Shown: positions 1-62,546 of the stretch, one piece after another
Position numbering within the stretch: position 1 is the stretch's first letter
Layout: the number at the start of each line of letters is the position of its first letter
IMG/VR virus record: IMGVR_UViG_3300009551_000015
Coordinates: 1-62,546 of that record
Reading direction: 5' to 3' (one strand)
DNA from: a virus
DNA: 62,546 nucleotides
Translations under genes and position numbers: made by a program
The notes under the pieces: model-generated
Told to the model about the DNA's origin: nothing
Seen by the model: only the letters and a program-made list of their open reading frames with translations
Database searches by the model: none

Positions 1-123
1 CGTGCTGCCGCTTTTCGGGAAGCACTCGCTAAACCCAGAAGCCTGCAAAATCCGACCGTGGTACATAAAACTTCGATCTTCACCGTGGCCACACCAGCAA
101 CCACATACCCCATCAGCGTCGTA
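1..123. repeat. Terminal direct repeat, left copy
   Basis: Identical to 62424-62546. Such an exact end repeat in an assembled contig normally means the molecule is circular or circularly permuted, giving a 62,423-bp unit. The repeat lies inside the coding region of the ASCH-type gene, and the reading frame stays open through the join, which supports true circular continuity over a misassembly. Confidence 0.97.
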
Positions 124-375
124 CGCCACGCGCCCCTGCTTCGATTTGTCCTGGTCGGGAGATGCCCATGTTTCGCGCACCCACAGCCGATCACCCTTTC
201 TCCCGTGGGGGCACTTTACACCAACGAATCCTGTAGCCCACGCCTCCGGGAGAACCATCGCTTCCTCATCAGATACCCTCGGCTGCGGTTTCACCACCCG
301 CCGCGTTACAGTCTTCCGGCCCTCCAGGATGGCGCGAACCATAGGGCCAGAGAAGAGAATCGGCCGCTCGGTCAC
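1..375 (-). CDS. ASCH-domain-like phage protein, N-terminal part (continues at the window's right end)
   Basis: Reading left from GTG at 373-375, codons stay open to base 1 and continue in frame at 62423, ending at 62076, for about 240 aa in total. The N-terminus (MTERPILFSGPMVRAILEGR, then KT-TRRVVKPQ) matches the start typical of a widespread phage family built on an ASCH-like beta-barrel, thought to bind RNA or modified nucleotides; the function is unproven. The GTG overlaps the stop of the upstream gene as GTGA, implying translational coupling. Residues 1-125 lie here and the rest at 62076-62423. Confidence 0.85.
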   Translation of the reverse strand, partial: MTERPILFSGPMVRAILEGRKTVTRRVVKPQPRVSDEEAMVLPEAWATGFVGVKCPHGRKGDRLWVRETWASPDQDKSKQGRVAYDADGVCGCWCGHGEDRSFMYHGRILQASGFSECFPKSGST

Positions 376-941
376 TTGCCCTCCTTCCACTCGGTGCCTG
401 GCGCGAAAGTGTCGGGCTGCGGCTGGATGCGCTGAAGCTCGGACTGCAGGCGCTGCACCTGTGTCTCAAGATCGTAGATGCCGTTGTAAATCTTGGCATC
501 GCTGCCGTGATACTTGAAGGCGTACGCAGATAGATCACGAGGCGAAGCGTCAAGCAGCTCTCGAAGTTCCTTTCGATCGGCCCGCAGGTTCCGTATCTCG
601 GCTTGCAGGCGGGCGATCTCGTCTCGGTACGACTGGCACTCTTCAAGGTTCAGATTGTTAGCATGCAGCAGATTGCACTTGAACGATTCCAATTCTTCGA
701 CCAAGATTTGCAGGCGCCGGATTTCTGCGATGGCCTCGGGCAGTGCGGTACGGGCACACAATACAAAATCGATATTGGCTCTATCCTGAGAATCTTTCTC
801 CTCAATCTCGAATAGCCTCCCTTTGATAGGGCCACAGATCTCCCATGCAAAAGGGTCGATGAGGACATTCGTCAGCCAAGGTTCTGATGTCGCCTTATCA
901 CACAACGCTTTCCACTGGGCTAGCTTCTCGGGGCTCAGCAT
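372..941 (-). CDS. Ead/Ea22-like coiled-coil protein
   Basis: 189 aa. The first 80 residues (EPW, then AFIA-like FVLCARTALPEAIAEI) resemble the Ea22/Ead family found in the accessory early regions of lambdoid phages, whose role is not established. Residues about 80-175 are rich in Glu, Leu, Arg and Gln in heptad-like spacing and probably form a long coiled coil. The start codon overlaps the stop of the upstream gene (ATGCTGA) and its own stop overlaps the GTG of the ASCH gene, so the three are translated together. Confidence 0.7.
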   Translation of the reverse strand: MLSPEKLAQWKALCDKATSEPWLTNVLIDPFAWEICGPIKGRLFEIEEKDSQDRANIDFVLCARTALPEAIAEIRRLQILVEELESFKCNLLHANNLNLEECQSYRDEIARLQAEIRNLRADRKELRELLDASPRDLSAYAFKYHGSDAKIYNGIYDLETQVQRLQSELQRIQPQPDTFAPGTEWKEGK

Positions 942-1594
942 GCTGGCACCTGGGGGAAGTTGGGGCGAGCGAACTCCGTGTCGCCTTCCTTCAGCAGTTG
1001 CGCGTGGTCAATGGTTACCCCTACGCTCGCATAAGTGCCGAACATCTTCTGGTAGTAACCCTCGCGCTCCTTCTCGGCTGCCCGCCTCACCTGCCAATAG
1101 CGCTCAATGCCCTCTGCGGTGCCATCGAACAGATAAGCGGTCACCTGCCCGTTTATGGCTTCCTGATATGGAACCAAGCAGAACGTAGCGTCATCTCCGA
1201 ACATGCCAGAGAGCAGTCGGTACGGCAGGGTATTGCCGCATTCGGCAACTAGCCTAGGGTCAGCCGATGAAACATCCGCACGGCCGTAGCGCGTAGGTGC
1301 CTCGAATTCGATCCCAGTACAGCCCCTTGATTTGAGCCAATTCGCCACAGATAGCTTTAGCTGAACGTGCCCATCACTTTCGAAGTGTTTCCCGGCCGCC
1401 ATCTCACGCAACGCGGGGGTGACTTGGGCCAGTGGGAAGCGCACCGAGTACTGCGTGACAAAGCCCATGCGGATCAGTTGGGCGATGTGCTCGCACTCGA
1501 TTTCCCATCCGATTGAAGTGGACTGGGTAGGGAAGAACCAGCCGAGCAACTGCGGGCCAGTTGGCTTCTCGAAAACGGGTCCGTTAGAACTCAC
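935..1594 (-). CDS. Hypothetical protein, possible PD-(D/E)XK-like fold
   Basis: 219 aa with a GTG start behind a strong GGAGGTGA ribosome site. I do not recognise the family with confidence. A central stretch (WLKSRG at about 88, then RYGRADV and LVAECGNT) has the spacing of a degraded restriction-nuclease-like core, D then E-x-(K/C), but the usual Lys is Cys. It is the first gene after the probable attachment region, so its promoter probably lies in 1595-1740. The C-terminal third is charged and helical. Confidence 0.6.
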   Translation of the reverse strand: MSSNGPVFEKPTGPQLLGWFFPTQSTSIGWEIECEHIAQLIRMGFVTQYSVRFPLAQVTPALREMAAGKHFESDGHVQLKLSVANWLKSRGCTGIEFEAPTRYGRADVSSADPRLVAECGNTLPYRLLSGMFGDDATFCLVPYQEAINGQVTAYLFDGTAEGIERYWQVRRAAEKEREGYYQKMFGTYASVGVTIDHAQLLKEGDTEFARPNFPQVPAC

Positions 1595-1796
1595 AGCGTC
1601 ACCTCCAAAGTGGTGAACAATTGGTGAACAGTTAACGGACTGAGCGCGTTTTTACCAATGTTTACGCCAGCGAACACCAGCCGAAACACGTTGAAAACAT
1701 AGGCACTTGACAAGAAATTACGTTCATGTACTTTAGGCATTTTTTCTCAATCTTTCCCGCCAATCGGTGAACATATGAGGGCAGTTCTTAAAAACT
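1595..1796. other. Probable attP region with three GGTGAACA arm-like repeats
   Basis: A 202-bp intergenic gap two genes downstream of the integrase. The 8-mer GGTGAACA occurs at 1612-1619, 1623-1630 and 1766-1773, all in one orientation. The first two are exactly 11 bp apart, about one helical turn, as in clustered arm-type sites of lambda-like integrases. The AT-rich stretch 1640-1745 between them could hold the core crossover site. I see no tRNA fragment that would identify attB. A leftward promoter for the 1594 gene must also lie here. Inference from position and repeat geometry only. Confidence 0.5.
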
Positions 1797-2177
1797 TTAG
1801 AGCCTTCGTCGCCGCTTATATGATCGCCGCGAGAACGCAAAACAGGCATTGGGTGATCCATGCGATACCGAGAACTGTAGGCCCATACCAAGTGCAGCGG
1901 CGATAAACGCTCCGTTAGGGATGTATTCGCCAGCCTCTCTCTCAACCAAGTGCTTGAACCAGTAGGAACTGTATCGGGTGTCGATGGTCTTCCGTAACGT
2001 CCTGTTTTGTATCCAAGCCGCGCAAAGCCCCACTTGTCTCAGAAATTCGTCACTACCCATATTCATGTGCTCAGGCCGCATCCCTCCTTGGGGGTTATCG
2101 AAACCGTAAACCCCAAGATTTGGCGCACGATCGAGCGCTATCGCTAGCAGTTCCGTCGGGGCTTTCGTCTGTATCAC
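1797..2177 (-). CDS. Hypothetical protein downstream of integrase
   Basis: 126 aa with a GTG start that overlaps the integrase stop (GTGA), so it is co-translated with int. No family is recognised. The N-terminal two thirds are mixed alpha/beta with conserved-looking Trp, Tyr and Arg residues (DTRYSSYWFKHL), and the C-terminus is a basic tail ending RRSYKRRRRL. Being the last gene before the probable attP suggests a lysogeny or excision accessory, but nothing in the sequence proves it. Confidence 0.6.
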   Translation of the reverse strand: MIQTKAPTELLAIALDRAPNLGVYGFDNPQGGMRPEHMNMGSDEFLRQVGLCAAWIQNRTLRKTIDTRYSSYWFKHLVEREAGEYIPNGAFIAAALGMGLQFSVSHGSPNACFAFSRRSYKRRRRL

Positions 2178-3295
2178 TGAATCACCTCTGCCATGATGTC
2201 TTCGAACATCTGATTAACCGCCCGGTGCTGCGATTCCTTCACTGGCTTGATGTAGTGCTTGTTGGTAGTCGCCTCATCAGAGTGCCCGAGCATCTCCTGA
2301 ATGTCCTTCGTCTGCGCATACCCGCGATCCTTCAACAGCGTTGCGCACGTTCGCCGGATGCAGTGGAAGTCCAGCCAGTCGATGCCCGATTCCTTCTGTG
2401 CAACCTCAAGCCAGCGCTCCCCGGCCCGCTGGCGAGATACCCATTTGTTGGGGTCTAGCTTGCTGCCGAAGATGAACTGCCGATCGGTCAAAGCCGAGCA
2501 TCGCTCAATCAATGCGATGCGGATATTCGCGGGTAGCGGCACCTCTCGAGTCTCGCCGCCCTTTGTGCCCTTGATCTTAGAGCCAGACTCCACGCTCTCA
2601 TCTACAATCAGCGTCTTCTCACGAATGTCCGATACCCGGAGCGCTATCAACTCGCCGATGCGAAGACCACAGCAGAACAGTATCCGGTAAACCAGCCCAT
2701 GCTCCCCGGTCATATGGCAAACCTTCTGCGCCTGTTCGAACGTCAGCACTTTGGTTTCGGCCGATGGCTTGGCAAGCTTCTTAAGTTTGATCTTGGGCAT
2801 CGGGATCTCGAGGATGAAGCCGTTATCGTGCGCGTACTCAAACACGGTCACCACGGCGTTTCGGATCTGAACTAGCGTTGAGGCACCTAAGCCAGCCTTC
2901 GTCTGGTAGAAACTGTCCACGTGATGCCGTCGAACGTCACCGATTCGCATGGCCCCGAAGAATGGGGAGACGTGATTCCGCCATGTGCATTCATTGTTTT
3001 TGGCCGTATTCCCGGCCCAAGTGCGCGTCGGCAGGAACACCTGACGGTAGAAGTCCTCGACCGATATCCCGTCATCCATGCGAACGTTGCCGCCGCACTC
3101 AAGACGGATAACCTCGGCGAGCTTCTGCCATGCTGCAGCCTTCGAATACTGCTCACAATCCAGCGTCTTTGACCGATGCCGTCGCTTTTCCTTGCCGTTG
3201 GCCTGAAGCTTGTAAACGTGCCAGTGAAGCTTCCACATCTTGCGACGTTTACCAACCTTCTGAATACACCCTCGCTGATACCTTTCTCTGCTCAC
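2174..3295 (-). CDS. int: Tyrosine recombinase integrase
   Basis: 373 aa from a GTG at 3293-3295; the frame is open further to 3364 (ATG, 396 aa). The family usually begins near MSRERYQRG, which favours the GTG, although AGGAGG is 14 nt upstream. It has an N-terminal basic arm-binding region, a SAM-like core-binding domain (about 75-165) and a catalytic domain with Arg212 (GLRIGEL), Lys near 245, His311 and Arg314 (HCIRR), His338 (LGHSD) and nucleophile Tyr348 (KHYIK). It should integrate and excise the phage at attP, probably the repeat-bearing gap at 1595-1796. It overlaps the Xis-like gene only if the long start is used. Confidence 0.95.
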   Translation of the reverse strand: MSRERYQRGCIQKVGKRRKMWKLHWHVYKLQANGKEKRRHRSKTLDCEQYSKAAAWQKLAEVIRLECGGNVRMDDGISVEDFYRQVFLPTRTWAGNTAKNNECTWRNHVSPFFGAMRIGDVRRHHVDSFYQTKAGLGASTLVQIRNAVVTVFEYAHDNGFILEIPMPKIKLKKLAKPSAETKVLTFEQAQKVCHMTGEHGLVYRILFCCGLRIGELIALRVSDIREKTLIVDESVESGSKIKGTKGGETREVPLPANIRIALIERCSALTDRQFIFGSKLDPNKWVSRQRAGERWLEVAQKESGIDWLDFHCIRRTCATLLKDRGYAQTKDIQEMLGHSDEATTNKHYIKPVKESQHRAVNQMFEDIMAEVIQ

Positions 3296-3327
3296 AAGTT
3301 TACGTGCGCCCTCCTGAATCGGAGATT

Positions 3328-3540
3328 TTAGCACCGGGCACCTTCCTTGGATGCCGCATAGCACTTCTCTTGGAACGCATGGATATCCTGCGGCCGAAAC
3401 CGAACGTTGCGCCCAAGCTTGACCCTAGGAATCTGCGGTGTGCGCTTGCCATTCGAATGGTCGATTACCCACTGAGGCGAAACGCCCCACATTTGGGCTA
3501 CCTGCTCGGCTGTAAGGAGATTCTCTGTAGGGCTGTTCAC
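3328..3540 (-). CDS. Excisionase-like helix-turn-helix protein
   Basis: 70 aa from GTG at 3538-3540, chosen because the GTG overlaps the upstream stop as GTGA and GGAGG lies 8 nt before it; the frame is open to 3615. A MerR/AlpA-type winged HTH fills the protein: LLTAEQVAQMWGVSPQWVI, then a loop and RVKLGRNVRFRPQDIHAFQ, the usual R-x-R-F wing. Proteins of this type next to int act as recombination directionality factors. It lies directly upstream of int. Confidence 0.85.
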   Translation of the reverse strand: MNSPTENLLTAEQVAQMWGVSPQWVIDHSNGKRTPQIPRVKLGRNVRFRPQDIHAFQEKCYAASKEGARC

Positions 3541-3791
3541 TTCCGCCACCTCCGTCGAGCCAAAGCCTTGCGCACTCGAATGAATCCACGGCGGCCAATC
3601 ACAAGATCGGCCCACTCAATGAACGTCAGCCGTCCTTCCCAAACGGCCTCTATTTCGTCCTGACTGAAGACATCACAGTCTTCGCACTTGGGAGTACATG
3701 CGCCCATCTTCCGCACGCTCACCGTTCGTCCGCAGAGCGCCACAGCTTTCCCGCGCCGGGCCTCTTGTTCGATGTCTGGCACGTGGGTCAT
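3537..3791 (-). CDS. Small Cys-containing hypothetical protein
   Basis: 84 aa. The middle holds C-x(8)-C-x3-C-x2-C (ACTPKCEDCDVF), a plausible zinc knuckle, followed by a basic C-terminus (RRGFIRVRKALARRRWRK). The stop overlaps the Xis GTG and the start overlaps the next gene's stop (ATGA), so it belongs to the coupled Xis-Int transcript. Function unknown. Confidence 0.65.
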   Translation of the reverse strand: MTHVPDIEQEARRGKAVALCGRTVSVRKMGACTPKCEDCDVFSQDEIEAVWEGRLTFIEWADLVIGRRGFIRVRKALARRRWRK

Positions 3792-3970
3792 TCTGGCTCC
3801 TCACTCTTGGCCATAGTGCGGACCATGGCTTGCATGTAGACATAGATTGAATCCCTGTCGCTTGAAATCGCGATGCCACCCTGACAGCACCATCCTTTTC
3901 CCATAAATTTTCTAACTTCGTCTGCGATTGTACGCGGAGAATAGGCCACTACCAGCACGTAATCCGTCAT
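3788..3970 (-). CDS. DUF1737-like small protein
   Basis: 60 aa from ATG at 3970, which overlaps the upstream stop by ATGA; a longer open frame to 4018 is less likely. The pattern DYVLVVAYSP, then a helix ending MGKGWCCQGGIAI and YVYMQAMV matches DUF1737, which typically reads V...S...L...V...GWE.QGG....YYQAMV. The family is common in phages and bacteria and its role is unknown. Confidence 0.75.
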   Translation of the reverse strand: MTDYVLVVAYSPRTIADEVRKFMGKGWCCQGGIAISSDRDSIYVYMQAMVRTMAKSEEPE

Positions 3971-4173
3971 TTTCTCCGCTCCGAAACCTCGAACGAGTAC
4001 CGTAGGCACGCATCGCACTCTGCCCTTAGCCGCTCGATCTCCTCCTGCGCCTCGCGAAGCTCAATGCCCCGCGCGTCGTATCGATCTGTTAAGCGGCTGA
4101 TGTGCTGCTGCAGGTGCAGGATCTTGCGATCGCGCACCATCCATGGGTTCGGCAGATAGCGGAGGATGCTCAC
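3967..4173 (-). CDS. Small coiled-coil hypothetical protein
   Basis: 68 aa. Residues 15-55 are heptad-like and rich in Glu, Arg and Leu (REAQEEIERLRAEC), suggesting a short coiled coil. Both ends overlap neighbours by ATGA, a strong sign that it is translated. No family recognised. Confidence 0.6.
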   Translation of the reverse strand: MSILRYLPNPWMVRDRKILHLQQHISRLTDRYDARGIELREAQEEIERLRAECDACLRYSFEVSERRK

Positions 4174-4448
4174 TTGCGCTCTCCTTCTATTGCCGCCAGC
4201 GCTGCGAGGCTAAAGGCATGGGGCAACTCGGCTGCGGTCGCGCTGAAGCTCTGCTGGCCCTTTACAAGAGTGACGGTCCACTCGTCCCACTTCTGCTCAT
4301 GGAGTGCCATGCTCGGGGCCCATCCCAGTTTGCGCATACGATCCACGAGTAAGCGCATGGTAGCCCATGAAGTTGAATACGGAAGCGACGCCGATAGCAG
4401 ATTTTTAGGCCAACCCATCACCGCTTCCGACACTTTCACGTCAAGCAT
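4170..4448 (-). CDS. Phage ABA sandwich domain protein
   Basis: 92 aa from ATG at 4446-4448. The layout fits the phage ABA sandwich domain: an N-terminal helix with V-x-MGWP, a PYSTSWA segment, a helix (MRLLVDRMRKLGW), two strands around a Trp-rich turn (KWDEWTVTLV) and a C-terminal AFSLAALAAIEG helix. These small proteins are frequent in early operons of temperate phages and have no assigned role. A longer reading to 4505 lacks a ribosome site. Confidence 0.8.
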   Translation of the reverse strand: MLDVKVSEAVMGWPKNLLSASLPYSTSWATMRLLVDRMRKLGWAPSMALHEQKWDEWTVTLVKGQQSFSATAAELPHAFSLAALAAIEGERK

Positions 4449-4450
4449 GC

Positions 4451-4630
4451 TCACGCTGCCCTCCGCTCTGCTCTGCGCAACTCCCCGCGCCTGGCCAGTT
4501 CGCACTCGATTGCCTCACTAACCTCAAGCCACAGGCGCAGCGGCTTGTAGGTGCGAAGCGTGGCGGCCTGGATTGCCATGAGTTCGGCTGTGGAGAAATC
4601 GGGGATTGGGCGATTGCGATAGTAGATCAT
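4451..4630 (-). CDS. Small hypothetical protein
   Basis: 59 aa from ATG at 4628-4630, which overlaps the nuclease stop as ATGA; five further codons upstream are open. Mostly helical, with an early YYRNRPIPDFS segment and a basic, Glu/Arg-rich C-terminus. No family recognised. Confidence 0.6.
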   Translation of the reverse strand: MIYYRNRPIPDFSTAELMAIQAATLRTYKPLRLWLEVSEAIECELARRGELRRAERRAA

Positions 4631-4923
4631 CTGTCTTTTTTCCATGCCTTGACGAACGCCGGCACATCATGCACCGACTCGATAACGGACCATTGACCGC
4701 GCCAGTGCTTCTGAAAACGGTGCTCATCAGGAGTTAACTTGCGCCCCGAAGGTGGCTTTCGGCCATCTTTTACCTCACAGAGAAAGTTGCGCAGGTCGCA
4801 GCCGATGAGCAGGTCCGGTGTGCCTTTGCCCATGGAAGCCAGCGAAAGCACTGAGCATCCGAGAGCCTCAAAGGCCGCTACTATCTCGCCGTGATTGGCG
4901 TCTATTCTTGCTGCTGTGCGCAA
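4627..4923 (-). CDS. VRR-NUC / Holliday-resolvase-like nuclease
   Basis: 98 aa with a TTG start behind AAGGA. The PD-(D/E)XK core is clear: GKGTPDLLIG (Asp), then FLCEVKDG (E-x-K), then a helix with LTPDEHRFQKHW. Length and motifs match stand-alone VRR-NUC or Hjc-like phage nucleases, which cut branched DNA. With ERF and YqaJ in the same transcript it probably helps resolve recombination intermediates. Confidence 0.85.
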   Translation of the reverse strand: MRTAARIDANHGEIVAAFEALGCSVLSLASMGKGTPDLLIGCDLRNFLCEVKDGRKPPSGRKLTPDEHRFQKHWRGQWSVIESVHDVPAFVKAWKKDR

Positions 4924-4996
4924 TCTGATTCCTTTTGTGGGGACCGGGCCGCCGCGTTGGCAGTACGTTTGTTGCCGCGGTCCCCTGTTCCGACAT
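4868..4996 (-). CDS. Possible 42-aa peptide overlapping the nuclease start
   Basis: An ATG frame of 42 aa (MSEQGTAATNVLP, then a basic Arg/Lys/Gln/Ser tail) fills part of the gap between 4923 and 5068 and overlaps the VRR-NUC start by 56 bp. The ribosome site is weak (AAGG, 10 nt). It could be a leader peptide whose translation feeds the TTG-start nuclease, or chance. Confidence 0.3.
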   Translation of the reverse strand: MSEQGTAATNVLPTRRPGPHKRNQIAHSSKNRRQSRRDSSGL

Positions 4997-5067
4997 ACGC
5001 CGGAACCTTCGGAGCGGTAGGTGGTTTATCCTCCGCCCAAGCCTTTGTTCTGTTGAACGCCCAGCGA

Positions 5068-5316
5068 TTAGCTACCCTCCCCCGAGGATTTACCGACCGG
5101 GAGGACGTCCAACGGAGCCGGCGAAGTCTCCCTCGCCGAAGTGCCTATCCCCTGACCGCTCGCAACCTGCGCACGGCCTCGACCAACTTGAGGCGCAAGT
5201 CTACGTCTGAGAAAATGCCCCCCCTCCAGTGCCTCGGCCGCTTCGATGACCTGCCGCTCGGCCCGCTGGATTGCGCTTTGCTCCTCGATGACTTCTAGCG
5301 CCGTTGGCTTAGACAT
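5068..5316 (-). CDS. Hypothetical protein
   Basis: 82 aa. The helical N-terminal half (ALEVIEEQSAIQRAERQVIEAAEALEGG) is followed by a basic, Gly/Ser/Pro-rich tail likely to be disordered. The ATG is preceded by AGGA and overlaps the end of the 172-aa gene by 8 bp, so the two are co-translated. No family recognised. Confidence 0.6.
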   Translation of the reverse strand: MSKPTALEVIEEQSAIQRAERQVIEAAEALEGGHFLRRRLAPQVGRGRAQVASGQGIGTSARETSPAPLDVLPVGKSSGEGS

Positions 5317-5827
5317 TCTGCGCGATCCTCTTAGGAAGGGATTTTATCGGTGCTAACTCGACCGCCAGTTCCTTCTGCGCGGATGCGACAGCCTGAGCCA
5401 TCCTCGCGCTGACCATCATTTGGTGGTCGAGCCGCTTTTGGCCTGTATCGTCAAGTCGCTTGCGGTCAACCCAACTGAACCACTTAACCGATCGCCCCAA
5501 CTGCTTCGCCTTCTGCTTTGTTCGGGTTTCCGCGAACTCCAGAACTTCAGCCGGATTCAAAACCTTCAGCCCGACCGATGGTTGCCACTTGATAATGATT
5601 CCGTTGTCGTGCTTCTGCTTAGAAATCCAAGCGTTAACTACGCCGTAGTAGCGCTGACTAGTCCTAGCAATCTCCAAAATGGCTTCCAGTTTCGGGTGGG
5701 AGATTATCAGCCCCTCAGTAAGTTCCGGAACCGGGAATGCCTCTGACAGCCGCTTGATGTCAGGCCCGTAAGGAATTCCACCTTTGAAAATCTGCGCGTA
5801 ATCCAAAGCGTTTTCTCCTTTAGCCAT
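5309..5827 (-). CDS. Conserved-looking hypothetical protein, partner of the 221-aa gene
   Basis: 172 aa with a good GAGGAG site. It looks like a compact alpha-helical protein with Trp-rich central strands (YYGVVNAWISKQKHDNGIII, W113 region) and a C-terminal helix rich in Ala, Gln and Lys. I do not recognise it. Its leader (5828-6002) is one of two GG-pentamer regions in the genome, the other lying before the 221-aa gene. The pair therefore probably share regulation and perhaps a nucleic-acid-related role in the recombination/replication module. Confidence 0.75.
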   Translation of the reverse strand: MAKGENALDYAQIFKGGIPYGPDIKRLSEAFPVPELTEGLIISHPKLEAILEIARTSQRYYGVVNAWISKQKHDNGIIIKWQPSVGLKVLNPAEVLEFAETRTKQKAKQLGRSVKWFSWVDRKRLDDTGQKRLDHQMMVSARMAQAVASAQKELAVELAPIKSLPKRIAQNV

Positions 5828-6002
5828 TGGCTCCTCGCCTAACCCAACCGCACCGAGCCCCGCACTGCCCAGCCCTACCCCGGCATACCAGTCCCCTTCG
5901 AATAGGGGCGGCCATAAGCCCCTTACCTAACCCCACCGCGCCGGGCCGTGCCTGGTCCTGCCGCACCGCGCACAACCGGGCCATGCCTCGCCCAACCAAA
6001 CT
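5828..6002 (-). repeat. GG-pentamer repeat region A with central hairpin
   Basis: On the plus strand almost every 5-nt block reads NNCCN, for example AACCC-AACCG-CACCG-AGCCC, so the transcript reads NGGNN for over thirty units. The period of five rules out ordinary coding. At 5893-5908 the phase is broken by a hairpin whose transcript strand is CCCCT-ATTCGA-AGGGG. The region separates the 221-aa gene from the 172-aa gene and ends in the latter's ribosome site. Candidate RNA- or DNA-protein binding array, or a two-tetrad G-quadruplex former. Confidence 0.85.
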
Positions 6003-6668
6003 TTAAGCCGCGGAAACCTTAGCCGTGAACATCCCGAACGGTCCCGGCGTCGGCGCTCCCGGTCGCCAGTCGCCAAGCCCTTTTAGCCGCCCTGAGATGT
6101 CCAAAATCTGCTGCAGCGTTTCCACCTTGATTTCCTTGTCGATAATCAAGATCTGCCCCGCGATGGACCACTTATCAAAACGCGGGCGAACACGAATATG
6201 CTTTGAAGCACCGATCTTCGCTCGTTTTGTGAAAAGCGAGAAACCAAGTGCGTCGGCAGCCGCAACGTTTTCCTTGAATGTCTCCAGGTCCCTGCACTGG
6301 CTAATTGCCTTCATTGGAATTGCCTTGCCATCGATAGCCAGCGGCCAATGGAACTCCTCGCACAGCAACCCGCTCTGAGACTGCGCTTTAAAGGTCTTCT
6401 TGCCTTTCCCTGTCGGCACTTCCGCCGCGCCTCCCATGATGGAGCGCATGATGTACTCGGAAGGGATCGTAACCACGCCAGTAGCAGGGTGATCGTAGTT
6501 TAGGCATCCAACCCATCGCCATGGTGGTGTACGATCATCACCAGCCTTGGAAGAGCCCTTGTTCTTTGGGTTGTTCTTCCAAGCGTCCATCTCATCGGCG
6601 AAATCTATGTTGTCCGCATGCATCAGTAGCGGAGTCGTGCCAGTTATCTCTACACGTACCTTTTTCAA
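6003..6668 (-). CDS. Conserved phage protein with a possible RAMP-like N-terminus
   Basis: 221 aa from a TTG start behind GAGGAAGG. It starts KKVRVEITGTTPLLMHADN, a G-T-x-PLLMH pattern seen in a widespread but uncharacterised phage family and loosely like the first strand of ferredoxin-fold RAMP (Cas7-type) proteins. It ends with a Gly-rich GLGDWRPG...GPFGMF segment that could be a RAMP-like glycine loop. That similarity is my inference from pattern, not a domain hit. The gene is bracketed by GG-pentamer regions of 345 and 175 bp, consistent with the protein binding its own message. It could equally be an ssDNA-binding protein. Confidence 0.75.
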   Translation of the reverse strand: MKKVRVEITGTTPLLMHADNIDFADEMDAWKNNPKNKGSSKAGDDRTPPWRWVGCLNYDHPATGVVTIPSEYIMRSIMGGAAEVPTGKGKKTFKAQSQSGLLCEEFHWPLAIDGKAIPMKAISQCRDLETFKENVAAADALGFSLFTKRAKIGASKHIRVRPRFDKWSIAGQILIIDKEIKVETLQQILDISGRLKGLGDWRPGAPTPGPFGMFTAKVSAA

Positions 6669-7013
6669 GCCTTCCTCTTTCTTGCACCAAAGGTGCCCTT
6701 GCCCTACCAGTCCGGGCCACGCCCTACCATGCCTAGCCTAGCCACGGCGAACCGAGCTTTACCCCACCGCGCCGAGCCTTGCCTTGCCGTGCTCTGCCAA
6801 ACCCCGACCGACCCCTTCTAATAGGGGAAACTTTCTCTGCTCTCCCCATTGGGGACCTCGCCCTACTCAGCCTTGCCGCGCCTGGGCTAGCCAAGCCTTA
6901 CCTGGCACGACCAAAAATCTCCCCATTGGGGACCTCGCCGAACCGTGCGCCACCGCAGCATGCACTACCTGGCCGAGCCGAGCTCTACCGCGCCAATGCC
7001 CTGCCTACCAAAC
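6669..7013 (-). repeat. GG-pentamer repeat region B with hairpins and a 22-bp direct repeat
   Basis: A 345-bp gap without a credible gene. From 6691 to 7012 the plus strand keeps the NNCCN period-5 pattern (AGCCT-TGCCT-TGCCG-TGCTC), about sixty units. A hairpin at 6812-6827 (transcript CCCCT-ATTAGA-AGGGG) is a near copy of the one in region A. Two further CCCCATTGGGG hairpins at 6844-6854 and 6921-6931 lie inside a 22-bp exact direct repeat (6841-6862 and 6918-6939). The ribosome site of the 221-aa gene follows at about 6672-6679. Confidence 0.85.
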
Positions 7014-7184
7014 CTAGGCCACCATCCGCATCTCTTCCCATGAATAGGTCATCTCCCGCCCGCAATCGAGGCACGCGACGTACGTCAGGCGAACCTTCTG
7101 GCCGTCGGCAGTGAAGCGCGTCTCGGTCAGCGGGAAGCTGGTCTTGCGGTGGCGGCAGCCCAAAAGCATCTGCAAAAGTCTCAT
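7014..7184 (-). CDS. Small zinc-ribbon-like protein
   Basis: 56 aa: MRLLQMLLGCRHRKTSFPLT, then a middle segment and VACLDCGREMTYSWEEM. The Cys-x-His and C-x2-C pairs and the Phe-Pro-Leu-Thr motif match a common small phage/bacterial zinc-binding protein type. ATG with AGG 7 nt upstream; the stop marks the left edge of coding before the GG-pentamer region. Function unknown. Confidence 0.65.
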   Translation of the reverse strand: MRLLQMLLGCRHRKTSFPLTETRFTADGQKVRLTYVACLDCGREMTYSWEEMRMVA

Positions 7185-7190
7185 GTCAGC

Positions 7191-7376
7191 CTACGAGATC
7201 ACCACAACCTGCTGGATGCAGCCGGGCGCCAGCCAAGTCTTGTCGGTCTCGATCCAGTAGCCATTGCGTGCCAGATCGGACACAAAGTAGTGCTTCTCGC
7301 GGTCGTCATGCACGACGATCTCCGATAGCGTCCATGTGTTCAGCAACTTCTGGTACTGAATTCGGTATTGATGCAT
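7191..7376 (-). CDS. Small hypothetical protein
   Basis: 61 aa from ATG at 7374-7376, preceded by AAGGAGA with good spacing; open frame continues to 7427 without a site. Beta-rich (YRIQYQKLLNTWTLSEIVVHDD), with a terminal hydrophobic QQVVVIS. Adjacent to the zinc-ribbon gene with 6 nt between. Confidence 0.6.
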   Translation of the reverse strand: MHQYRIQYQKLLNTWTLSEIVVHDDREKHYFVSDLARNGYWIETDKTWLAPGCIQQVVVIS

Positions 7377-7439
7377 TGCGTCTCTCCTTTTTAAGCGGGC
7401 CGCCCTCGCAACCCGCCTTCTACTCATTGAGTGTTAAAC

Positions 7440-7568
7440 TCAGCCCCCACCAAACGCGGTCTTATTCCGCGCGGCAGAATCTGGTCGTTTCTTCGGTCGA
7501 TCTGGCAGGCTTTGAGGGTTAACCATCGCCACGACACCGATCTGCACCAACGGACTGCCGTTCCTCAT
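7440..7568 (-). CDS. Possible 42-aa peptide
   Basis: ATG at 7566-7568 with AAAGG 7 nt upstream; 42 aa beginning MRNGSPLVQIGVV with a basic Pro/Arg/Lys-rich tail. It is the only credible frame in the 319-bp stretch 7377-7695, which otherwise holds a terminator hairpin. Low confidence because there is no overlap coupling and no recognised family. Confidence 0.35.
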   Translation of the reverse strand: MRNGSPLVQIGVVAMVNPQSLPDRPKKRPDSAARNKTAFGGG

Positions 7569-7604
7569 GTCAACCTTTCGCACCGCCGACTCATCGACGG
7601 TCTG

Positions 7605-7637
7605 AAAAATCCCCGCTGGACATGCGCGACCAGCGGG
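7605..7637 (-). terminator. Rho-independent terminator, leftward
   Basis: Read on the minus strand, CCCGCTGG and CCAGCGGG form a perfect 8-bp stem around a 10-nt loop (7612-7637), followed by GGATTTTT (7605-7611). It lies after the 103-aa gene and would stop transcripts from the recombination block before the downstream small genes, unless antiterminated. Confidence 0.75.
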
Positions 7638-7695
7638 AAAGAGGACTCAGGACGGCTCCAGTATTCTGGATGCCGGTACTTCAAGGAGAACAGCG

Positions 7696-8007
7696 TTAGA
7701 CGGCCGGAGGCGGCGGCGGGGGCGGGGGAGTATCGCCACCCGGGGTATTGGCGGTAACCGCAGCGCCGAGTGCGGCAGCGGAGGCGTTGAACTGGCTCGT
7801 AACCTGGCTGATGGCAGCGGCGGCTGCATCTGCGGTGCCCTGGTCTGCGGCATCATCAGCGGCAATCGCATCGGCGACGGCCTTCTGAATCGCGGCAGAG
7901 AAAGTGGAGATTAGCGCGGTTGCCGAAGCTTCCACTGTGGTGGAGGCGGTAACCTGCTGGGTCGCGGCTGCTATTGCCGCATTGAGTGCTGTAAAATCGA
8001 TAGCCAT
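7696..8007 (-). CDS. Ala-rich protein with poly-Pro tail
   Basis: 103 aa: a low-complexity, Ala/Thr/Ser-rich, probably helical body (about 25 percent Ala) and a C-terminus of eight consecutive prolines then AV. AAAGGAG site. Proteins like this appear as short phage coiled-coil or decoration-type proteins, but its place in the early block argues against a virion role. It pairs with the 65-aa gene upstream and precedes a terminator. Function unknown. Confidence 0.65.
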   Translation of the reverse strand: MAIDFTALNAAIAAATQQVTASTTVEASATALISTFSAAIQKAVADAIAADDAADQGTADAAAAAISQVTSQFNASAAALGAAVTANTPGGDTPPPPPPPPAV

Positions 8008-8030
8008 TTGATTGGTGCTCCTTTTGGTTA

Positions 8031-8228
8031 TTACTGCGTGTTTGCGTCGACCGCGCCTTTCAGCGCTGCCGTAGGATCTTTGAGCGAGGTCGTTAACTGC
8101 ATAACCTGATTTGTCAATGCATCGATTTCCTTTTGCTGGTCGCCTACGAGGAGGTCAACGTAGGCTTGTAGCGCAGGAATTTCGACCCTGATACTTCCGA
8201 AATCAACTCGTACCGTGAGTACTGCCAT
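8031..8228 (-). CDS. Small helical protein with sequestered ribosome site
   Basis: 65 aa from ATG at 8226-8228. Begins MAVLTVRVDFGSIRVEIPAL (two strands) followed by a helical/coiled-coil segment (DQQKEIDALTNQVMQLTTSL). The strong AGGAGGAGC site lies in the arm of a 19-bp inverted repeat (8235-8304), so translation may be regulated. No family recognised. Confidence 0.65.
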   Translation of the reverse strand: MAVLTVRVDFGSIRVEIPALQAYVDLLVGDQQKEIDALTNQVMQLTTSLKDPTAALKGAVDANTQ

Positions 8229-8234
8229 TTGCTC

Positions 8235-8304
8235 CTCCTGCGATCGGTCGAACAAGCTGGCGGCTCGGGGTCGGAGGGTACCCCGGTTCGGCCGATCGCA
8301 GGAG
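8235..8304 (-). promoter_or_regulatory. Leader stem-loop that sequesters the ribosome site
   Basis: Arms 8235-8253 and 8286-8304 are complementary over 19 bp with one wobble-type mismatch; the 32-nt apex holds a second helix (CGGGGT with ACCCCG). The downstream arm contains the AGGAG of the 65-aa gene starting at 8228, so the folded transcript hides the ribosome site. No U-tract follows, so it is not a terminator. Confidence 0.65.
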
Positions 8305-8346
8305 CCACCGACGCGCCCCGCCGATGCTCCCTGCCTCGAATAAAGC

Positions 8347-8625
8347 TCAATCGCTCTGGTTGGTATCCGCCTCCTTTGCTGAGAGTGCGGGAGTTCGTGG
8401 CTCCCCGCTGCCATGCTGCGAACTTTCTGAGAACAGTGCATCAGGCTCTCTGGATAATTCCGCTAATTCCGCCGGGCTAACATCTCTGTCTCGCCGCTCG
8501 ACCCATTTCAAAGTACGGTGCAACTCGTCGGCCCGGGTGAGAAACTGCTGACGGCGATCGGCTGTCCATTCGCGCATGCTCGCCAGCATGTCGCGCTCGA
8601 GTTGTCCTTTGGGGCGACCAGCCAT
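8347..8625 (-). CDS. Hypothetical protein
   Basis: 92 aa, MAGRPKGQ start, helical Arg/Glu-rich middle (MREWTADRRQQFLTRADELH) and an acidic/Ser-rich disordered tail. The ATG directly follows the TAG of the 138-aa gene. The basic N-terminus resembles the start of many small DNA-interacting phage proteins, which is weak evidence only. Confidence 0.6.
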   Translation of the reverse strand: MAGRPKGQLERDMLASMREWTADRRQQFLTRADELHRTLKWVERRDRDVSPAELAELSREPDALFSESSQHGSGEPRTPALSAKEADTNQSD

Positions 8626-9042
8626 CTAGATTGCCTCCAAATGAGCGATAACTTGGCTGACGAAATTACGTTGCTCGCTCTCATTGCACGAATAGTCACC
8701 TTCCCAGTCGTGCTCTTTGAAGAACTTGAGCATCTCATCGCGCGGCATCCATTTGATGCCTTCCTCCAACTCCTGTATCAACTTGGCGAGTTCTGCGTGG
8801 TTATCGCACGCCTGAAGAGCATCACATCCCGAACATGAACCCCAGCCGAACTGAAGGTAACCAAAACCATTGCCAGTTTCCGCGTATAAAATTCGCGTAT
8901 CGCCTTGCCAGTCATCGTCTGAAACTTCAATCGCAACGTTGCCGAAAAGGCCAATAATGAGGTCGTAGCCACATACGGAAAACCACGAATCACCATCAGG
9001 GTCAGGAGGGACTAATTTATGCGCTACCTCCAAGTAGTCCAT
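8626..9042 (-). CDS. Hypothetical acidic phage protein
   Basis: 138 aa, acidic. A distinctive centre, GYLQFGWGSCSGCDALQAC, has four closely spaced Cys with Trp and Gly, followed by a helix and IKWMPRDEMLKFF and HDWEGDY segments. I have an impression of a conserved phage/plasmid protein with a YGxxSCSGCDALQ signature but cannot name it. Its start overlaps the exonuclease stop. Confidence 0.65.
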   Translation of the reverse strand: MDYLEVAHKLVPPDPDGDSWFSVCGYDLIIGLFGNVAIEVSDDDWQGDTRILYAETGNGFGYLQFGWGSCSGCDALQACDNHAELAKLIQELEEGIKWMPRDEMLKFFKEHDWEGDYSCNESEQRNFVSQVIAHLEAI

Positions 9043-9770
9043 TAAACGCCCACCCTTCCGAAGCTGTCGCGGTAGATCATGTCGAGGTCGGCATCGGACA
9101 CACCCAGGTTGTCAGGCATTGGCTCTGCGTCAGGCGAACCGATGATCGGCGTGAATGGCCCGTAAAGCTTAGCCAACAGCGCGCGCTTCTCAAGCAGCAC
9201 CTCCACAAAAGCACTGAGAGCCATCGCCAGCTTCGCGATAAAGGGCTCGTCGCGCTCCACCTTGATGGCGCACAGCGGGAGTTCCGGGTGATACGATATG
9301 GCCCATGCGCAGTCATACCCGCCGACATAGAGTTGAGTTTGGATTTGCGGGCGGTATTCATCTGCGATTGCGCCAGTTAGCAGGTACCGAACGTGTACCT
9401 CTTCAGAAGGGCACTTGATCTCGCAAATCTCGTTCTTGCAAACCACCTTGCGATCAGGAGAGCAGCCAATCATGCCGTCGTCCGTGGTGAGGAAGCCAAT
9501 CGGCTCGACCGCCATATCAGTCTCGAACGAGAACCGCTCAGCGGCTGGTCCTTCAAGTGCCGTTCCCCGCGCCATCGCATCAGTCTCAATCCCTGTGATT
9601 GGATGCCCGACCATATATTCCGCCAACAGGTGATAAAGGTATCCATCGGCCTGCTTGCTCAGTTCGCAGGTCTTCGGCGTGATGATGCGCTTCACTTCGC
9701 TGGCAGTGACGATCCCGGCGCGAAGCCGATGCCATTCTGGTGAGTTCTGCAAACACTGGTGGACTATCAC
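9042..9770 (-). CDS. YqaJ-family (lambda Exo-type) recombination exonuclease
   Basis: 242 aa with GTG start overlapping the ERF stop (GTGA). The viral recombinase motifs are ordered correctly: ARGTALEGPAAERF with Glu73, GCSPDRKV with Asp106, EIKC with Glu117 and Lys119, and QIQTQLYVGGYD with Gln142-146. Such enzymes resect double-strand ends 5' to 3', leaving 3' tails for a partner annealing protein; the ERF gene immediately upstream supplies it. Length is normal for the family. Confidence 0.93.
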   Translation of the reverse strand: MIVHQCLQNSPEWHRLRAGIVTASEVKRIITPKTCELSKQADGYLYHLLAEYMVGHPITGIETDAMARGTALEGPAAERFSFETDMAVEPIGFLTTDDGMIGCSPDRKVVCKNEICEIKCPSEEVHVRYLLTGAIADEYRPQIQTQLYVGGYDCAWAISYHPELPLCAIKVERDEPFIAKLAMALSAFVEVLLEKRALLAKLYGPFTPIIGSPDAEPMPDNLGVSDADLDMIYRDSFGRVGV

Positions 9771-10516
9771 TTTTGGCCCCCAGTCTTCGCGCGGACCTTA
9801 CCCTGCAGCGCACGGTACGCGATTGGGAATGCTGCCTGATTGATATCCTCGAACCGCTCTACGCCGATCAGCTTCAGAAACGCGAGGGTCTGACGGTCAT
9901 CCATTTCAGCGGCGATCTTCATGTCCAGCAGCGAGTTCAATTGCTTCTGATCAATGAGCCCTACGCCATTGCCGTCATCGTCCTGTCCCTCGGTAACGAG
10001 GTTCAGCAGCCGCTCGGTCAGATACCGACGCGCGTATTTATCGCTGCTGCCTACCGCCTGGATTGCGTTCTTGCCGCCGCTGGTATCGGCTGGCAAGCGC
10101 ATCTTTGAGGACTTGCTGTGCCCCATGCGATGCGAGATGGTGCCAACGTACACATCGCCCTTGTCAGTGAACTCCGTGTCGAAGGATAGCGAGAACCCAA
10201 ACTCAGCCAGCAGCGGGCGGATGGCCTTATCGATGTTCTCGTACGTGGCGAACCGGAAGTCGACATCCTTGTATTTGACGCGCCCATCTTTGCCGATCCG
10301 CGGAAGCTTCGGCTGGAGCAGCGACATAGCCTCATTGAATGCAGCCGCTGCCTCGTCGCGCTTCAACTCGCGCACTATCTCGAGCATCTTGCCGAGCTTG
10401 TCAGCGTCGAAGCGCTGATCTGTGGCCGCTTGGCCGACCAACCGCATGAGCACCGATGAGTCGGATTCGGCCGCGCCCGTTACTGCCATTTCTCGTTCAA
10501 TTACTGCCGGCGTCAT
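9767..10516 (-). CDS. erf: ERF-family single-strand annealing protein
   Basis: 249 aa. The ERF core spans about 60-190: a lysine-rich YKDVDFRFATYENIDKAIRP, then LLAEFGFSLSF, then SSDKYARRYLTERLLNL and an acidic EGQDDDGNG. This order defines the P22 ERF-type annealing proteins. Translated with the exonuclease by a GTGA overlap, so the two form a phage-type recombination pair for end-joining or circularisation. The C-terminal 50 residues are a helical tail ending in Lys/Gly. Confidence 0.92.
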   Translation of the reverse strand: MTPAVIEREMAVTGAAESDSSVLMRLVGQAATDQRFDADKLGKMLEIVRELKRDEAAAAFNEAMSLLQPKLPRIGKDGRVKYKDVDFRFATYENIDKAIRPLLAEFGFSLSFDTEFTDKGDVYVGTISHRMGHSKSSKMRLPADTSGGKNAIQAVGSSDKYARRYLTERLLNLVTEGQDDDGNGVGLIDQKQLNSLLDMKIAAEMDDRQTLAFLKLIGVERFEDINQAAFPIAYRALQGKVRAKTGGQK

Positions 10517-10745
10517 GTAATATTTCTCCTGCCCATCTCACTTCTTCCCGTTCCATCGCCTCAACCACTGCCCTGCGAGTCTCCACACTTGCGATCCGCA
10601 TACCAAGCCCCTTGGCGAGAATCTTCCAGCTTTCGTCCTCGCTGACAGCAGTTCGCACTTCTGCCGCCGTGAACTTGTGCTCGATGAGCCAGTCGGCCAA
10701 TTTCGCGGCCTTAAGCTCTCTTCCTAGTACTTCAAAGGTGGTCAT
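10497..10745 (-). CDS. Hypothetical small protein upstream of ERF
   Basis: 82 aa from ATG at 10743-10745 with AAGGA 5 nt upstream; overlaps the ERF start by 20 bp. All helical, with a possible small three-helix DNA-binding or adaptor shape (ADWLIEHKFTAAEVRTAV, then WKILAKGLGMRIASVETRRAV). No family recognised. Confidence 0.6.
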   Translation of the reverse strand: MTTFEVLGRELKAAKLADWLIEHKFTAAEVRTAVSEDESWKILAKGLGMRIASVETRRAVVEAMEREEVRWAGEILHDAGSN

Positions 10746-10746
10746 G

Positions 10747-10878
10747 CTAATCCTTGGACCCTTCAATTAACAAAGCGATTCCAATGAACATCGACGCACC
10801 AAACCACCATGGAAGTCCAGCAAATACTGAAGAACCAGCCAATACCCCACCGCCGATCCATACCAGAGATCGCCTCAC
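10747..10878 (-). CDS. Small membrane protein
   Basis: 43 aa, GTG start with GGAG 9 nt upstream, two nt after the stop of the preceding gene and one nt before the next start. Two hydrophobic stretches (LVWIGGGVLAGSSVFAG and WWFGASMFIGIALLIEG) predict a hairpin membrane protein. Part of a run of small membrane proteins in this operon. Confidence 0.55.
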   Translation of the reverse strand: MRRSLVWIGGGVLAGSSVFAGLPWWFGASMFIGIALLIEGSKD

Positions 10879-10880
10879 GC

Positions 10881-11153
10881 TTAAATCTCCAGCCCCGCCG
10901 CTCTCAGCTTCGGAGCGATCCGCGGTTCCACGCCCAGCGCCCAGCGCTCATAGCCTGAAACCTCGACGGGGAAGCTCTTGCGCAGAATCTCCAGATTGGT
11001 CGGGTCTGCGTAGCTGATCACCAGCGCAAGTGCTGTCTGAAATTGGCCGAGGCCCGACATCTGCCACTTGACCACCCACTTCTCGGATGCGTCGAAGTCA
11101 GGCGACGAGAGAATTGTTCCGACCTTCTTTAACGTTTCGGTAGATAGCCGCAT
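10881..11153 (-). CDS. Hypothetical protein
   Basis: 90 aa from ATG at 11151-11153 with a GAGGAG site; the frame is open to 11237. Mixed alpha/beta (STETLKKVGTILSSPDFDAS, then KWVVKWQMSGLGQFQTALALV). Its start lies 56 bp inside the zinc-ribbon gene upstream, a substantial overlap in another frame. Confidence 0.55.
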   Translation of the reverse strand: MRLSTETLKKVGTILSSPDFDASEKWVVKWQMSGLGQFQTALALVISYADPTNLEILRKSFPVEVSGYERWALGVEPRIAPKLRAAGLEI

Positions 11154-11313
11154 TTTGCTGCTCCTCGATCCTGCCCAACTCTTGGTAGTCCGTCTCCGCA
11201 CCGCACGCTCGGCACTCCAACCACTCGCCTTGCACATAGCCCGTCTCGCTGCTCATGCTCCAATCGGCGCGAGACTCAAAGCCAGCATCCGAGCCACAGT
11301 TAGGGCACTTCAT
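11098..11313 (-). CDS. Zinc-ribbon protein
   Basis: 71 aa. Two C-x2-C pairs (MKCPNCGSDAGFE and LECRACGAET) about 30 residues apart form a Lar-like zinc ribbon, followed by a charged helical tail. ATG overlaps the preceding stop by ATGA. Lar-type proteins counter host restriction, but the resemblance here is only the ribbon. Confidence 0.7.
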   Translation of the reverse strand: MKCPNCGSDAGFESRADWSMSSETGYVQGEWLECRACGAETDYQELGRIEEQQNAAIYRNVKEGRNNSLVA

Positions 11314-11537
11314 GCTGCCGCTCTCCGACCCGCCATGCACACCCGCTGCGCCTCTCTGCAAACGTCGCAGCGGCAACCCTGGTTCCGATACGCGCTCGTG
11401 CCGTGCTCCTGCCTGGTGCGCGCCGGGATGCCCTTGCTCCTGCGGTAGCGCTCCATTGCCAACCGCTTGGCGTTTCTGCACTCGGCACAGCGACACTTGC
11501 AAACGCCCCATGAGTAGGTGGTGCCGTGGCGCTTCAT
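11310..11537 (-). CDS. Duplicated Cys-rich (GCRCxxC) small protein
   Basis: 75 aa made of two copies of one motif: HGTTYSWGVCKCRCAECRNA and HGTSAYRNQGCRCDVCREA, each followed by a basic helix. The HGT-Y-GCxCxxC unit is familiar in phage small proteins and probably binds zinc. A single related unit occurs in the 122-aa gene at 59721-60089. ATGA overlaps at both ends. Confidence 0.7.
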   Translation of the reverse strand: MKRHGTTYSWGVCKCRCAECRNAKRLAMERYRRSKGIPARTRQEHGTSAYRNQGCRCDVCREAQRVCMAGRRAAA

Positions 11538-11686
11538 TTCAGTGGCCTGTTACCTTTCCAGCACTCGTAGAACCCGCTGCCGAACCAATGATTCCCCAAA
11601 GGTCCGCGACGCTGGACCTCGAAATGGTAAAGAACAAAATCGACCACAGCTAACAATATGAAGGCGACAAACAAGTAACTAGTCAT
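11534..11686 (-). CDS. Small membrane protein
   Basis: 50 aa from ATG at 11684-11686. Residues 3-20 (SYLFVAFILLAVVDFVLY) form one transmembrane helix; the remainder is a Gly/Trp/aromatic cytoplasmic or periplasmic tail. Overlaps both neighbours. Confidence 0.55.
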   Translation of the reverse strand: MTSYLFVAFILLAVVDFVLYHFEVQRRGPLGNHWFGSGFYECWKGNRPLK

Positions 11687-11864
11687 CGCAATCCTCGCAC
11701 CCGGGGTCGTAGTCGTAACGCGCGTCGGACTCGCAAGCGGCACGGTCTTCGCACACTTTCTGGCCGCAGATATGGCACGTCGCTTCGCTTGCAACGTACG
11801 GCAACTCGAAGTTCCCTTGGCACAGTTGCTCGAAATCCGACAGCAGGTGAGCGCCGATGCTCAT
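11679..11864 (-). CDS. Small Cys-rich acidic protein
   Basis: 61 aa from ATG at 11862-11864 (ATGA overlap). Cys pairs CHICGQKVC and a terminal GCEDCDD suggest metal binding; the C-terminus is strongly acidic. No family recognised. Confidence 0.55.
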   Translation of the reverse strand: MSIGAHLLSDFEQLCQGNFELPYVASEATCHICGQKVCEDRAACESDARYDYDPGCEDCDD

Positions 11865-12061
11865 ATCATTGTCTCCAGCGAGTAGCGGCCCGAGCACAGC
11901 AACTCAACCGTGATCAGCGTCTTACTGCCAACAGCAATCCAGACTTCATCCGTCAGCGCCATCGGGAAGCACGTGGCCACTTCGCCGTTGATCGACTCGA
12001 CCAACAGACATCGATTGGTGTCAAACTCGCGCCAGATCTGGCCTTCCTTAACCGGGTTCAT
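11861..12061 (-). CDS. Small beta-rich hypothetical protein
   Basis: 66 aa from ATG at 12059-12061 (ATGA overlap). Pattern MNPVKEGQIWREFD then a strand-rich body ending LITVELLCSGRYSLE resembles small phage 'K-x-G-x-x-W' beta-barrel proteins that set out as KVGQVW.....R......I. Function unknown. Confidence 0.6.
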   Translation of the reverse strand: MNPVKEGQIWREFDTNRCLLVESINGEVATCFPMALTDEVWIAVGSKTLITVELLCSGRYSLETMI

Positions 12062-12264
12062 GCGAGCCACATCCCGACGGCGACGATCAAAATCAGCAGC
12101 GAAACAACGCCCATGGCCGCCTCAACCCAATCCAGGCGATCACTCTGCACCAGCGGCTCCGCGCAGAACATGCGCTCGTAGTCCACCGGATCGGTATCGG
12201 ACCATCGGCAGGCGCGGCGTCTCGCGCGTTCCAGTTCGCTCTCGGCTTCCATTAGTTTCCCCAT
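12058..12264 (-). CDS. Small tail-anchored membrane protein
   Basis: 68 aa from ATG at 12262-12264 with GAGGAG 7 nt upstream. A charged helical N-terminus (EAESELERARRRACRW) is followed by one C-terminal transmembrane helix (AAMGVVSLLILIVAVGMWLA). Overlaps neighbours at both ends. Confidence 0.6.
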   Translation of the reverse strand: MGKLMEAESELERARRRACRWSDTDPVDYERMFCAEPLVQSDRLDWVEAAMGVVSLLILIVAVGMWLA

Positions 12265-12476
12265 AACAGGCTCCTCATGCGAATTAACATCCCCCTGCCC
12301 GCGTTCCACTCCGCAAGATCGCGGTTCAGATACATGCCGCGCGGTGGAAAGTATGCCTTGGCGTAGGGCTTAATCGGCTGCCATCCAATGAACCAGTGCG
12401 ACGGCGATTCGCCGACGATCTCGCGCTCTTCAACGCGACGACCGACCACCACGTAAACCTTGCCGCCGAGCTTCAT
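12252..12476 (-). CDS. Hypothetical beta-rich protein
   Basis: 74 aa from ATG at 12474-12476 with GGAGG. Strand-rich, SH3-like start (KVYVVVGRRVEEREIVGESP) and several aromatic residues (HWFIGWQPIKPY). No family recognised. Confidence 0.55.
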   Translation of the reverse strand: MKLGGKVYVVVGRRVEEREIVGESPSHWFIGWQPIKPYAKAYFPPRGMYLNRDLAEWNAGRGMLIRMRSLLWGN

Positions 12477-12571
12477 TTGCGCCTCCGAAACGGGTTGCCC
12501 CAAATCGCACAATTCGAAATGAACGCCGCCAGTACCGCGAAACCAGTGGCCGCCATGAGTTCAATCGGCAT
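12473..12571 (-). CDS. Tiny membrane peptide (32 aa)
   Basis: 32 aa: MPIELMAATGFAVLAAFISN, then CAIW and a basic FRRRK tail, a single membrane segment with positive-inside end. Its ATG overlaps the preceding stop (TGATG) and its stop overlaps the next ATG (ATGA). This double coupling is the main support for so short a gene. Confidence 0.5.
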   Translation of the reverse strand: MPIELMAATGFAVLAAFISNCAIWGNPFRRRK

Positions 12572-12741
12572 CAGTCTCCACCGTCCCGCTTCCACTCATA
12601 AGCCAGCCATGCCACGAATGCCACCAGAGCAACAACCAAAGTCCACCGTGCACCATCGTCCAGAGTCTTCAGTGCGAACACCAAAGCCGAGATTGCAGCG
12701 ACCGACACAACCGCCAAAACTGTGTAAGTCGCGCGTTTCAT
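12571..12741 (-). CDS. Small two-helix membrane protein
   Basis: 56 aa. Two transmembrane segments, TYTVLAVVSVAAISALVFAL and TLVVALVAFVAWLAYEW, with a short KTLDDGAR loop and a charged end. ATGA overlap with the upstream gene. The topology would suit a membrane-active accessory or holin-like protein, but its early location argues against lysis. Confidence 0.6.
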   Translation of the reverse strand: MKRATYTVLAVVSVAAISALVFALKTLDDGARWTLVVALVAFVAWLAYEWKRDGGD

Positions 12742-12935
12742 GCTGACCGCCTCATTGCCGAGGTAATCTCGATGCTTCGCGCCAGCCCCATGCCCTTGCT
12801 AGGTGCATGCGGCGGTGGGTCGCTATGCCCATGCTCTCGGCTCGACAGACCCGCTATCTGTAGGCTGACCGCGTGGATAGCTTCGGCCAATAGGTAGAGC
12901 GATGTCTCGCGCTTCACTGGTTTCTTGCGTGCCAT
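12738..12935 (-). CDS. Hypothetical basic protein
   Basis: 65 aa, basic N-terminus (MARKKPVKRETS) followed by a helix and a Pro/His-rich linker. Start overlaps the preceding TAA (TAATG) and stop overlaps the next ATG. Function unknown. Confidence 0.55.
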   Translation of the reverse strand: MARKKPVKRETSLYLLAEAIHAVSLQIAGLSSREHGHSDPPPHAPSKGMGLARSIEITSAMRRSA

Positions 12936-13222
12936 TACGCCGCCCGCCTGTACAGAATTTCCTCAAGCTCGCGAACCTTCTGGTCCAGAGCGAAGAACTT
13001 GGCGCGGCAGTAGAGCTCAACGCAGAGCACCTGTGTCGCGTTATTTGCCTTTGCTGTTTGCGCGGAGTTGCGGCCGGCCTTCATCTCTTGAACGATGCCC
13101 GCTCGAACTGGGGCGATCATGGTTCCAGGCACGGTGTGCGCGCGTTGGCGTTTCGCTTTCGACCGAAAGCTGTCAATGCTTTCCGTGGTGGATGAGTGTA
13201 CTAAGTCAATTGCTTGTTTCAT
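12935..13222 (-). CDS. Hypothetical basic protein, second gene of the early operon
   Basis: 95 aa with a strong AGGAGG site. Basic central part (RSKAKRQRAHT) and a C-terminal coiled-coil-like helix with a Cys pair (VLCVELYCRAKFFALDQKV). It follows the Cro-like gene and may act in early regulation, which is positional inference only. Confidence 0.6.
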   Translation of the reverse strand: MKQAIDLVHSSTTESIDSFRSKAKRQRAHTVPGTMIAPVRAGIVQEMKAGRNSAQTAKANNATQVLCVELYCRAKFFALDQKVRELEEILYRRAA

Positions 13223-13236
13223 AATTCCTCCTGTGG

Positions 13237-13470
13237 CTAAACAACGTGCGAAGAACTCTGTTCCTTTCGAAGAATCTCCGTCGCATAGTCACGCACTGCT
13301 GCCTCCAGTTTTTTGCTGTCGAACCTGCCAGCCAGCCATTGCGAGATGGAAACCGGGCTTACCTCTGCAATGCGGGCCAGTTCTGCCTGTGAGCCGTAGT
13401 TGCGTCGAAATATCGCCCTGATCTGCTTACGGTTAAGCTGATCGGCACTTGGATTTACTGTAGGTGTCAT
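13237..13470 (-). CDS. Cro-like helix-turn-helix repressor
   Basis: 77 aa. Residues about 26-50 (GSQAELARIAEVSPVSISQW) form a classic Cro/CI HTH, followed by a short dimerisation tail. First gene of the leftward early operon. Its upstream region holds an AGGTAA-CTGT-TTACCT inverted repeat (13485-13500) and a CTACAAGTAG palindrome, likely operators, so it probably autoregulates and sets early leftward versus rightward transcription. The ribosome site is weak. Confidence 0.8.
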   Translation of the reverse strand: MTPTVNPSADQLNRKQIRAIFRRNYGSQAELARIAEVSPVSISQWLAGRFDSKKLEAAVRDYATEILRKEQSSSHVV

Positions 13471-13563
13471 CTGCTAAAGTTGTTAGGTAACTGTTTACCT
13501 GAAACCTACTTTATCTACAAGTAGCGGAAAGGTCAAGAGATTTATTAGACGTAAGGCGGAAAA
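13471..13563. promoter_or_regulatory. Divergent early control region with two operator-like palindromes
   Basis: A 93-bp AT-rich gap between divergent genes. A perfect 6-bp inverted repeat AGGTAA-CTGT-TTACCT spans 13485-13500. CTACAAGTAG at 13515-13524 continues as CGG. On the minus strand TTGACC, 17 nt, TAAAGT is a plausible promoter whose spacer contains the CTACAAGTAG palindrome, so binding there would block leftward transcription. The rightward promoter is not obvious. Confidence 0.65.
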
Positions 13564-13905
13564 ATGCTGCAAACAGATGAAAAGAAAGAAAAGATTGATG
13601 ATCAGATCGTTTCGATCAAGGTGTACCGTGATGCACTCGGGCGGATCAAAGATCGCCAGTATGCAGTCTTCAAGGCAACCAAGCATGAACCCAATCAGCC
13701 AGAGGTAATAGGCGAGGCTCTGCGCATCGCTGATTCGGTCGGCTGGAAGGTTGGCGGCCAGCCAGTCATCAAGAATGTGCCGCCAGAGTACGCCAAGGTT
13801 GTCGCAGGGCTAATCCGATTCCTGTCGACCGACCCAAAAGAGTTTACCGAGCAGAAGGCCGCCACGCAGTTGGTTGTGCGCCACATGCTGGAGAACTACA
13901 AATGA
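13564..13905 (+). CDS. Hypothetical protein, first rightward gene
   Basis: 113 aa. Charged start MLQTDEKKEKIDDQIVSIKV, then a mixed alpha/beta body with GWKVGGQPVIKNVPPEY and a helical end. Divergent from the Cro-like gene and therefore in the position of a lysogeny-control gene, but no HTH is evident. Ends with an ATGA overlap into the next gene. Confidence 0.65.
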   Translation: MLQTDEKKEKIDDQIVSIKVYRDALGRIKDRQYAVFKATKHEPNQPEVIGEALRIADSVGWKVGGQPVIKNVPPEYAKVVAGLIRFLSTDPKEFTEQKAATQLVVRHMLENYK

Positions 13906-14126
13906 GCAATCCCGCTGTGTTCCTGTCTGAAGAGCGCATCAAGGAAATTACGGAACTGCTTAAGGATGCGTTTGGGAAAGACCTTGAGCAGAACCCAGAT
14001 GCGCTAACAGATGATCCAAGCGGCACCCCTCATCTGATGGATGAATTGGCAAAACTACAACGCGGCGGCGAACTAGAGCCCCTTAAAACGCTATACCCGC
14101 GGATGTTCGGCAGGCGGCCGCAATGA
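13902..14126 (+). CDS. Hypothetical protein, coupled to the preceding gene
   Basis: 74 aa: a helical N-terminal half (SEERIKEITELLKDAFGKDL), an acidic/Pro linker and a helical C-terminus. The ATG overlaps the upstream stop by ATGA, so the two are co-expressed. No family recognised. Confidence 0.65.
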   Translation: MSNPAVFLSEERIKEITELLKDAFGKDLEQNPDALTDDPSGTPHLMDELAKLQRGGELEPLKTLYPRMFGRRPQ

Positions 14127-14959
14127 TCCGGCGTGGCGCCCCGATTCGTCTGATATCTGCAAGTAGTTGAAATCTACAAGTATCCGTGCTAGGCTGGATT
14201 TGTCGGGTTGCTCCGACAACGGTTATCCAGCGTGGGGCCTTGTTCCACCGATCCAAGGCCCTACTGGATCTAATCGTTAACGATCGGCGGAAATGTTAAT
14301 CCTCACCAAATTCGAGACTCTCGATTCAAAAGCAGGATTTCCGCGACCAACAAAAGCACGGTTGTTAAGACGTAGCCGTCGGTTATCCGGGGCGCTGAAG
14401 AATCACGGGTCTGAAAGCCTGCTCGCGAACTGGCAGTAAATTAAGAGCCTTTCGCGGCTATCAGCGTTAAACGTTGTGGGGGATCGTCAGGTATGCAATC
14501 CAGGCCCCGCTGAAGAGGTGCAAGCAGTCGCGTGCTCAGATCAAATCGCGACCGCCAAAAAAACTGCGTCCTGGCTCCATAATCGCTAATTTTTGGTGCG
14601 TGAAATCAAGGGGTTAAGGTTTCATGCGCCTTCTCAGCGAGCCTTCACCAACTCGCTAGCATCACATTAGATACTCGAATGCGAACAGAGCCTTACGGAC
14701 GCTCAGAAAATCAACCCCAACCCCAAAAAAAAGACCGCAGCGAAGTCAACTCGGAGAGCTTGGCCCGGAGGTGGTCAATATTGAACAGACACGGCAAAAG
14801 CTCCTGTGCTAAAGCAAATTTCGGCGCGAAACAGAAGCAAAAAAAAGAAAAATAGAGCCTAGTCTTTCGAAACGTTTGATGCTAGGATTTTAATCGAATC
14901 GAAATCTGCACCGCGCCGCAGATCGACATTCCCTTCCAAGTAAGTAAAGGAATACAACT
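14127..14959 (+). other. 833-bp noncoding region with structured elements
   Basis: No credible gene on either strand; the longest frame (14679-14855, 58 codons) has no ribosome site. Contents: operator-like CTGCAAGTAG (14157-14166) and CTACAAGTAT (14174-14183); two stable hairpins within 14193-14269 that share a switchable strand; the palindrome ATCGTTAACGAT (14273-14284); TCGAGACTCTCGA (14311-14323); a GTCGCG/CGCGAC stem near 14528-14555; and A-rich tracts near 14720-14850. It could be a long regulatory leader for the 14960 gene, a small RNA, or a replication origin. Confidence 0.6.
14193..14284 (+). ncRNA. Candidate switching RNA / attenuator-like structure
   Basis: GCTGGAT (14193-14199) can pair perfectly with ATCCAGC (14225-14231), closing hairpin TTGTCGG-GTTGCT-CCGACAA (14200-14219). 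Alternatively ATCCAG (14225-14230) pairs with CTGGAT (14264-14269), closing hairpin GGGCCTTG-N11-CAAGGCCC (14235-14261). The two outer helices are mutually exclusive. The palindrome ATCGTTAACGAT (14273-14284) follows. No poly-U follows, so any switch would act on translation, processing or a bound factor. Confidence 0.4.
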
Positions 14960-15556
14960 GTGCCCAACCGCTTCATCAGCACGTCAGATATTGAATTCGA
15001 CGTCGCCTGTCAAACACTAGCCAAGCTAAGTTCAGCGGACATTCGTAGGCGCATGTTCGAAGCAGCGGATATTCCGCTGTACGATACATTCGCCGAGATC
15101 GAAAACGAAGTAGTCCTGGGAGAAATTGCGCGATGCGAAGATTTGCGAGAGCATCAGCCGATCACGCAATTTGAACCGATTCGCCGCCTTCTGGGAAAAC
15201 GCGACCAGCGGTTCCTGGAGGCGCAGAACGCACTCATCAGCGACTCGGCAATAGCCATGCATCGGCGCATGCTGCACTTCTACGCCGACGAACTAGCGCA
15301 CGATATTGAGGCGCTGTGGAAGGCGAAGCAAATGGCCGGCGCAGGGAAAGAGAAGGCGCTCTGGGCATGGCGTGCCAAGGCATACTGGCTGCTCGGAAAG
15401 CTGACCACCGCCGCGCTTCTGCATGGGATGAAACTTGCCCGGGCGAGCAAGATCGCTGATGGTGCGCTGACCGCGCTCGAGATAATGACAACTGCTGCAC
15501 GTGCGGAAATCCTTCAGAGATTTCCTAATACTGACAAGCACAACGCGCATTCTTAA
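14960..15556 (+). CDS. Hypothetical helical protein
   Basis: 198 aa from GTG with AAAGGAA upstream; no nearer ATG. Nearly all helical with regular Arg/Glu/Leu content and a Trp/Lys/Ala-rich stretch (KALWAWRAKAYWLLGKL). No family recognised. Lies in the rightward block that probably expresses in the lysogen; preceded by the long structured region. Confidence 0.65.
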   Translation: MPNRFISTSDIEFDVACQTLAKLSSADIRRRMFEAADIPLYDTFAEIENEVVLGEIARCEDLREHQPITQFEPIRRLLGKRDQRFLEAQNALISDSAIAMHRRMLHFYADELAHDIEALWKAKQMAGAGKEKALWAWRAKAYWLLGKLTTAALLHGMKLARASKIADGALTALEIMTTAARAEILQRFPNTDKHNAHS

Positions 15557-15612
15557 TGTGCGCTAATTGACATTCGGGTGAATCACTGCTAATTTCAGCA
15601 CAGGTTTAAGCA

Positions 15613-15789
15613 ATGAAACAACCTTCAATTGTGCAGCGGATCGTTTGCTTCTTTTTCGGCCACTCTCCGAAGCGGTCTGAATCGTGCGTGTGGTCCGGTT
15701 CCGGCGAAGCATTCGAATGCTACCCTTGCGAACACTGCGGCCGAGCAGTCTTCGCCAAGGGAAAGTCCAGCCGCGTTCCTGTCGCCTAA
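15613..15789 (+). CDS. Small zinc-ribbon-like protein
   Basis: 58 aa: MKQPSIVQRIVCFFFGHSPK, then a Ser-rich strand and CYPCEHCGRAVFAKG. The C-x2-C-x2-C cluster and GHS suggest zinc binding; the start FGHxPK is typical of small 'phage zinc ribbon' proteins. Short space (12 bp) to the next gene. Confidence 0.6.
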   Translation: MKQPSIVQRIVCFFFGHSPKRSESCVWSGSGEAFECYPCEHCGRAVFAKGKSSRVPVA

Positions 15790-15801
15790 GCAGGTCAACC
15801 C

Positions 15802-16263
15802 ATGCAAACACGCGCGATTTCGATAGTTGTGCTGATCGGCGCTCAACTGCTGGGCCAAGTTAAGCCGACTCACCAGGATGGCCGCATCAGGGTATTTGTG
15901 GGCGATTCCCAGACGTGGGAGGCTACCAGCTTCGGGGCGGGTGCCGCAACCCGCTCCATTGCAAACGCTATGGGCAGTTCGCACGCTGGCACGGTAAAGC
16001 TGACCGTGGCCGTCATGAAGCACCTCGATGAATACTGCAAGACGGTGACAGTGGTTAACCAGCCAGAGAATGCCGACCTGTTCATCCGCATGGACCATAA
16101 CCGCGGCATGTGGTCAGTGCATGAGGATATGGCGGTATTCGACCGCAAGGGCGAGATGGTGTTCGTGGCGTCGTCGGTGAAGGTTTCGCGCGACGTTAAG
16201 CAGTTCTGCGAGAGCCCTGTGTTCGGGCCGCAGCCAGTGAAGAAGCGTAAGCACAAGCCCTAG
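15802..16263 (+). CDS. Secreted protein, probable lysogenic-conversion gene
   Basis: 153 aa. Residues 1-19 (ISIVVLIGAQLLGQV) look like a signal peptide. The mature part reads RIRVFVGDSQTWEATS, then a Gly/Ala-rich loop, a helix, TVTVVNQPENADLFIRMDH and MAVFDRKGEMVF. I associate this arrangement (VTDSxSWE ... C ... ADY ... D) with a secreted family common in Acidobacteria. Last gene of the rightward block, so probably expressed from the prophage and acting in the envelope. Function unknown. Confidence 0.7.
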   Translation: MQTRAISIVVLIGAQLLGQVKPTHQDGRIRVFVGDSQTWEATSFGAGAATRSIANAMGSSHAGTVKLTVAVMKHLDEYCKTVTVVNQPENADLFIRMDHNRGMWSVHEDMAVFDRKGEMVFVASSVKVSRDVKQFCESPVFGPQPVKKRKHKP

Positions 16264-16285
16264 CTGAGCGGTTCACGGATTTCCA

Positions 16286-16513
16286 TTAGATGCCACTATG
16301 CTGCTCGGAGGCTACTTTGCTATTTCTCTGCCACTCTCCAATCGGCTCAAGCATCCCAATGTCGTTCCAGACGTTGGTAATGGGCCCCGGGCCATAGATT
16401 GCCGCGATCCTCCGCAGGTCGAGCCATTCGCACACGTCAGGCGGTAGGCCCGCGCGAGAACAGACGTGCGATTTCAGCAGCGGGTCTTTGCGAAGAGCTA
16501 TCCTGAACCGCAT
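16286..16513 (-). CDS. Hypothetical protein at the end of the late operon
   Basis: 75 aa from ATG at 16511-16513 with GAGGAG 5 nt upstream; the frame is open to a TTG at 16561. Helical, with DVCEWLDLRRIAAIYGPGP and NDIGMLEPIGEW segments. It might be the C-terminal part of a single protein whose first 24 codons are in another frame at 16548-16622. Convergent with the secreted-protein gene 22 bp away. Confidence 0.55.
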   Translation of the reverse strand: MRFRIALRKDPLLKSHVCSRAGLPPDVCEWLDLRRIAAIYGPGPITNVWNDIGMLEPIGEWQRNSKVASEQHSGI

Positions 16514-16547
16514 CCACTCCTCACGTTGACGAAGCAAATCTGCGCGG

Positions 16548-16622
16548 TCAGGCGAGTGCAAGCATGCCCTTCCGCGGCGGGAAGATAGGCGGGCTATCCC
16601 TCCACTGCTGCGCTTCGATCAC
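16548..16622 (-). CDS. 24-aa coupled peptide or 5' part of a frameshifted gene
   Basis: GTG at 16620-16622 overlaps the upstream stop as GTGA. It encodes MIEAQQWRDSPPIFPPRKGM then LALA and stops. The reading frame that continues rightward into the 75-aa gene (LHSPDRADLLRQREEW) is one base off and open through this point, so a frameshift, natural or from sequencing error, could join them. Confidence 0.35.
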   Translation of the reverse strand: MIEAQQWRDSPPIFPPRKGMLALA

Positions 16623-17302
16623 AGTTCCGCGACTCTCCATGCGGCACCATCATTCCAAATGCGATAGAGCCCGGGTATTAGCGCACCTGGCACTAGAGGA
16701 TTGCCGCGGCGGTCGAGCACGGGCATAGCGGGGAATGTGTCAATCGAAAGCGAAACTGGGCCAATGTTCGGCGTCTCGACAATCCAGTTCAGCGTCTGGT
16801 ATTTATCGAGCCGCGTGAGTTGCGTCGAACAGGCAGAGACGTAATCGGTCCCCGGCACTAGCGGCGCATCGGGATTGTCGGGCAACGGCTGCGGTGCGCA
16901 GGTTTGAGGGTTCCCGCTCGAGTTGGCCGACGCGGGCCCGCTCTGCATTGCCGTTCGACTGGCGAGTACCGCGGTGTTGAACCCGACCTGCACGGCCCCA
17001 TTTCCGTACATTACCGTAGCGTCCCCATTGAATGAGAGTGACGACAGCGGAATCGGGTCGCCAGCGGGCGGAATGAACATCAGAGAGGGAGTAGGCGCCG
17101 GCATGGAGAGATGGAACTGCCCCGTAGCGTCCACTGTCACCGTGAGCGGCGGGTCGACCACGAGTGGCTTCCACGTGTACAGAGAGTCGCCTGGCTGCCA
17201 CCAGTAGATGTAGGGCTTTCGGGTGACGGGCGTCTGCGCGGTGACAGAAAGGGCAAGTGTACTGAGTAGCGCGTACCGTTGAATGCTGCGGATCAAGGCC
17301 AT
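16619..17302 (-). CDS. Exported protein of the tail-adhesin cluster
   Basis: 227 aa from ATG at 17300-17302. An N-terminal signal peptide (RYALLSTLALSVTAQ, cleavage after A-Q likely) precedes a beta-rich, Pro/Thr/Ser/Asn-rich protein with a central low-complexity segment and one Cys pair. It follows the LamG-like gene by 4 bp. No family recognised. A secreted protein in a tail-fibre operon is unusual. Confidence 0.65.
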   Translation of the reverse strand: MALIRSIQRYALLSTLALSVTAQTPVTRKPYIYWWQPGDSLYTWKPLVVDPPLTVTVDATGQFHLSMPAPTPSLMFIPPAGDPIPLSSLSFNGDATVMYGNGAVQVGFNTAVLASRTAMQSGPASANSSGNPQTCAPQPLPDNPDAPLVPGTDYVSACSTQLTRLDKYQTLNWIVETPNIGPVSLSIDTFPAMPVLDRRGNPLVPGALIPGLYRIWNDGAAWRVAEL

Positions 17303-17306
17303 TCCC

Positions 17307-18080
17307 CTATATTCCGTACCTGCAATGCAGGTAGGTTTCATTGGTCGTCACATCGCCGCCTGAAAGGTCAGTGCTGTAGTAGATGATTTCAGCGATGCTC
17401 CCCACAAAGGTGTGCAGGCTGGCAGAGTACGCGAATATCAGTTCGGGCGGATTGACGTTAAGATTGTTCCCGCCACCAGCCAGTGAGATAGGCGATTCGT
17501 TAACCCGGAATTGGATAAGCGAGCCAGATCCAGATGCAGGCCCTCGCTGCAATATATTGCCCTGATACCAAGTGCTTACAGTCGTACCGGTTGATGTGCA
17601 GTTGCCGAAAGTGGTGACCGACGTGTCATAGCAGAACCCGAAAGATCCGAGCCCGACGTTCGTGTACACGGTGATTGTGTTGTCGGCAGAAGGTCCGCCC
17701 ATAATCCCACGGGCACCTCCAGCAAGCGTGTTGTTCCAAACGATAAAGACTGAATGCTTATCGCTGGCACCAATGGTAGATCCGCCAATGGTGGCCCATG
17801 CGCTGCCTGCGCTGGTGATCGCTGGGAGGCTATTAAGCTGGCTCGTGCTGAATGTGAGCGTCCCCGATGCGGTGGTGGCCGTCCTGCTGTTCCCAGATTG
17901 GTCAGCCCAGGAAGTTACAGAAGAACCGTTTGAACATGCTCCGCTGCATGTGACTCCGGCGTCCGCTTTATACCAGAACTCGGAACCACTAACCGGGGAG
18001 CCGCAAGTTGAAATGCTGGTTTGGGGAGATCCAAGGGGCATGCCCTGCAAGAGGCAAAGCAGCAGAATCATCGACTTCAT
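17307..18080 (-). CDS. Exported LamG-like lectin-fold protein
   Basis: 257 aa. A signal peptide (SMILLLCLLQGMPLGSPQ) is followed by a concanavalin-like LamG domain: FWYKADAGVTCSG, SVTSWADQSGNSRTAT, central strands, and the typical end FVGSIAEIIYYSTDLSG then YLHCRYGI. Cys pairs suggest disulfides and thus an oxidising, extracytoplasmic site. Could bind glycans at the cell surface. ATGA overlap with the upstream gene. Confidence 0.75.
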   Translation of the reverse strand: MKSMILLLCLLQGMPLGSPQTSISTCGSPVSGSEFWYKADAGVTCSGACSNGSSVTSWADQSGNSRTATTASGTLTFSTSQLNSLPAITSAGSAWATIGGSTIGASDKHSVFIVWNNTLAGGARGIMGGPSADNTITVYTNVGLGSFGFCYDTSVTTFGNCTSTGTTVSTWYQGNILQRGPASGSGSLIQFRVNESPISLAGGGNNLNVNPPELIFAYSASLHTFVGSIAEIIYYSTDLSGGDVTTNETYLHCRYGI

Positions 18081-19384
18081 CGAGCGACCCTCACATTCAG
18101 CACGATTGCAGATCCTGGTGTAATGGATGCGCTGGTGTTATTGCATGCCTTCGCGTTGACCGTGTTAGTAGTCGGCCAAACCCATATATAGAGCGACCCA
18201 TTAGTACTTGGAACATACCCAGTGACCGCTGTCGGATCGCCATTCACATTAGCGAAGAATGCATCGGTTGATGCTGTCCCCGTGATGGTTACGGTTGCGG
18301 TCGAGGAGCAAGCCCCCGATGCTATGGCAGATGTCCCTAGCGTTATCGTTCCACTGCCAATCGTCTGCGTCAGGGTCGCGCTACTTGGAATCGTCGTCCC
18401 GTTGACGCTGGTAGTGTTCGAGAGCGCAGCGGCAGTCTGCGCAGCCGGAAGAGTTCCCGTCGTGATGTTAGTAGCAGAGATCGTGCATGTTGAACCAAGT
18501 GTGCAGGTTTGCCCGTTGACAGTGGTGGCCGCATTAGATCGCGCGACGGCCGAGAAAGCTACCCCGCTATCCTGAATCGTCTTTCCTCCAGCCCCGGTGA
18601 TGACGTTGCCAGTGGCGAAGTTGCCAGTGCCCTTGACGTTCCCGCCCGGGGGGGTCGTAGTTGCTGCGGCGACGTAGGATATGGAATCGGTTCCTACCGT
18701 CGCGATCTGGGTAGTGAGGTTCCAGCCAGTGTTCGCGTTGGTTGTTCCATTAATTACCGGAGTCGTGCCAGTGTAATTGATGTTCGATGCCGAATTGTAG
18801 TCGGCGGCCCGCGTCAGCACATAAGGGACACCGCCAGTGCCGAGAGTGGTAAGCGTGTAAACGCCATTCTGCAGCGCCGATGCCTGCGTCTTGATGAGCA
18901 CTCGATCGTTCAGCAACACGGTGTAGCCATCGATGGTCAGTGCGCCGTTGCTGCCGGCCGTCAGTGTCGCGCCCACGCCTGCGGTCCCATTGCTATAGGT
19001 TGGCGAGTTCGATAGCACGGCCGTGGTAGCCGCCTCGACCGCTACGGCAGGATTCACCGATGCGATGGCATCTGCGACAGAGGCCGTGGTCGCCAAACTG
19101 CCCGGCGTCAAGTCTGGTGAGCACAAAGCGCCATTGCCAGAGCCATTGCCGCAAATGACATGAGTGGTGCTCGTGATCGTCGCTCCACTGCCTGTAGGGC
19201 ACGCCGTTCCCGTCGACACGAAATCGCCGTTGGCATCGATATTGACGCATCCTGGAGTCGGCACTCCGTGGCTCGTCACGAGCTCATTCCCGGTGCCAGT
19301 GACCTGGTTAATCTGATTCGGCGACACTGGGCGTTGGCCGTACAGCATTGCGGCGCCCAAGAGCGCCAACAGCAAGATTTTCAT
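18077..19384 (-). CDS. Exported tail-fibre-like protein, paralogous N-terminus
   Basis: 435 aa. Residues 1-17 are a signal peptide (KILLLALLGAAMLYGQ). The next 60 residues (RPVSPNQINQVTGTGNELVT, then [18 protein letters not shown]) repeat those of the 800-aa protein upstream. The rest is Gly/Thr/Asn/Ala-rich with fibre-type repeats and a C-terminal beta domain (residues about 330-435) with four Cys. It looks like a tail adhesin by composition but carries an export signal. Good AAGGAAAA site. Confidence 0.75.
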   Translation of the reverse strand: MKILLLALLGAAMLYGQRPVSPNQINQVTGTGNELVTSHGVPTPGCVNIDANGDFVSTGTACPTGSGATITSTTHVICGNGSGNGALCSPDLTPGSLATTASVADAIASVNPAVAVEAATTAVLSNSPTYSNGTAGVGATLTAGSNGALTIDGYTVLLNDRVLIKTQASALQNGVYTLTTLGTGGVPYVLTRAADYNSASNINYTGTTPVINGTTNANTGWNLTTQIATVGTDSISYVAAATTTPPGGNVKGTGNFATGNVITGAGGKTIQDSGVAFSAVARSNAATTVNGQTCTLGSTCTISATNITTGTLPAAQTAAALSNTTSVNGTTIPSSATLTQTIGSGTITLGTSAIASGACSSTATVTITGTASTDAFFANVNGDPTAVTGYVPSTNGSLYIWVWPTTNTVNAKACNNTSASITPGSAIVLNVRVAR

Positions 19385-19432
19385 GTGATTTTCCTTTTGA
19401 AATGTTGCAAGATCAGGATAGGTTGCAGTGTT

Positions 19433-21835
19433 TTACTGCCACTCAACCCAGCGATTAACCGATCCGCCACCGCTTGCTAAGGTCGCTTTATAGTAGTTGC
19501 CGGGGAGGACGATAAAAAACGATGATACGTCCCTACCCGTAGTTTGATCTGACCCAACAACGTAAGTGGTTGGAGTGGTAGAACTGTCGGTCTGCACAAA
19601 CAACTCATCATGCCCCGTGCTTGAGTTATTTCCAACCGTGGCTATGATGGAAACATATAAAGGGGAAGAACCTGTGTTATGGTACACCGTGCCAAAAGCA
19701 CGCGACCCAGTGACATTGCTCTGTGCAGTGGGTGCACCGCCACCTCCCGCTGACCCATTGCTCATCGCCGTTATCCTGCCCTTAGCGTCTACCGTTGCAT
19801 TGACGTTGGTGTAGGAACCTGCGGTCACAGCCGTATTTGCAAGGGTAGGATTCGGGTACGTCCCTGTTAGATCTCCACCAGCCGAACCTGATGGCGCGCC
19901 GCCACCTGATCCGTTGGCGATTGTCGTGATTCTGCCCTTGGAATCAACGGTAATATTCGAGTTGGTATAGGCCCCTGGCGTAGCTGCAGTATTTGCCAGT
20001 GTTAGAACACCCGTGCTAGCCAGAGTCGCGTCGCCACTAACTGTACACGGAGCATAGAGAGTACCACCTGCGTTGCCGCACGGCACCTGCCCTGCTAACG
20101 GCGCGGCGTTGGGTAGGACTTCAGTTCCGTTGATTAGCTTGAAGCTGGACCCACCTCCGCCATCAAACAGATTCGCGAGAAAGGACAGGCCGACGCCCTC
20201 CACTGTCCTCGTATAGCTGATTGTTCCGAACGTATTTCCGCTGTTGGTTTCCTTGAACCTATATACGGGGGCCCATGTTCCAGACGCGGGTTCCTCTACC
20301 TCAAATCCGATCAAGTTTAGCAGGCTGCCAAACTGAACATTCGTGCCTAACGTAAAGCACCTCGCTGAACTAGTACAGCCAGAGTTGATGAACGTCGAAG
20401 GGGTAAGTATTGGGCCAAACCCGGCATAGACGCCGTAGTCGATCGCGTGGTTGCAGTTGATACCGTACGAGTTAGAGACAACCGAATGCTCGCTCTCGAT
20501 CATCAGGCACACGTCATAACCGATCGCGAAACTTCGGGACATGTCATTCTCTTCGTGCTCACTCGCGCTGGTGGTCAACCCGACAAGCCCGTTCGCGCCC
20601 GCAACGGGAAAAGCAAGGCTTCCCTGTGCCGTGTTGAAATCCGCAACCACATGATCATAGTCGGTATTCAATGCGTTGAGTAGGTTAGATGCCCACTCAT
20701 TCCCGCGTTGGTTATCAGGAAATCTGAGATCGACGTACTTAACTGTCACCGATGACGCTACCGCGCCGGATGCGGGTGGTTTAGCGAAGAGGATATCGAT
20801 TGTATTGGTAGAGATGACGCTGGAGACAGCGGTAGATGTGATGTTGAAGATAACCCCGCTGGTCTGCACTCCAGTACCGAATTGGTCGATGATCGGAGTA
20901 ACCGCTTCACCCTCAATCACCCAATTGCAAAACTGCCCAGATGCAGCGGTGGAAGGTAGCCCAATAGCGTAAAAATTGTTCGTCTGCCCGCTTCCGGTCT
21001 CCTGAACCAAAGAGTTCAGGTTATAGATCGCGGATCTAAAAAATAACCTGCCACACACGCCAGCGTTGTTCGCGATTGCGGATCGTATAACAAACGCCGC
21101 ATCTGAGCCGGAATAATCCACCACCCCAGTGGTTTTGTTCTGTGCATAGTAGGTTCCAGAACTGAGATAGAACGTGTATCCTGCGCCAGATGCCGCCGCG
21201 ACCCCCGTCAGAAGAGAGCCGTCAACCGCGGGAAGCTTCGAGGCCGCAGTCAATTGGACGACGTTATTCGCGCCTGTCCCCAAAGTTCCCTGTGCGGCCG
21301 TCCCGAGCTGCAGATTTGTTCGTGCCGTCGCTTTATTGGCAAGCTCCGAAAGATTGTTCGACGGGTCCAAATACGTGAAGTCCTTTGGAACACCGGAATC
21401 GATGACGCGACCAGAGGTGTCCCATGCGAGGAAATTTCCGGCGACATAGGCGCTGGAACCCAATGCGGTTCCGATCAGCTTAGTGACGCTAGTACCGTAA
21501 AGCGTTACGGCTTGTCCGGTGATTCGATTGGCATCGACATAGCCTGTGCCGCTTGGCGTAACCCCCGAGCCATTGCCGACCGTCATCAACTGGCCCGTAC
21601 TGGTTCCTCCTGGAATGGTGGCAAAGGTTGTGCTGCCGCTGCCCGTCCCGCACTCTGCCCCAGTGGATATGAAGTCTCCATTGGCGTCGATCGTCACGCA
21701 GCCGGGGGTTGGTACACCATGGCTGGTTACAAGCGTGTCGCCAGTCCCCGTTACTTGATGGATTTGATTAGGCGCGACAGGGCGCTGCGCATAAAGTAAA
21801 GCGCATGTGAGCGCTAACAGCCAAAATCGTTTCAT
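19433..21835 (-). CDS. Large exported pectate-lyase-like/fibre protein
   Basis: 800 aa. Signal peptide ([16 protein letters not shown]), a shared [20 protein letters not shown] segment, Gly-rich collar, then a probable right-handed beta-helix (about 230-590) with repeated short strands, [10 protein letters not shown] and [13 protein letters not shown] segments, typical of glycan-acting tailspikes. The C-terminus has two [20 protein letters not shown]-type repeats of tail-fibre proteins and a small terminal domain. It is the largest member of the exported cluster. Could be a tailspike or a surface protein. Confidence 0.75.
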
Positions 21836-21845
21836 GATGTCCTCT

Positions 21846-22400
21846 TTACTTGCCTATCCGAAAGGCCAACACTTCGTGAATTAAGAATGCTACCGATGCG
21901 ATGAACCCGCTAAGAATCGCTCCCGCAATCGCGACGACCTTCTGCATCACGGTCATGCCGCCCTTTGCCAGATTTTTATAAGCCTCGCGTTCTTTCTCCA
22001 TCTCAGTGACGCGCGTCTCCAGCGAGTCGAACAGGTTGCTTATATTCTCGGGGCTCAATTCGTCAGTCCCGATCTTTTCTTTGTCCATGCGATCCAGGTC
22101 GATCTTTGCTTGAGCCTTGTACTCTGCCAATGCCAAAGTGCCGGCTGCTTTTACATCGGCCATTGCAACGGTTATTCTTGCCTCAATCGCTTGAATTTCC
22201 ATACGTGACGCCTTATCGCCTTCTACACGGTCAACCTTACGACTAAGGTCTTCCATTTGAGTCCTCATGTGCGACACATCTTGCCGCAATGCGACGACGG
22301 TTTCGTTTACGCCGGAAATGGCTTGCAAGATCTCAACCTTGTCATTCATCGGCATGGATTTGGATGGCATTATGAGGTCTCCTATGGCGAGTGCTGCCAT
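21846..22400 (-). CDS. Coiled-coil protein with C-terminal membrane anchor (holin-like candidate)
   Basis: 184 aa, AAGGAG site. A long coiled coil (about 20-145; [20 protein letters not shown]) is followed by a Gly-Met turn and one membrane segment ([20 protein letters not shown]). Proteins of this plan next to lysozyme genes are often annotated as holins or phage membrane coiled-coil proteins. Single membrane span, so a class III-like or accessory role is possible. Confidence 0.55.
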
Positions 22401-22428
22401 TTGATGCTCTCCTTTTGGAAGTTACGGA

Positions 22429-22884
22429 CTATGACTGGAACAAAGACTTCTCAGCAGCGCGACGGCTTACAAGCCCCGGAAGCACCTTGTCACCTGCGCG
22501 AACCCATCTCCCAAACTCGTTAGCCGCTCCCGATATATCTCCGCTGTTGATCTTGCGCAGTAGAGTCGAAGTTGAGAATGCCGCGCAGCCAAGATTGAAG
22601 ACGAAACTCACCAGAGCATCGAATTGATTCTGGGTGATCGGAGGCCCGACCTTCCCATCAACACAGCGGGCCGCTGCTTCAATATCGATCCGCAGCCGCT
22701 CTTCTGCCTGTTCCTGCGTTATGGTCATTCCCTCGGTGACGTTCGAGGTAGATCCATAGCCGATAGTCAGAACGCCGATCGGGTGATCATTCGAGCGAAC
22801 AGCATCGCGGTATGCCGTTAAAACGCAGCCTTCGAATCTCTCTATTAAATTCAAGCACTTTTGCGACGGAGACATGATGAACAT
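22429..22884 (-). CDS. GH24 lysozyme (endolysin)
   Basis: 151 aa. The T4/P22-type glycoside hydrolase 24 core is intact: catalytic Glu18 in LIERFEG, Asp27 in YRDAV and Thr40 in GVLTIGYG. These are followed by TITQEQAEERL, NQFDALVSFVFNLG and LVSRRAAE, all typical of the family. It cleaves peptidoglycan at the end of infection. There is no signal peptide, so a holin is needed; candidates are the 109-aa two-span protein and the 184-aa protein. No Shine-Dalgarno is visible before either possible ATG. Confidence 0.95.
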   Translation of the reverse strand: MFIMSPSQKCLNLIERFEGCVLTAYRDAVRSNDHPIGVLTIGYGSTSNVTEGMTITQEQAEERLRIDIEAAARCVDGKVGPPITQNQFDALVSFVFNLGCAAFSTSTLLRKINSGDISGAANEFGRWVRAGDKVLPGLVSRRAAEKSLFQS

Positions 22885-23048
22885 TGTTTGTATTTTTCGC
22901 GGCTTCTCATCTCGTCCATGAGTGATACGACGTGCGCTTGATTTCGACAGTCATGAGCGAGTTTCTTAGCCTCCTCATCCGTGAGTGCTGAATTCATTTC
23001 GAGTCGTTCGGCCAGTGCTACTAGGAAAGCTGAGAGTGATACCAACAT
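22851..23048 (-). CDS. Small hypothetical protein of the lysis region
   Basis: 65 aa from ATG at 23046-23048 (an earlier ATG at 23060 exists). A short hydrophobic start (LVSLSAFLVALAERL) and a charged, basic end with a Cys pair (KQCSSCLRRK). Overlaps the lysozyme start by 34 bp. It might be a small membrane lysis accessory, unproven. Confidence 0.5.
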   Translation of the reverse strand: MLVSLSAFLVALAERLEMNSALTDEEAKKLAHDCRNQAHVVSLMDEMRSREKYKQCSSCLRRKSA

Positions 23049-23072
23049 GTTGTGGCCCACCCCGGGCCGAGA

Positions 23073-23810
23073 TCAATCAACCGAATGTACATTCTGCGGA
23101 AGCCAATGCAAAAATACGCTGAACATCCCCGCCGTGGCAGCGTTGGCAAGTTTCACCCAGAAGCTTGCTTTCTTCGGCGAAAAGTCATCGCGAATGAACC
23201 CCAAGGTTGCTTCCGTGTTCGCCGCGGCGCCGTCGATGTGCTTCGACGTGCTCTCAAAGTTCCGCTGGATAGGCTCGAGCGCTTTCACCCGGGCATCGAT
23301 ATCACCCAAAGTTACCGATGCACCACTGTCGAGCGTTGCCAGTAGCGCTGTAGCCCCGTCTATTGTCGGCTTGGCTGCCTCTGCATCTGCCTTCAGTGCG
23401 GTGGCGAGCCGACCAAGACCGTCCACCGCTCCCCTCAGGCTCTGGGCCGCATCTGCTCCATTGCTCGCCGCGCTACCCAGATTAGCCACTGCCACCGTTG
23501 CTGATGGCAGGAGTTTCTTGTTCACTTCGTCAACCGTATCGCTGAGCGACCGCAGAATAACTGAAGTCGTTTCCACTTGCGCCCGCACATCGTAATAGTT
23601 GTCGTCCAGTGAATCCTTGCTGTCCTGCACAAGCGCCCGCAACTGCCGCGTTGTCTCACTGAGCGAAGCCTCTGCCCGATCCAGCCGCGCGCTTAGGTCT
23701 ACGCCTGCCATCGCCGATTCCGTGGCCGCTAGGAGCATGGCTCCGTGGATTAGGAAAGCCGACAGAGCGATTAGCGCACAGCAGATCAGCAGATCCTTGG
23801 CGAGTTTCAT
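23073..23810 (-). CDS. Membrane-anchored long coiled-coil protein
   Basis: 245 aa. One N-terminal transmembrane helix (LLICCALIALSAFLIHGAML) is followed by about 170 residues of Ala/Ser/Leu/Asp heptads (DLSARLDRAEASLSETTRQL) and a second hydrophobic end (FWVKLANAATAGMFSVFLHW). A periplasm-spanning rod anchored at both ends would suit a spanin-like or MCE/methyl-acceptor-like architecture, but no known spanin sequence is recognised. Start overlaps the upstream stop. Confidence 0.6.
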   Translation of the reverse strand: MKLAKDLLICCALIALSAFLIHGAMLLAATESAMAGVDLSARLDRAEASLSETTRQLRALVQDSKDSLDDNYYDVRAQVETTSVILRSLSDTVDEVNKKLLPSATVAVANLGSAASNGADAAQSLRGAVDGLGRLATALKADAEAAKPTIDGATALLATLDSGASVTLGDIDARVKALEPIQRNFESTSKHIDGAAANTEATLGFIRDDFSPKKASFWVKLANAATAGMFSVFLHWLPQNVHSVD

Positions 23811-24121
23811 TGAGGCTTAAATGTGCCGTCGTCGGTCTGAACGTACATGTATGGACAATTGGCGTCTGCGTTAGTAGTCGCAGTCCAAGAAATGCCCGTC
23901 GTCTGCGGAATATCGCAAGCTGGAATGTGAACAGTGCTGTGGTTTCCAGGAAGGCTCCCGTAGACAATCTGGTAAGGATACGGATTCGCCCACCACCACG
24001 GATAGACCGCAGGCATTGGCTGAGTCTGCATTGGCCTGACGGTAATCTTGTCGCCGTCAATTTGAACCTCGGCGTTATCGGGGAGTTCGAGCGTCAGCCC
24101 GTCTTTCGTTTTGATCGTCAT
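23807..24121 (-). CDS. Hypothetical protein with aromatic, surface-like sequence
   Basis: 104 aa from ATG at 24119-24121 (ATGA overlap). An N-terminal strand-rich part (IKTKDGLTLELPDNAEVQID) is followed by an aromatic/Pro-rich tract (PWWWANPYPYQIVYG) and a Cys pair. Unknown; co-translated with the membrane genes around it. Confidence 0.6.
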   Translation of the reverse strand: MTIKTKDGLTLELPDNAEVQIDGDKITVRPMQTQPMPAVYPWWWANPYPYQIVYGSLPGNHSTVHIPACDIPQTTGISWTATTNADANCPYMYVQTDDGTFKPQ

Positions 24122-24447
24122 TTCGGTTGCTCCTCTGATGGCTTCGTCTCCGTGGTCTTGATTTCCACGATCGCTGGCGGGTTTGTCTGCAACGTCGTGG
24201 TAGTCGTCTCTGTCACGACAATCGGCGGAAGCGGGTTCTGCTTCAGGTAGGCAAAGAACGGAGTCAGCCCACTGGCGACGAACACGGCCGCCATTACCAT
24301 GAACAGCGGCCATGGATGCGACAGGTTGAACTTCTCAGGGTCGATCATGGCCACAGCAGGCCCAGCAGTGAAGGCGCCTGCGCCACCGCCAATGAAGGCA
24401 GACACCAGCCCATATACCCACAGACCGACTTCCATTTTCCCCTTCAT
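24118..24447 (-). CDS. Two-span membrane protein, holin candidate
   Basis: 109 aa from ATG at 24445-24447. Two hydrophobic spans (WVYGLVSAFIGGGAGAFTAG and LFMVMAAVFVASGLTPFFAY) around a polar loop, and a long Thr/Pro/Glu-rich, charged C-terminal tail (TETKPSEEQPK). Class II holin-type topology and location upstream of the endolysin make it the best holin candidate. Confidence 0.55.
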   Translation of the reverse strand: MKGKMEVGLWVYGLVSAFIGGGAGAFTAGPAVAMIDPEKFNLSHPWPLFMVMAAVFVASGLTPFFAYLKQNPLPPIVVTETTTTTLQTNPPAIVEIKTTETKPSEEQPK

Positions 24448-24451
24448 CGCT

Positions 24452-24976
24452 TCACTTTCCCCCGAATCCGTAGATGAGCATAAACCCCGGCTGAAGCGTT
24501 GCCGATACAAGCGCACCATCCGTACCCCTCTGCGGGTTGCTTGCCTTCATGTAAGGCATCACGTACAGATTGGTCCTGCCCATGCGAATAGCCAGCCCAG
24601 CGCTACCCGTAAATGCCGGCGAAGTGGTCCCCGTCGCCTGAACCGAATTAAATCCCGCCTGCACGATGGTCAGCAGCGATACCGAACCCGAAGTAGACCG
24701 CGCGGCCACATAAGCGAAGCCAGTGGTGATGGTCGACGCGAGCGGCTGTGCGCCCTTCGGCACGGTCGCTACGGGAGTTGAAACCGTCGACCACGAGAAG
24801 ACGTTCGAACTGCCCAATCGCAGAGCAACGTCGACATCTGCACTCGCTGCATGGATGTCGCCGCGGGTCCATGATGGCCCAATACCGACGGTCATGCTTG
24901 GCAGCGTGGTATCGGTGGTTGTGGCTTGCGCCCATGCGGAGCAAGCGAGCAGAAGCGAAAGCGAGAGTTTGTTCAT
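24452..24976 (-). CDS. Exported protein, small outer-membrane barrel-like
   Basis: 174 aa from ATG at 24974-24976; a signal peptide (KLSLSLLLACSAWAQ) is followed by alternating beta strands typical of small outer-membrane barrels (MTVGIGPSWTRGDIHAASAD ... TTGFAYVAARST ... QPGFMLIYGFGGK). No enzymatic motif. Possibly an envelope-remodelling or receptor-masking protein made by the phage. Different in sequence from the fibre cluster but shares the A-Q signal end. Confidence 0.6.
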   Translation of the reverse strand: MNKLSLSLLLACSAWAQATTTDTTLPSMTVGIGPSWTRGDIHAASADVDVALRLGSSNVFSWSTVSTPVATVPKGAQPLASTITTGFAYVAARSTSGSVSLLTIVQAGFNSVQATGTTSPAFTGSAGLAIRMGRTNLYVMPYMKASNPQRGTDGALVSATLQPGFMLIYGFGGK

Positions 24977-24986
24977 TGGCAAACCG

Positions 24987-26699
24987 TCAAGAGATGTACC
25001 CGTAATTCTGGCTGCACGAGCCCGCGCCACCCATGGCAACAATCGGGTAACGCATAACGAAAATGCCCGTAGTAAACAGGGCGCCAACTATGCCGAGATC
25101 ACCTTGGAAGAACAGTAGATAGCCAGTGGGCGAGTCCTTATCGATGACCACCTGCGGGTAGAACCCAAGTTGGTCATCGCCGGGAGTCGACGGCGCATAG
25201 AAGTCTAGCTCCGTGTAGGACCAATAGCGGTCGCGATACGTCCATCCGAGCAGTGGCTTTTCCTCGACGAACCAGATGGCACCGTAGTTCGTGTGCGACA
25301 GATTCTGGTCGTACCCGCCGAAGAAAACGCATGTGTTGTCTTCTTCGTTTTCAAAGGCATAGTACATATGCGGGTCGGGGAGCACAGAAAGTTCTTCGTA
25401 CTCCGTGTAATAGCTGATGTTGAAGCCAGAGGTGGTGTAGTGGCCCCCGGGATCAGAGATGCCATAATCCGCCATGACACCAATGTGCCCATTCGATAGC
25501 TGATACACAGAAGGCGAGATCGCTTCGTTACCCGGGCTACCGCCCCAGCCGACTCCACCAGGTCCACCAGGCAATCCAGTCGGCAGCGTGGGAATGGTTT
25601 CCTGAAAGTTGAATAACGCTTCGCCCGTATCCCATGCCGATCCTGTCCACGGAGATGCCCATAGCTTATCCGCGAGAATTATCGAACTGGCGTCGTAGAC
25701 ATAGTAGTGCGAACAGGCGTTAAGCACTCCTGTAATCTCGACAAACTGCGTGCTGAAAAGCGGCCCGCTATCCGCGCCCGCGAGGTCGACCGTGAATATC
25801 GTAGAATGTGCCCACGATGATGGGTTGGTGGTCGTGTCGTCCAACGCTGTAGAAACCCAAGCCGACGCCTCTCCCGCGTTGGTAAAGCCTGGACCGTAGG
25901 TTATGGTCTGTGCGACGAACATACGGCCGCCTGATATGATTGCGGGACTGCCGGAAAGAAGTGCCTGACTGCCGTGGTGGTAATATCCCACGCTGATATT
26001 TAATATCGAGGACGACCCAACCGATTGCTCGGCAGAGATTGAGTTGTCAGCGAAGACTTTCCTGTAGTAAACATTTAGCGCCGTTGGAGTGCCTGCGTTT
26101 CCGTCGACATACATCACGTGCGCGGTGTTTCCAACCCCATCGTTTACCGCAACCGCGATACCGCCAATTCCGCCCAGTGAAGTCAACTCGTCATGCATGA
26201 TCTGAAAGCTAGACCACGTTCCGCCCGTATCTACGCGATAGAATCCAATCTTGCCTGGGTTTGTTGTGCTGTTAGTCGCAAAAATAAGTGTGGAACCATC
26301 CGGCATGGGCAGCACTTGGTAAGGCTGCGACGTGTATATGTTGGACCCTGCCGTGCCTCCGACCGATGTCCATGCGAGGGTTGCGCAGTCGAAATAGGTG
26401 AGCTGAAACCCGCCGCTAATAGGCGCCAGGTACCATATCTTACTGCCATCAAAATATATTCCACCGGGGTTGGCCAACGCCACCCCAGACGGCGGGTCCG
26501 CTTCCTTGGTCCATGCCCCTCCCGGAGTGCTGAGTGACTTCGACCAAACGTTGATGAACCCCGGATTGCGGTCGCCGCTATCCAAACAGAACAGCGTTCC
26601 GCTGTGCTCAAATGGCCCGTAGCTACCAAGGGGCGTTGACGCGCAGGTATGGCTATCGGTGTAGGAAACCGGAATCGGCCCAGCGATTGGAGTGAACAT
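24987..26699 (-). CDS. Large beta-propeller-like tail adhesin
   Basis: 570 aa. Gly/Ser/Asp/Trp-rich with recurring sialidase-type fragments (ISGGFQLTYFDCATLAW, SLSTPGGAWTKE), each about 50 residues, suggesting a six- or seven-bladed propeller. It starts MFTPIAGPIPVS, with no signal peptide. Third of the long adhesin-like genes after the hub; probably a receptor-binding or depolymerase-type tail fibre. Exact family not recognised. Confidence 0.65.
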   Translation of the reverse strand: MFTPIAGPIPVSYTDSHTCASTPLGSYGPFEHSGTLFCLDSGDRNPGFINVWSKSLSTPGGAWTKEADPPSGVALANPGGIYFDGSKIWYLAPISGGFQLTYFDCATLAWTSVGGTAGSNIYTSQPYQVLPMPDGSTLIFATNSTTNPGKIGFYRVDTGGTWSSFQIMHDELTSLGGIGGIAVAVNDGVGNTAHVMYVDGNAGTPTALNVYYRKVFADNSISAEQSVGSSSILNISVGYYHHGSQALLSGSPAIISGGRMFVAQTITYGPGFTNAGEASAWVSTALDDTTTNPSSWAHSTIFTVDLAGADSGPLFSTQFVEITGVLNACSHYYVYDASSIILADKLWASPWTGSAWDTGEALFNFQETIPTLPTGLPGGPGGVGWGGSPGNEAISPSVYQLSNGHIGVMADYGISDPGGHYTTSGFNISYYTEYEELSVLPDPHMYYAFENEEDNTCVFFGGYDQNLSHTNYGAIWFVEEKPLLGWTYRDRYWSYTELDFYAPSTPGDDQLGFYPQVVIDKDSPTGYLLFFQGDLGIVGALFTTGIFVMRYPIVAMGGAGSCSQNYGYIS

Positions 26700-26702
26700 G
26701 TT

Positions 26703-29309
26703 TTAGTACCAGTCCTGCGGCCGAGCCGTGCTGTACAAGTTGTATGGGAAGCGCCGGCCAGTTCCGTGGTAGCCATAGCCTCCGTAGTATTGACAGTTCG
26801 ATCGGTCGTTGTTCATCGGGCATTCGATCAACTGCACAGTGAAAACTGCGGGGTCTTGCAGCAAATCCCCGATAAGTAGCGACGGGATAGCGTTGTCATG
26901 CGTCAGTCCCATCGGCTTGCGCAAGCCGAACGGCATCTTAATCGTGTGCTGATCGCGCGTCACGAAGCCATGCCCCAACAGTGAATACTTTCCCGACAGG
27001 TTATTGAAGAAGTTCGGATCGAGCGGGACGTAATCGCCTAGCCCGAGGTCGGGGAGCACCTGTCTGTAGTAGCCGTAACCAGTGGCATTATCGAAGTAGA
27101 AAACGTGAAATCCATCTTCAAGATCCTGAACCACGTTTGACTGCACGAAGTACGCCCCGGAAGCAATCACCGATTCCGTTGCCCCCGCCCCCGAAACGAG
27201 ATAAATCCCCGGGGAATCAGCTAGCGGATCGCCACCGTCGAGAATACCGTTTACAAACTGAACTATTACGTCGCCGCCGAGATCACTGCTCTGCACGCAC
27301 AGCCTGGTTCGCTTGGCTACGATGTCTGAGTAATAGTAGTTGCCCGTCCAAGTGGGCGTCGAATACGTGGCGGTCGCGATGTCGTACTTCTTGATCGTGG
27401 CCTTCATGCGATAGCGCAGCGGACTAGCCTGCTTGAACGTTACGTCGGAGTTCCAGAAGGCGTAATAGATCACCTGCCCGACGCGAGCGGCGTCAAAATA
27501 CAGGTTGCACGATGTGGTGTCTGACGTGTTGATCAGCGTCCAAGTCTTCCCACCGTTAGTGGATTTGGTCAAAACAGGCCGCGCCATCTTGTCATGGTCA
27601 GTGCTCTGCGACAGGCAATACAGCACGCCGTCGTGCTTCCATGACCAGTCGAAATCCACATCGGTATTGCCGGGAGGCGAAACGGTTGCTAGATAGTTGC
27701 CAGGCGGTACGGGATCGTAGATTATGCCCGACTGCTTCAGCGAAGTCTGAATTGGCACTGGCGCATCCATTACGTACTGGACATAGTTCCCCTGCGCCGT
27801 GCGATCGAGTGCGTCCTTGACCTTGGCGTCGAACTGCACCTTCGTTGCAACTGGAGGCTTGTCCGACACCAGGATATTGCCATCGCTGAAATCAGGGTGT
27901 ATCCCGGGCGGGAATGCTCCGATGAAACTAAAGGTCAACGGAGTTGTCTCATCCGTGAATCGGGCAACGGTATACGCTTTCGGCCCGCCATGCGCCTGCG
28001 CCCATGGAAGAACTTGAATGTTCTTCGTCAGGCTGTTGTCGTAGTGTGGGTGTGTGAGCGCCAGTGGCCCATCGTTGGTTGAATTCGATGCTGCAAGTGT
28101 GTTCGCGGCGTCGTTGGCATTGCGCGTGGTCAAGAGAAAGTAGTCGTTGAGCGTAATCTGCGGCCGAACGTCGATCGCTTTGAATCCGTAGAAATTGCCC
28201 CCCGTAAAGGGGTATGGCGAGGCCCAGCGGACGCTCGTCAAGGGCCGCGATGTCGTTCCAATATCCTCCACCTGCTCCACCGCTGTCGTTAACTCAAGAT
28301 GCGAGTTGTCCGTGATAGAGGCGATCTCGTACTGGATTCCGTTAAGCCAGAAATGCTGACCCGCCACGAGGCTGCTGAAGTTCGGCGGTAAGGTCGGATC
28401 GACGCTCAGTAGCGTTACGGTCGTGCTGCTGGCATCGCACATTCCCCACGTTCCGGTAAATACCATGTTGAAAGTGTCGCCGGGAACCTGCAGCGTGCCA
28501 CCAGCCAACTGTGCATCGAACCAGAGGTTATCCCAGACTCGAGCCTCGAACGACTTCCACCGCACGCCTGTCTGATGGCCAGCATCTTCTAGCAGCGTTA
28601 CGTCATATTGGTTGGTTACGAAATCGACATGGTAAATCGTCCCGTTGATGGTGATCATCGAAGCGGGCCTGCCGCCTCCAACGATATCCGCGCCATGGAT
28701 TCCGGTGAAGTCGCAGCCACCTGAAAGGATATCCGCGTTGGCTCGCCCCGGAGCGCCAACAAAGTTTCCGAGCTGGTAAGCAAGCGGTATGGTGATGTTC
28801 TTACCGTTGACGTTGCAGATTCCGCTGTAGTCCGACCAGAACAACATGTAATCGTTCGCTAAATCTGGGTCGGGCTCGTGCCAACTATACGCCTGCTGAT
28901 CGAATTGCCAGTAAACGCTCTGCGTGCCGCGAGCCTGAAGCATCGCATTCGTCGTGTAGCGGATCAGAAACTCTGGGTCGTAATCGTATGGGTGCGGAGT
29001 TTCAGGGAGCGCCGTCGAGATCGTGAGCGTTTTGATATTGCTGCTCGCTGGGCCATCGCCAGTGCCCGGGTTGATGACGTAGACCAGATATGGCCCGGGA
29101 GTCGATATCGGATTAACTACGCAGGTTAGCCGAGATGACCAGGAGCCTGACGGCGAATCAACTGCATATGCCGTGGTCTGGTCGCCCCCGTTGAGGTTGA
29201 TGATGCATGCCGAGGTGAAATCGTAGCCGTAAACCGTCAGCGTAAAGCGCGTGGCCACCGGGATATTCTCCGGGTGGATTTGGATGATCGTCGGCGCTAT
29301 GGTTGCCAT
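26703..29309 (-). CDS. Large multi-domain tail adhesin with IPT/TIG start
   Basis: 868 aa. Residues about 5-100 form an IPT/TIG-type immunoglobulin fold (IQIHPENIPVATRFTLTVYG ... PGPYLVYVINPGTGDGPAS). The remainder is beta-rich with BNR-like pieces near 590-760 (STNGGKTWTLINTSD). Good candidate for a receptor-binding or side-tail fibre. No signal peptide, in contrast with the next genes downstream. 3 bp from the following gene. Confidence 0.7.
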   Translation of the reverse strand: MATIAPTIIQIHPENIPVATRFTLTVYGYDFTSACIINLNGGDQTTAYAVDSPSGSWSSRLTCVVNPISTPGPYLVYVINPGTGDGPASSNIKTLTISTALPETPHPYDYDPEFLIRYTTNAMLQARGTQSVYWQFDQQAYSWHEPDPDLANDYMLFWSDYSGICNVNGKNITIPLAYQLGNFVGAPGRANADILSGGCDFTGIHGADIVGGGRPASMITINGTIYHVDFVTNQYDVTLLEDAGHQTGVRWKSFEARVWDNLWFDAQLAGGTLQVPGDTFNMVFTGTWGMCDASSTTVTLLSVDPTLPPNFSSLVAGQHFWLNGIQYEIASITDNSHLELTTAVEQVEDIGTTSRPLTSVRWASPYPFTGGNFYGFKAIDVRPQITLNDYFLLTTRNANDAANTLAASNSTNDGPLALTHPHYDNSLTKNIQVLPWAQAHGGPKAYTVARFTDETTPLTFSFIGAFPPGIHPDFSDGNILVSDKPPVATKVQFDAKVKDALDRTAQGNYVQYVMDAPVPIQTSLKQSGIIYDPVPPGNYLATVSPPGNTDVDFDWSWKHDGVLYCLSQSTDHDKMARPVLTKSTNGGKTWTLINTSDTTSCNLYFDAARVGQVIYYAFWNSDVTFKQASPLRYRMKATIKKYDIATATYSTPTWTGNYYYSDIVAKRTRLCVQSSDLGGDVIVQFVNGILDGGDPLADSPGIYLVSGAGATESVIASGAYFVQSNVVQDLEDGFHVFYFDNATGYGYYRQVLPDLGLGDYVPLDPNFFNNLSGKYSLLGHGFVTRDQHTIKMPFGLRKPMGLTHDNAIPSLLIGDLLQDPAVFTVQLIECPMNNDRSNCQYYGGYGYHGTGRRFPYNLYSTARPQDWY

Positions 29310-29312
29310 GGA

Positions 29313-29693
29313 TTATTCGAGGGTCGTGGTGAACAGCCAGCCAGCGCTGCCGTTTATGATACTGATGATAAATTGGTCGTTCGGCGCGATAGGCAATGGC
29401 GAACTGGTAAGCGTGGTGAAGAATGACTCGGTGAACCCTGCGGTTCCTGCCGGGATTGTGGGCCGCGTAGAGAACACGCTGACAAGGTTCTGGAGGATAT
29501 CGAACTCGAGATCGACCACCGAATCGCTGTTCTTTACTGTGACGACGCACTTTGTGACGCTGCGGTAATCTGGCACGCGCAGGATCGGAGCCACATTTGT
29601 GCCGATGGTGCCATCGTTGATGAGAAAGGCAATCTGCGGGACATTTCCACCGCCACCTCCCGCACCACCTGAGCCTCCGATAACGGTTATCAT
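29313..29693 (-). CDS. Small tail protein with Gly-rich start
   Basis: 126 aa. MITVIGGSGGAGGGGG start and then a compact beta-sandwich-like body (VPQIAFLINDGTIGTN, VKNSDSVVDLEFDILQNL). It sits between the hub and the adhesins, suggesting a connector or a trimer-capping protein. Family not recognised. Confidence 0.6.
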   Translation of the reverse strand: MITVIGGSGGAGGGGGNVPQIAFLINDGTIGTNVAPILRVPDYRSVTKCVVTVKNSDSVVDLEFDILQNLVSVFSTRPTIPAGTAGFTESFFTTLTSSPLPIAPNDQFIISIINGSAGWLFTTTLE

Positions 29694-29703
29694 TTGCGCC
29701 TCA

Positions 29704-32700
29704 TCAGAACTTCAGCAACCTGCTTGCACCAGCCGTGAACAGCGTGAACGTCGTAGTTCCATCAGCGAATGTGTCATGCGTGAGTGTCGTTCCGCTGCTG
29801 TACGGGGCTTCATAGTACTTCGCGACGTTGACGGTCACTGTGTTCGGGTCGTCCGAAATCTTGACGATCATCAGTAGCATCTGCTGGAGCTGCGCCTCTG
29901 GTAGAAGCTGGATGATGATATTGCCCGCAGATGTGTCGCAGTTCATGCGGCCATCGGTGTAGTACTGCGTCGTGTTGCTGGCAACGGTGCGCGTCAGGCC
30001 AGAGCCGAAGATGTAGAGTTCGCGGTTCGGCGCGTAATTGTCGGGGCAGTACTCATTCTGTGAATCCTCTGCCCTTACGGTGAAAAGCCACTGGCCGGCG
30101 CTTAGGTTCTCAATCCGCGGCGAAGCCACAACGCCCGTTGTCCCGCTCTTTGGCACTGTCACCCGCGCGCCCTTTATCTCTGGCGCCTTCGCAGGGTCGC
30201 AGATGATAACGATGTCGCCCGAGTTCGGAGTGATTTTCCAAGGGCTTGACAGCGTGAACTCCGTCGGTGAGGTCACCGAATCAACCGTCACCACGTCGCC
30301 CTTATCTGGCCCGCTGAGCACGATAGCCACTTTCCCCGCCGCGAGATCACCTGTTACGCCTGTCGGATAGTAGCCGTTCACGATGTTGGGGTCGCTAAAA
30401 GTAGTCGCCGTGAATGTCGGGTTGAACCGCATCGTCACGAGGTCGAACACCTCGATGAGCGTGGTGAGGTCTGGCAACGTGTGCCCAAGAGCATTCGGCC
30501 CTATCGTCAATACAAACTGCGGGCCAAACAGCGTCGAAGCTGATGCCGTGCTCGATGCGATCGGCATATTGAGGATTGGCACCTCAATGGACGGGTCGAA
30601 CTTAGCCAGCAGAGAAAGCGTGTAGCCCGCCCACTGGTTGAGCGTCATCCCATCGCCGTTAATCGTGATGGTGTTGGACGTTACCGAGAATACCTGCTGC
30701 GCCCAGCATCCGGCGTGAACTAACTGCTGCCACGTGACCGAGAGATGGTTGAATATCGGGTCAGGGCCGCCAGGAGTGGAGACATTGAACGAGCTAATCG
30801 TTAGCGATGTTGCGCCCACGGGAACTAGGGCTTGGCGGTGGAACACGAAGCTTGCCCCGTCAGGCGCCCACTCTGCCATGAACACTTCCCCGCCAGCGTC
30901 GCCCGATTGCCACTGCGTAATCGTTACGGTGATCGTTTCGCCTGCGAGAACGGAGACATATTGCAGTGTCAGGTAGTCGGTGTTGGCGTGCGCAGGGCTG
31001 CTGTTATTCCATGCGCTAACGCCAATTACGTACGTCCCTGTTCGAAGGCTTGATCCCGTTCCGGCGCTCGAACAATGGAACTGCGGGCCGCCAATCTCCT
31101 GATCTATCGCGGTGATTGGCAGGTAGCCACTGATCTGAAGCGTTGCAGTAGGCGTTCCAGCGGCATCCGCACCGTAGAAGGGCATTATGCCGAAGCTCGC
31201 CGATGTGCCCTCGAGGAAATCACCCGATAGCGGCACAGCATGCCCCGGTGACCACGGATAAGGCACCGTCTCAACTACCGTGTTGAGCAGCGGCTCAATC
31301 TGCTGGTAGCCCTGCGGTGACTGCTCTTCTTCGTCCGACCAAGAGTAAATCCCGGAATCGACTTCTACTACATCGAGTTCGACGCTCAGCACCATCGCCT
31401 TGCCATCGCTGGATGCGGCGGGCACAAGGCGAACGGCCGATATTTCTAGTTCCTTGTTCTCCCACCCAAGGAACGCGCAATTAGCCTTTATGATATCGAG
31501 CGGGACAAACTGATACGCGCTCATGTTGCACGTAAATGTTCCAGTCCCCCTACCCTGCAAGCCGGGGTGCGTCGGATCAGCCTGCCAGCGTCGGCGCAGG
31601 AGTTCAATCTTTGCTAACCGCTGCGCGCAGGTGTAGCTGGTCGTGAATGGAAGCTGAATATCCAGCCATCGGCGCTTGCCGCCGTCCGCGATAACGTTGA
31701 TATCACCATGGATGGCAGTGAGTGCCCAGAATTCGGACGGCAGCACTGGGAGGTTGTCCAGGTTATCGTTTACGAGAGAAACGTAGGATATCCCCGAGAA
31801 AACAACCATGTCGCCGATGCTGTAGGTGACGGCATCGTCCCATGCAACGCCCGGCGCATAGCCATGCTTTACATCCTGTGAGTAGCGCGGGAAATCGGTC
31901 GATTGATAGAGGTTATTGGGGGCAATGAACGTGCCCTTTACCCCGTTATACAGGTCGCGAATAGAAACCGTTGGCTTCCAAATAGGAGGCGGCGATACTG
32001 CATTCGCTTGCAGGTCATAGGCCGTGGCTATGGGTTCCACCCACTTAGCGGCTTGGATTACATATTTGCCATCGTTGTAGGTCAGCCGCCCCCCGCAGGA
32101 GGTCAGCATGTTCTGCAATATGTCGCCGGGAGAGCCTGTTAGCTCAAATGAGCCATGGCACTCGTATCGGCTCTCTGTTCCGCCATTGGCAAGGTCTACA
32201 GGTTCAGCGCAGATGTTCTTCGCGATGACCAGTTCGGGATAAGGGATCTCTGTGCCATATTCGGCACCGAAGCCCCACACCTTGCTCGAAAGGGCATCGG
32301 CGATGCAAAGCGCTGCGTTAGCTGTATACCCGCGCCCGTCGGTATCCGGGTCGTAGATGTCGCACTTTCCGCGGACAAGGAAGCTGAACTGCGGAATTCC
32401 GCCCTTGAAGTACTTACTGGTGTTGTTTGGCCCATTGCGATCAAGCTGCAACCGAAGGAAGACCGCCGTCCGTCCGACCCCAGAGCAATAGCGCGTCCAT
32501 TGCCCGCCCGGGAGATTGGTGATCGGGGTTCCACCAGCGGCACCGGGGCTCGACAGCGCCACCAGCTTATTGCCTCCCTGAAAAGGAGTGCCAGCCGTCA
32601 TCCCGGCGAATGTCTCGCCAAGCGCTTGGGTGCCGAGCATCGGCTCGAAGTAGACGTTATTGTTGTAGTCTGGCCACAGCGTTACAGCCTGCCCACCAGA

Positions 32701-33423
32701 GCCCGTTACTACCGCTCCACCATTGAGATACTGGAACGTCAGAACGCCGGAAATGCGGCTGATGATCTGCTGAACCTGAAATGTTCCGTTAAGCGTCAAA
32801 TCGCCCGTAACGTTGCGAATCTTGATCTGGTCGCCCGCCGTAAGGTACGGGATATCGAGATGCAAAACAACAGTGACCAGCCCATGCGCGTTGCGCGATA
32901 TCGAATCAATAGTGTATGGTGTCGAGCCGTTGTTCAGCGGCGTAAAGCTTGTGCCTGATCCCGCATCGGGGTGCCGCGGAATGCTGTATCCCGCGAGTGC
33001 GTTGGTCGGGATCTTATTCGTATCAATCTGCACTCGCTGCTGATCGAATAAAACCTCATCGATCGCCAAGCATGGATGGCACGCAATTTCGATGACGAGA
33101 TCGAGCATCCACGGTACTACCGGGTTTCCTCCATAGGCTCCAGAATCGCCCCATGCGTTGGCATAGATGAGCGTCCCGCCTACTCGCTGCTGCCCATAGA
33201 TCACCCGCCACGGAGCGACGCTGTTTCGGATAGTAGTGGATTGCCCATCTTTTGGTCCCTTTCCCGAAAGCATCGTGCCGACGCCGGAGATTACCTGCGA
33301 CGCTCCCGCCACGACCAAAAACGGGTTGCCAGTAGAGATACCTATTGCAATTTCGGCTACGCCGATAGCAATCTGAGCTCGCTCCTTGAAGTGGCTGGTA
33401 AATAGGTCCGCTATGAACGACAT
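29704..33423 (-). CDS. Central tail hub / tip attachment protein (J-like)
   Basis: 1239 aa. N-terminal segment (VAEIAIGISTGNPFLVVAGA) resembles phage tail-tip proteins, followed by 'TIRNSVAPWRVIYGQQRVGG', the common start of lambda-J/Mu-type hub proteins, then hub domains (about 220-700) and repeated FN3/Ig-like beta domains toward the C-terminus. It closes the tail tip and carries the host-recognition end. Start overlaps the preceding stop (TAATG). One of the largest genes, as expected for a siphovirus hub. Confidence 0.88.
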   Translation of the reverse strand: MSFIADLFTSHFKERAQIAIGVAEIAIGISTGNPFLVVAGASQVISGVGTMLSGKGPKDGQSTTIRNSVAPWRVIYGQQRVGGTLIYANAWGDSGAYGGNPVVPWMLDLVIEIACHPCLAIDEVLFDQQRVQIDTNKIPTNALAGYSIPRHPDAGSGTSFTPLNNGSTPYTIDSISRNAHGLVTVVLHLDIPYLTAGDQIKIRNVTGDLTLNGTFQVQQIISRISGVLTFQYLNGGAVVTGSGGQAVTLWPDYNNNVYFEPMLGTQALGETFAGMTAGTPFQGGNKLVALSSPGAAGGTPITNLPGGQWTRYCSGVGRTAVFLRLQLDRNGPNNTSKYFKGGIPQFSFLVRGKCDIYDPDTDGRGYTANAALCIADALSSKVWGFGAEYGTEIPYPELVIAKNICAEPVDLANGGTESRYECHGSFELTGSPGDILQNMLTSCGGRLTYNDGKYVIQAAKWVEPIATAYDLQANAVSPPPIWKPTVSIRDLYNGVKGTFIAPNNLYQSTDFPRYSQDVKHGYAPGVAWDDAVTYSIGDMVVFSGISYVSLVNDNLDNLPVLPSEFWALTAIHGDINVIADGGKRRWLDIQLPFTTSYTCAQRLAKIELLRRRWQADPTHPGLQGRGTGTFTCNMSAYQFVPLDIIKANCAFLGWENKELEISAVRLVPAASSDGKAMVLSVELDVVEVDSGIYSWSDEEEQSPQGYQQIEPLLNTVVETVPYPWSPGHAVPLSGDFLEGTSASFGIMPFYGADAAGTPTATLQISGYLPITAIDQEIGGPQFHCSSAGTGSSLRTGTYVIGVSAWNNSSPAHANTDYLTLQYVSVLAGETITVTITQWQSGDAGGEVFMAEWAPDGASFVFHRQALVPVGATSLTISSFNVSTPGGPDPIFNHLSVTWQQLVHAGCWAQQVFSVTSNTITINGDGMTLNQWAGYTLSLLAKFDPSIEVPILNMPIASSTASASTLFGPQFVLTIGPNALGHTLPDLTTLIEVFDLVTMRFNPTFTATTFSDPNIVNGYYPTGVTGDLAAGKVAIVLSGPDKGDVVTVDSVTSPTEFTLSSPWKITPNSGDIVIICDPAKAPEIKGARVTVPKSGTTGVVASPRIENLSAGQWLFTVRAEDSQNEYCPDNYAPNRELYIFGSGLTRTVASNTTQYYTDGRMNCDTSAGNIIIQLLPEAQLQQMLLMIVKISDDPNTVTVNVAKYYEAPYSSGTTLTHDTFADGTTTFTLFTAGASRLLKF

Positions 33424-34004
33424 TAGATGTTATTGGTGGTCAACGGCTGGCCCCAGAACAGCGTGCGCTGCACAAGGCCGTCAACGAACATCGCCCAGAG
33501 ATCTCCGGGATGCTCAGATTGGATGTCTTCGTCGGTGATGCGCCGATCAAGCGGAGTGTTTAGGTTTATTAGCTTGCTTTCGCAATTGACTTCAAGCGTT
33601 GCGCCATTGGCCCCAATCGTAAACTTCGGCTGGTCAAGACTGCCCATCCATGTGGTGGCTGGGCTGTCGATAAGGATGCCCGTCGTGAGGTCGAATAGCC
33701 CCAGCTTTATCGTGACTGGGAGGCCGAGAATCGCTTCGTTTAGCGCCTCTGGCAACAATCCCGCGTCGAGTCCCGACAGCGTGAGCGTAACCCCACGCGC
33801 ATGAACCGTGGAGCCTTCCTCGGTGGCAGAGATGCCCATTAGCGCACCTGCGCCGAGGTAATCATTGCCGTCGAAGGTTACCGTGCCCGTGCCCGTCCAC
33901 AGATAGACCACCGCATCGATGAAGGTGATGGTGACGAAGAACGCGGGCCGCAGCATTGGCGCAGAGAGCGCGGCTAGCATTGCGGGGCTGATATCGCGTG
34001 GCAT
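33423..34004 (-). CDS. Tail hub assembly protein (DUF2163-like, gpL position)
   Basis: 193 aa. Begins MPRDISPAMLAALSAPM; later TVTFDGNDYLGAGALMGISA, VTLTLSGLDAGLLPEAL and a DEDIQSEHPGDLWAMF end. These are the usual signatures of the minor tail protein that precedes the hub in lambda-like and GTA-like tails (DUF2163 group). It should help form the ring that joins tube and hub. Confidence 0.75.
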   Translation of the reverse strand: MPRDISPAMLAALSAPMLRPAFFVTITFIDAVVYLWTGTGTVTFDGNDYLGAGALMGISATEEGSTVHARGVTLTLSGLDAGLLPEALNEAILGLPVTIKLGLFDLTTGILIDSPATTWMGSLDQPKFTIGANGATLEVNCESKLINLNTPLDRRITDEDIQSEHPGDLWAMFVDGLVQRTLFWGQPLTTNNI

Positions 34005-34239
34005 TGTTTTAAGGTGCGAGCACTATTCGTGCGATCATAAATTAGGCACTGCGTGGGGGCGCGATTAAAACCTGCAAGGGCCGGAGATAGCCGAATGTAG
34101 TCTTGCGGTTCATTTAAAGTTCCGTAGCTTTTCTGGTATATGCCGGGGCGCGTTGGTGCCGTGGGAACGGGACCAGGAAACTGTGCCACGCTGAGGGCGA
34201 GAAGTTAGCATCAAGAATTTCTCGCTCTCATCCAAAAAC
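34005..34239. other. 235-bp gap between minor tail genes with a hairpin
   Basis: No clear gene. A hairpin at about 34182-34221 has 12-bp arms TGAGaGCGAGAA / TTCTCGCcCTCA with one mismatch and a 15-nt loop; no U-tract follows. A minus frame (33974-34189) lacks a ribosome site and overlaps the neighbour. Gap of this size is unusual inside a tail operon and adjoins the region with the plus-strand insert at 34629. Confidence 0.5.
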
Positions 34240-34611
34240 TTAAGCCTCGCGCGCCTCAAAGGTCAATAAATAGGTGCGGTTCCCGTCCACCTGCCACCTA
34301 ACCTGATTGTCTTTAAGTCGCCAATTCTTACTCGCAAACTCGGGGTAGGCCGTGGTGAATGCAGTGCTGAAGGCGAAGTAGTTAACCATGCCCTTCAGCG
34401 CACGCAAGAACGTTTTCCAATCCGCGGCTTGGGCTGCGGTCATTGGTGGCCATGAAACTGAGATTTCATCAGGCGCGGTTCCCCAGTCGTGAATTATTTG
34501 CTGCCCGGTGAAAGGATTAGGAGGGCCAGCCGCTATTTCTCCCACGGCAAACTCAAAGCTTGACGGGGCTGGCGGATAGGCCGGGATAGTGATAGCTGAA
34601 CCGGATGGCAT
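34240..34611 (-). CDS. Distal minor tail protein (gpM-like)
   Basis: 123 aa. Compact beta-rich protein with FEFAVGEIAAGPPNPFTGQQ, ISVSWPPMTAAQAADWKTFL and WQVDGNRTYLLTFEAREA, matching the small minor tail protein usually found between the tape measure and the hub genes (lambda gpM-like). Good support from context. Confidence 0.7.
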   Translation of the reverse strand: MPSGSAITIPAYPPAPSSFEFAVGEIAAGPPNPFTGQQIIHDWGTAPDEISVSWPPMTAAQAADWKTFLRALKGMVNYFAFSTAFTTAYPEFASKNWRLKDNQVRWQVDGNRTYLLTFEAREA

Positions 34612-34628
34612 TGGGTTAATCTGGGAAT

Positions 34629-34892
34629 ATGAGCGGGTCGGATACTAAACACTGCGGACGGCCGTTAACTTGGCGAATGCTGCGATGGGAATGCCTGACG
34701 CATGGCTACTCGTTTACTACCCCGGTATCTCACTTAAAAAAGCCGTGCCACACATGCAAAGGAACTGGCTTTACGGGCGACGATGAAAGCGACCCGGAAA
34801 CGAGATCCTCAACGTGGGAGCAAGATCGAGAAATATGCGGATCTTGCCGAGGCTCTGGAATAACCTACTTTTGCCCTGCTTGTGTCACGTAA
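34629..34892 (+). CDS. Plus-strand DnaJ-type zinc-finger protein inside the tail operon
   Basis: 87 aa. Clear zinc-cluster repeats: PCHTCKGTGF and ICGSCRGSGI plus a terminal FCPAC, the CxxCxGxG pattern of DnaJ and of small phage 'CR-type' proteins. It is on the strand opposite to all surrounding tail genes, occupying exactly the gap between the minor tail gene and the tape measure stop. No good Shine-Dalgarno. Typical of a moron or later insertion. Confidence 0.65.
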   Translation: MSGSDTKHCGRPLTWRMLRWECLTHGYSFTTPVSHLKKPCHTCKGTGFTGDDESDPETRSSTWEQDREICGSCRGSGITYFCPACVT

Positions 34893-34893
34893 A

Positions 34894-37800
34894 CTACCGA
34901 GCCCCCTTCGGTGTACGCTTGTTTGTCTCCGCTGCTACCGCCTGCGAATTGCGCACTGCGCTCAGTTCGGTCTGCTGCTGCATTTGCCGCAAACGGCCCG
35001 CAGCACCAATATCGGCATTCCGAAGGTCATAGTTGTGAATGTGAGTGTCGCCACCACTGCCGCCCAATTGGTGATTGGGAATGACTGTGCCGGCGTTTCG
35101 CGGCACAACCAACTCGGGCCCGTACTCGCCGACCATATAGGCCGAACCAGGTACCATATCGCCACCTTTGGCGAGAAACCCACCAAACTCGATAGTGCTC
35201 GATACAGACTCAGTGCCAGCGCTTGCCGCACCTGCGCCACCACCGAGTGAACCAAGGATGCTAGCCAGCCCACCGCCAGCAGCAAGCCCTTGCCCGAATA
35301 CTGCGGCGAGTGGCCCACTGCTATCACTATCCTGCGTAACATGAACCGGATCGCCCGGGTTTCCTGTGGGCTTCTTGGCTGGGATGCCAGTGCGATCGAT
35401 TAGGCCATCTGGCAGGCGTGGGAAATTTTCATTACCCTTTGCCGCATCTTGAGTACCATCCTCGCCACGCCGCTTCGACAAGTCCAAGTCTGGAAACGTT
35501 ATGCCCTTGTCGCTATTCCCGTCCTCGCTATTCTTCCTGATGACCTTCTTGAATATCGACAGAAGGTCCTCTTCTCGGTTAGCGCCCGTTTCCTCGGTTG
35601 ATCGCGTCGCGTCTGCGACTGATCCTAATATTCCACCTGCTCCGACCTCTGGGATGACGTGAATTGGATCGCTTTGATCTCCTGTCGGCCCGCTGGTTTT
35701 ACCATGCCGCCCAGTTCTGTCAATCAATCCATCCGGTAGTCGCGGCAGTCCCTCGCTTACCCGTGGCGCCCATGGTTCGGCATTCGCCCCGTTGTCTCCC
35801 TTCTTCTTGAAGAGATCTTTAAATGCTGAGAATACGAAGCCGCCCTGATATCCGTCGCCGAATAGCCCTCCGCCTAATCCCTTGCCACTAGCGGTCGTCC
35901 GTTGAATTGAATCCGGCGAGGTGCCAATAGGTTGTCCTGGAGTCTGCTCCAGCGTGCCCTTGTCATCGATCGAAACATGTACTGGGTCGCCGATTTTGCC
36001 AGTTGGATGGCCGGGCTCCTTTGCTGAAGGAACAGCCGATGGCTTCTCAGAAATAGGCAAAAGATCTGGGCTAAGTTCGACCTTTGGTTGAGTCGGCTCG
36101 GTAGCGTTATCTTGTCTTCCGGTACGATCAATCAACCCGCTAGGCAAACGCGGAAGACCTTCACTTATGGAAGGTTCCCGATGCTCAGTATTGGACACTC
36201 CGCTGCTCTTCTTTTTGAATAAGTCAGAGAAAACGGAGAAGATGAACCCGCCTTTATAGCCATCACCAAATTGCCCACTAGGTGAACTCTTGACAGGAAT
36301 AGGGATAAATGGGGGAGTTGCAGGAGACGAAGACGTTTTGGGAGTGCCAGTATCCTTCGCGTGGTCGTAAACGTGAATCAGGTCGTTTGGGTTTCCTGTC
36401 GGCCGTTTAACCTGGCCAGCCGCTCCCGGCAACTTCAGTTGCGGGAACCTGTCAGCTATCGATCCGAGCGCCTTCTTGATATCGGATTCGATCTGGGCTT
36501 TGATGATCTGCTGCCCAAGATCTTGAAATGTGCGCTTCCATTCGGTTTTCTGGCCAGTGGCCAATTTGGAAAGTTCGGATGACGCCCGATCAACAGCAGA
36601 GTGCATGCCATCGTAGAGGATCTTTCCTGGCTTCTCGGCTTCCTGCTCGATAGTGGTGAAAAATGCCTTATATCCGCCCGTAAGCGTGCCAACGGCAAGC
36701 GCCTGGTGCGCGATGATTTGTAGCCGCTGATCTTCAAGTTCCTTTAGCGCCAGTTCGACGCCAACCTGGTCCGCTTCGGTACCGCGCAGCTTTTCAGTCG
36801 CTTGCACCTGCTCATTGAGCTTCTCGAGTTGATCGCGGTAGACGTTGGCACGTTTCGCCGCTTCGGAGGTAATCTCTTGCTGATGCTGTGCCTCGTCAAC
36901 TCCGCGCGTGGCCGTAACCTCTGCCGGCGATGCTCCAGACTTCGCTAGTTCGGCGTACTTCGCCTCCAGTGTGGCTTGGCGAACGGCTTCGGCGCCCTTA
37001 GCCTCGGCCGCGCTGATCGCTTTGATCGCTTCTAGCCGCTGATTAAGCTTCGCGATCTGCTCAGAAGAAAGGTTCGCACGCTGTGCATTATACAGGTCAA
37101 TCTCAGCCTGCACCAGCTTCTTGGTGGCTTCGACGCCACCCTCTTTGGCAATCTGTTCCAGCCGATGCTGCAGAGCGACGAGGCGCGTCGCTTCAGCGCC
37201 TAGGGACTGTGCCGCGGCGAGATCCTTTTCAAGCTTGATTTGCTCTCCAAGCCCCTCTACTGTGCCCTTTATCTGGTTCGCGTGCTCCTTATCGTAAACG
37301 GCTCGCAATCCCTGGCGCTGCTGCTCAATGTCAGACTGCCGCTTGGGGTCGGTGAAGTTCTCACCGAATTTCTGCGCCAGCGCCGTCTCAACACTCGCCC
37401 TTTTGGTTGCCTCATAACCCTTGTTGGTCGCATCGGCCAAAAGATACAGGCTGGTGATGCGGTTCGCAATGTCGCGGTCGGACGTGGCTAATTTCGTCTG
37501 GTACTGCGTCTCGACCTCGGTCTGCTTAATTTGCAGGGCGATGGCCTTGACCTTAGCCTCATTAGCAGGGTCGAGCGTCTGATGGTACTGCTTCAGTTCC
37601 TTGTTTAGTTGATCGACGGCTTTGATGCCGTCCGCAATACCCTCTACCTGCGCACGGAAGGCATCTGTTTGGCCGACCGCCTCAAGCTTGGCCTGAACTT
37701 CGCCTAGCCTGTCGCGCAGCGCTTGCAGCCGCTCGGCGATTACGTCGCCGGGCTTTCCGTTGGACTTATTGGCCTCCAGTTCTTCCTTGCGCCCAGTGAA

Positions 37801-39012
37801 CGCTACATTCTCGCGTGTCGCGCCGACGAAGCTACGCTGGACCTCAAGATTTCGGATTGCCCCGCGAATGGAGCCCTCGAGGATAGCGGTATCTTTGGTT
37901 TGCTCGGGCGCAATTGTCGACCCGGGGCGAACGGCCCGCTTCTTCTCTTCGTCGCGCGCATCCTGGATGCCTTTCGCGCGGCTGCGAAGTGCGTTTATCT
38001 CTTCGTCGTAGGCGTAACGCAACTCTCCATCGAGTTGATCCTGTGCCTTCTTTCGCTCTTGCTCAGTTTTGGCCGCGCGAAGCTTTTCCTGTCCGCGATC
38101 GGTAATGTCCTCGACGCGACCAGTGAACCCGCCATGGCCCGCGAATTTCTCTTCGCCGAAAAGCTCCTTCTGTAGATCCTTGGTGCCCGACTCCCCGATG
38201 AATTGCCGGAACAGGCCAACGCTTTGCTCTTTGAGCAACTTCTCCAGGTTCTCGAGCGCCTTGCCCAACGATGACGTGAGCTTATCGGCTGAAACAACCG
38301 CTTCATCAAGACTGAGCTTGAGCGTGTTCTGCCGACGGCCCTCCAGTTTCGCAATCTGGTTCTGCAAACGGTCGTTCGTTACTGCTAGTTCGTCATTGGT
38401 GGTCCGCAGCGGATCGTTCAGGTCGCGGAATGCGGCTTTCAGCTTACTGGGAGCCGACTCCAACTCTGTCAGCTTCTCTTTCAGCGTTACCGCCGCGTAG
38501 ATGATAGCAATCAGGCCAATCGCGCCTACGCCAACGCCGAGCAGCGCCCCCTTGAAGCGCATCACCTCGTTGATGGCTTCGGCAAAGGCGTTCGTCATGC
38601 GCCCCTCGAGCACATCCTTGGCCCCCAAGATGGCAAAGCGGGCGTTAAATCCGCTGCCACCTTCTTCTGCTGGCTTGGCCGCGGGAGTGCCTACCGATCT
38701 GTACGACTGCGCCAGCCGCTGGTTCGCAATCTCAAGCTTTCGAGCGCTATCTTCCAGTTTTTCGTACTGAGCCTGTGTACCTACGCCGACACTCTGAATA
38801 GTGGACGCTAGGCTCGCGTAGGATCGCTTGAGCGTGTCGACACGGAGCTCTAACGTGGCCGTTTTAATGGCCGATGCAGAAAATGAGTCGCCAATTCGCG
38901 CAGCGCCACCCTTGATGCTTCCCTCGGCAGCCGCGAATTTGCTCTGTACCTGCTCAAGCCCTTGAATGCCGGCGACAAAATCTAGCCGGATCGAGCCTAC
39001 GCTTTTAGCCAT
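34894..39012 (-). CDS. Tape measure protein with C-terminal repeats
   Basis: 1372 aa. Coiled-coil rich over residues 1-850 with an early membrane-like patch (LGVGVGAIGLIAIIYAAV, about 160) as usual in tape measures. Length predicts a tail near 200 nm at 0.15 nm per residue. The C-terminal third contains imperfect repeats: GDGYKGGFIFSVFSDLFKKK near 914 and a variant near 1051; EGLPRLPSGLIDRTG near 950, 1087 and 1195; PTGxxxDPxHV near 870, 1004, 1107 and 1213. The final segment (ATLSGVLAKGGDMVPGSAYM-type) is Gly-rich. The ATG overlaps the gp10-like stop. Confidence 0.92.
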   Translation of the reverse strand: MAKSVGSIRLDFVAGIQGLEQVQSKFAAAEGSIKGGAARIGDSFSASAIKTATLELRVDTLKRSYASLASTIQSVGVGTQAQYEKLEDSARKLEIANQRLAQSYRSVGTPAAKPAEEGGSGFNARFAILGAKDVLEGRMTNAFAEAINEVMRFKGALLGVGVGAIGLIAIIYAAVTLKEKLTELESAPSKLKAAFRDLNDPLRTTNDELAVTNDRLQNQIAKLEGRRQNTLKLSLDEAVVSADKLTSSLGKALENLEKLLKEQSVGLFRQFIGESGTKDLQKELFGEEKFAGHGGFTGRVEDITDRGQEKLRAAKTEQERKKAQDQLDGELRYAYDEEINALRSRAKGIQDARDEEKKRAVRPGSTIAPEQTKDTAILEGSIRGAIRNLEVQRSFVGATRENVAFTGRKEELEANKSNGKPGDVIAERLQALRDRLGEVQAKLEAVGQTDAFRAQVEGIADGIKAVDQLNKELKQYHQTLDPANEAKVKAIALQIKQTEVETQYQTKLATSDRDIANRITSLYLLADATNKGYEATKRASVETALAQKFGENFTDPKRQSDIEQQRQGLRAVYDKEHANQIKGTVEGLGEQIKLEKDLAAAQSLGAEATRLVALQHRLEQIAKEGGVEATKKLVQAEIDLYNAQRANLSSEQIAKLNQRLEAIKAISAAEAKGAEAVRQATLEAKYAELAKSGASPAEVTATRGVDEAQHQQEITSEAAKRANVYRDQLEKLNEQVQATEKLRGTEADQVGVELALKELEDQRLQIIAHQALAVGTLTGGYKAFFTTIEQEAEKPGKILYDGMHSAVDRASSELSKLATGQKTEWKRTFQDLGQQIIKAQIESDIKKALGSIADRFPQLKLPGAAGQVKRPTGNPNDLIHVYDHAKDTGTPKTSSSPATPPFIPIPVKSSPSGQFGDGYKGGFIFSVFSDLFKKKSSGVSNTEHREPSISEGLPRLPSGLIDRTGRQDNATEPTQPKVELSPDLLPISEKPSAVPSAKEPGHPTGKIGDPVHVSIDDKGTLEQTPGQPIGTSPDSIQRTTASGKGLGGGLFGDGYQGGFVFSAFKDLFKKKGDNGANAEPWAPRVSEGLPRLPDGLIDRTGRHGKTSGPTGDQSDPIHVIPEVGAGGILGSVADATRSTEETGANREEDLLSIFKKVIRKNSEDGNSDKGITFPDLDLSKRRGEDGTQDAAKGNENFPRLPDGLIDRTGIPAKKPTGNPGDPVHVTQDSDSSGPLAAVFGQGLAAGGGLASILGSLGGGAGAASAGTESVSSTIEFGGFLAKGGDMVPGSAYMVGEYGPELVVPRNAGTVIPNHQLGGSGGDTHIHNYDLRNADIGAAGRLRQMQQQTELSAVRNSQAVAAETNKRTPKGAR

Positions 39013-39445
39013 ATATGGTCTTAATTTCGCTTTGAATTACGGAGGAGAAAACCTCTACTGCGCGCTCTTTGCAAGCGTCAAATGCAGGCCGCAGAAACGG
39101 GTGTGGTGGAACGGTGCCAATCTCGGCCTTCTTCGGCTTATGGCTTACCATGCGGTGCCCATATTCCACCCACAGCGCACGGTAGCCCTCGTTTCCGAAC
39201 CCTACCGAGCCAGCAACAAACCTGAACAGCGGGTCAACCCGGATGACATGGACGATGGCATCCCGAAGGTGCCGTTTTCCCTCTTCGGTTTCGCCTACTG
39301 GGGTACGAGTGCGAACCTCTGATTCAATAACATCAATGGCCGCCTCGACTGCCTTAACAAAGGCTCCCTCAAGTCGCTTCTGTAACTCTTTTAGCTGGCG
39401 GTTTACGTCATCGAAGCCAGAGATGCGAACGCTTGAAGCGGCCAC
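39005..39445 (-). CDS. HK97 gp10-like tail-completion protein
   Basis: 146 aa. SVRISGFDDVNRQLKELQKR, then IVHVIRVDPLFRFVAGSVGF, WVEYGHRM and PPHPFLRPAFDACKERAV are the signatures of HK97 gp10-type neck proteins. These normally lie between head closure and tail terminator; here it sits just upstream of the tape measure, after the tail chaperones. Function (neck or tail completion) is inferred by family. Confidence 0.85.
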   Translation of the reverse strand: MAASSVRISGFDDVNRQLKELQKRLEGAFVKAVEAAIDVIESEVRTRTPVGETEEGKRHLRDAIVHVIRVDPLFRFVAGSVGFGNEGYRALWVEYGHRMVSHKPKKAEIGTVPPHPFLRPAFDACKERAVEVFSSVIQSEIKTIYG

Positions 39446-39448
39446 TGA

Positions 39449-39772
39449 TTATGCCCCTTCGTATTCCGCGTTCAGACACCTTCGAAGCGCATCTGTTACA
39501 CCAACAGGGTCGACGCTCAGTAAACTTCCCGCTTCTTCGATAGTGATGGATGGCTGTGCTGTTCTCAGCAAGGCGTAGAGAATGCCGCGCATCTCTTTGG
39601 CGTTTGCTGGGCCAGATAGCGCCCGTAGCAGGTGGCACTTGGCGACATCTTCGGCATCAACCACTTTGTTGAAGTCGTAAATCAGACGCAGCGCGCCCTT
39701 ACTCTCCTCATCGTGCGGGTATCCCCCGTCAACTCCTTCAACTACCAGCGTCACAAACTTGTCTAGTGGCAT
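39449..39772 (-). CDS. Tail assembly chaperone candidate 2
   Basis: 107 aa, helical. Lies between the larger chaperone and the tape measure, the usual G/GT position. Start overlaps the end of the 217-aa gene by 10 bp in another frame. No slippery heptamer is visible at the join, so a frameshift fusion cannot be claimed. Content (ALRLIYDFNKVVDAEDVAKC; then PSITIEEAGSLLSVD) is consistent with a phage tail chaperone. Confidence 0.6.
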   Translation of the reverse strand: MPLDKFVTLVVEGVDGGYPHDEESKGALRLIYDFNKVVDAEDVAKCHLLRALSGPANAKEMRGILYALLRTAQPSITIEEAGSLLSVDPVGVTDALRRCLNAEYEGA

Positions 39773-40416
39773 CGTTCGTATTTCTCTAGCTCCCTAAGCA
39801 TCTTTTCGCCGAGGTCCAACGGTTCGTCCTCTGGCGCTTTGTGCATGATCCAATCCGCGGCTTCGGCTGGCTTCTTCAGCTTGTGCTGCGAGAAGTTCAC
39901 TATCACTTCGCAGATGCGACCGACCAGTAACTCTTCGCGACGCATTCGCGCTACCGATACCTCCCGCAGTTCGTGAAAGAACCGCGGCGTCATCGATAGA
40001 AACTCGTCATCGCTCAGCCCAAGTTCCAGCCGAGCGAATGCCGCTGTCTGCGCCCACCCCATCGACTTCGCCAGCAGATCGCTGATCTTGCCAGTGGGCT
40101 TCTTCGGCGGCGGTTCTGGCATGGACACCAGAAACGCCTTACTGACAGCCTGGCGAATGGCTCCCAGTTTCCGAGGCGTCACCATCGCGCCGACTTCCTG
40201 CGCGGTGATCAGCGGCTCTGACCTGCGCAGCATCGCCCACAAGAGCGCTTGCAAAACTTTGGCGCTCGGCTGGACGAACGCCTCGATGCTGGTAAGCATG
40301 TCGGCGCCGGTTGCCTCCTGGCAGTCCAGCAGAACGCCGTAGGTTATGACTAGTCGCCAATCGCGCCCGCCGAGTGGCAGTATGACGGCATCGGTAAGCC
40401 TCTCTGCCAGCGACAC
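39763..40416 (-). CDS. Tail assembly chaperone candidate 1
   Basis: 217 aa, starting MSLAERLTDAVILPLGGRDW; helical with a Pro/Lys linker (EPPPKKPTGKISDLL) and C-terminal helices. Position directly after the tail tube gene matches gpG-like chaperones that load the tape measure. No homologous family is named by motif. Confidence 0.65.
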   Translation of the reverse strand: MSLAERLTDAVILPLGGRDWRLVITYGVLLDCQEATGADMLTSIEAFVQPSAKVLQALLWAMLRRSEPLITAQEVGAMVTPRKLGAIRQAVSKAFLVSMPEPPPKKPTGKISDLLAKSMGWAQTAAFARLELGLSDDEFLSMTPRFFHELREVSVARMRREELLVGRICEVIVNFSQHKLKKPAEAADWIMHKAPEDEPLDLGEKMLRELEKYERCH

Positions 40417-40417
40417 G

Positions 40418-40867
40418 TTAGGCTACGGCGTAAGTTGCGGCGGAAGCGAGTTGAATATCGGCCGAGAATTCGATGGGCTTTTCGTTTTCGAACGGTCCCA
40501 GTTTGAAACTCGAGAAGAATCCCGTTCCGGTGATGGTCAGGGTCTTTGCCAACCGCTGAACCGGAGCAGTAATCGAGAATGCGAAGATGTCTCGCGCGTT
40601 GGCGTGCGTGGTGATTGCCAACTGGCTGGCATCGCCAAGGTAGTTGCCCGAGAAAGAAAGCGTTCCCTGCTTGATGAGGCCCGGGATGTACTCGGAAGTG
40701 TTGCCCGGCGAGAGCAGGTGCGTAACCTCGATCTGGTTCATGCTGATCGGGTCAAGGCTGAAGGTTTTGACTTCGGAAACCGCCGCAAGGGGCGATCCGA
40801 TTTGGAATTGAGATTGTGCGCCAGTGTTGGCCTGAGATGCGTACAGTGTGGGCGGCGTAAACGACAT
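40418..40867 (-). CDS. Major tail tube protein
   Basis: 149 aa. Beta-sandwich of the gpV/HK97 tail-tube type: SFTPPTLYASQANTG, SFSGNYLGDASQLAITTHAN, RLAKTLTITGTGFFSSFKLG, EKPIEFSADIQLASAA. It is the tail gene with the strongest leader: GGAAGGAG behind a CCGCC-GUGA-GGCGG stem (40880-40893). That hairpin covaries with the one in front of the major capsid gene. Confidence 0.88.
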   Translation of the reverse strand: MSFTPPTLYASQANTGAQSQFQIGSPLAAVSEVKTFSLDPISMNQIEVTHLLSPGNTSEYIPGLIKQGTLSFSGNYLGDASQLAITTHANARDIFAFSITAPVQRLAKTLTITGTGFFSSFKLGPFENEKPIEFSADIQLASAATYAVA

Positions 40868-40879
40868 TTAGTGCTCCTT

Positions 40880-40893
40880 CCGCCTCACGGCGG
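40880..40893 (-). promoter_or_regulatory. Leader hairpin of the major tail tube gene
   Basis: On the transcript CCGCC-GUGA-GGCGG: a 5-bp stem with a GNRA tetraloop, directly before GGAAGGAG and the ATG. Flanked by ACTA upstream. The same arrangement, with changed but paired bases, precedes the major capsid gene. Confidence 0.65.
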
Positions 40894-40970
40894 TAGTTTT
40901 TGGTATTAGAAAGATACCGGGCGTCTCGCGACGTTCCGGCTACGGGTGTCTCTCGACATTCCGAAAGGTT

Positions 40971-41342
40971 TTAACTCGAAAGCGACATCGGTCCTGTGAC
41001 CGTAAACGTTATTTCTTGACGCCCGATATCGGGGGTGAGTCTGCGGTAAATATCGCCGTAACTGGTCAAATCTAAAGACGGCATCTTATAGTCGGCGACG
41101 AACCCAGTAGCATCAATGCGTATTGTTCTCTGTGTCTTCTTATCTCGTAGGAACACCACGCAATCACTAAGACCGAAATCTGGCATGGCTGTAACCGGAA
41201 CGATCTTTGGCGTCTCGGGGATCGTGAGCTTCGGAGGCTCCACAATGATCGCCTGATCATTCATAGACGGCATGCCTGCAATCACTGGCGCAACGGTCGC
41301 ACCGATGCCGAATAGCTTGAGAAAGTTTCGTCTGTCAGTCAT
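40971..41342 (-). CDS. Small tail-region protein with Tat-like signal
   Basis: 123 aa. Begins MTDRRNFLKLFGIGATVAPV, an almost perfect twin-arginine motif (RRxFLK) followed by a hydrophobic stretch and an A-G-M end. The remaining part is beta-rich (PKIVPVTAMPDFGLSDC, QEITFTVTGPMSLSS). Lies between the tail terminator and the tail tube. Twin-arginine export of a virion-region protein would be very unusual; it could be a head-tail joining protein that merely resembles a Tat substrate. Confidence 0.65.
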   Translation of the reverse strand: MTDRRNFLKLFGIGATVAPVIAGMPSMNDQAIIVEPPKLTIPETPKIVPVTAMPDFGLSDCVVFLRDKKTQRTIRIDATGFVADYKMPSLDLTSYGDIYRRLTPDIGRQEITFTVTGPMSLSS

Positions 41343-41344
41343 GG

Positions 41345-41746
41345 CTAGTTCGTATTTACGTAGAACAACTCGTACTCGACCATGCGCCGATAGTTGCGCG
41401 CGTCAGGGTCGAAAGGGAAATCCATCATGTCCGAGCGAAAGCAGCTATGCAGGAACGTCGAATCAGGATCTGGTAGCGTTCCGCGATGCCCGTGCAGCAC
41501 TGTGTTGATCGCATTCGCCAGCGTCATAACACTTGCTGGTGTAGCGCCAAAGCAGTCGATCTGAATGCGCGCCTCAGCGAATCCCGTGTAAGTCTGCAGC
41601 GTCGTGTGCGGGCGGTTCGATATGATGCGGTACGTGTAGGCCGGCAGCGTCGCATCCTTCGGCAATTCTGCTAGAAAGCCTCCAGTGGCCATTGGCGGGC
41701 TACCGAGCCCAGCCTGAATTATCATCACGAGTCCTTTTTCGAGCAT
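41345..41746 (-). CDS. Tail terminator protein (DUF3168-like)
   Basis: 133 aa. MIIQAGLGSPPMATGGFLAE, then YTYRIISNRPHTTLQTYTGF and FYVNTN end match phage tail-completion DUF3168 proteins, which stop tail tube growth and join tail to head. Immediately downstream of the head closure gene, normal order. Confidence 0.78.
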   Translation of the reverse strand: MLEKGLVMIIQAGLGSPPMATGGFLAELPKDATLPAYTYRIISNRPHTTLQTYTGFAEARIQIDCFGATPASVMTLANAINTVLHGHRGTLPDPDSTFLHSCFRSDMMDFPFDPDARNYRRMVEYELFYVNTN

Positions 41747-42087
41747 TAGTCAGCCTGTGAGATCGCGACGCAGTTCAGGATCAGCATGATGTTGCGCTTG
41801 CCTGGGTTCTCGACCGACTTTATGATGTACCAGTCTCCATCGGAGTTTACGGTCATTTTTGGCAGAATCCCCGGTTGGTAGTAGATCTTCAGCACCAGCA
41901 TCAACTCAGTAACGTTCTGCCCGCCGCGAATCACATCAGTGCCGCTTACTGGGTCGACGCTTGCCCAGACGTTCGCGAGAAAGAGCGACTTACCGATCTC
42001 TGAGCCTGTCGTGCCATCAGCTACCGTCTGCGCGTAAATGTCGATCTTGCTATCTAGCCCACCGGGGTCTAGCTTGGGCCAGATCAT
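41746..42087 (-). CDS. Head closure protein
   Basis: 113 aa. LDSKIDIYAQTVADGTTGSE, then SVDPVSGTDVIRGGQNVT and LVLKIYYQPGILPKMTVNSD are typical of head-tail joining (SPP1 gp16 / Phage_H_T_join) proteins. ATGA-type overlap with the connector gene upstream. Confidence 0.8.
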   Translation of the reverse strand: MIWPKLDPGGLDSKIDIYAQTVADGTTGSEIGKSLFLANVWASVDPVSGTDVIRGGQNVTELMLVLKIYYQPGILPKMTVNSDGDWYIIKSVENPGKRNIMLILNCVAISQAD

Positions 42088-42755
42088 ACGACGCTCGGTG
42101 CCGCTCCGTAGTGAAGTGCGGTCGTTACCGCGTAGGGATATTCAGCCATCGCACTAGCGCCAATCTCAAACGGCATCCGGTTATTGAACCAAGCCGATAT
42201 GAGCAGCTTCATCCCGTTCTTGACCAGTGCGCCAGTTTCGGACCACCACGGATCAGATGGTGTTAGGCCGCTGGTGTAGCGAATCGTGATCGCCGAGGTT
42301 GGCCATGCGGTGAAGAAAGGCCATGTCTTGTTCGGGTAGGGCGCGACAATCCCGGGCCGCTTCGCAGTGTCCACCACGTAATCAACGCCCTCAGCCAGTG
42401 TGGTTATCGCCCCGTTGATGTCCTTGTACTGGATCAGGGTCACGGAGACTAGCGGTGGTGCGCCCACCTCAATCTGGTAGCCAGTCCAATAGTCCAGCGA
42501 CATGTCCCACATCTTGACCACCAGGTCACGGCGCTGCGCTATTTCCGCTTGCACGCGCGCGCCTGAAATAAGCCCCGAGATCAGGTCATCCTCGGCTGGT
42601 TCAGTTGGCGACCGCTGCGGAACCTTGAGATAGTCCTTGACCTCGGCCAGCGTCAGCGGCTCTACAAAGCTCTGCGTCGGTGACGTTACGGTCAGCTTCG
42701 AACTGGGATAGTTCGCAGCGAAACCGTACGGGGCGACGAGGCTTCCACTGAACAC
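42084..42755 (-). CDS. Head-tail connector protein (gp6-like)
   Basis: 223 aa. VEPLTLAEVKDYLKVP near residue 30, LISGLISGARVQAEIA, then ITIRYTSGLTPS: the arrangement of gp6-like head-tail connectors, including HK97 gp6 and phiE125 gp8 types. It binds the portal in the neck. Stop overlaps the next start. Confidence 0.85.
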   Translation of the reverse strand: MFSGSLVAPYGFAANYPSSKLTVTSPTQSFVEPLTLAEVKDYLKVPQRSPTEPAEDDLISGLISGARVQAEIAQRRDLVVKMWDMSLDYWTGYQIEVGAPPLVSVTLIQYKDINGAITTLAEGVDYVVDTAKRPGIVAPYPNKTWPFFTAWPTSAITIRYTSGLTPSDPWWSETGALVKNGMKLLISAWFNNRMPFEIGASAMAEYPYAVTTALHYGAAPSVV

Positions 42756-43463
42756 TTAGAGTGCCTCCAGTTGCAGCGGGCCAGCCCACTTGAACGATGA
42801 ATCAGCAGGGAATAAATCGCCAATCACCATATGGCGATACCCGTCTTCGTAGGAATTATTGCCGTCAATCTCGTTGTACCAGCGGAATTTCCGTATCCGA
42901 TCCTCTTGGTACATGTAACCGAAGTGCAGAAGGCGAACCGGAAGAGGCGATTGCGTTCCGAGTAACTGAATTGGAGCCGACGAACAATGTAGGTTGCCAC
43001 CATTCTTGTTCCTCATGAACGTCAAATCATGAGATGTCAGCCGGAACAAAGATGGGCGAGTGAAGCTCTTGTACCAGCGATCGACGCGCACCTGATCGGT
43101 TCTATCCCAAAGATAAAGAATTCGGAATGAAGCACAGATAATCCCCGCTGCTATTGCTTGCTTAACGAGTGGCACATCGTCCTGATGTAAGGCTTCATCG
43201 CCGTCGATCATGATGCAGTGGTCGCCAATCTGAGCTCCGTTCTCCCACACCTTCGACAGCAGAAACTCACGGTCGCGCGCCTCTTGCAAACCTTCGAACG
43301 TGGAGCGATAGACGATGCAGCCCAGAGACTCGCAGATTTCCGGCGTCGCATCGGCGCTGTGATCATCGAGGATGAGAATCTTGTCGCAGACGGGCTGAAT
43401 GGAGCGAATTACACGTTCTATCCAACGAGCCTCGTTCTTTATACGGAGAAGACCGAATATCAT
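42756..43463 (-). CDS. GT2-family glycosyltransferase A
   Basis: 235 aa. IFGLLRIKNEARWIERVIRS is a typical start of GT2 'glycosyl transferase, family 2, WcaE-like' enzymes; ILILDDHSADATPEI (nucleotide-sugar loop) and the DGDEA DxD-type motif follow. No membrane helix. One of four GT genes lying between the capsid and connector genes, so probably not structural. Could modify a virion protein, host glycan or, less likely, DNA. Confidence 0.88.
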   Translation of the reverse strand: MIFGLLRIKNEARWIERVIRSIQPVCDKILILDDHSADATPEICESLGCIVYRSTFEGLQEARDREFLLSKVWENGAQIGDHCIMIDGDEALHQDDVPLVKQAIAAGIICASFRILYLWDRTDQVRVDRWYKSFTRPSLFRLTSHDLTFMRNKNGGNLHCSSAPIQLLGTQSPLPVRLLHFGYMYQEDRIRKFRWYNEIDGNNSYEDGYRHMVIGDLFPADSSFKWAGPLQLEAL

Positions 43464-43469
43464 ATAGTT

Positions 43470-43649
43470 ATGGAATTCCCTGAAATCAAGGGCTCACTCG
43501 TTTACATAAGAGCGGAAGATGGGTTGCTTTACCCGCTCGATCCCGAACTAGAAACCGTGTTCCGCGAAAGGTTCGCCGAGTACCTTGAGGATCAATTGCT
43601 CAATGGAACAAGCGACAGCACTGATACTTCAATTGGTCTGGCCAGATAG
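43470..43649 (+). CDS. Plus-strand small protein within the GT cluster
   Basis: 59 aa: MEFPEIKGSLVYIRAEDGLL, then helical and Ser/Asp-rich. Exactly fills the gap between two minus-strand glycosyltransferase genes. No clear ribosome site. The composition is protein-like and no minus-strand frame competes. Confidence 0.5.
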   Translation: MEFPEIKGSLVYIRAEDGLLYPLDPELETVFRERFAEYLEDQLLNGTSDSTDTSIGLAR

Positions 43650-44240
43650 TTAGCCGTAGAACCACATCACCTCTGGAACGCGCCCATGCGTTCCGCGCGC
43701 AGCCGCAGCCTGACAGAGTAGCCCATCGGAACACGACGGCCCGTTGACCTTGCCCGGGAACCCGCCGATCGCATCGAACATCGACTTGCGAATGAGGAAC
43801 CCGCCCTTGTCGATCTGGCCGCACACGGGCGACACTTGCTCAATGCTGTAGTTTTCCTTCCACCGCGGCGCCACTAGGTAATCGCAATAGACCAGATCGA
43901 GGTTGTCGCGCTCGGCCAATTCCATCAACTTGCGGCAATAATCTGGCGCATACCAGTTGTCATCAGAGGGGAAGCCGAGGTACTCGCCGCGCGCCTGTTC
44001 TGCCGCAATCTCCGCTGCTGCGTAACATTCGCCAGTGGTCCTGAGATACGTAATCGGAATCTGAGTGAATGCCCGCACTGCCGACACCACCGCCGCATTC
44101 TTGCCCGCTGTTTCGCTGGTCGGCGCGTTGTCCGTGACGATGATTTCCATGTCGGTGTACGTTTGCAGAATCAGCGATTGCAGACACAGCCGCAGCCATT
44201 CGGGGCGGTCGTAGACGCTAACGATTAGGGTGAGCTTCAT
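43650..44240 (-). CDS. GT2-family glycosyltransferase B
   Basis: 196 aa from ATG at 44238-44240. LTLIVSVYDRPEWLRLCLQS, MEIIVTDNAPTSE and FPSDDNWYAPDYC (a DD(N) DxD-like site) form the GT-A fold. The end (GGFPGKVNGPSCSDGLLC) is the acceptor region. Member of the four-gene cluster. Confidence 0.88.
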   Translation of the reverse strand: MKLTLIVSVYDRPEWLRLCLQSLILQTYTDMEIIVTDNAPTSETAGKNAAVVSAVRAFTQIPITYLRTTGECYAAAEIAAEQARGEYLGFPSDDNWYAPDYCRKLMELAERDNLDLVYCDYLVAPRWKENYSIEQVSPVCGQIDKGGFLIRKSMFDAIGGFPGKVNGPSCSDGLLCQAAAARGTHGRVPEVMWFYG

Positions 44241-44538
44241 CGCGGAGTTTTGCTTTGCAGGTGGAGCAGATGTACAGCCCATTCGACCAGCCCATCAAGC
44301 CTCCGCAAACAGAACACTCGACAAGGCCAGCAGTATCTTCGAGTTCCATCGAAACCGTGAACTCCTTCGACTGATCGGGTTCGACTACCACCCTCTTAAC
44401 GTTGAACGGCACACCGTTAACTAGGGCATGTTTGACATCCAAAATTGGATGCTTGGCGATAGTGAAAGAAAAAGTGCCAGTGGGGTCTTCTGGGAGTATT
44501 TTGAGCGTCCCATGAAAGTCCTTTGAATCGTAAGTCAT
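44218..44538 (-). CDS. Hypothetical protein with C-terminal zinc ribbon
   Basis: 106 aa from ATG at 44536-44538 (ATGA overlap with GT C). Beta-rich N-terminal part; C-terminal VECSVCGGLMGW and YICSTCKAKL form a C-x2-C / C-x2-C ribbon. Sits inside the GT cluster and overlaps GT B by 23 bp. Confidence 0.65.
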   Translation of the reverse strand: MTYDSKDFHGTLKILPEDPTGTFSFTIAKHPILDVKHALVNGVPFNVKRVVVEPDQSKEFTVSMELEDTAGLVECSVCGGLMGWSNGLYICSTCKAKLRDEAHPNR

Positions 44539-45275
44539 GGCGTCACTCCCCATTTCTGTTGGAATAGGCCCGCGTTCTTATGAAAACTCAACTGGTTGTG
44601 CGGTCCACCGCGAAACGAACTCGTCAGGCTCCCATGATCAACAAAGCAGCCATCATGCACGCCAACCTTGAGCCCTGCGCGCGTGACGGATTCGCAGTAG
44701 TCCCGATCCTCGACGCCATAGTCGAGGCAATAGCGCTCGTCCAGCAAGCCAATCTTGTCGATGGTGCGACGAGGAATCAAAACGCAAACGAATGCGATGT
44801 GCGGAACTTCGCGCAACCCGATGCCCTTGGGAAACTGCAGTGGCTGACCAGTGACGTTCGTGACCGCCCCGATTACTCCGAACTCGGGATGCTCCTCGGC
44901 TGCGCACTGGAGCGCGGTGAAGCCACCGGGCGATTTCAGCAGGGCATCGTCATTGAGAAGCACAACATCGTCGGTGCCAGCGGCTACGATGGCACGATTA
45001 CAGTTCCTGGCAAATACGAAAGGTTTAACTCCACCGACGACTTCCACCGTTATTCCATCAACCCAAAGTGGTAACGACGGCATATTAGGATCAAGCATTC
45101 CTGCCAACTGAACATAATGACCGTCTAATGCTGAGTCCCCAAGGTCGAGGTGGTCACTTGCAACCATTAGGCGCGCAGAAGGGTCCATCTCATGGACTGC
45201 CTTAATGCATGGCAGGAGGTTATTCCAGTTTTTGCTCGGGATGATTACGGTAAGGCCGTTCATAGCTTTGTCCAT
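44535..45275 (-). CDS. GT2-family glycosyltransferase C
   Basis: 246 aa (M1 or M5). LTVIIPSKNWNNLLPCIKAV, then DVVLLNDDALL (DxD-like NDDA), VIGAVTNV and RAGLKVGVHDGCFVDHGSL: rhamnosyl/galactosyl-type GT2 with the usual C-terminal GVHD-x-H motif. Full-length catalytic domain with no membrane span. Confidence 0.88.
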   Translation of the reverse strand: MDKAMNGLTVIIPSKNWNNLLPCIKAVHEMDPSARLMVASDHLDLGDSALDGHYVQLAGMLDPNMPSLPLWVDGITVEVVGGVKPFVFARNCNRAIVAAGTDDVVLLNDDALLKSPGGFTALQCAAEEHPEFGVIGAVTNVTGQPLQFPKGIGLREVPHIAFVCVLIPRRTIDKIGLLDERYCLDYGVEDRDYCESVTRAGLKVGVHDGCFVDHGSLTSSFRGGPHNQLSFHKNAGLFQQKWGVTP

Positions 45276-45853
45276 GCGCTGCCGAGCGTTCGGGGGCTAG
45301 TGTTCTGACTATGTATCGTGGCGTGCATCAGGTCGCCAGCATCAGCAACAATAAATTCCCTGTTAAATGCCGCCATGTTCGAGAAAATCAGGTCTTCGCC
45401 GATTTGCATGGATGGGAACTTGTTCTCTTCCCAGTAGGACTTTCGATAGCAGAGCGAAGTCCCTAGAGCGTAGTCGGCGGCCCCTTGGTATTGCCACCAG
45501 TTGGTTCCGTCAGTGAACCGCATCGAGTTGTATCCGGTGACGGATTTCCCGCTCTCAACCAGCCTTGATACTTGGTCTGTGACCCTGTTCGGTGCGCAGA
45601 ATTCGTCATCGTCCCAATGGACAATGACCTCTCCCCGCGCGTGCTGGCATCCAAAGTTGCGCTTGTCCCCGATGTGCATGGTCCGGTCGATGTGGATGAG
45701 TCGAATTCGCTGGTCATTCGGCACCAGGTCGCGAACGTCTTCCCCGTCCGCTACTATCAAAAGTTCGAGAGGTCTGTATGTTTGCGCCAGGAAGCACTGA
45801 ATCGCTTGCGGGAGCCACGTTCGTCGGTTCCTCGTGATGCACAGTGCCGTCAC
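45260..45853 (-). CDS. GT2-family glycosyltransferase D
   Basis: 197 aa. TALCITRNRRTWLPQAIQCF, YRPLELLIVADGED, then IVHWDDDEFCAPNRV carrying DDD, the metal site. Its first 140 bp overlap the end of the small head gene upstream in another frame. Overlaps GT C by 16 bp. Confidence 0.88.
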   Translation of the reverse strand: MTALCITRNRRTWLPQAIQCFLAQTYRPLELLIVADGEDVRDLVPNDQRIRLIHIDRTMHIGDKRNFGCQHARGEVIVHWDDDEFCAPNRVTDQVSRLVESGKSVTGYNSMRFTDGTNWWQYQGAADYALGTSLCYRKSYWEENKFPSMQIGEDLIFSNMAAFNREFIVADAGDLMHATIHSQNTSPRTLGSAWTKL

Positions 45854-46055
45854 GAAACGGTTGCCGCGCGCTCACCTCGGGAGCTTCGGGCGTTATCACC
45901 TTGGTCTGGTAGACGATGCGCGGCGGTTCAGCTTTACGGGCCGTTCCTGCGTCTATCAGTTGCTTGCCGCGATCGTCGTCAATCGTGAAGGGCTGACCAG
46001 CGGCGAAAGTGCCTAGGTCGGTGAATGTTAGCTGTCGGTTTGCTATGAGTTGCAT
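45714..46055 (-). CDS. Small protein downstream of the capsid (DUF7302-like)
   Basis: 113 aa from ATG at 46053-46055. QLIANRQLTFTDLGTFAAGQ and IDDDRGKQLIDAGTARKAEP match the short, basic 'LIA-R-L-F' proteins found downstream of capsid genes in many phages. Long disordered tail rich in Ser/Pro/Arg. Its 3' part overlaps GT D by 140 bp out of frame. Confidence 0.7.
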   Translation of the reverse strand: MQLIANRQLTFTDLGTFAAGQPFTIDDDRGKQLIDAGTARKAEPPRIVYQTKVITPEAPEVSARQPFRDGTVHHEEPTNVAPASDSVLPGANIQTSRTFDSSGRGRRSRPGAE

Positions 46056-46264
46056 ACGTGGTGCTTGCTGGAATACCTGCTTCCTTTGAATTTGGAGAGA
46101 GTGAAGCAACCGTGAAACCTTAGCCGAGCATTCTTTGGAACCCGTTCATATCGAACGGCAGGATAAAGAATTGGTGACTTGTGCGGGTTACACATGTCTC
46201 GAATGTCTTGCAAGAGTTTCTCGTTCTCGATACATGCCGTACGTGCCTTGTTCTCGTAATTCAT
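46043..46264 (-). CDS. Small basic hypothetical protein (uncertain)
   Basis: 73 aa with ATG at 46262-46264. Basic, with four Cys; no ribosome site and composition unlike its neighbours. It occupies the gap between the capsid terminator hairpin and the DUF7302-like gene. Could be spurious. Confidence 0.35.
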   Translation of the reverse strand: MNYENKARTACIENEKLLQDIRDMCNPHKSPILYPAVRYERVPKNARLRFHGCFTLSKFKGSRYSSKHHVCNS

Positions 46265-46276
46265 AGAAGTGAAATG

Positions 46277-46324
46277 AGCGGGCCGCCACTTAGGAGGGGA
46301 GCGGACGGCCCGCTGTGCCGCATC
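46277..46324 (-). terminator. Strong hairpin downstream of major capsid gene
   Basis: Perfect 9-bp stem AGCGGGCCG/CGGCCCGCT around a 30-nt loop, followed on the transcript by CATTTCACTTCT. A weak terminator or mRNA-stabilising hairpin that would raise capsid mRNA over downstream mRNA. Confidence 0.6.
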
Positions 46325-46369
46325 AGTGCGGGGATAATCCCGCGCGGCTAGCTATTTGGACGCAGGAGG

Positions 46370-47569
46370 TTAGTAACCAGCCGGCGAAGTGGCGAAGGTG
46401 CCCGTGATAAATGCCTGCGGGCGATAAACGAGCAAGGCGAGCCGTTTCTCAGCTCGGATCGTGATCAAGTTCTTTTCGAAGTTGTCACTGTCCTCGGTGC
46501 TGATGTCGACTTGCAGTTCCATGCGGTCGCGAATCTCGACCGAAGCCGGATCGCCGTTCCCGACGAGGAAGGTTCCCGAAGGCATCGCAGTGGTGGACAC
46601 CAGTCTGCGGTTCCAGAGCGTCGGCAGGGAGTCATTCATGGGATCGCCGACAAGGTACTTGCCAAAGCCATCTTTTGTGCGAACGATGTTCCACCAGTCG
46701 CGCGGATTGAGCACGATGAACGTCGGCGATACTTCGTCCAGGATTTCAACCTGCTCAATTGCCGCACTCAACTGGTCGATGCGCTGATATCCAGCGGCGG
46801 CCGACAGTAGAGCAACATTGAAAGCGGATGCCTGAGTGACGAGCCCATTCAGATCTTGGCCAGTACCAGAACCCGACAGAAGCTGCAAATCCTCGGCCTT
46901 GTTGACCGAGTAGGGAAGCGCCGAGCGAATGTAGCCTTCCAGTTCCGTGAAGTCGTCCAGCACCTGCTTGGAGGCCTTAACGAAGACTGCGAGCGTTTGC
47001 ACGGCCGCAGAAGCAGTCGTAAACTGCACGGTGGTTTCGGCCTTCGCGCTGCCCTCAACCTGGGGCGAAGCGATTGCCATCGGCACACTGACCTTCACGT
47101 AGTAGATCAACGGCGATGTGGTCGGGCGGCTGGGCAGCAGATCGCGCACATGCAACTGGCGACGCGCTTCCGGTACGATACCTACCCGACGCTCGATGCC
47201 GATTGGGGCGCCAGTGGCAAGGGTGAATCCAGTGCCGCCTGTGAGGATGGTTTTCTGCTCAAGGATGTCGCTCGCCTGGTCACCCGACAGGGTAAATGTC
47301 GCGCGGCCCTTTTTGTTCTTGATGAGGCGGGATACGTCGTCATCTTCCTTGAGCGTGTCGGCGATCGACTTCATCTGCGCCGGGCTGTTCTTGTGCTGCT
47401 CGACCAACTTCAGGTCGATGGCATCCAACTGCTTCTGCAGATTGTCGATGGTGGTCTTCGTTTCGGCGAGCACTACGCCTTGATTCTTGAGTTGCTCGTC
47501 GGCTTTCTTGTGGTGATCTTGGATGGCCGAGATAGTTTCAGCCATCTTCTGTTCGAGAGTTTGTTCCAA
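46370..47569 (-). CDS. Major capsid protein, HK97 fold
   Basis: 399 aa from TTG with GGAAGGAG 6 nt upstream. Residues 1-105 are a scaffold-like coiled coil (delta domain, AETISAIQDHHKKADEQLKN). The core includes ILTGGTGFTLATGAPIGIER, RDLLPSRPTTSPLIYYVKVS, TVQFTTASAAVQTLAVFVKA and FIVLNPRDWW. These are usual for HK97-type capsids; the delta domain is probably removed by the protease upstream. The TTG start is unusual for so abundant a protein, and a hairpin leader precedes it. Confidence 0.93.
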   Translation of the reverse strand: MEQTLEQKMAETISAIQDHHKKADEQLKNQGVVLAETKTTIDNLQKQLDAIDLKLVEQHKNSPAQMKSIADTLKEDDDVSRLIKNKKGRATFTLSGDQASDILEQKTILTGGTGFTLATGAPIGIERRVGIVPEARRQLHVRDLLPSRPTTSPLIYYVKVSVPMAIASPQVEGSAKAETTVQFTTASAAVQTLAVFVKASKQVLDDFTELEGYIRSALPYSVNKAEDLQLLSGSGTGQDLNGLVTQASAFNVALLSAAAGYQRIDQLSAAIEQVEILDEVSPTFIVLNPRDWWNIVRTKDGFGKYLVGDPMNDSLPTLWNRRLVSTTAMPSGTFLVGNGDPASVEIRDRMELQVDISTEDSDNFEKNLITIRAEKRLALLVYRPQAFITGTFATSPAGY

Positions 47570-47581
47570 AGTGAACTCCTT

Positions 47582-47596
47582 CCGTCATCGCGACGG
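47582..47596 (-). promoter_or_regulatory. Leader hairpin of the major capsid gene
   Basis: Transcript CCGTC-GCGAT-GACGG, a 5-bp stem, then GAAGGAG and TTG. The flanking ACTACCG and GGAAGGAG match those before the tail tube gene; the third stem pair changes together (C-G to T-A). Position and base-pair covariation suggest a functional leader. Confidence 0.65.
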
Positions 47597-47621
47597 TAGT
47601 TTGGGTTTCCCGCTTCCGGGG

Positions 47622-48470
47622 TTACTGCAACACTGCTGACTTCAACCGATCGAGAAGTCCTTCGATTGCCGAGTGGTCAGGGACCGGCGCGGGCTTTGTT
47701 TCGGGAGTTCCGGCTGCTGACTTTGACGTGGGCTCGGCATCCATACCGTCGGGCTCGGCGTCGCAGTTCAGAAGTGGAGAAAGGATATCGGCCGCGCTCA
47801 TCATGTGAGCATGGGCGGCTTTGAGATTCATTTGATTGGCGGCGCTAATCATTCGGCCAGCCTTGAAGTCGAGGTCATCAGGTACGTTCGGGTTTCGCGC
47901 CAGCGACATCAACGCGGAGCAAATCTCCAGCGCCTTGGGGCGGTCTTCTTCCGACAGTGGTCCGAAACTCTTCATTTCGGCGATGTGCTCTTCGATGACA
48001 TCGAGCACCCTGCGAAATGACTTGACGCTGACTACGCGGGCCTGTTCATTCATGGGAAACTCCGTTAATGTGACTTCGAATAGCTTGAGTTCTTTCAGGT
48101 GCCTGACATTTCCCTCGGCATCGGCTTTGACCGTCTGATAGCCAATGGACATGCCCATGGGCATCCCGTTATCGCGGTAGAACTTGAGGTCGGAATAGGC
48201 GTTTTTTCCGTCGGGCTTGTCGAGGTTGATTTTCCCGACCGCCTGAAGCCCAGTGCCAATGTCCGACAATTGCGCCAACCCGATGCGAGTCTTGTGGTTG
48301 TCTAACAGCCGAACCTTATTACCGCGCTCTTTGATGGTCTTAGTGAACGCGCCCGGGTCCACAACATCACCGCCCATGTCCACGTTTCCGTAGACGCTGG
48401 CGATGCCGATAAACTCACCAGAATCGGAAAGTTCTTTCACTTCAAACGGGATAGCTAATTTTTCTAGCAT
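47622..48470 (-). CDS. Prohead protease, HK97-type (S78)
   Basis: 282 aa. AIPFEVKELSDSGEFIGIAS, NVDMGGDVVDPGAF, then catalytic His in LLDNHK, Ser in GMPMGMSIGY and Glu in KLFEVTLTEFP. This arrangement is that of the herpes/HK97-type assembly protease. The C-terminal ~110 residues are a charged linker that may act as scaffold. AAGGAG site. Confidence 0.92.
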   Translation of the reverse strand: MLEKLAIPFEVKELSDSGEFIGIASVYGNVDMGGDVVDPGAFTKTIKERGNKVRLLDNHKTRIGLAQLSDIGTGLQAVGKINLDKPDGKNAYSDLKFYRDNGMPMGMSIGYQTVKADAEGNVRHLKELKLFEVTLTEFPMNEQARVVSVKSFRRVLDVIEEHIAEMKSFGPLSEEDRPKALEICSALMSLARNPNVPDDLDFKAGRMISAANQMNLKAAHAHMMSAADILSPLLNCDAEPDGMDAEPTSKSAAGTPETKPAPVPDHSAIEGLLDRLKSAVLQ

Positions 48471-48478
48471 GGGACTCC

Positions 48479-49792
48479 TTATGTGTCGACGATTTTCGGG
48501 TCTTGTGTAGCCAATGGCGTACCGCCCGGCAAAGTTTGCATGTTCAATTGAATGTGGTAATCGTCACCACCTTCAACTGGATTCCAATCTTCGAGGTCGC
48601 GCACTTCGTTCTGACTGGCAATGCCGTTCTGCAGCATCGTTGCGTAGCCAGCCATGCGCGTCGCGAAATCTCCGCGAAGTAGCGCGTTCAGGTTGTGGCG
48701 CCAGAAATAGCCCTGCGTCTTCTCGTCTGGCGTCAGTACGCAGCGCCATAGTTCCTGCTCCCAGCGGGTCAGCCATGTGGCCAGGGTCAGCTTGACGAAC
48801 TCGAGAGCCAACTGCTCAATGTTGCTGAATGTCGCTCGGCTCAGATCGCCTACCAGGTGCGGCGAAACTAGGAACCAGCGGCAAATCTCGTGGATGCCGA
48901 ACAGCCGAGACTCTAGCAGTTGCTGGTCTTTAAGGCTAAGCCCAGTTTGCTGGTAATCAACGTTTGGCGTCAGTAACGGCGACTTGTGAGGTTGAGCGTA
49001 AGTATTGTCCCAGTCGTTGACGAATTTCTTGGTATCCTCTTCGCTGCGAAACGGCTGCGTCAGTTTAAGGTTGTACGGGAGCCGGCCGCCGCGGGCATAG
49101 AAGTTGCCGACGTTACGTTCCGCTGCGAGCGCCGTTCCGATCGACTGGCGCCCCTTGCTGAGCACCGAGTAGCCGACCACGCCATCATCACCAATGCCGC
49201 GGATGTGCAGGATGTCCTGCGGTTCCCCGCGCACTACTGTGAATGTCTTCTCTGCCGCGTTGCCGTCCTTGACCACATAGCACAGACGGCTCGACTTGTC
49301 CCGATCTACCTGCACGCGGTCAGGGTGCACAGGGTAGAGTTCCATCGCGACACCCGTACCGCTGCGCCGGGCGATCTGCGCATAAGCGTTACCGCGGAGC
49401 ACACAGTGAGAGGTCAGCGTCTCGCTGAACCCCATAGCCGTCATCTCGCTGTTGGGCGCATTCTTCAGCGCCGAGTACATCGGATGCGCTTCAGCCTGCT
49501 GCTTATCGGTCCCCTTGCCCTGCTGCATCATCACGCACGGGAGAAAGCCCACCGTCTCGCTAATGATCCGATTGCATGCCCACACAACGGAATGGTTCAG
49601 CGCCGTGTTGATGTTGACGACTTCGTTCGCATATGTCGCCCCGCTGCTGCCCAATGCCGCAGCGATCCCGTGAAAGCCATGCCGCTGGTACCACTCGGGC
49701 GACTCTCCCAGGCCAAACGTGAAACTCTTGAGCCCAAGAGAAAGCGGGGGCTCTGGCGTAAACAGCGCCTCAAGGGCACCGCGAATGGACAC
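48479..49792 (-). CDS. Portal protein, HK97-type
   Basis: 437 aa with GTG start right after the terminase stop. YQRHGFHGIAAALGSSGATY, NTALNHSVVWACNRIISETV, YPVHPDRVQVDRDKSSRLCY, VVGYSVLSKGRQSIGTALAA and a long central crown/wing are all typical. It forms the dodecameric packaging ring. Normal length. Confidence 0.95.
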   Translation of the reverse strand: MSIRGALEALFTPEPPLSLGLKSFTFGLGESPEWYQRHGFHGIAAALGSSGATYANEVVNINTALNHSVVWACNRIISETVGFLPCVMMQQGKGTDKQQAEAHPMYSALKNAPNSEMTAMGFSETLTSHCVLRGNAYAQIARRSGTGVAMELYPVHPDRVQVDRDKSSRLCYVVKDGNAAEKTFTVVRGEPQDILHIRGIGDDGVVGYSVLSKGRQSIGTALAAERNVGNFYARGGRLPYNLKLTQPFRSEEDTKKFVNDWDNTYAQPHKSPLLTPNVDYQQTGLSLKDQQLLESRLFGIHEICRWFLVSPHLVGDLSRATFSNIEQLALEFVKLTLATWLTRWEQELWRCVLTPDEKTQGYFWRHNLNALLRGDFATRMAGYATMLQNGIASQNEVRDLEDWNPVEGGDDYHIQLNMQTLPGGTPLATQDPKIVDT

Positions 49793-51535
49793 TTAGCCCA
49801 CACTCCACATGCCGGTATAGGAAACGCCGCCGCACTCAATCATCATGGATGCACGGCGAAAAGCCGTAATAAGGCAGACTGCTGGATCGATAAAGTTCTC
49901 CGTCCGCTCTTTCCGGGGAAATACTTCTCCCTTCGCATCCTCACGTGCCACTACGTTACCCATAGCTGTCGCAAATACCGGATTTCCGTCATGGTGAATT
50001 CGTCCCTCAGCAATCGCTGCTTCAAGTTTCTTCATTGGGTCACTGAGGAAATGGGCATTCTGCGGTATTTCAACAGCCGTCGCGCCTGTTGCTGCCGCGA
50101 CTCTCTGGGCAAACTGCTCAGCGTTCCATGGATCAAAGCAAATTTCTTCGCCGCGGAACCTAAGCACATCAGTGATTGTTTCCCGCTCGATTTGCTCATA
50201 GTCGATACGGCATCCAGGAGTAGTAATGATGTCCTTATTCAGCGCCCACCCTTGGTAGTGCTGCAGTTCTGGCTGCGTAGCGCGATCTTCTGGTAGATAG
50301 AACCGGCCGAACACGTAGTAGTGATCTCGGCCGTCAATTTCTTTCTTGAATATAATTACCCGGGCGGTGATATCGATCTTGGTCGAAAGGTCAACCGACA
50401 CAATGCAGGGCAGGCCACGGAACTCTTCCGGGTTCAACGACTGATCAGCGAGTTCATTCCATCGCTGAACATTAAAGTAAGCGTTGTTCGCACCAAGCCA
50501 AATGTTGAAATGCTTAGTTTTAACAACTCCCTGCTTGCGGGCATTATTGATCGCGTTCTTCTGTTCGGTCTTTAGAAAATCCTCGTAAACCGATACGCCG
50601 TAATTGGGGTTCGCTTTACGTAGCGACTCCTCGGAAGTCCAATCGTCTCCGGCATCAATGGTGTAGATAATCGCGAACAGTTCATCGCGAGATGCCGAGC
50701 CACCGAGAACCTTTTCGCAGTCCTCTTGCAACTGCTTGCAAGGCCCTGCTAGGTTATCTCCAGCCGTTGTAATCGCAAGCAGGAGCGGTTGCAGGCGAGC
50801 GCCCATGCCCGTTCGAAGCGTATCGAATAGGGTGTCTGAATCGTGCTCATGGTACTCGTCAACGATCCCGCAATGCGGGCTAGCTCCGTCTCCAGGCTTT
50901 CCAATGACTGGCTCAAAGCGCGAACCGTCCGCGGCAATAAAGAGTCTCTGCGCACCAGGCGTAATGCCGAAAGCTTCCTGTAGCGCTGGCGTGCGCTTAA
51001 CCATGTCAAGCGCCGGGCGAAAGACCTCCCACGCTTGCTTCTCGGTTGTGGCACCGGAATAGACCTCTGCCCCGAACTCTCCGTCAGCGGCGAACATGTA
51101 AAGCCCAATTCCGCCAGCAATGATCGATTTGCCATTTTTGCGCGGTACGGCGATGTACGCCAAAGAGAAGCGCCGTAATCGGCTTTCCCGCTTGAGCCAG
51201 CCAAACAGAACGCAGAGGACGAATACCTGCCACGGTTGAAGCTTGATTGTTTCCCGCTTAATCGCCCAGTGGCCTTTGACATGTGGAAGCTTCTCAATGA
51301 ACCGGCATACGTGATTAGCTTTCGCCTCATCGAAAATGTAAACCCAGCCGCGCTTTGCCCTCGCCAGATCATCCAGGTGGCGCTTGCACGCCAACCTTAC
51401 CCATTTACAGGCTAAGACCCTGCCCTCTACTACATCCCGGGCATACTGATTGGCAATCGCCGCGTGCGTGAAAGCGGGCGGTTCAGTTTGTGAATGATGG
51501 AGCGTTGCCGCGGGCTTCTTCGGCAAGGTCGGCAA
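49793..51535 (-). CDS. Terminase large subunit
   Basis: 580 aa. ATPase with Walker A at 130-137 (VPRKNGKS), Walker B/coupling Glu at 223-230 (GIVDEYHE), and an RNase H-like nuclease domain starting at 381 (VDLSTKID). This is the HK97/lambda-like packaging motor that cuts and threads DNA. Overlaps the small subunit gene by 53 bp, so coupled. Confidence 0.96.
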   Translation of the reverse strand: MPTLPKKPAATLHHSQTEPPAFTHAAIANQYARDVVEGRVLACKWVRLACKRHLDDLARAKRGWVYIFDEAKANHVCRFIEKLPHVKGHWAIKRETIKLQPWQVFVLCVLFGWLKRESRLRRFSLAYIAVPRKNGKSIIAGGIGLYMFAADGEFGAEVYSGATTEKQAWEVFRPALDMVKRTPALQEAFGITPGAQRLFIAADGSRFEPVIGKPGDGASPHCGIVDEYHEHDSDTLFDTLRTGMGARLQPLLLAITTAGDNLAGPCKQLQEDCEKVLGGSASRDELFAIIYTIDAGDDWTSEESLRKANPNYGVSVYEDFLKTEQKNAINNARKQGVVKTKHFNIWLGANNAYFNVQRWNELADQSLNPEEFRGLPCIVSVDLSTKIDITARVIIFKKEIDGRDHYYVFGRFYLPEDRATQPELQHYQGWALNKDIITTPGCRIDYEQIERETITDVLRFRGEEICFDPWNAEQFAQRVAAATGATAVEIPQNAHFLSDPMKKLEAAIAEGRIHHDGNPVFATAMGNVVAREDAKGEVFPRKERTENFIDPAVCLITAFRRASMMIECGGVSYTGMWSVG

Positions 51536-51977
51536 ACTCGTTCTTGGGTTTTTCAGGTGATACGCTCAACTTCGTCCGATCGGCTGGAGTCATCCCCAAA
51601 GCAGCGAGCAAACTTCGCAGCGTGGAAAGTTCTCCGCTCGAGATCGTCTCGCGACGGATCAGGACCTTAACATCATCTGCCGAGAGATCCGCGCACCTTG
51701 AAAGCTCAAGGATGGTCGCGGTAGACATCTCTCGCGTAGCTTTCTCCATCAGCCGGCAGCAAAGCTCAACTGCCCAGCGGTCGGATATCTTCAACACGCC
51801 GTACGTGGACATCTCGACCAACTCATTCCAGAAAGCAATACAGTCAGCCGGAAGGCGGCCAGGCGATTCTCCGAGCGGGCGAGATTCCTTCGGCTCGCTT
51901 GGGCGCCGCCGCTGAGGATCGTGGCGAAATGCACCGGATAATTCCAGAACTGCTGAAGGCTTACGTGGGCGCGACAT
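51483..51977 (-). CDS. Terminase small subunit
   Basis: 164 aa, MSRPRKPSAVLELSGAFRHD start and several helices; P27/phage-type small terminase by its early RxRKP and GRLP...WNELV segment. Lies directly before TerL; an HNH protein precedes it, a layout typical of cos phages that need HNH for packaging. Weak ribosome site; an operator-like sequence (51988-51997) is upstream. Confidence 0.82.
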   Translation of the reverse strand: MSRPRKPSAVLELSGAFRHDPQRRRPSEPKESRPLGESPGRLPADCIAFWNELVEMSTYGVLKISDRWAVELCCRLMEKATREMSTATILELSRCADLSADDVKVLIRRETISSGELSTLRSLLAALGMTPADRTKLSVSPEKPKNEFADLAEEARGNAPSFTN

Positions 51978-52240
51978 TTATTTTCATCTACTTACAGGCT
52001 GCGGTTGAAGGTATTTGCAGCAGTATGCTACGCTCTGAGCGAGCGGCAGAGACGCACTCGCGATGATTCGCTGACAGTCTCATGGCCGCTTTAGTATTTC
52101 TTCTGTTTCGCCCACTTGTTAAATCTGAAATTTCACTGTTGCCCATTTTGCGGATGTGAAAATTTGGCTGGTTGACGGTCTGCGGGCATCGACCCCCAGG
52201 GATTTGCCCCACCCCTCCCATCCCATTGAAAGGGATACAG
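51978..52240. other. 263-bp gap before the terminase genes, possible cos and promoter region
   Basis: No gene. CTACTTACAG at 51988-51997 is an 8/10 match to the CTACAAGTAG motif on the other strand. A GC-rich stretch with runs of C and G (52190-52230) and a hairpin ATCCC-N7-GGGAT (52223-52239) occur. HNH-TerS-TerL order suggests that cos may be here, but I cannot identify cohesive ends. Confidence 0.4.
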
Positions 52241-52693
52241 TTACCGTGCTATTCCGCGCCATTCTGCGACGGACGATTCCGCCCTGGTCTTTTTGCTATG
52301 ACAACTGGCGCATAATGTCTGCAAATTTCCCAAACTCAGCCGCAAATCAGGTCGCTCTTCCACTGTCAGGCGATGGTCGCAGTGCAGATGCTGTTCACCG
52401 CGATTGAACGCTTTGCGTAGATGCTCGAACACGATCTCTGCTGGCGGGAACTCCACGCCGACTTCGATGCACTCTGCAATGATGCGCGGTTTCCAGTCGC
52501 ACTCGACACACTGCCAGTTGTCGCGAACGAAGCACTGTACTCTGAGGCGGCGAAAGTCTGCGTCGTAGCCGCGGGCGTTTGAGTTCTCCCGTTGTGCGTC
52601 CTGCTGGCGGTACACGTTGTGCTGTGCGCATCGGCCGGCCTGGACTAAGGCTCTGCAGCCTGGCTGTGAGCACGGGCGCATGGCGAGGTTCAT
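52241..52693 (-). CDS. HNH endonuclease
   Basis: 150 aa. N-terminal zinc knuckle (CSQPGCRALVQAGRCAQH), then QCFVRDNWQCVECDWKP, HCDHRLTVEERPDLRLSLGN, LQTLCASCHSKKT: the ββα-metal HNH core. In HK97-like cos phages an HNH protein next to TerS/TerL assists the terminase. ATGA overlap with the upstream LuxR-type gene. Confidence 0.9.
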   Translation of the reverse strand: MNLAMRPCSQPGCRALVQAGRCAQHNVYRQQDAQRENSNARGYDADFRRLRVQCFVRDNWQCVECDWKPRIIAECIEVGVEFPPAEIVFEHLRKAFNRGEQHLHCDHRLTVEERPDLRLSLGNLQTLCASCHSKKTRAESSVAEWRGIAR

Positions 52694-53073
52694 TTCTTTC
52701 TCAGTAGCGCGGTGATCTCTGCGATTTGGTCTTTCGTCAGGATGATCTGCCTTGCCATCGCACTGAAAACTTCGTACTCAGTTACGTCGACGCCTTGAAA
52801 GACTGGCTTCGGTTGTGAAACGTCGGGATGCTGTTCCTTATACCTGCGGTTGATGCTCTCATGCGCCGCGGCATATGCGCGTCCCCAATTTGCCAGTTCC
52901 GCTCGGTTCTCTACTCCTAGCTTGGTGAAAATGCGGTAGAGGTAAACCTTGATGGAGTTGATGCTGAGCCCAAGCTCTTCAGCTATGGCCTTATTGGTCT
53001 TGGCGTCAATAACGCCCTGAACGAGCGATATTTCCCGCTGCGTCAGTCGCCGTGTGGTGATGCTGCTTTGCAT
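52690..53073 (-). CDS. LuxR-type HTH transcriptional regulator
   Basis: 127 aa. The GerE/LuxR DNA-binding domain fills residues 8-65: LTQREISLVQGVIDAKTNKA, IAEELGLSINSIKVYLYRIF, KLGVENRAELANW. No ligand or receiver domain precedes it, so a solo, constitutively active activator. Located right before the HNH-terminase late operon and likely controls late transcription. Hyphenated C-terminal half is helical. Overlaps the downstream gene. Confidence 0.88.
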   Translation of the reverse strand: MQSSITTRRLTQREISLVQGVIDAKTNKAIAEELGLSINSIKVYLYRIFTKLGVENRAELANWGRAYAAAHESINRRYKEQHPDVSQPKPVFQGVDVTEYEVFSAMARQIILTKDQIAEITALLRKK

Positions 53074-53240
53074 TGGCGCCTTGGCCGCGGCTGCTCGATG
53101 TACCTTGCCCGTTTACCTGCAAGCGGGTCTTGTAAAGCTATTTCTTGGCGGTTCGGCCGAATCTTACTCGTCTGCCGCGATTGGCGCGCGAACCCACTGT
53201 CAATGGCTTTCGCGCGATCGAATTGCTCTAGTTCATCCAT
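53043..53240 (-). CDS. Small basic hypothetical protein
   Basis: 65 aa from ATG at 53238-53240, close to the stop of the gene upstream (ATGGATGA). Arg/Lys/Gln-rich and probably disordered (KIRPNRQEIALQDPLAGKRA). Overlaps the LuxR-type start by 31 bp. Confidence 0.55.
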   Translation of the reverse strand: MDELEQFDRAKAIDSGFARQSRQTSKIRPNRQEIALQDPLAGKRARYIEQPRPRRQCKAASPHGD

Positions 53241-53370
53241 GAACATCGAACATCTCGCTCTGTCGTGCGGAAAGCTCTTGCGTGGCCTGCTCGATGGCTA
53301 CTGCTTCATCGATGCCGCTGTCCATCTTGATGGCGATGCGCTCGTAGAGCAGGTAGTCAGCTTCGGTCAT
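53233..53370 (-). CDS. Small hypothetical protein
   Basis: 45 aa from ATG at 53368-53370, MTEADYLLYERIAIKMDSGI. All-helical and charged. Similar to short phage proteins by feel only. Weak ribosome site. Confidence 0.5.
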   Translation of the reverse strand: MTEADYLLYERIAIKMDSGIDEAVAIEQATQELSARQSEMFDVHG

Positions 53371-53569
53371 GCGGCAGAACGCGGTCGGATAGGCCCAGAC
53401 GATAACGTATGAGGGTATGGGCGAGGAAGTACAGGCGCTGGCAGGTGGCGGTTGTCTATCGTTACGCTGCCATGACGCTGGCAAACGAAACTAGCTGAAC
53501 AATGTTGCAAATTAACCGCTCTTCGTATCTCCGAAAATAACACCGCGCAGTCGCAGGAACGTTCAGTGT

Positions 53570-53896
53570 TCACAGCCCTGCTCCTTGCCGCGCGAGCGCC
53601 GGAAACGGATTCGATAGCGAGCCCATGCTCGGCATCGGATAACGCAGTAAACCAAAGCCTGAGTCGCGGATTACAACTGGCCGCTCGACTGGCTTTGGTG
53701 CTTTGAATTCAATGGTTTTGATGTTGCGATTGGAGCCTGAACCGACCCAGTGACCATCGGGGAATGTGGCGACCAGTTCGAATGCTTGCGCGGCGGTGAG
53801 CCACGAAATAGCGCGGTGCCGATCGATTACCTGAATGGTGTGTTCCTGCTGTCGCCCTGTGCGCTCAAGGGCAATGCGGAGCTTTTGGCCAGTCAT
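53570..53896 (-). CDS. Hypothetical protein
   Basis: 108 aa. N-terminal half helical (KLRIALERTGRQQEHTIQVI), then FVATFPDGHWVGSGSNRNIK-like strands and a Pro/Ser-rich end. No ribosome site is obvious. First gene leftward of the divergent region 53897-54108. Confidence 0.55.
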   Translation of the reverse strand: MTGQKLRIALERTGRQQEHTIQVIDRHRAISWLTAAQAFELVATFPDGHWVGSGSNRNIKTIEFKAPKPVERPVVIRDSGFGLLRYPMPSMGSLSNPFPALARQGAGL

Positions 53897-54108
53897 CAGT
53901 AGTTTTGGTGGGACGAATGCGATTGATTTCGGATCGGGCCGAAAACAGTGCTCTGGGGATCTTGCTTTTCAGCAAGGGTACAACCGCACCGCTACAAGTA
54001 GCGGCTCGCAATCAGGCTACCGCAAGACGGTACTATTGTCAACAGTTACGTTTCACTACGCGAAACATAGCGGTTCATTTTTGGTAGAATTGAGGCGGAT
54101 GTATCTCA
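53897..54108. promoter_or_regulatory. Divergent control region with CTACAAGTAGCGG
   Basis: A 212-bp gap between divergent genes. CTACAAGTAGCGG at 53992-54004 is identical to the one at 13515-13527. Downstream are GTTTCACTACGCGAAAC (54050-54066, imperfect palindrome) and a TAGAAT -10-like element near 54085 before the rightward gene. Probably regulates both directions. Confidence 0.55.
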
Positions 54109-54306
54109 ATGCCCGCAAGCCTCGAGGAGTTGATCGACTGCCAAATTGACGCCCATGAGATCCCGATTGCACGGGATCGAGCGGACGCTATTGGAAATTT
54201 GCAGCTTCAGATCGAGGAAGCTTACCGGGCAGAACAGCAAGAGTTCGACGCTTGGTTTCGCCGTCAGGAACCGGACGTTATCGCAGAAGCGGGCCGACTC
54301 CCGTGA
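54109..54306 (+). CDS. Plus-strand hypothetical protein
   Basis: 65 aa, acidic and helical (MPASLEELIDCQIDAHEIPI ... QEFDAWFRRQEPDVIAEAG). GAGGCGG is 11 nt upstream. It lies opposite the surrounding operon and overlaps the next minus-strand gene tail by 29 bp. A promoter with the CTACAAGTAGCGG motif precedes it, suggesting expression in the lysogen. Confidence 0.55.
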   Translation: MPASLEELIDCQIDAHEIPIARDRADAIGNLQLQIEEAYRAEQQEFDAWFRRQEPDVIAEAGRLP

Positions 54307-54427
54307 GCAACTCAGCTAGGACCCAGAACGCTAGCCCTGCGCCCATCAGATTGAATCGGGCGGGCACCGGAACGGCTGACAGAATAAAGAGAACAAGGGC
54401 GAAAACGAGAAGCAAAATATGTAACAT
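54278..54427 (-). CDS. Small membrane protein
   Basis: 49 aa from ATG at 54425-54427. Two hydrophobic segments (LHILLLVFALVLFILSAVPV and LMGAGLAFWVLAELL). Convergent overlap with the 54109 gene. Many small phage membrane proteins look like this; role unknown. Confidence 0.55.
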   Translation of the reverse strand: MLHILLLVFALVLFILSAVPVPARFNLMGAGLAFWVLAELLTGVGPLLR

Positions 54428-54452
54428 GCGGATGCACTTGCAGTTGAATGGC

Positions 54453-54710
54453 CTATTCTGGGAACGCATCGCGAATCTGTTGGCCACAACGCTGTACCGC
54501 GTCTACCGCTTGCGTGTTGCCCACCAATTCCGCTGAACTCTCGTGGATGTCGCAAATCTCACAGCATTCCGCCACCACCCGCCGCTCCGTCTCGGCCTGA
54601 ACGGAGAGCAATAGTTCGGCAATTGACTCCGCCATCTTAGCGTTTGACGAAGAATGCCACTTGCATTCATCCCAGACCCGCTTTAGCGCTTCTTCTCGCG
54701 TCAGTCTCAT
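54453..54710 (-). CDS. Hypothetical helical protein
   Basis: 85 aa. MRLTREEALKRVWDECKWHS and a long helix, then CCEICDIHESSAELVG. Overlaps the upstream gene by ATGA. Cys-rich middle may bind metal. Confidence 0.55.
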   Translation of the reverse strand: MRLTREEALKRVWDECKWHSSSNAKMAESIAELLLSVQAETERRVVAECCEICDIHESSAELVGNTQAVDAVQRCGQQIRDAFPE

Positions 54711-54898
54711 AGCTTTTCCTCCCGATCATCTGGCCCGCCGTCGGCGCTGAACAGGCTCGGTATGTGGCACACGAAGCTGGCCACCTGTTTGCCCTCGGCC
54801 CAGACCTCCAGGTCGCAGCCAGTTTTGCATGTGCAGTTGATCTCCGCATTGTGGCGCTTGAGCAGGGCTAGGAGTTCGGTTACGAATGGGTTGGTCAT
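54707..54898 (-). CDS. Hypothetical small protein with Cys cluster
   Basis: 63 aa from ATG at 54896-54898 (ATGA overlap with the radical SAM stop). Contains INCTCKTGCDLEVWAEGKQV, a short cysteine cluster of possible metal-binding type. Acidic C-terminus. Confidence 0.55.
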   Translation of the reverse strand: MTNPFVTELLALLKRHNAEINCTCKTGCDLEVWAEGKQVASFVCHIPSLFSADGGPDDREEKL

Positions 54899-55896
54899 AA
54901 ACAAGCCTCGAATAGAGGAAATGTTGCTGGCGGTCGCACATTTTCCGGCCGATAATTCGCTCCCATGAACACATCCCACGGAACGTAGTTATCGTTTTCT
55001 GGTTTGTCGTAGGCGCCGATTACCCACCGCTGAAACCCAACTAATTCCGGCGTTCTAGTGTAGGGCATAGGGTATGGGCGAGCGCCGAATTCGCGCAGCC
55101 GCATACGGCGATGTTCACGGTCAGACTGTGTTTCTCCGGGCCAGTATCCACAGAGCATGTAGACCATGATGTGATCTGGCTTAACTCCGTATTTAACAAG
55201 CCGTTTAAGTCCATCGAACAGACGCCCCTCATCCTTCAAATTGTCCCATGCTGTATAAATCCTCTTGGCGCTCATTGCGTTGTCACGATAGTCCATACTG
55301 CTGATTGCCTCGGCTGCTTCATCGGTTAGAAACCGGGCGTTTATTCCTTGGTTAAAAGAGACCTTGAACAGCCCTTCGCGAATCTCTTTCACTCTTTGCC
55401 GCCAGTTAACTTGACCAAAGAAATCATTGTCCAAAAGTAGGAGCTCCCGCGGCCATGGGTCACCGCGCCAAATCTCCGAGATAGACGCTTCTGGCCGCAT
55501 CGCACCCTCTTTCTTTGGCACTACACAGAACGAACAGCGTAATCGACACCCCCGTTGCGTAAACCCAATACTTTGCCGGAATCGTGGATAAATTGAGTAA
55601 TCGAGATTGCTTGTTGTTATACCAACATCCTCAAGAGTCTTAGCAACATCGAAGCCTGTTCCGCCGATTACTGCGCCCGGGAACAGGGCCACTAGTCTAT
55701 CTACCAAAAACGCCGTCTTGACGAAAATGCAACTTGCGTAGACCTTATCGGGCGGGCCATCATCCCACAGGTGCCTCGTGAAATCTGCACCATGGCGAAG
55801 CTCTACCGTGTCACCCAACGCGCGATGATGTGCCGAAACCCGCATAAGCGCTAGGTTTGGAATCTTGCCGTCGAGTTGACAAAGTAAAACTCTCAT
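54895..55896 (-). CDS. Radical SAM protein with B12-binding-like N-terminal domain
   Basis: 333 aa. A Rossmann-like first ~100 residues (VLLCQLDGKIPNLALMRVSA, DKVYASCIFVKTAFLVDRLV, FPGAVIGGTGF) precede the radical SAM core with the [4Fe-4S] cluster motif Cys117-x3-Cys121-x2-Cys124 (GCRLRCSFC) and a downstream ELLLLDNDFFG SAM-binding segment. It should generate a 5'-deoxyadenosyl radical; the substrate is not known. Could modify a nucleotide, tRNA or peptide. Neighbours are small unknown genes. Confidence 0.85.
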   Translation of the reverse strand: MRVLLCQLDGKIPNLALMRVSAHHRALGDTVELRHGADFTRHLWDDGPPDKVYASCIFVKTAFLVDRLVALFPGAVIGGTGFDVAKTLEDVGITTSNLDYSIYPRFRQSIGFTQRGCRLRCSFCVVPKKEGAMRPEASISEIWRGDPWPRELLLLDNDFFGQVNWRQRVKEIREGLFKVSFNQGINARFLTDEAAEAISSMDYRDNAMSAKRIYTAWDNLKDEGRLFDGLKRLVKYGVKPDHIMVYMLCGYWPGETQSDREHRRMRLREFGARPYPMPYTRTPELVGFQRWVIGAYDKPENDNYVPWDVFMGANYRPENVRPPATFPLFEACL

Positions 55897-56087
55897 ACCT
55901 CCACCTCCCGCCGCTTAATCCGCTTGCCCTCGGGCATAGCAGCCTCGCTGTCGCTGCGCATGACTGCCGGGTGCACAGCGAGTATCTGCTTCCAGTCCGA
56001 CGGTATCTGGCGTGCGCGGAAGCCCGCGAAGGGCGAATCTGCTAGTGTGGCCAGTTCGCTCGGCGTCAGTTGACTGAATTTGATCAC
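55893..56087 (-). CDS. Hypothetical small protein
   Basis: 64 aa from GTG at 56085-56087 with AAGGAG 5 nt upstream and a GTGA overlap. KFSQLTPSELATLADSPFAG, then a basic tail (KRIKRREVEV). ATGA overlap with the radical SAM start. Confidence 0.55.
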   Translation of the reverse strand: MIKFSQLTPSELATLADSPFAGFRARQIPSDWKQILAVHPAVMRSDSEAAMPEGKRIKRREVEV

Positions 56088-56296
56088 TTTGGCTCCTTCG
56101 CTGTCACCTGTACGTCCCCACCTTGGGCCCATTCTCGCCACTGTTTGAGCGTGCATTGGAGAACCGCTCTCATTGGGCCCATCTGGTATTGGACCAGACC
56201 ATCCTTCGCGCGAAGGACCGCGTACCGCTCCAACTGCCACTGGGGGCCGAATATAATCTCGTCTCCAGGTAGCGGATCAACACGGGGATCTCTCAC
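56084..56296 (-). CDS. Hypothetical beta-rich protein
   Basis: 70 aa. DPLPGDEIIFGPQWQLERYA, AVLRAKDGLVQYQMGPMRAV and LKQWREWAQGG: small SH3-like barrel with a C-terminal W-rich helix. ATGA overlaps at both ends. Confidence 0.55.
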   Translation of the reverse strand: MRDPRVDPLPGDEIIFGPQWQLERYAVLRAKDGLVQYQMGPMRAVLQCTLKQWREWAQGGDVQVTAKEPK

Positions 56297-56484
56297 TTAG
56301 CCACCTCGTTACTGACCTGCTGCGCCAGTGCGCGAAGTAATTTGTCCAGGTTTACTTCAGCCGCCCATGCTGAATACGCGAACCATCCCATCGTGTAATG
56401 GCTAATCGGCTGATTCCACCAAATAACAGCCGCAACGCACCACCCTAGTAGCAGCGCCAGACTTTTCACCGCGCAAGTGTTCAT
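56293..56484 (-). CDS. Small membrane protein
   Basis: 63 aa from ATG at 56482-56484 (ATGA overlap). A TM-like start (VKSLALLLGWCVAAVIWWNQ) and a helical tail. Unknown role. Confidence 0.55.
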   Translation of the reverse strand: MNTCAVKSLALLLGWCVAAVIWWNQPISHYTMGWFAYSAWAAEVNLDKLLRALAQQVSNEVAK

Positions 56485-56690
56485 TTCTGCACCTGCTGCG
56501 CCAGTGCGTCGCGCTCGGCGATCAGCGCCTCGATATCTTGCCAGCGCCAGCCAATATTGCGCACGCATCCAGCGAGGGTTTCAATCGCGGTTGCGGCGGG
56601 TATTGGGTAATTTGGGTTCCTCAATGACTCTTCGGCCTCGGCCGCTGCAAACCGTGCTCTGCTAATCGCAGTTCGTAATTCGTCGCTCAT
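56481..56690 (-). CDS. Hypothetical helical protein
   Basis: 69 aa, all helical (SDELRTAISRARFAAAEAEE, then WRWQDIEALIAERDALAQQV). ATGA overlap with the helicase stop. Confidence 0.55.
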   Translation of the reverse strand: MSDELRTAISRARFAAAEAEESLRNPNYPIPAATAIETLAGCVRNIGWRWQDIEALIAERDALAQQVQK

Positions 56691-57982
56691 CGCTCCCTTT
56701 CCTCAAATCTCTGATATCTCGGCATGAACAGCATGTCTCTGGCGATATTTCTGCGGCCGTCTCGCTGCTTGGGCAGCATGAAGTCGATTGCGATCATGTC
56801 GCTATCCGTCTGGTCCTCGCGGTGCAGAAACCAAACCCCGTTCGCGTGATTCTCGATGTCGCCAGATTCCTTCAGGTCGGAGAGTTCCGGCTTACGCTTG
56901 GTGCCGCCTTCCTTCTGCCGGCTGAACTGCGACAGGAGCAAAACTGGTACTTGAAAGTCTGTCGCCAGCATCTTCAATCCCCAAGCGTTAGCTCCGACAG
57001 CTTGCGCGCGGTTATCGTGTCGTCCTGAATTGCCGAGCAGTTGCAGGTAGTCCACAATCACGTGGTCAACGCGACTCTTCAGGCGGCGCCGCCTAACTGA
57101 TGCGTGGATGGCTTGAACGGTGGTCGCTGACGTGTCGAAGTAAATCGGCGAATCGTAGAGTTCCTGCGCCGCCCGTTGTAGGTTTCGGCGCTCTTCATCG
57201 TCCAGGGAGTTCGCCTTGCCTTTTTCCGAGTCGACCATGGCCAATTGGTAACAGGCTTTCTGAAACAGCGCTTGCTTGCCAACCTCAAGCGAAAATATCG
57301 CGACGCCTTGGCCTCTGCGGGCCACGCTAACCGCATGCTGGAGCATTGCCGATGTTTTCCCCGTGCTGGTGTGCCCGGCGAGCACCCAGAGTTCCGCAGG
57401 CAGCATTCCACATGTCCACTGATTGAGCCACGACCACGGAAACAGCAACCCACGGTCTTTGCGCGCGGCCATGAGGCGTTCCAGCCCAACCTCATCAACC
57501 AGTTCACTGGCGCTTTGCAGCCCGCCATTCGACTCGCGCGGTACAAGCTCCGTAGCGAGTGAGCCGAAACTTTCGAGGATCGCCTGCGGGTTCTCGGAGC
57601 CGTCGATACATCGCGATGCAATGTTCCGGCATGCGTAGATGATCTGGCGTAAGAGCGTCTTGTCCTTGACCGCCTGCACGTAGTTGCCTAGAGATGGCAG
57701 CCGCGGCATGTTTTCGTCAAGGCCGTTCAGGAACGTGAACGTTAGCCCAAGGTTTCGATTTTCCGCTTCTTGGTGAACACTTATGCGATCAGTGCCTTTC
57801 CCCGCATCGTACAGGTGGCACAAGACTTCCCACGTTCGCTTGTGGTCCTGCGTGCTGAAGTCTTCGGCGGTCAGCAGAGGCCGTATCTCGTGCAGCATGG
57901 AGCCGTCGATCATCGCTGAGCCGAGTATCATTCGCTCGCAATCGATCGCAACTGGCAGACCCTTGGTTTCTATTTTGGTCAT
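56687..57982 (-). CDS. dnaB: Replicative DnaB-type helicase
   Basis: 431 aa. N-terminal domain (AIDCERMILGSAMIDGSMLH) followed by the RecA-like ATPase with Walker A at 203-210 (GHTSTGKT), Walker B/DnaB signature at 308-316 (VIVDYLQLL) and the PELSDLKESGDIENHAN arginine-finger region. Unwinds DNA at the phage fork. Preceded by the DUF1376 protein, probably its loader. Coupled by ATGA. No good ribosome site of its own. Confidence 0.93.
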   Translation of the reverse strand: MTKIETKGLPVAIDCERMILGSAMIDGSMLHEIRPLLTAEDFSTQDHKRTWEVLCHLYDAGKGTDRISVHQEAENRNLGLTFTFLNGLDENMPRLPSLGNYVQAVKDKTLLRQIIYACRNIASRCIDGSENPQAILESFGSLATELVPRESNGGLQSASELVDEVGLERLMAARKDRGLLFPWSWLNQWTCGMLPAELWVLAGHTSTGKTSAMLQHAVSVARRGQGVAIFSLEVGKQALFQKACYQLAMVDSEKGKANSLDDEERRNLQRAAQELYDSPIYFDTSATTVQAIHASVRRRRLKSRVDHVIVDYLQLLGNSGRHDNRAQAVGANAWGLKMLATDFQVPVLLLSQFSRQKEGGTKRKPELSDLKESGDIENHANGVWFLHREDQTDSDMIAIDFMLPKQRDGRRNIARDMLFMPRYQRFEERER

Positions 57983-57988
57983 GGGAGG

Positions 57989-58792
57989 TTATCGCAGGTA
58001 GTTGTAAATCGTCCCTTGTATTTCAGTCTTGGATGGAGGCGAATCACGCGCTTTCGGCCAATCGGATTCCCATTTATCACGCGCACAATCGTGCAGCCAG
58101 TTAGCCGGGTTCTTTGGTGACCGTGCGCCTCGATCAGATGCCAAGTACCTATCCAGACAAGCGAACACCTTTGTCTCATTCTGGGTAGTGACGAGCCCAT
58201 CCCACACACCGAACGCTATCTGCTGGTTGTCCTTGACCGGGTAGCGATCCCAGAATTCCTTGAACCTGTCGCTGGATGTCTCGGTCGACTTCACAACTTT
58301 CAATCCAGCAGTTTTTTCGTGGACGCTCTTTTCAGTTTTAACTTCAGACTCAGATACAAACACAGATACAGCGCCCGCCTGCGCGTGTTGTGGGTCGATC
58401 GCGTTTGAAACAGAACGCGAATCGTTCGCGTGAAATTCGCGATCGCGTTTTCCACGCGTAGCGTTCGCGTTTCCAACGCGTTTGTTCTTCTCGCTCTTGT
58501 CGAGCGCTGCGTTACGCTCTTCTTCCTGTCTCCTGTTGACGATACGCGACAAATCATCAACCTGAGGTTTAAACATCTTGGAGACGCGCGGCCAAACCTT
58601 GTCCAGATATTCGCGCTCAACCTTCATAATTCGCGAGATCTCATCCGGGTCGGAGGGTAGGCCATTGTTAAGCCATGCGCGGTTAAGGCAGCGATGGAAG
58701 AAACCTAACTCTAGGTCATTTAGAGCGGAGTATGCCTCGTCGGTTTCGGCGTCGGCAGGATACCACCGGAAGTACGGGAGTGCCTTAGCCAT
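57989..58792 (-). CDS. DUF1376 replication-initiator-like protein
   Basis: 267 aa. ALPYFRWYPADAETDEAYSA, LELGFFHRCLNRAWLNNGLP and DEISRIMK are the N-terminal winged-helix DUF1376 signature, found in phage replication operons next to DnaB. The C-terminus has a charged linker and a FWDRYPVKDNQQIAFGVWDG helical domain that could load helicase or bind origin DNA. 6 bp separates it from the helicase gene. Confidence 0.85.
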   Translation of the reverse strand: MAKALPYFRWYPADAETDEAYSALNDLELGFFHRCLNRAWLNNGLPSDPDEISRIMKVEREYLDKVWPRVSKMFKPQVDDLSRIVNRRQEEERNAALDKSEKNKRVGNANATRGKRDREFHANDSRSVSNAIDPQHAQAGAVSVFVSESEVKTEKSVHEKTAGLKVVKSTETSSDRFKEFWDRYPVKDNQQIAFGVWDGLVTTQNETKVFACLDRYLASDRGARSPKNPANWLHDCARDKWESDWPKARDSPPSKTEIQGTIYNYLR

Positions 58793-59483
58793 TCGCCTCC
58801 CTCTCTTTCAGATAAGCCGCGCGAAACTCATCTGGTGTTGAGATCATGGAATCCACCAACTTCGCAGATTGGCGCAATCGGCCGACGGCGTTTCGAATAG
58901 CAATTTGTTGATTGAATAAGTGGTCGGATAAACGAAGTTCACAGGTCGCCCATTCCCCACTATTGAAGCCGTGAATGCTGATTTTCCCGTCGCAGACTTC
59001 TATGGACTCAGAATGCGTACACTCTCGTAAGCACCTATCGCAATACTCCAAGAAGACGCCTGACGGCGCCCATGCTAGGCAGATATGGCACCATGCGATA
59101 CATGCGTCTGAAAGAATGTGACTTCCGTTGCACCAAAAGAACTTGGCGTGATCAGGCCCGATTGTCAGGTAAGATCCGCAATTACGAAGTCTGCTGCTGT
59201 CAACGCCTCCTGAATCCAATAAATCCCTGAAGCCTTGGATTTGCTGGCGTCCCTTTTCAGAATCATAGCCCCTGCACTCCACTATGCAGCGGAACTCTGG
59301 TAGCCAGAAATCCGGCCGGTAAGCCACGCCATTCGGAAGCATGATGCTCTCTGGCTCGTACTCCCACTTCCAGCCCAGAGTGTCGAATAGAAGCGCACAC
59401 TGCGCCTCCATGCGGCTCCTGAGTTGGATGCCATTGTAGGTCGTCGGTATTGCTTGGAAAGGTGCATCGGTCGTTTGGTTCAT
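58785..59483 (-). CDS. PD-(D/E)XK endonuclease-like protein
   Basis: 232 aa. RSRMEAQCALLFDTLGWKWE, YEPESIMLPNGVAYRPDFWL, PEFRCIVECRG: the E-x-x-x, RPDFWLP and VE-x-x-G triad of small phage endonucleases. Cys-rich middle (IAWCHICLAWAPSG ... YCDRCLREC) suggests a zinc element. The ribosome site lies in a GC-rich hairpin (59489-59513). Overlaps the replication gene by 8 bp. Confidence 0.75.
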   Translation of the reverse strand: MNQTTDAPFQAIPTTYNGIQLRSRMEAQCALLFDTLGWKWEYEPESIMLPNGVAYRPDFWLPEFRCIVECRGYDSEKGRQQIQGFRDLLDSGGVDSSRLRNCGSYLTIGPDHAKFFWCNGSHILSDACIAWCHICLAWAPSGVFLEYCDRCLRECTHSESIEVCDGKISIHGFNSGEWATCELRLSDHLFNQQIAIRNAVGRLRQSAKLVDSMISTPDEFRAAYLKEREANG

Positions 59484-59720
59484 TTAAAGCCCCCTCACTT
59501 GAGGCTTCGGGGCAGGGTGACGAAGTGAGCGCCACCCTGTGAATCCCCGATATTCACGGTCCCTATCCCCGGGGATCAGCCGAGGAAACAAGACCAAGAA
59601 CAATTTTAGCTTATCATTGGGTACTTCCGCTACAATTCCACACAACAACTTCGCGGCAAAAAGCCACAAGTAGCGGAGCCCGGCGTGGCAAGACCTGCTG
59701 TTTTGGGGTCCCATGGCAAG
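59484..59720. promoter_or_regulatory. 237-bp control gap with CCACAAGTAGCGG and leader hairpin
   Basis: No gene. CCACAAGTAGCGG at 59664-59676 matches the early operator sequence, and GTAGCGGAA occurs on the minus strand at 59625-59633. An AT-rich stretch (59600-59640) might carry the leftward promoter for the replication genes. GCCCC/GGGGC pairing at 59489-59513 covers the ribosome site of the downstream gene. Confidence 0.5.
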
Positions 59721-60089
59721 CTATTTGGCTTTCGCCCTCCCCCGACCACCAGCCCGCTTCTTCTTAGCATTCTGCCGATAGAAGCGCTCTTTCTTGCGCC
59801 GATCCGCGGCGAACACGCAAACGTCGCAGGTGCAGCCCGTGCGACTGGCACCGATCGTGCCGTGGATGAGCTCCCCGGTGCGCCGGCTGTAGCTTGGGCA
59901 CGGCTTGCCCTCCGGTTGCGCCAGTATCTCCGCTATCTGCTCGGGCGTGAGTTTGGCTCGGGGCGTGTCTACTGGCCGCTTACAGAGTGCGTTGAGTTGC
60001 TCCCAATCGACGGGATCGTACTCAGGAGCTCGCGATGCGACGCGATACTGCGGATCGAGGCGAATGATGCGGCGGGCAGGGTTTATCAT
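59721..60089 (-). CDS. Basic protein with HGT...GCxCxxC unit
   Basis: 122 aa from ATG at 60087-60089 (ATGA overlap). AKLTPEQIAEILAQPEGKPC is a typical helical adaptor, then HGTIGASRTGCTCDVCVFAA, related to the duplicated Cys-rich protein at 11310-11537, and a strongly basic tail (KKKRAGGRGRAKAK). Likely DNA- or RNA-binding. Function unknown. Confidence 0.6.
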   Translation of the reverse strand: MINPARRIIRLDPQYRVASRAPEYDPVDWEQLNALCKRPVDTPRAKLTPEQIAEILAQPEGKPCPSYSRRTGELIHGTIGASRTGCTCDVCVFAADRRKKERFYRQNAKKKRAGGRGRAKAK

Positions 60090-60946
60090 TCGCATAACCC
60101 ATACTTGCTTTCGCAAGCCTCTCGCTCATGGAGGACCGGGAAAAGATCCTGCCGCCCACCTCGTGCTGTCATGGCCCACCGAACAACATCACGCACTCCT
60201 ACCGTTCGTGGCATCCCTGGGATACGAATGGCATAGAAAAAAGTGCGCCCTGTTTTTATCTCCCACGCTTCCACTTTGTCGATCATCGCAGGGAAACGAA
60301 TTGCCCAATTTGTGATATCGTCTTTCCCGCTATTAACGCACGGCGCACAACCTACGCGGTCAAACCCAAACATGTACAACTCGTTAAATTTCTCACCATG
60401 CGCCTTTACATATTCAAAGCACATGGGCTTAGTCCAGTCAAAGAGAACCGCAAATAACTCGCAATCAAACCAGTCATCCCAACGCTGAAACGGCGTATGT
60501 TTACGAGCGTCCGATTCGTCGCGGCGGACTCCGGTATAGCGGCAGTAGGTTTGCCCTTCGTATTTTCCCCCCAGCCCGAACATCATATCAAGCCATCGCT
60601 TTTGTGGATTGAGATTCAGTATTTCGTTACAAAACTGAGCTACACGACTTGGGAAACGCCCCTTAATAGCGGCCATCGTCGGGAAGTCAAGCGCTGATCC
60701 TCCGTCATAGCCTCGTTTTTCAGCGATTCCCTCCGTTTTCCACATATCGGAAACGATGGCGTTGACTCGCTCTACTGGGTGGATATTTTCGCTGTACCAT
60801 TCGACGAACTCAACAGTAAGTGGATGCTCGTTCCCGCCAGCGTCGGAATTGGTCAGAATAACGTCTTCGGATGGGAACCGATTCAGCACCCATCGCGCGC
60901 ACGCCTGAGAGTCAATACCGCCAGAAAAACCTACGATATGTTTCAC
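60086..60946 (-). CDS. PAPS-reductase-like / PP-loop ATPase
   Basis: 286 aa. The alpha-hydrolase PP-loop motif is at 7-14 (FSGGIDSQ) followed by ARWVLNRFPSEDVILTNSDA, a C-terminal GCAPCVNSGKDDITNWAIRF segment and conserved Cys. This type of PAPS-reductase domain protein is common in phages and related to DndC. Substrate (sulfur transfer, nucleotide adenylation) cannot be told from the sequence. Confidence 0.85.
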   Translation of the reverse strand: MKHIVGFSGGIDSQACARWVLNRFPSEDVILTNSDAGGNEHPLTVEFVEWYSENIHPVERVNAIVSDMWKTEGIAEKRGYDGGSALDFPTMAAIKGRFPSRVAQFCNEILNLNPQKRWLDMMFGLGGKYEGQTYCRYTGVRRDESDARKHTPFQRWDDWFDCELFAVLFDWTKPMCFEYVKAHGEKFNELYMFGFDRVGCAPCVNSGKDDITNWAIRFPAMIDKVEAWEIKTGRTFFYAIRIPGMPRTVGVRDVVRWAMTARGGRQDLFPVLHEREACESKYGLCE

Positions 60947-61134
60947 CGCTTCTCCCCCTTGGTAAACGTGTGGTACGGGATCAAGTCAGGCCCATGCTCC
61001 TGTGGCGCGGGCGGTACGGGCGGCCTCTGGTCGGGCGGAACGCACCAGACTCCTTCCGACATCAGGATGCGAACAGGCGGGCCGTCTCCGGTCAGCTTCT
61101 GCACGGGCTGTTCTCTATTCCACTGATCTTTCAT
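60943..61134 (-). CDS. Small hypothetical protein
   Basis: 63 aa from ATG at 61132-61134 (ATGA overlap). Pro-rich centre (VWCVPPDQRPPVPPAPQEHG). Overlaps the PAPS-like start by 4 bp. Confidence 0.55.
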   Translation of the reverse strand: MKDQWNREQPVQKLTGDGPPVRILMSEGVWCVPPDQRPPVPPAPQEHGPDLIPYHTFTKGEKR

Positions 61135-61391
61135 TCTGCAACCACCTTGTGGAAATATTCGTAGCAATAATCACTGGACAGGGGACGCGATTTGCTGTAC
61201 TTTGCAACCTGCCCCAGATAATCTTCCTCCGTGGTATATCCTTTGACGACAACCGGGAAGCCGTACGGATTGCCATATCCATCTACGACCTTTTCCAAGA
61301 CCGCACCAACTGGATGCTGCGAGTGGTGAGCAATTACGATGTAGCCCTGTTCATCGATGATCCGCTGGAGAGCACGTGCAACTTTTATCAT
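61131..61391 (-). CDS. Hypothetical protein
   Basis: 86 aa from ATG at 61389-61391 (ATGA overlap). IKVARALQRIIDEQGYIVIA, VVKGYTTEEDYLGQVAKYS: mixed alpha/beta. No family recognised. Confidence 0.55.
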   Translation of the reverse strand: MIKVARALQRIIDEQGYIVIAHHSQHPVGAVLEKVVDGYGNPYGFPVVVKGYTTEEDYLGQVAKYSKSRPLSSDYCYEYFHKVVAE

Positions 61392-61627
61392 TTCCACCTC
61401 GATGCGAACTTTGTGTCAAGCCGCTGCTTTTGCCCCGGGACTTCGACCTTGCCCGGGATCACCTGCAGCCAGTCAAGGCCGTAATCTGCCGTGCGCCCCA
61501 CATCCCACCGAACTGTAGCGACGCTCGCGCAGACCGATAGAACGGTGCCAGTGGAGCGGTCGAACAAGGGGTCGATGCGCTGCAGCTTCGCGTCGGTGGA
61601 TAGCTGGACTCGGCAGCCGGGTGTCAT
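61388..61627 (-). CDS. Small beta-rich hypothetical protein
   Basis: 79 aa from ATG at 61625-61627 (ATGA overlap). PGCRVQLSTDAKLQRIDPLF, TGTVLSVCASVATVRWDVGR: SH3-like or KOW-like barrel. Function unknown. Confidence 0.55.
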   Translation of the reverse strand: MTPGCRVQLSTDAKLQRIDPLFDRSTGTVLSVCASVATVRWDVGRTADYGLDWLQVIPGKVEVPGQKQRLDTKFASRWK

Positions 61628-62079
61628 GGGCGCACCACCTTGAAGCGCTCGACGATTTTGCGATGTCTTTTTCCATGGCACTCAGAACACATCCACTCAA
61701 CATCTAAAGGCCTCATGTAATCGACGTGATGTGCATGGATACCAAGGTCAACCGTTCCACATAACGGGCATTCTTTTGGGCGAACGAGAAATCCAAGTTC
61801 TATGGCTCGGTTTGCTAATGCCCTTGCTCGACACTCAAGGGATTTTCCTCTGACGCGGGATCTCAGCATCTCTCTTTCCCGCACCTCTTGCCTCGTAGCG
61901 TAACCAGATTTTCTATGCCAATCGCGATTATAATTCCGATGATTGTCTACATCACGAGACATCATTGAGCAAATACAGTGGCATTTCTTGCATTGCGACT
62001 TGAGCCCATCAGGAGTTCGTTTGTCTTTATAAAACTCCTCCACGATTTTCTCAATCTTGCATGCGCTGCATCTCTTCAC
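61624..62079 (-). CDS. HNH endonuclease-like protein with N-terminal zinc ribbon
   Basis: 151 aa. KRCSACKIEKIVEEFYKDKR, then SQCKKCHCICS, and a C-terminal HNH: CPLCGTVDLGIHAHHVDYMR, WMCSECHGKRH. May be a homing-type or restriction-type HNH protein. Stop overlaps the HNH-downstream gene, start overlaps the ASCH stop (ATGA). Confidence 0.82.
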   Translation of the reverse strand: MKRCSACKIEKIVEEFYKDKRTPDGLKSQCKKCHCICSMMSRDVDNHRNYNRDWHRKSGYATRQEVREREMLRSRVRGKSLECRARALANRAIELGFLVRPKECPLCGTVDLGIHAHHVDYMRPLDVEWMCSECHGKRHRKIVERFKVVRP

Positions 62080-62546
62080 AAGACCCTCCTGAAACTTATT
62101 ACCCAGCAGAATGGATTCGATTTCCAGGGATGTTTCTCGCCGTAGATGGAGTCCCAGAGGTCATGAAAAGCCGCACGGTAAGCGATGCTCTGCCCTGGCC
62201 TCAGTTCTCCGTCAGGCTGCAAGTCGGCTGCGAACCAAGGCATTACTCCCTCGGCCTGCGCATCGGCCTCAGTGATGTCCTGCAGCCGCTCAACCCTCAC
62301 CTCGGTCAGTTCTAAGGTGAGGCGAGAAGCCCATCGCGGCATGTGGATTGACGGACGCCAACCGTATTTGTAGGATGGGTACTCTCCGCTTTGAACGTCC
62401 GTATACTTGCCCAAACCGAACGTCGTGCTGCCGCTTTTCGGGAAGCACTCGCTAAACCCAGAAGCCTGCAAAATCCGACCGTGGTACATAAAACTTCGAT
62501 CTTCACCGTGGCCACACCAGCAACCACATACCCCATCAGCGTCGTA
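62076..62546 (-). CDS. ASCH-domain-like phage protein, C-terminal part (repeat-end copy)
   Basis: The 3' part of the gene that starts at 375 and crosses the map origin. Here 157 codons are present, of which 41 are in the terminal repeat. PSIHMPRWASRLTLELTEVR and VERLQDITEADAQAEGV are the diagnostic C-terminal half of this phage ASCH-type family, followed by YRAAFHDLWDSIYGEKHPWK. Its stop overlaps the start of the downstream HNH gene. Confidence 0.85.
   Translation of the reverse strand, partial: YDADGVCGCWCGHGEDRSFMYHGRILQASGFSECFPKSGSTTFGLGKYTDVQSGEYPSYKYGWRPSIHMPRWASRLTLELTEVRVERLQDITEADAQAEGVMPWFAADLQPDGELRPGQSIAYRAAFHDLWDSIYGEKHPWKSNPFCWVISFRRVL
62424..62546. repeat. Terminal direct repeat, right copy
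   Basis: Exact 123-bp copy of 1-123, the assembly overlap of a circular map. Confidence 0.97.

Follow-up and report, generated by a model that had tools for sequence, protein, structure and literature searches.

A GG array every five bases around a phage RAMP gene: very probably a VIPR locus, with a candidate guide against a transposase

Introduction

What is encoded by two long stretches of phage DNA in which GG recurs every five bases, and why do they lie next to the genes for two small proteins? The stretches occur in IMG/VR virus record IMGVR_UViG_3300009551_000015, whose 62,546 nucleotides form the window analysed here. One precedes a 221-aa gene and the other a 172-aa gene, both read leftward. 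A first-pass annotation, made from the letters of the sequence, had pointed to a multimeric nucleic acid-binding protein with a five-base step, and named the 221-aa product as the likely binder of its own leader.

A 2026 preprint on VIPR describes a system in which phages encode a RAMP protein, Vipr, together with an accessory protein, Vap, and guide RNAs called vrRNAs (PMC13142463). Each vrRNA comprises YNNGG units, 9–16 in the SUSP1 and P. fulva clades, followed by a structured tail. These RNAs skip one base between successive NN pairs when reading DNA, the skip falls on the codon wobble position, and the targets lie in competing mobile elements (PMC13142463). VIPR, which is proposed to be related to CRISPR class 1 effectors and older than they are, is carried mainly by phages or prophages (PMC13142463); a literature search returned no second paper on it. 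We are confident that the window contains a VIPR locus of the SUSP1 kind, bearing vap1, and it probably corresponds to the preprint's type II (PMC13142463). VIPR itself was already known; what is new here is the candidate transposase target and a set of tRNA-like array elements in actinophage relatives. The locus and about 70 relatives extend VIPR to environmental phages.

The virus record contains Erf and YqaJ recombination genes, a large terminase, an integrase-like frame and a capsid gene related to prophage copies; the phage is tailed and its host probably an acidobacterium. The YqaJ-like exonuclease and Erf-like annealing protein are encoded side by side at 9042–10516 as a phage recombination module, which lies upstream of the VIPR locus and runs in the same leftward direction.

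Array structure

The five-base period of GG was confirmed in both stretches. Autocorrelation of CC on the plus strand, compared with 2,000 dinucleotide-preserving shuffles, gave z values of 4.5, 4.0 and 4.8 at lags 5, 10 and 15 for positions 5828–6002, and of 5.8, 6.6 and 5.7 at the same lags for positions 6669–7019. At the other lags both stretches were at or below the shuffles. The best chain of GG at step five scored 15.4 in the arrays and no higher than 4 in the remainder of the window or in shuffled windows, and the rest of the 62.5 kb contained no second chain above chance. Tandem Repeats Finder reported nothing at the two stretches, as would be expected of a unit with only GGY fixed.

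On the leftward strand the arrays comprise 79 units, of which 63 have an exact GG. The repeat unit is NNGGY, not GG with free flanks: of the 74 complete units, 71 have a pyrimidine as their fifth base, a constraint missed in the earlier description of two fixed bases. That description had also put the arrays at about thirty and sixty units with few exceptions. We counted 28 (16 + 12) before the 172-aa gene and 51 (17 + 12 + 22) before the 221-aa gene, and 16 units (20%) lack an exact GG, vrRNA A being the worst with 11 of 17 exact.

The upper stretch extends to about 7016, and the two stretches resolve into five arrays, three of them (A, B and C) before the 221-aa gene and two (D and E) between the genes (Table 1). 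The phase shifts within the stretches are explained by the presence of five separate RNAs, each with a terminal hairpin. If each array represents one RNA, the unit numbers of B, D and E (12, 16 and 12) are inside the published range, and those of A and C (17 and 22) are above it. In vrRNA B, 3 of 12 units are without GG. An Rfam search matched no family, and promoter and terminator scans gave results at chance level. An inverted repeat, CCCCTATTNGAAGGGG, is present in exactly two copies in the window, one between B and C and one between D and E, and is absent from the related loci described below.

Table 1. Coordinates of the genes, vrRNA arrays and intervening elements at the locus.
Feature	Position	Strand	Description
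vap (Vap1 family)	5309..5806	(-)	165 aa from TTG 5806; 172 aa from ATG 5827
vrRNA E	5822..5891	(-)	12 units; tail hairpin AGCC-AAT-GGCT at 5822-5832; directly upstream of vap
Inverted repeat	5893..5908	(-)	CCCCTATTCGAAGGGG; between vrRNA D and E
vrRNA D	5910..5999	(-)	16 units; tail hairpin GGCT-TAT-GGCC at 5910-5920
vipr	6003..6668	(-)	221-aa RAMP (Cas7-like); G-loop GLGDWRPGxxTPGPFGMF near C-terminus
vrRNA C	6684..6805	(-)	22 units; tail hairpin GCACC-TTT-GGTGC at 6684-6696; directly upstream of vipr
Inverted repeat	6812..6827	(-)	CCCCTATTAGAAGGGG; between vrRNA B and C
vrRNA B	6843..6914	(-)	12 units, ten of them targeting (6860-6909); tail hairpin TCCCC-AAT-GGGGA at 6843-6855
vrRNA A	6920..7016	(-)	17 units, exact GG in 11; tail hairpin TCCCC-AAT-GGGGA at 6920-6932

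The Vipr and Vap proteins

We identify the 221-aa protein as Vipr, the RAMP component that would bear the guides. It falls in phrog_4652 (E 1.6e-20), the PHROG family that also contains SUSP1 Vipr, and a profile built from seven sequences matched a single PDB chain, 36pp, 'SUSP1 Vipr protein' (E 2.9e-15). Structure prediction, one of the checks proposed in the first-pass annotation, yielded an AlphaFold2 model with a pLDDT of 83.4, whose top PDB matches were Cas7/Csm3-type chains at modest TM-scores of 0.35–0.5; in BFVD the model matched a phage 'RAMP superfamily' protein. The original guess of a RAMP or Cas7-like protein was thus upheld by the fold match, by the profile match to 36pp and by the preprint (PMC13142463).

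The 172-aa protein falls in phrog_5926 (E 7.7e-7) together with SUSP1 Vap1, which places the Vap1 family at this locus. The relation is visible by profile only; pairwise BLAST gave no match between Vap and SUSP1 Vap1. Structure prediction, proposed for this protein as well, gave a confident AlphaFold2 model (pLDDT 90), predicted to be helical and winged-helix-like. Its fold matches were weak, and many of them were winged-helix regulators, which fits the 'predicted DNA binding' of the preprint (PMC13142463) without proving DNA binding. A Pfam CBF_beta match was below the cutoff and not credible. The start codon of vap is probably TTG 5806, since ATG 5827 lies inside the vrRNA E hairpin and a Shine-Dalgarno sequence, AAAGGAG, is present at 5815–5821. 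A vap homologue was found at 73 of 79 related loci.

Arrays and tails at related loci

Our scans yielded 13 genome loci and 61 viral loci related to the window locus. After removal of exact repeats, 72 loci remained for counting arrays, some of their contigs being near-identical. The same arrays, which the first-pass annotation had suggested looking for beside homologues, were present at 68 of these 72 loci, with 255 on the vipr strand versus 1 on the opposite strand. Two outcomes that the first-pass annotation had named as refuting, a lack of period 5 and a lack of arrays at homologues, thus both turned out in favour of its observation. The homologous loci carry several arrays each, located upstream of, between and downstream of the genes. 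The NN positions are hypervariable between loci: once identical guides had been merged, no run of seven NN units was common to guides of different loci; the sole exception was a pair whose contigs are near-identical.

All five arrays in the window end in a hairpin of 4–5 bp directly after the last GG, and all five hairpins pair, with four different stem sequences. The related loci offer an independent covariation test of such a tail. Across the window's class of loci, a hairpin followed 105 of 125 unique array ends, compared with 19.9 in shuffles. Among 12 distinct tails picked by their AAT loop only, 59 of 60 stem cells were paired, with up to four pair types per position. The stem sequence varies across the clade and the pairing is kept. 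Folding energies of single tails were not below those of shuffles, and the case for the hairpin rests on position and covariation rather than on energy.

Comparison with known systems

The window has a Vipr-family gene, an adjoining vap of the Vap1 family, YNNGG arrays with hypervariable NN flanking vipr, and structured 3' tails whose stems covary, and we observe this association across the related loci. In the VIPR of the Escherichia phage SUSP1 (KT454805; PMC13142463) the same two protein families occur, Vipr in phrog_4652 and Vap1 in phrog_5926, and NNGGY arrays lie on the vipr strand on both sides of vipr; we found arrays in the SUSP1 locus at the vrRNA positions reported in the preprint (PMC13142463). 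The window differs in that its Vipr is 24% identical to that of SUSP1, arrays are also present between vipr and vap, two RNAs exceed 16 units and the likely host belongs to the Acidobacteriota. The tails differ as well. In the SUSP1 clade the tail is invariable and pseudoknotted, and 'invariable' is the term that the preprint applies to its clades (PMC13142463), whereas the window has short hairpins that vary in sequence within one locus. The Pseudomonas prophage VIPR, represented among our loci by LESphi2 and in the preprint by the P. fulva clade (PMC13142463), shares the Vipr and Vap1 families and has arrays ending in GC-rich hairpins, but the LESphi2 Vipr is 25.7% identical to that of the window.

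The predicted RAMP fold of the window Vipr is also shared with the Cas7/Csm3 proteins of class 1 CRISPR-Cas. Those RAMPs multimerise on RNA at a fixed step. The window unit differs from class 1 CRISPR-Cas in being 5 nt long with a non-contiguous code, and the locus contains no CRISPR repeat-spacer array, nor are the neighbouring genes cas genes; PADLOC called no system.

By analogy with the published system (PMC13142463), the five leftward arrays would be transcribed and cut into vrRNAs. Vipr subunits would coat each vrRNA, about one per NNGGY unit, with GGY held and NN exposed, and the resulting complex would bind DNA that matches the NN pairs when one base is skipped between successive pairs. 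Once bound, it would block transcription of the target, helped by Vap.

Predicted target of vrRNA B

Relatives of the capsid protein with 48–49% identity were found in 2 of 247 Acidobacteriota genomes, and for this reason targets were sought in that phylum (200 genomes), using the published 1-nt-skip code. Under this rule guide B matched 29 places in 23 of the 200 genomes, compared with 3 control matches. Its ten inner units, with at most one mismatch, matched 17 places in 15 genomes, where 0.11 were expected by chance. When the sites are read antisense, the skips fall at codon third positions and the encoded peptide is mostly LHFAWYNFCR or a close variant, the C-terminal motif found in a DDE transposase with IS1/IS240-like domains. 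A perfect copy was found in one genome (G350), where the open frame around it is just 59 aa long. Guide B had no match in the 23 hit genomes, which had been chosen for their 1-skip matches, when the skip was set to 0, 2 or 3.

These results lend moderate support to vrRNA B targeting a DDE transposase gene of Acidobacteriota, which are soil bacteria, with its skips on codon third positions. A coincidence multiplied by a multi-copy element would account for the match as well. Since all matches lie within one homologous transposase family, they are closer to one event than to seventeen. Uncorrected for the five guides and for end choices, the chance of a perfect 20-base match in the genomes searched is about 0.002 per guide; by our own estimate, the significance corrected for guide number and end choices is about 0.01–0.03. 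We nevertheless consider coincidence the less likely reading, because ten consecutive units are matched in full, matching ceases at the end units of the guide, the skips coincide with codon third positions, the pattern was found in 0 of 200 Pseudomonadota genomes, and the published VIPR targets are mobile elements (PMC13142463).

On balance we lean towards a guide directed against the best-conserved motif in a family of host transposases, in which the wobble skip would let it cover many copies and alleles, so that the phage might silence host insertion sequences. Such a use of VIPR is absent from the main text of the preprint (PMC13142463). Applied to guide B, the published code yields a target predicted independently; should that target be true, the role of VIPR would widen from phage–phage conflict to the control of insertion sequences, and the wobble skip would show how one guide covers a gene family.

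Scans of Acidobacteriota genomes and viral contigs gave no convincing target for guides A, C, D and E. In Acidobacteriota, E and A had 3 and 2 isolated matches, those of E being at control level. Exact scans of viral contigs with D (10 units), E (9 units) and B (10 units) found none. Eight-unit scans with D and C gave 5 and 2 matches, which we regard as chance because none extend. When all 236 guides were searched locally against the related loci, with skips of 0–3, there was no excess over shuffled guides, and tblastn with decoded peptides found nothing, nor did it with a control peptide, the method being too insensitive.

Alternative readings of the locus

Autoregulation, as the first-pass annotation had it, would have the 221-aa protein bind the repeats in its own mRNA and repress its own expression in the manner of TRAP. 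TRAP, the tryptophan RNA-binding attenuation protein, is a ring that reads regularly spaced short RNA motifs; it has another fold than Vipr, and a fixed leader target where Vipr has variable guides. The placement of one array directly upstream of vipr and of another directly upstream of vap would suit a leader, as would the vrRNA E hairpin covering the annotated ATG of vap. Against this, homologues carry several arrays upstream of, between and downstream of the genes, so that at the 68 array-bearing loci some are not placed as leaders; the NN positions are hypervariable between loci, as befits guides; and the same RNAs of close relatives are guide RNAs by experiment (PMC13142463). We regard autoregulation as very improbable and have abandoned it for the guide reading. 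The more general idea of a multimeric binder with a 5-nt step survives as a Cas7-like filament, and neither a TRAP-type ring nor a two-layer G-quadruplex is needed. Stacking is conceivable in principle for GG at every fifth base, but a G-quadruplex or a GC-rich compositional repeat with no protein partner has next to no chance of being the explanation, as 68 of 72 loci show the arrays tied strand-specifically to a single protein family and the window has no comparable array elsewhere.

A further possibility accepts VIPR but takes the locus for a decaying remnant, with intact genes, drifting guides and little or no present function. The arrays of two relatives (L001 and L026) are near-perfect in GG, unlike the window with its 16 imperfect units in 79, and four of five guides are without a detected target. 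With a fifth of the units lacking an exact GG, most of all in vrRNA A, some of the array may be in decay. Against this, the two reading frames are intact, the tail hairpins pair in five of five cases despite four different stem sequences, and guide B matches a conserved motif in spite of its three units without GG. A remnant is therefore unlikely, though less so than autoregulation.

Array variants among the relatives

In the VIPR loci of Gordonia and Mycobacterium phages, about ten tRNA-like elements lie in alternation with the GG arrays (L008, 3560–3860; L011, 2690–2935 and 4180–4400; L012, 1630–1690 and 2960–3150). These elements have an acceptor-like stem and a T-arm, GGTTCGANTCC, with no anticodon arm, and may serve as tails or processing signals; tRNA is not mentioned in the main text of the VIPR preprint (PMC13142463).

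In a second class (L015–L020, L024, L063, L067, L068, L070 and L072), many arrays of vrRNA length follow one another without hairpin tails; a short RAC/ACT linker connects each directly to the next, and the phase shifts there. A hairpin followed 12 of 67 tails in this class, which is the shuffled level, and L016 carries eleven such arrays consecutively. The linker-joined class possibly corresponds to the 'staggered arrays' of the preprint (PMC13142463). Unbroken arrays of about 28–43 units, far above the published 9–16 per vrRNA, were present in L026, L027 and L038. The genome of Desulfovibrio sp. An276 contains two separate VIPR loci (L016 and L024).

What the first reader, a model, noticed from the sequence alone, without database searches (positions are those of the whole stretch)
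16619..21835. Three to four consecutive tail-adhesin-like proteins carry N-terminal signal peptides
The products of 16619-17302, 17307-18080, 18077-19384 and 19433-21835 start with classical signal peptides ending in Ala-Gln or similar, although they have LamG-like, tail-fibre-like and beta-helix-like bodies. Virion proteins assemble in the cytoplasm, so export is unexpected. They may be secreted or surface-displayed (receptor masking, polysaccharide hydrolysis, superinfection exclusion, adhesin for the lysogen) rather than virion parts. The larger adhesins upstream in the same operon (24987-29309) lack signals, so the split is clean.
Basis: partly seen in the sequence, partly recalled or inferred. 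Interest (0 to 1): 0.8.

Follow-up and report, generated by a model that had tools for sequence, protein, structure and literature searches.

The report
Phage tail-fibre proteins with export signals
Four neighbouring genes at the end of this virus's tail-and-lysis gene block encode proteins built like phage tail fibres but starting with a bacterial export tag, and the same oddity recurs in dozens of uncultivated phages, where the tag goes together with cysteine pairs that should form disulfide bonds outside the cytoplasm, which suggests that these phages make part of their host-binding equipment outside the cytoplasm or display it on the cell.

Summary
The observation largely holds. P1, P3 and P4 (16619-17302, 18077-19384, 19433-21835, minus strand) start at ATGs with ribosome-binding sites and short Sec-type signal peptides. 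P2 (17307-18080) is weaker, but its relatives lack its N-terminal extension. The bodies are phage fibre-class: P3 matches a solved protein "orf22" (PDB 9efk, E 1.6e-20), and P2 models as a LamG/concanavalin fold. P4's beta-helix is unproven. The "clean split" is not exact: 24452-24976 is also signal-bearing.

The feature is not a quirk of this phage. P3's module VNGQTCTLGSTCTI occurs in about 40 uncultivated viral contigs; 40 of 43 ORFs holding it carry a signal peptide. In homologous fibres the two cysteines are V/I/G/A: Cys pair 35 SP+/2 SP-, no Cys 1 SP+/64 SP- (p about 1e-23). SP+ ORFs have even Cys numbers (76:21, p 9e-9). The SP+ runs sit between tail and lysis genes, and one SP+ protein carries a solved tailspike head-binding domain right after its signal. 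The motif gave no match in 50,697 GenBank phage records.

I conclude they are exported, disulfide-bonded fibre proteins. Whether they join virions at lysis or act on the cell surface is open. The library searched held no description of such a class.

The parts
16619..17302 (-). P1, 227 aa, exported protein of unknown fold, last gene of the run
   Evidence: ORF; SP rule; SD; no family hits
17237..17302 (-). P1 signal peptide MALIRSIQRYALLSTLALSVTA|Q
   Evidence: matrix score 8.7, reached by 2 of 2000 shuffles
17307..18080 (-). P2, 257 aa, LamG/concanavalin-like phage protein with N-terminal hydrophobic extension; 6 Cys in the mature part
   Evidence: relatives; A4; model; Foldseek; Cys
18024..18080 (-). 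P2 probable (weak) signal peptide, about 19 aa
   Evidence: hydrophobic ILLLCLL core; absent from SP-less relatives; fails strict rule
18077..19384 (-). P3, 435 aa, tail-fibre-class protein with signal peptide; 8 Cys in the mature part
   Evidence: PHROG; PDB 9efk; Cys
19337..19384 (-). P3 signal peptide MKILLLALLGAAMLYG|Q
19184..19336 (-). N-terminal module shared with P4 (RPV-PNQI-QVTGTG...), directly after the signal peptide
18665..19093 (-). P3 fibre domain homologous to virion proteins (PDB 9efk orf22; phrog_30390, phrog_2647)
18479..18520 (-). Cysteine-pair module VNGQTCTLGSTCTI
19433..21835 (-). P4, 800 aa, probable fibre/tailspike-class protein with signal peptide; 10 Cys in the mature part
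   Evidence: fold not resolved
21788..21835 (-). P4 signal peptide [17 protein letters not shown]
21635..21787 (-). P4 copy of the N-terminal module shared with P3
21846..22400 (-). coiled coil plus C-terminal transmembrane segment, directly upstream of P4; possible lysis gene
22429..22884 (-). endolysin (phage lysozyme)
   Evidence: PF00959 1.7e-45; phrog_7
24452..24976 (-). small signal-bearing protein MNKLSLSLLLACSAWA|Q, possibly an outer-membrane barrel
   Evidence: matrix 13.3; no family; barrel is inference
24987..26699 (-). large putative adhesin without signal
26703..29309 (-). large putative adhesin without signal; weak TIG domain
29704..33423 (-). central tail fibre gpJ homologue, no signal
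   Evidence: phrog_5616 1.9e-50, phrog_31 1.3e-26

Best explanation
P1-P4 are late-expressed, Sec-exported members of the phage's fibre/tailspike repertoire. Steps supported here: (1) the N-termini are signal peptides added in front of tail-fibre modules; (2) the mature parts are adapted to an oxidising compartment by paired cysteines; (3) in other phages the same class occupies the distal-fibre position between tail/baseplate and lysis genes. Inferred steps: the proteins are translocated by host Sec late in infection, cleaved (often before a Gln), and fold into disulfide-bonded, glycan-binding fibres in the periplasm. At lysis they meet the particles and dock through their N-terminal module, as P22 tailspikes dock as the last assembly step (established knowledge, not tested here). 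The shared N-terminal module of P3 and P4 would be that docking or anchoring adaptor. Export and disulfide bonding: about 0.85. Docking on virions rather than action on the cell or in the medium: about 0.45.
For: Signal peptides in the window. The P3 module search was not selected for signal peptides, yet 40/43 ORFs with the motif have one, versus 88/533 other ORFs in the same loci and 76/1159 in terminase-selected loci. Cys pair versus V/I/G/A at the same two positions: 35:2 versus 1:64 with/without SP, Fisher p 9e-24, never a single Cys. Of the two exceptions, one has its SP at Met69 and the other looks like a C-terminal fragment of a gene that is intact and SP+ in the near-identical contig L253. 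Fibres sharing a generic module: Cys% median 1.26 (SP+) versus 0.25 (SP-), p 5.5e-5. Even mature Cys counts in SP+ ORFs 76:21, p 8.6e-9, after redundancy removal. Window P1-P4 have 2, 6, 8, 10. Fibre identity: P3 versus PDB 9efk E 1.6e-20; SP+ set hits tail fibre, spike, collar and S74 families. The L256 protein has a tailspike head-binding domain after its SP (7eeq E 5.8e-7); L283 likewise matches an SP-less fibre N-terminus. Position: upstream neighbours are baseplate wedge, gpJ and tail fibre, downstream ones endolysins.
Against: In the window itself P1-P4 lie after the lysis genes, and the phage already has gpJ and two signal-less putative adhesins. P1-P4 have no recognised head- or tail-binding domain. 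No virion proteomics exists for any member. Runs of up to eight SP+ ORFs are more than most virions need. Chromosomal exported fibre-like proteins (L445) show that such modules can serve a cell. P2 and P3 score poorly with an E. coli-trained cleavage matrix. SP- ORFs also lean to even Cys counts (159:112), so the parity test is not wholly clean. Sequences sharing a module are not independent events.
Confidence: 0.45

Rival explanations
1. Non-virion reading: the exported fibre-like proteins stay on the surface of the infected or lysogenic cell, or are released, where they mask receptors, bind or cut surface glycans, or glue cells, limiting superinfection or helping spread.
For: Signal peptides and disulfide signature; in the window they come after the lysis genes and apart from the signal-less adhesins; the phage has an integrase; an alphaproteobacterial chromosome carries several consecutive exported fibre-like ORFs outside any evident prophage (L445); a possible outer-membrane protein is co-encoded at 24452-24976.
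Against: No anchor, lipobox or autotransporter domain found in P1-P4; most SP+ contigs lack a phrog_1 integrase; elsewhere the genes sit in the tail module; virion-docking N-terminal modules are retained in some members.
Confidence: 0.38
2. The hydrophobic N-termini are not used for export; the proteins assemble in the cytoplasm as ordinary fibres, the hydrophobic stretch being a membrane-interacting or assembly element.
For: E. coli-trained matrix scores low for P2-P4; fibres normally assemble in the cytoplasm (established knowledge).
Against: The tight association of the signal with Cys pairs, Cys enrichment and even Cys counts needs an oxidising compartment; classical n/h/c layout in the majority of relatives.
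Confidence: 0.1
3. The genes are cellular secreted-protein genes picked up by the phage or by mis-binned contigs.
For: Signal peptides ending in AQ are familiar in some soil bacteria (own knowledge); exported chromosomal fibre-like proteins exist.
Against: No match for P4 in 193 genomes of one acidobacterial class; the Cys-pair module gives only a chance hit in 396 acidobacterial genomes and weak partial hits in 2 of 385 alphaproteobacterial ones; neighbours are tail and lysis genes; the recognisable domains of the SP+ set are mostly phage fibre domains.
Confidence: 0.07

Closest known systems
Tailed-phage tail fibres and tailspikes (modular receptor-binding proteins; head-binding tailspike domain 7eeq, cyanophage Pan3 tailspike 9vyg/9vyh, orf22 of 9efk)
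   Same: Modules, N-terminal docking domain in some members, position in the late operon
   Different: Sec signal peptide and disulfide-forming Cys pairs; the closest isolated-phage relative inspected (Bradyrhizobium phage ppBjS10J-1) has neither the signal nor the Cys motif
Lambda Lom/Bor-type lysogenic conversion genes (own knowledge)
   Same: Phage-encoded exported proteins near tail and lysis genes
   Different: Lom is an Ail-type barrel and Bor a lipoprotein; P1-P4 are fibre-like. The 24452-24976 protein is a better positional parallel to lom
Bacterial exported proteins with tail-fibre modules (L445, alphaproteobacterial chromosome)
   Same: Export-type N-termini, fibre repeats, several ORFs in a row
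   Different: Chromosomal, no phage genes evident nearby; S74-like C-termini not seen in P1-P4; sequence not closely related
DGR variable proteins of phages and bacteria (Roux 2021, PMC8144416)
   Same: Paper separates viral tail targets from cellular targets with signal peptides
   Different: The proteins here combine both features; no DGR was looked for

Membership tests
Phage tail fibre / tailspike proteins | Homology to virion fibre domains | tested here: met
   P3: PDB 9efk 1.6e-20, PHROGs; P2: LamG/ConA phage folds. P4 weak generic fibre repeats only; P1 none
Phage tail fibre / tailspike proteins | Gene position in the tail module | tested here: inconclusive
   Met in relatives; in the window they follow the lysis genes, same strand
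Phage tail fibre / tailspike proteins | Presence in the virion | not testable with these tools
   Needs virion proteomics
Phage tail fibre / tailspike proteins | Known virion-docking N-terminal domain | tested here: not met
   None recognised in P1-P4; met in relative L256
Sec-exported proteins | n/h/c-region signal peptide at a real start codon | tested here: met
   P1, P3, P4; P2 weak
Sec-exported proteins | Cleavage and appearance outside the cytoplasm | not testable with these tools
   Only indirect: Cys signature
S74-chaperone fibre proteins | C-terminal Peptidase_S74 domain | tested here: not met
   No Pfam S74 hit in P1-P4; 1 of 64 SP+ relatives has it
Autotransporter / lipoprotein / anchored adhesin | Outer-membrane anchor domain or lipobox | tested here: not met
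   No anchor family in Pfam, PHROGs or NCBIfam; no Cys at +1 of the cleavage sites
Lysogenic conversion (moron) genes | Expression from the prophage | not testable with these tools
   No promoter excess in the region

The most novel reading that the evidence does not exclude
A broad group of uncultivated tailed phages builds virions in two compartments: heads and tails in the cytoplasm, receptor-binding fibres in the periplasm via Sec with disulfide bonding, joined only at lysis.
Probability: 0.3. Interest if true: 0.92.

Novelty: new variant of a known kind. Interest (0 to 1): 0.72.

Why it matters
Tail fibres are taken to assemble in the cytoplasm. A recurrent, disulfide-adapted, signal-bearing fibre class across phages with different tail types would mean either a second assembly compartment for virion parts or a large unrecognised set of phage-secreted surface proteins. 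Both change how host range, superinfection and soil phage-host interactions are read from metagenomes, and both can be tested with one cultivable phage. The diagnostic module gave no match above 33 bits, and none with the Cys pair, in 50,697 GenBank phage records, which may explain why the class is not described in the library searched.

Tried and rejected
Host assignment to Acidobacteria was tried from the AQ signal style and gene 15802-16263. No acidobacterial genome searched had P4 (193 genomes), a close terminase (best 41%) or the module (396 genomes, one chance hit). Host remains unknown.

The E. coli-trained cleavage matrix was too strict for Leu at -3 and was replaced by a rule with measured error.

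AlphaFold of P4 without relatives was useless (pLDDT 33). gpJ, P4 and the N-terminal segment found no useful relatives in viral contigs. phrog_31 and phrog_9 rang in only 4 of 38 records each, because the relatives have other tail and terminase types.

Isolated phages: L249 none. L271 hit only the tail-collar domain and short generic repeats of ordinary tail proteins. L306 and L296 hit one Bradyrhizobium phage and seven uncultured Caudoviricetes records by generic repeats.

Literature: ten searches found no report of signal-bearing fibre proteins; Circe gp063 (PMC13001222) and phiCbK (PMC3556154) were read in part and are not such cases.

Median spacing between cysteines did not differ between SP+ and SP-.
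Full report
SETTING. The window is a 62.5-kb virus record of a temperate siphophage: integrase 2174-3364, terminase, portal, HK97-type head protein, tape measure, gpJ. Late genes are on the minus strand. After gpJ come two large proteins (26703-29309, 24987-26699), a small signal-bearing protein (24452-24976), the lysis region (lysozyme 22429-22884; a coiled-coil plus transmembrane protein 21846-22400) and then P4, P3, P2 and P1.

CHECK OF THE OBSERVATION. The four ORFs and their starts are real, each ATG preceded by a purine-rich ribosome-binding site. P1, P3 and P4 have short positive n-regions, uncharged hydrophobic cores and small residues before Gln. The rule used fires at 1.4% of internal Met positions. 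P2 fails it, but its relatives start where its mature part starts.

WHAT THE BODIES ARE. P3 residues 98-380 match a solved protein, orf22 of PDB 9efk (18 chains in one entry), at E 1.6e-20, and PHROG virion families. I did not read the 9efk paper, so its being a virion fibre is inferred from copy number and the PHROG labels. P2 modelled with 12 relatives (pTM 0.62, pLDDT 59) resembles LamG/ConA phage proteins and, weakly, a cyanophage tailspike. P4 shares P3's 50-residue post-signal module and generic fibre repeats; its fold is unresolved. P1 has no relatives.

THE FEATURE IS A CLASS. A viral-contig scan with P3, blind to signal peptides, returned 42 loci. Of 43 ORFs with the module VNGQTCTLGSTCTI, 40 have a signal peptide, against 16.5% of other ORFs there and 6.6% in terminase-selected loci. 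One exception (L264) has its signal at Met69; another (L252) looks like a fragment of a gene that is intact in L253. Runs of three or more signal-bearing ORFs occur in 8 of 41 such loci and 0 of 67 controls.

INDEPENDENT EVIDENCE THAT THE SIGNALS WORK. (a) The homologous module in ordinary fibres has V/I/G/A where this class has two Cys: Cys pair 35 SP+ / 2 SP-; no Cys 1 SP+ / 64 SP-; never one Cys. (b) Among fibres sharing a generic module, the 12 SP+ have median 1.26% Cys and the 55 SP- 0.25% (p 5.5e-5). (c) After removing redundancy, SP+ ORFs have an even mature Cys count in 76 of 97 cases (p 8.6e-9); SP- ORFs 159 of 271. P1-P4 have 2, 6, 8 and 10. P2 has 6 mature Cys while the SP-less relatives of similar length checked have 0-2. 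These patterns fit disulfide formation outside the cytoplasm. Related sequences are not independent, so the p-values overstate certainty.

FIBRES PLUS A SIGNAL. Members hit tail fibre, tail spike, tail collar and S74 families. Some have, right after the signal, modules that signal-less fibres have at their N-terminus: L283 (44.9% identity over about 48 residues) and L256, whose module matches a solved tailspike head-binding domain (E 5.8e-7) and an SP-less ORF at 56%. L306 and L296 look similar by eye. Upstream neighbours are baseplate wedge, gpJ and tail fibre proteins; downstream ones include endolysins. In L273 the baseplate wedge gene is followed directly by two SP+ genes.

WHERE IT OCCURS. 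A consensus of the module gave no match above 33 bits and none with the Cys pair in 50,697 phage records. P4 has no match in 193 genomes of one acidobacterial class, and the module only a chance hit in 396 acidobacterial genomes. One alphaproteobacterial chromosome has several consecutive exported fibre-like ORFs, a cellular precedent. Six of 37 contigs have a phrog_1 integrase, though contigs may be fragments.

MECHANISM. Export and disulfide folding are well supported by inference (about 0.85). The destination is open: docking on particles at lysis (position, head-binding domain) or action on the cell or in the medium (window layout, long runs, chromosomal precedent). I lean slightly to docking and say so as inference.

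VERDICT. Observation partly confirmed, interpretation partly supported. New variant of a known kind.

Noticed in passing
window 40971-41342 (-): Between the tape-measure and head genes, a 123-aa protein starts MTDRRNFLKLFGIGATVAPVIAG, close to a twin-arginine (Tat) signal (TIGR01409 14.3 bits, just below the 16.7 cut-off). RR-F-K-type starts also occur in L251 14278-14907 and L252 13872-14411.
   Followed up: partly
window 24452-24976 (-): Small signal-bearing protein MNKLSLSLLLACSAWA|Q after the last signal-less fibre gene; possible outer-membrane barrel in a position like lambda lom.
   Followed up: partly
window 15802-16263 (+): Opposite-strand 153-aa ORF with a hydrophobic, signal-like N-terminus (MQTRAISIVVLIGAQLLGQ) at the end of the late operon; no family match.
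   Followed up: partly
window 42756-45853 (-): Several short ORFs with glycosyltransferase-like starts (LTLIVSVYDRPEWLRLCLQSL, MTALCITRNRRTWLPQAIQC) among the head genes; may modify host or virion glycans.
   Followed up: no
L445 2204-15819: Alphaproteobacterial chromosome with five consecutive fibre-like ORFs, most with export-type N-termini, the largest with a prepilin-like N-terminus (GEAGFMIGPILYVLAIAGVGAG) and S74-like C-termini; no phage genes evident nearby.
   Followed up: partly
L241 4754-14936: A run of eight SP+ ORFs in a contig whose phage shares P3's C-terminal domain (58%) and has gpJ and terminase homologues; best candidate relative of the window's cassette.
   Followed up: partly

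Follow-up and report, generated by a model that had tools for sequence, protein, structure and literature searches.

Glycosylation of phage virions is known from a few mycobacteriophages. Among these, the mycobacteriophages of cluster O (Corndogvirus) have a glycosylated capsid and tail tube according to passages in two papers (PMC11600133, PMC12363180, citing Freeman 2023). Its members Firecracker and Catdawg carry an O-methyltransferase gene and three tandem glycosyltransferase (GT) genes between the portal and the protease/capsid genes, thus resembling the locus described here in having tandem GTs among head genes, although in another slot. The Catdawg proteins gp33-36 gave no significant match to our GT profiles (best E 0.0008 with every filter disabled), and, judged by its genes, the cluster O cassette is a convergent analogue. 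We know of no p131-GT overlap (see below) or variable sugar module in cluster O. Another GT cluster, in Caudovirales GX15bay, comprises several GTs and a methyltransferase, with one homologue of our GT-D (27% identity; HMM E 6.7e-23), and is located upstream of TerL, whereas ours lies between capsid and connector. Regarding recoding, PMC3498833 and PMC5052127 describe UUU_CGN as a +1 frameshift motif in influenza A PA-X and in plant amalgaviruses, and PMC5009743 describes Ig-like domains added by frameshifting to phage capsid and tail proteins, the event in Listeria phage PSA being +1.

In the current study, we analysed a stretch of viral DNA of 62,546 nucleotides (the window), in which open reading frame coordinates, Pfam and PHROGs place GT-A, GT-B, GT-C and GT-D, all on the minus strand, in the capsid-connector interval. 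The features are as follows.

46370 to 47569, minus strand: major capsid protein, HK97-type (Pfam Phage_capsid 8e-42, phrog_10)
45714 to 46055, minus strand: p131, zero-frame product of 113 aa, ATG at 46055 (phrog_2616)
45852 to 45860, minus strand: proposed +1 frameshift site CCG_TTT_CGT (TTT 45857-45855; GT-A Val/GTG codon 45853-45851)
45260 to 46055, minus strand: predicted p131N-GT-A +1 fusion product, 264 aa, with spacing as in natural in-frame fusions
45260 to 45853, minus strand: GT-A, GT2 glycosyltransferase (PF00535 1.2e-18; W-DDD invariant)
44535 to 45275, minus strand: GT-B, divergent glycosyltransferase of GT-A fold (predicted structure; PF13641 0.0011, below cut-off)
44218 to 44553, minus strand: zinc-ribbon ORF (two CxxC pairs; Pfam match sub-threshold)
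43650 to 44282, minus strand: GT-C, GT2 (PF00535 1.2e-17; in few relatives)
42756 to 43463, minus strand: GT-D, GT2, candidate protein-priming enzyme (PF00535 1.9e-7; GmaR/SunS/ThuS likeness)
42084 to 42755, minus strand: head-tail connector, adaptor Ad1 (phrog_40 7e-10)

The initial annotation had recognised four GT2-type enzymes with intact DxD-type sites in this interval, and both observations hold. GT-A, GT-C and GT-D pass the curated Pfam cut-off for Glycos_transf_2 (PF00535), while GT-B, whose PF13641 match falls under the cut-off, is assigned by its predicted structure (pLDDT 88.6), which has a GT-A fold, as does the model of GT-D. The acidic motifs W-DDD in GT-A (n=17 sequences), NDDA in GT-B (n=20) and DGDE in GT-D (n=18) are invariant in these alignments. 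The profile matches of GT-A include heparosan synthase and chondroitin synthase. For GT-B, polypeptide GalNAc-transferases and chondroitin polymerase are tied among the structure matches listed (Z 19.1 each), and therefore its acceptor is not given by the fold alone. GT-D matches the profiles of GmaR (1.6e-9), SunS (2.7e-6) and ThuS (5.5e-6), and among the structure matches listed its model is nearest to ThuS (Z 17.6, rmsd 3.6, 195 aligned residues) and SunS (Z 15.9), with the next other enzyme at Z 14.0. By profile and predicted fold, GT-D is thus closest to these protein-modifying enzymes, yet with 15-20% identity over the SunS and ThuS alignments.

Two further genes had been proposed within the segment. 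The zinc-ribbon gene keeps its two CxxC pairs, but its Pfam match is sub-threshold, and in the initial set of mapped loci a homologue appeared nowhere beyond the window itself. We reject the plus-strand gene (43218-43649), since codons 1 to 82 run antisense to GT-D, a tblastn search of 287 retrieved loci with the other 59 codons, in the free gap, gave no match, and its PHROG match reached 0.0068 only. For GT-C, the IMG/VR scan returned no relative, though the gene is present in L011, L040 and L106. A promoter and terminator scan of 39000-52000 gave fewer matches than shuffled sequence and is hence uninformative; between 42084 and 46109 it returned no promoter on the minus strand, and its one terminator-like site is at 46290.

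The short neck genes expected at this position are indeed the usual arrangement elsewhere, since among cultivated capsid relatives the gap of about 290-440 bp holds a single small gene, and the gaps in relatives without the cassette measure 193, 298 and 399 bp. Among IMG/VR capsid relatives with a visible connector, GTs occupy the capsid-connector gap in 21 of 24 loci at ≥42% capsid identity against 1 of 34 more distant ones, counted over the best 80 of 406 relatives from a query in which 16 of 17 rows were from cassette phages; the 80 include a few near-duplicate contigs, and the frequencies are not population estimates. Mapped on the capsid tree, cassette presence requires 4 changes compared with 29.5 in shuffles, the former count being approximate because L116 and L126, scored 'none', differ in gene order and L122 has, past the connector, a GT-like gene of 511 aa undetected by the profiles; L007, whose capsid match is split, is absent from the tree. 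Since some capsid relatives (L007, L121) have no cassette, it is dispensable. In pairwise identity, GT-B and GT-D scarcely track the capsid (rho 0.05 and 0.18), and tail genes also track it weakly; therefore, we claim neither co-inheritance nor swapping for these two genes.

Gene maps of the relatives, made with trimmed-domain profiles, have GT-A, GT-B and GT-D flanking a variable middle region that contains a sugar aminotransferase, epimerases, a PIG-L deacetylase, methyltransferases and extra GTs, a set which by its predicted functions resembles a small polysaccharide locus. In L051, the slot contains a TIR-domain gene. The segment had initially been described as an inserted cargo module, a description that is misleading given that the cassette follows the capsid tree, is coupled by a conserved overlap to a head-region gene and is accompanied by extra sugar genes in relatives. 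At least one relative resides as a prophage in a MAG assigned to Acidobacteriota, and the phage group is a large, uncultured one from soil, its lineage being temperate.

The overlap, which the initial annotation did not contain, involves p131, the gene next after the capsid, for which the ORF list gives a TTG start at 46109 and 131 aa. Its N-terminal domain of about 50 aa is common to phages without the cassette, and its tail is found in cassette phages only. GT-A sits in the +1 frame relative to p131, with an identical offset in all 40 non-fused loci containing both genes. Of 66 overlapping loci, 65 have TTT as the junction codon and L239 has TAC; the following codon is CGT in 60, with TTT_TGT in three; CGT after TTT is largely imposed by the conserved GT-A Val codon. 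This count leaves out 17 of 101 loci, which have no TRNR anchor; for the four of these that contain p131, manual reading gave TTT in 4/4. By comparison, the background share of TTT is 21.5% (338/1572) in the capsid, portal and TerL genes, and elsewhere in the same p131 frames it accounts for 33 of 102 cases. For p131, TTC would be equal to TTT, and a DNA pattern run across IMG/VR with that base left free found TTT in 28 of 28. The +1-frame Phe codon is unreachable by initiation in 53 of the 66 overlapping loci. No signal of downstream RNA structure appeared (mean z -0.28, 66 loci), and Shine-Dalgarno-like cores did not differ from detached controls (10/46 vs 3/11), so that these two tests favour neither side; according to PMC5009743, neither kind of stimulatory element is required in all known frameshift cases. 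Considering the overlap, the near-invariant TTT site, the GT-A genes lacking a start and the natural fusions among relatives (p131N-GT-A and p131N-GT-A-GT-B), we infer that programmed +1 frameshifting very probably yields a p131-GT-A fusion. In close cases the natural fusions have 64-68 residues before the Val, and the window has 67. The site shares slip codon, next codon and direction with PA-X and the amalgaviruses, here in a bacterial DNA phage and joining a capsid-adjacent protein to a glycosyltransferase. The extensions of PSA and the Ig-like type are similar in that recoding equips a virion protein with an additional module and that relatives have in-frame and out-of-frame versions, the module here being an enzyme.

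GT-A could instead initiate alone at its GTG, translationally coupled to p131 as an ordinary overlap. Gene overlaps are frequent in phage operons, and the GT-A start position carries GTG in 46 of the 66 overlapping loci, including the window, where ordinary initiation is therefore possible. However, 19 of the 66 offer GT-A no canonical start up to and including its first codon, which is GTC, GTA, GCG or ATC, and TTT is kept despite the equivalence of TTC. Moreover, detached GT-A copies have an upstream ATG or GTG in 11/11, and the motif is lost in detached or fused genes (0/18). Together with the occurrence of natural fusions, this makes independent initiation an improbable account, and a frameshift is preferred.

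As to what the enzymes modify, the initial annotation had offered virion glycosylation and seroconversion, of which the former is the better supported. A change of host-surface glycans by the lysogen (seroconversion or superinfection exclusion) would suit the temperate lifestyle indicated by an integrase gene and the prophage relative, and GTs with sugar enzymes typify surface polysaccharide loci. We nevertheless regard it as unlikely, since none of the four GTs has a membrane helix (19-residue hydropathy maximum 1.01-1.47), no gtr-like genes (flippase, bactoprenol transferase) and no GtrA/GtrB-like membrane proteins of the gtr-type cluster were matched among the proteins scanned (Pfam, PHROGs), the cassette lies within the late head operon, GT-A is coupled to the capsid-adjacent p131, and the kin of GT-D modify proteins. 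Those kin act on flagellin or peptides, cytoplasmic enzymes could access host proteins, and L051 has its TIR-domain gene in the slot, all of which would fit modification of host proteins for takeover or counter-defence; the late-operon position, the p131 link and the conserved head-gene neighbourhood make this somewhat more doubtful still. Some phages glycosylate their own DNA with phage-encoded transferases, yet no base-modification genes were noted among 40 window proteins scanned against PHROGs, and these GT2 enzymes are kin to protein and polysaccharide transferases, so that glycosylation of modified phage DNA is very improbable.

Because GT-D is closest to the protein-modifying GmaR, SunS and ThuS, we consider it fairly likely that the cassette serves late-expressed virion glycosylation with a virion protein as acceptor. 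The head operon would be transcribed late in infection, and cytoplasmic GT2 enzymes would assemble a glycan on a particle protein, with the first sugar most likely added by the GT-D-type enzyme to the side chain of Ser, Thr or Cys, and with lengthening and decoration falling to GT-A and GT-B and, in relatives, to variable further sugar enzymes. Ribosomes on p131 would slip +1 at UUU_CGU, so that p131N-GT-A makes up part of the product, and through this fusion GT-A would be tied to the p131 domain and, presumably, to heads under assembly; whether the p131 domain does the targeting is an even call. Equally balanced is the proposal that a lineage-wide UUU_CGU slip welds a GT onto a capsid-adjacent protein and delivers the enzyme to the growing head, with modular, fast-changing sugar genes setting the virion glycan. 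Taken as a whole, a lineage-wide virion glycosylation locus with a p131-GT-A frameshift in temperate phages is the probable explanation.

If true, a lineage-wide modular glycan locus would make virion glycosylation common among environmental phages, and the locus offers predicted acceptors and enzymes for testing. With the frameshift, a +1 motif that has so far been reported in eukaryotic viruses would have a role in prokaryotes as well, and one way in which a virus links an enzyme to particle assembly would become apparent. In this lineage the GT2 genes look like particle-building genes rather than genes of host metabolism, which may account for some of the GT2 genes that soil virome studies count as 'auxiliary metabolic genes'.

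In the window, a 62,546-base virus record, minus-strand genes run in the order TerS, TerL, portal, protease, capsid, the capsid-adjacent protein p131, the glycosyltransferases GT-A and GT-B, a zinc ribbon, GT-C, GT-D, connector, head closure and tail genes (the names TerL, portal and protease being assigned from sequence and place). Given the overlaps of GT-A with GT-B (16 nt), of GT-B with the zinc ribbon (19 nt) and of the zinc ribbon with GT-C (65 nt), and a connector start directly abutting the GT-D stop, the cassette genes seem to form a single translation unit within the late operon. The window also carries the following feature:

3364-2174, integrase gene

Among the tail genes, a 123-aa ORF (40971-41342, minus strand) has a twin-arginine-like signal at its start (MTDRRNFLKLFGIGATVAPVIAG), and the only homologue that the first-mapped loci contain is at 13986-14357 of the relative L025, within the sugar cassette of that locus. 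The replication-side genes include a radical SAM protein and a PAPS-reductase-like protein (54895-55896 and 60086-60946, minus strand).

The junction between p131 and GT-A suggests a +1 slip. GT-A lies in the +1 frame of p131 in 40/40 non-fused loci. The scored set comprised 101 GT-A loci, 64 from the earlier work plus a test set of 37 new contigs; 66 overlapped p131, 11 were detached from it, 7 were fused to it and 17 lacked the anchor motif. The p131 codon at the junction is TTT in 39/39 earlier and 26/27 new overlapping loci, whereas TTT is absent there in all 18 detached or fused loci (Fisher 2e-17; the 66 loci collapse to 54 clusters at 80% DNA identity, and this value thus overstates independence, not the trend). 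The background share of TTT is 338 of 1,572 Phe codons in the capsid, portal and TerL genes of the same contigs, and 33/102 elsewhere in the same p131 frames. An IMG/VR-wide pattern scan leaving that base free returned 28 contigs, all with TTT; they represent 21 distinct sequences, many of them known beforehand. CGT follows the junction codon in 60/66 overlapping loci, but that triplet largely follows from the Val codon, which leaves the weight on TTT, the absent starts and the three-way pattern. Past the slip, translation would enter GT-A at a GTG codon in 46 overlapping loci and otherwise at GTC, GTA, GCG or ATC; a start codon at or before this position is absent in 19/66, and the +1-frame Phe codon is unreachable by initiation in that frame in 53/66. 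All 11 detached GT-A genes have an upstream ATG or GTG. In the fused loci, the frame of p131N, the N-terminal part of p131, runs on into GT-A, and in four of them it continues into GT-B; the Val is preceded by 64-68 residues in the close cases and by 67 in the window.

Earlier work places the +1 frameshift of influenza A PA-X at UCC_UUU_CGU, with related sites in other eukaryotic viruses (Firth et al., PMC3498833), and reports UUU_CGN in amalgaviruses (Nibert et al., PMC5052127). The PRFect paper remarks that a general forward motif has yet to be identified, and that frameshifting may be at work in genes which are fused in one genome but separate in another (PMC10885494). For frameshifting in phages combined with glycosyltransferases or decoration, no such case was found among the literature matches listed.

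The N-terminal domain of p131 (about 50 residues) has weak counterparts in the cultivated capsid neighbours pAN_06 and Mesorhizobium phage P1 gp35, both matching Pfam DUF7210, with DUF7302 below cut-off; p131 itself matched neither of these nor any other Pfam family. Beyond this domain, 53-84 residues follow in 39/45 cassette phages (of the remaining six, five are in-frame fusions and one is a short form), against 0-43 in 28/30 phages without glycosyltransferases, and in most cassette phages this tail overlaps the GT-A 5' end.

The initial annotation regarded the cassette as an inserted cargo module in a slot normally holding short neck genes, and proposed looking for it in relatives with syntenic head genes. 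Among the best 80 of 406 capsid relatives (a few near-duplicate contigs included and all counted), 42 loci had capsid identity of at least 42%; 35 of these extend at least 600 nt past the capsid, and 30 of the 35 carry a glycosyltransferase. Where the connector was visible in these close loci, glycosyltransferases lay between capsid and connector in 21/24, with gaps of 1,289 to 7,635 nt, versus 193, 298 and 399 nt in the three without them. The 38 more distant relatives of the best 80 had a glycosyltransferase in 2, and those distant loci with a connector had one in the gap in 1/34. One small gene occupies the slot in cultivated capsid relatives, in agreement with the neck-gene expectation. 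A capsid tree with 93 rows, of which 47 have glycosyltransferases, 41 have none and 5 were left unscored, requires 4 changes of the trait, against 29.5 under shuffling, and none of the shuffles (0/500) was that low. Together, the capsid counts and the tree argue against a recent insert and mark the cassette as an old lineage trait with losses. One capsid relative without glycosyltransferases in this gap, L122, encodes a 511-aa protein with apparently two glycosyltransferase domains between connector and head closure (about 6951-8486, plus strand).

The identification of all four genes as glycosyltransferases held: three pass the Pfam cut-off, and GT-B falls below it but has a GT-A fold in its predicted model (pLDDT 88.6), as does the GT-D model (pLDDT 93.2). 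No membrane segment was found in any of the four window enzymes. The top solved-structure matches of the GT-D profile were GmaR (1.6e-9), then SunS and ThuS, and its model aligned best with ThuS (Z 17.6, 195 residues, rmsd 3.6), followed by SunS (Z 15.9) and the next other enzyme (14.0). GmaR (flagellin) and SunS/ThuS (bacteriocin peptides) attach sugars to proteins in the cytoplasm. For the GT-B model the best score was shared by polypeptide GalNAc-transferases and chondroitin polymerase (19.1 each), and GT-A profile matches included heparosan synthases, chondroitin synthases and others. These likenesses fit one priming enzyme plus extending enzymes.

In 50,697 phage records, tblastn with GT-B gave no match at E 1e-5, and weak matches at E 1e-3 numbered 10 for GT-A, 11 for GT-C and 1 for GT-D. 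Single queries of IMG/VR yielded 36 relatives of GT-B, 7 of GT-A and 33 of GT-D, and none of GT-C. Most mapped relatives share the order capsid, p131, GT-A and GT-B, then an interval between 0 and about 6 kb long, then GT-D and the connector; the cassette follows the connector in L037, L039, L040 and L065, and GT-D precedes GT-B in L053, L055 and L104. Depending on the phage, the interval between GT-B and GT-D holds a DegT/DnrJ/EryC1 aminotransferase, NAD-dependent epimerases, PIG-L deacetylase, methyltransferases (35 ORFs in one linked cluster), or TOD1/MUCI70 and other glycosyltransferases. The layout is that of a polysaccharide locus, constant at both ends and variable in between. In L051 the slot that separates GT-B from GT-D is taken by a TIR-domain gene (TIR_2 1e-30; 3284-4273, plus strand), which may be a defence gene exploiting the same hot spot. 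Bacterial contigs of several phyla (L080, L083-L085) carry GT-A, GT-B and GT-D homologues together, away from recognisable phage head genes, some inside ORFs of 590-1150 aa, and L094 (Caudovirales GX15bay) has a glycosyltransferase cluster with a methyltransferase and a GT-D homologue upstream of TerL (9030-14153).

One genome locus, L081, holds the full syntenic set on a contig titled Candidatus Sulfopaludibacter sp. SbA3, an Acidobacteriota MAG, with an integrase about 46 kb from the contig end and unrelated genes past it. Across 297 Acidobacteriota genomes, a close GT-B occurred in this genome only (1.6e-96); the next matches (8e-28 and weaker) are probably generic GT2. After the integrase, this prophage contig encodes a 1754-aa helicase with an MrfA zinc domain and an Eco57I-type methylase (L186 12298-17562, L187 420-4919), which resemble a defence island. 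The contig name of the relative L105 (UViG 2522125054) looks like that of an isolate genome, not a metagenome; this relative may offer a laboratory host.

We propose that late transcription would yield two versions of p131: the zero-frame protein of 113 residues and, via the slip, which we consider very probable, a 264-residue p131N-GT-A fusion, in which the p131 domain may serve to dock the glycosyltransferase onto the head. GT-D would start a glycan on a particle protein and the other glycosyltransferases would extend it; candidate acceptors are p131's own tail, the capsid and the tail tube. In cluster O mycobacteriophages (Freeman 2023, as described in citing papers), the same chemistry occurs and the glycosyltransferases likewise adjoin the head genes, yet they are unrelated to the window families. 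The window arrangement is thus a convergent variant of a known one, convergent in place and in proposed purpose, which differs in its enzymes, its modular sugar genes and its coupling to a capsid-adjacent protein.
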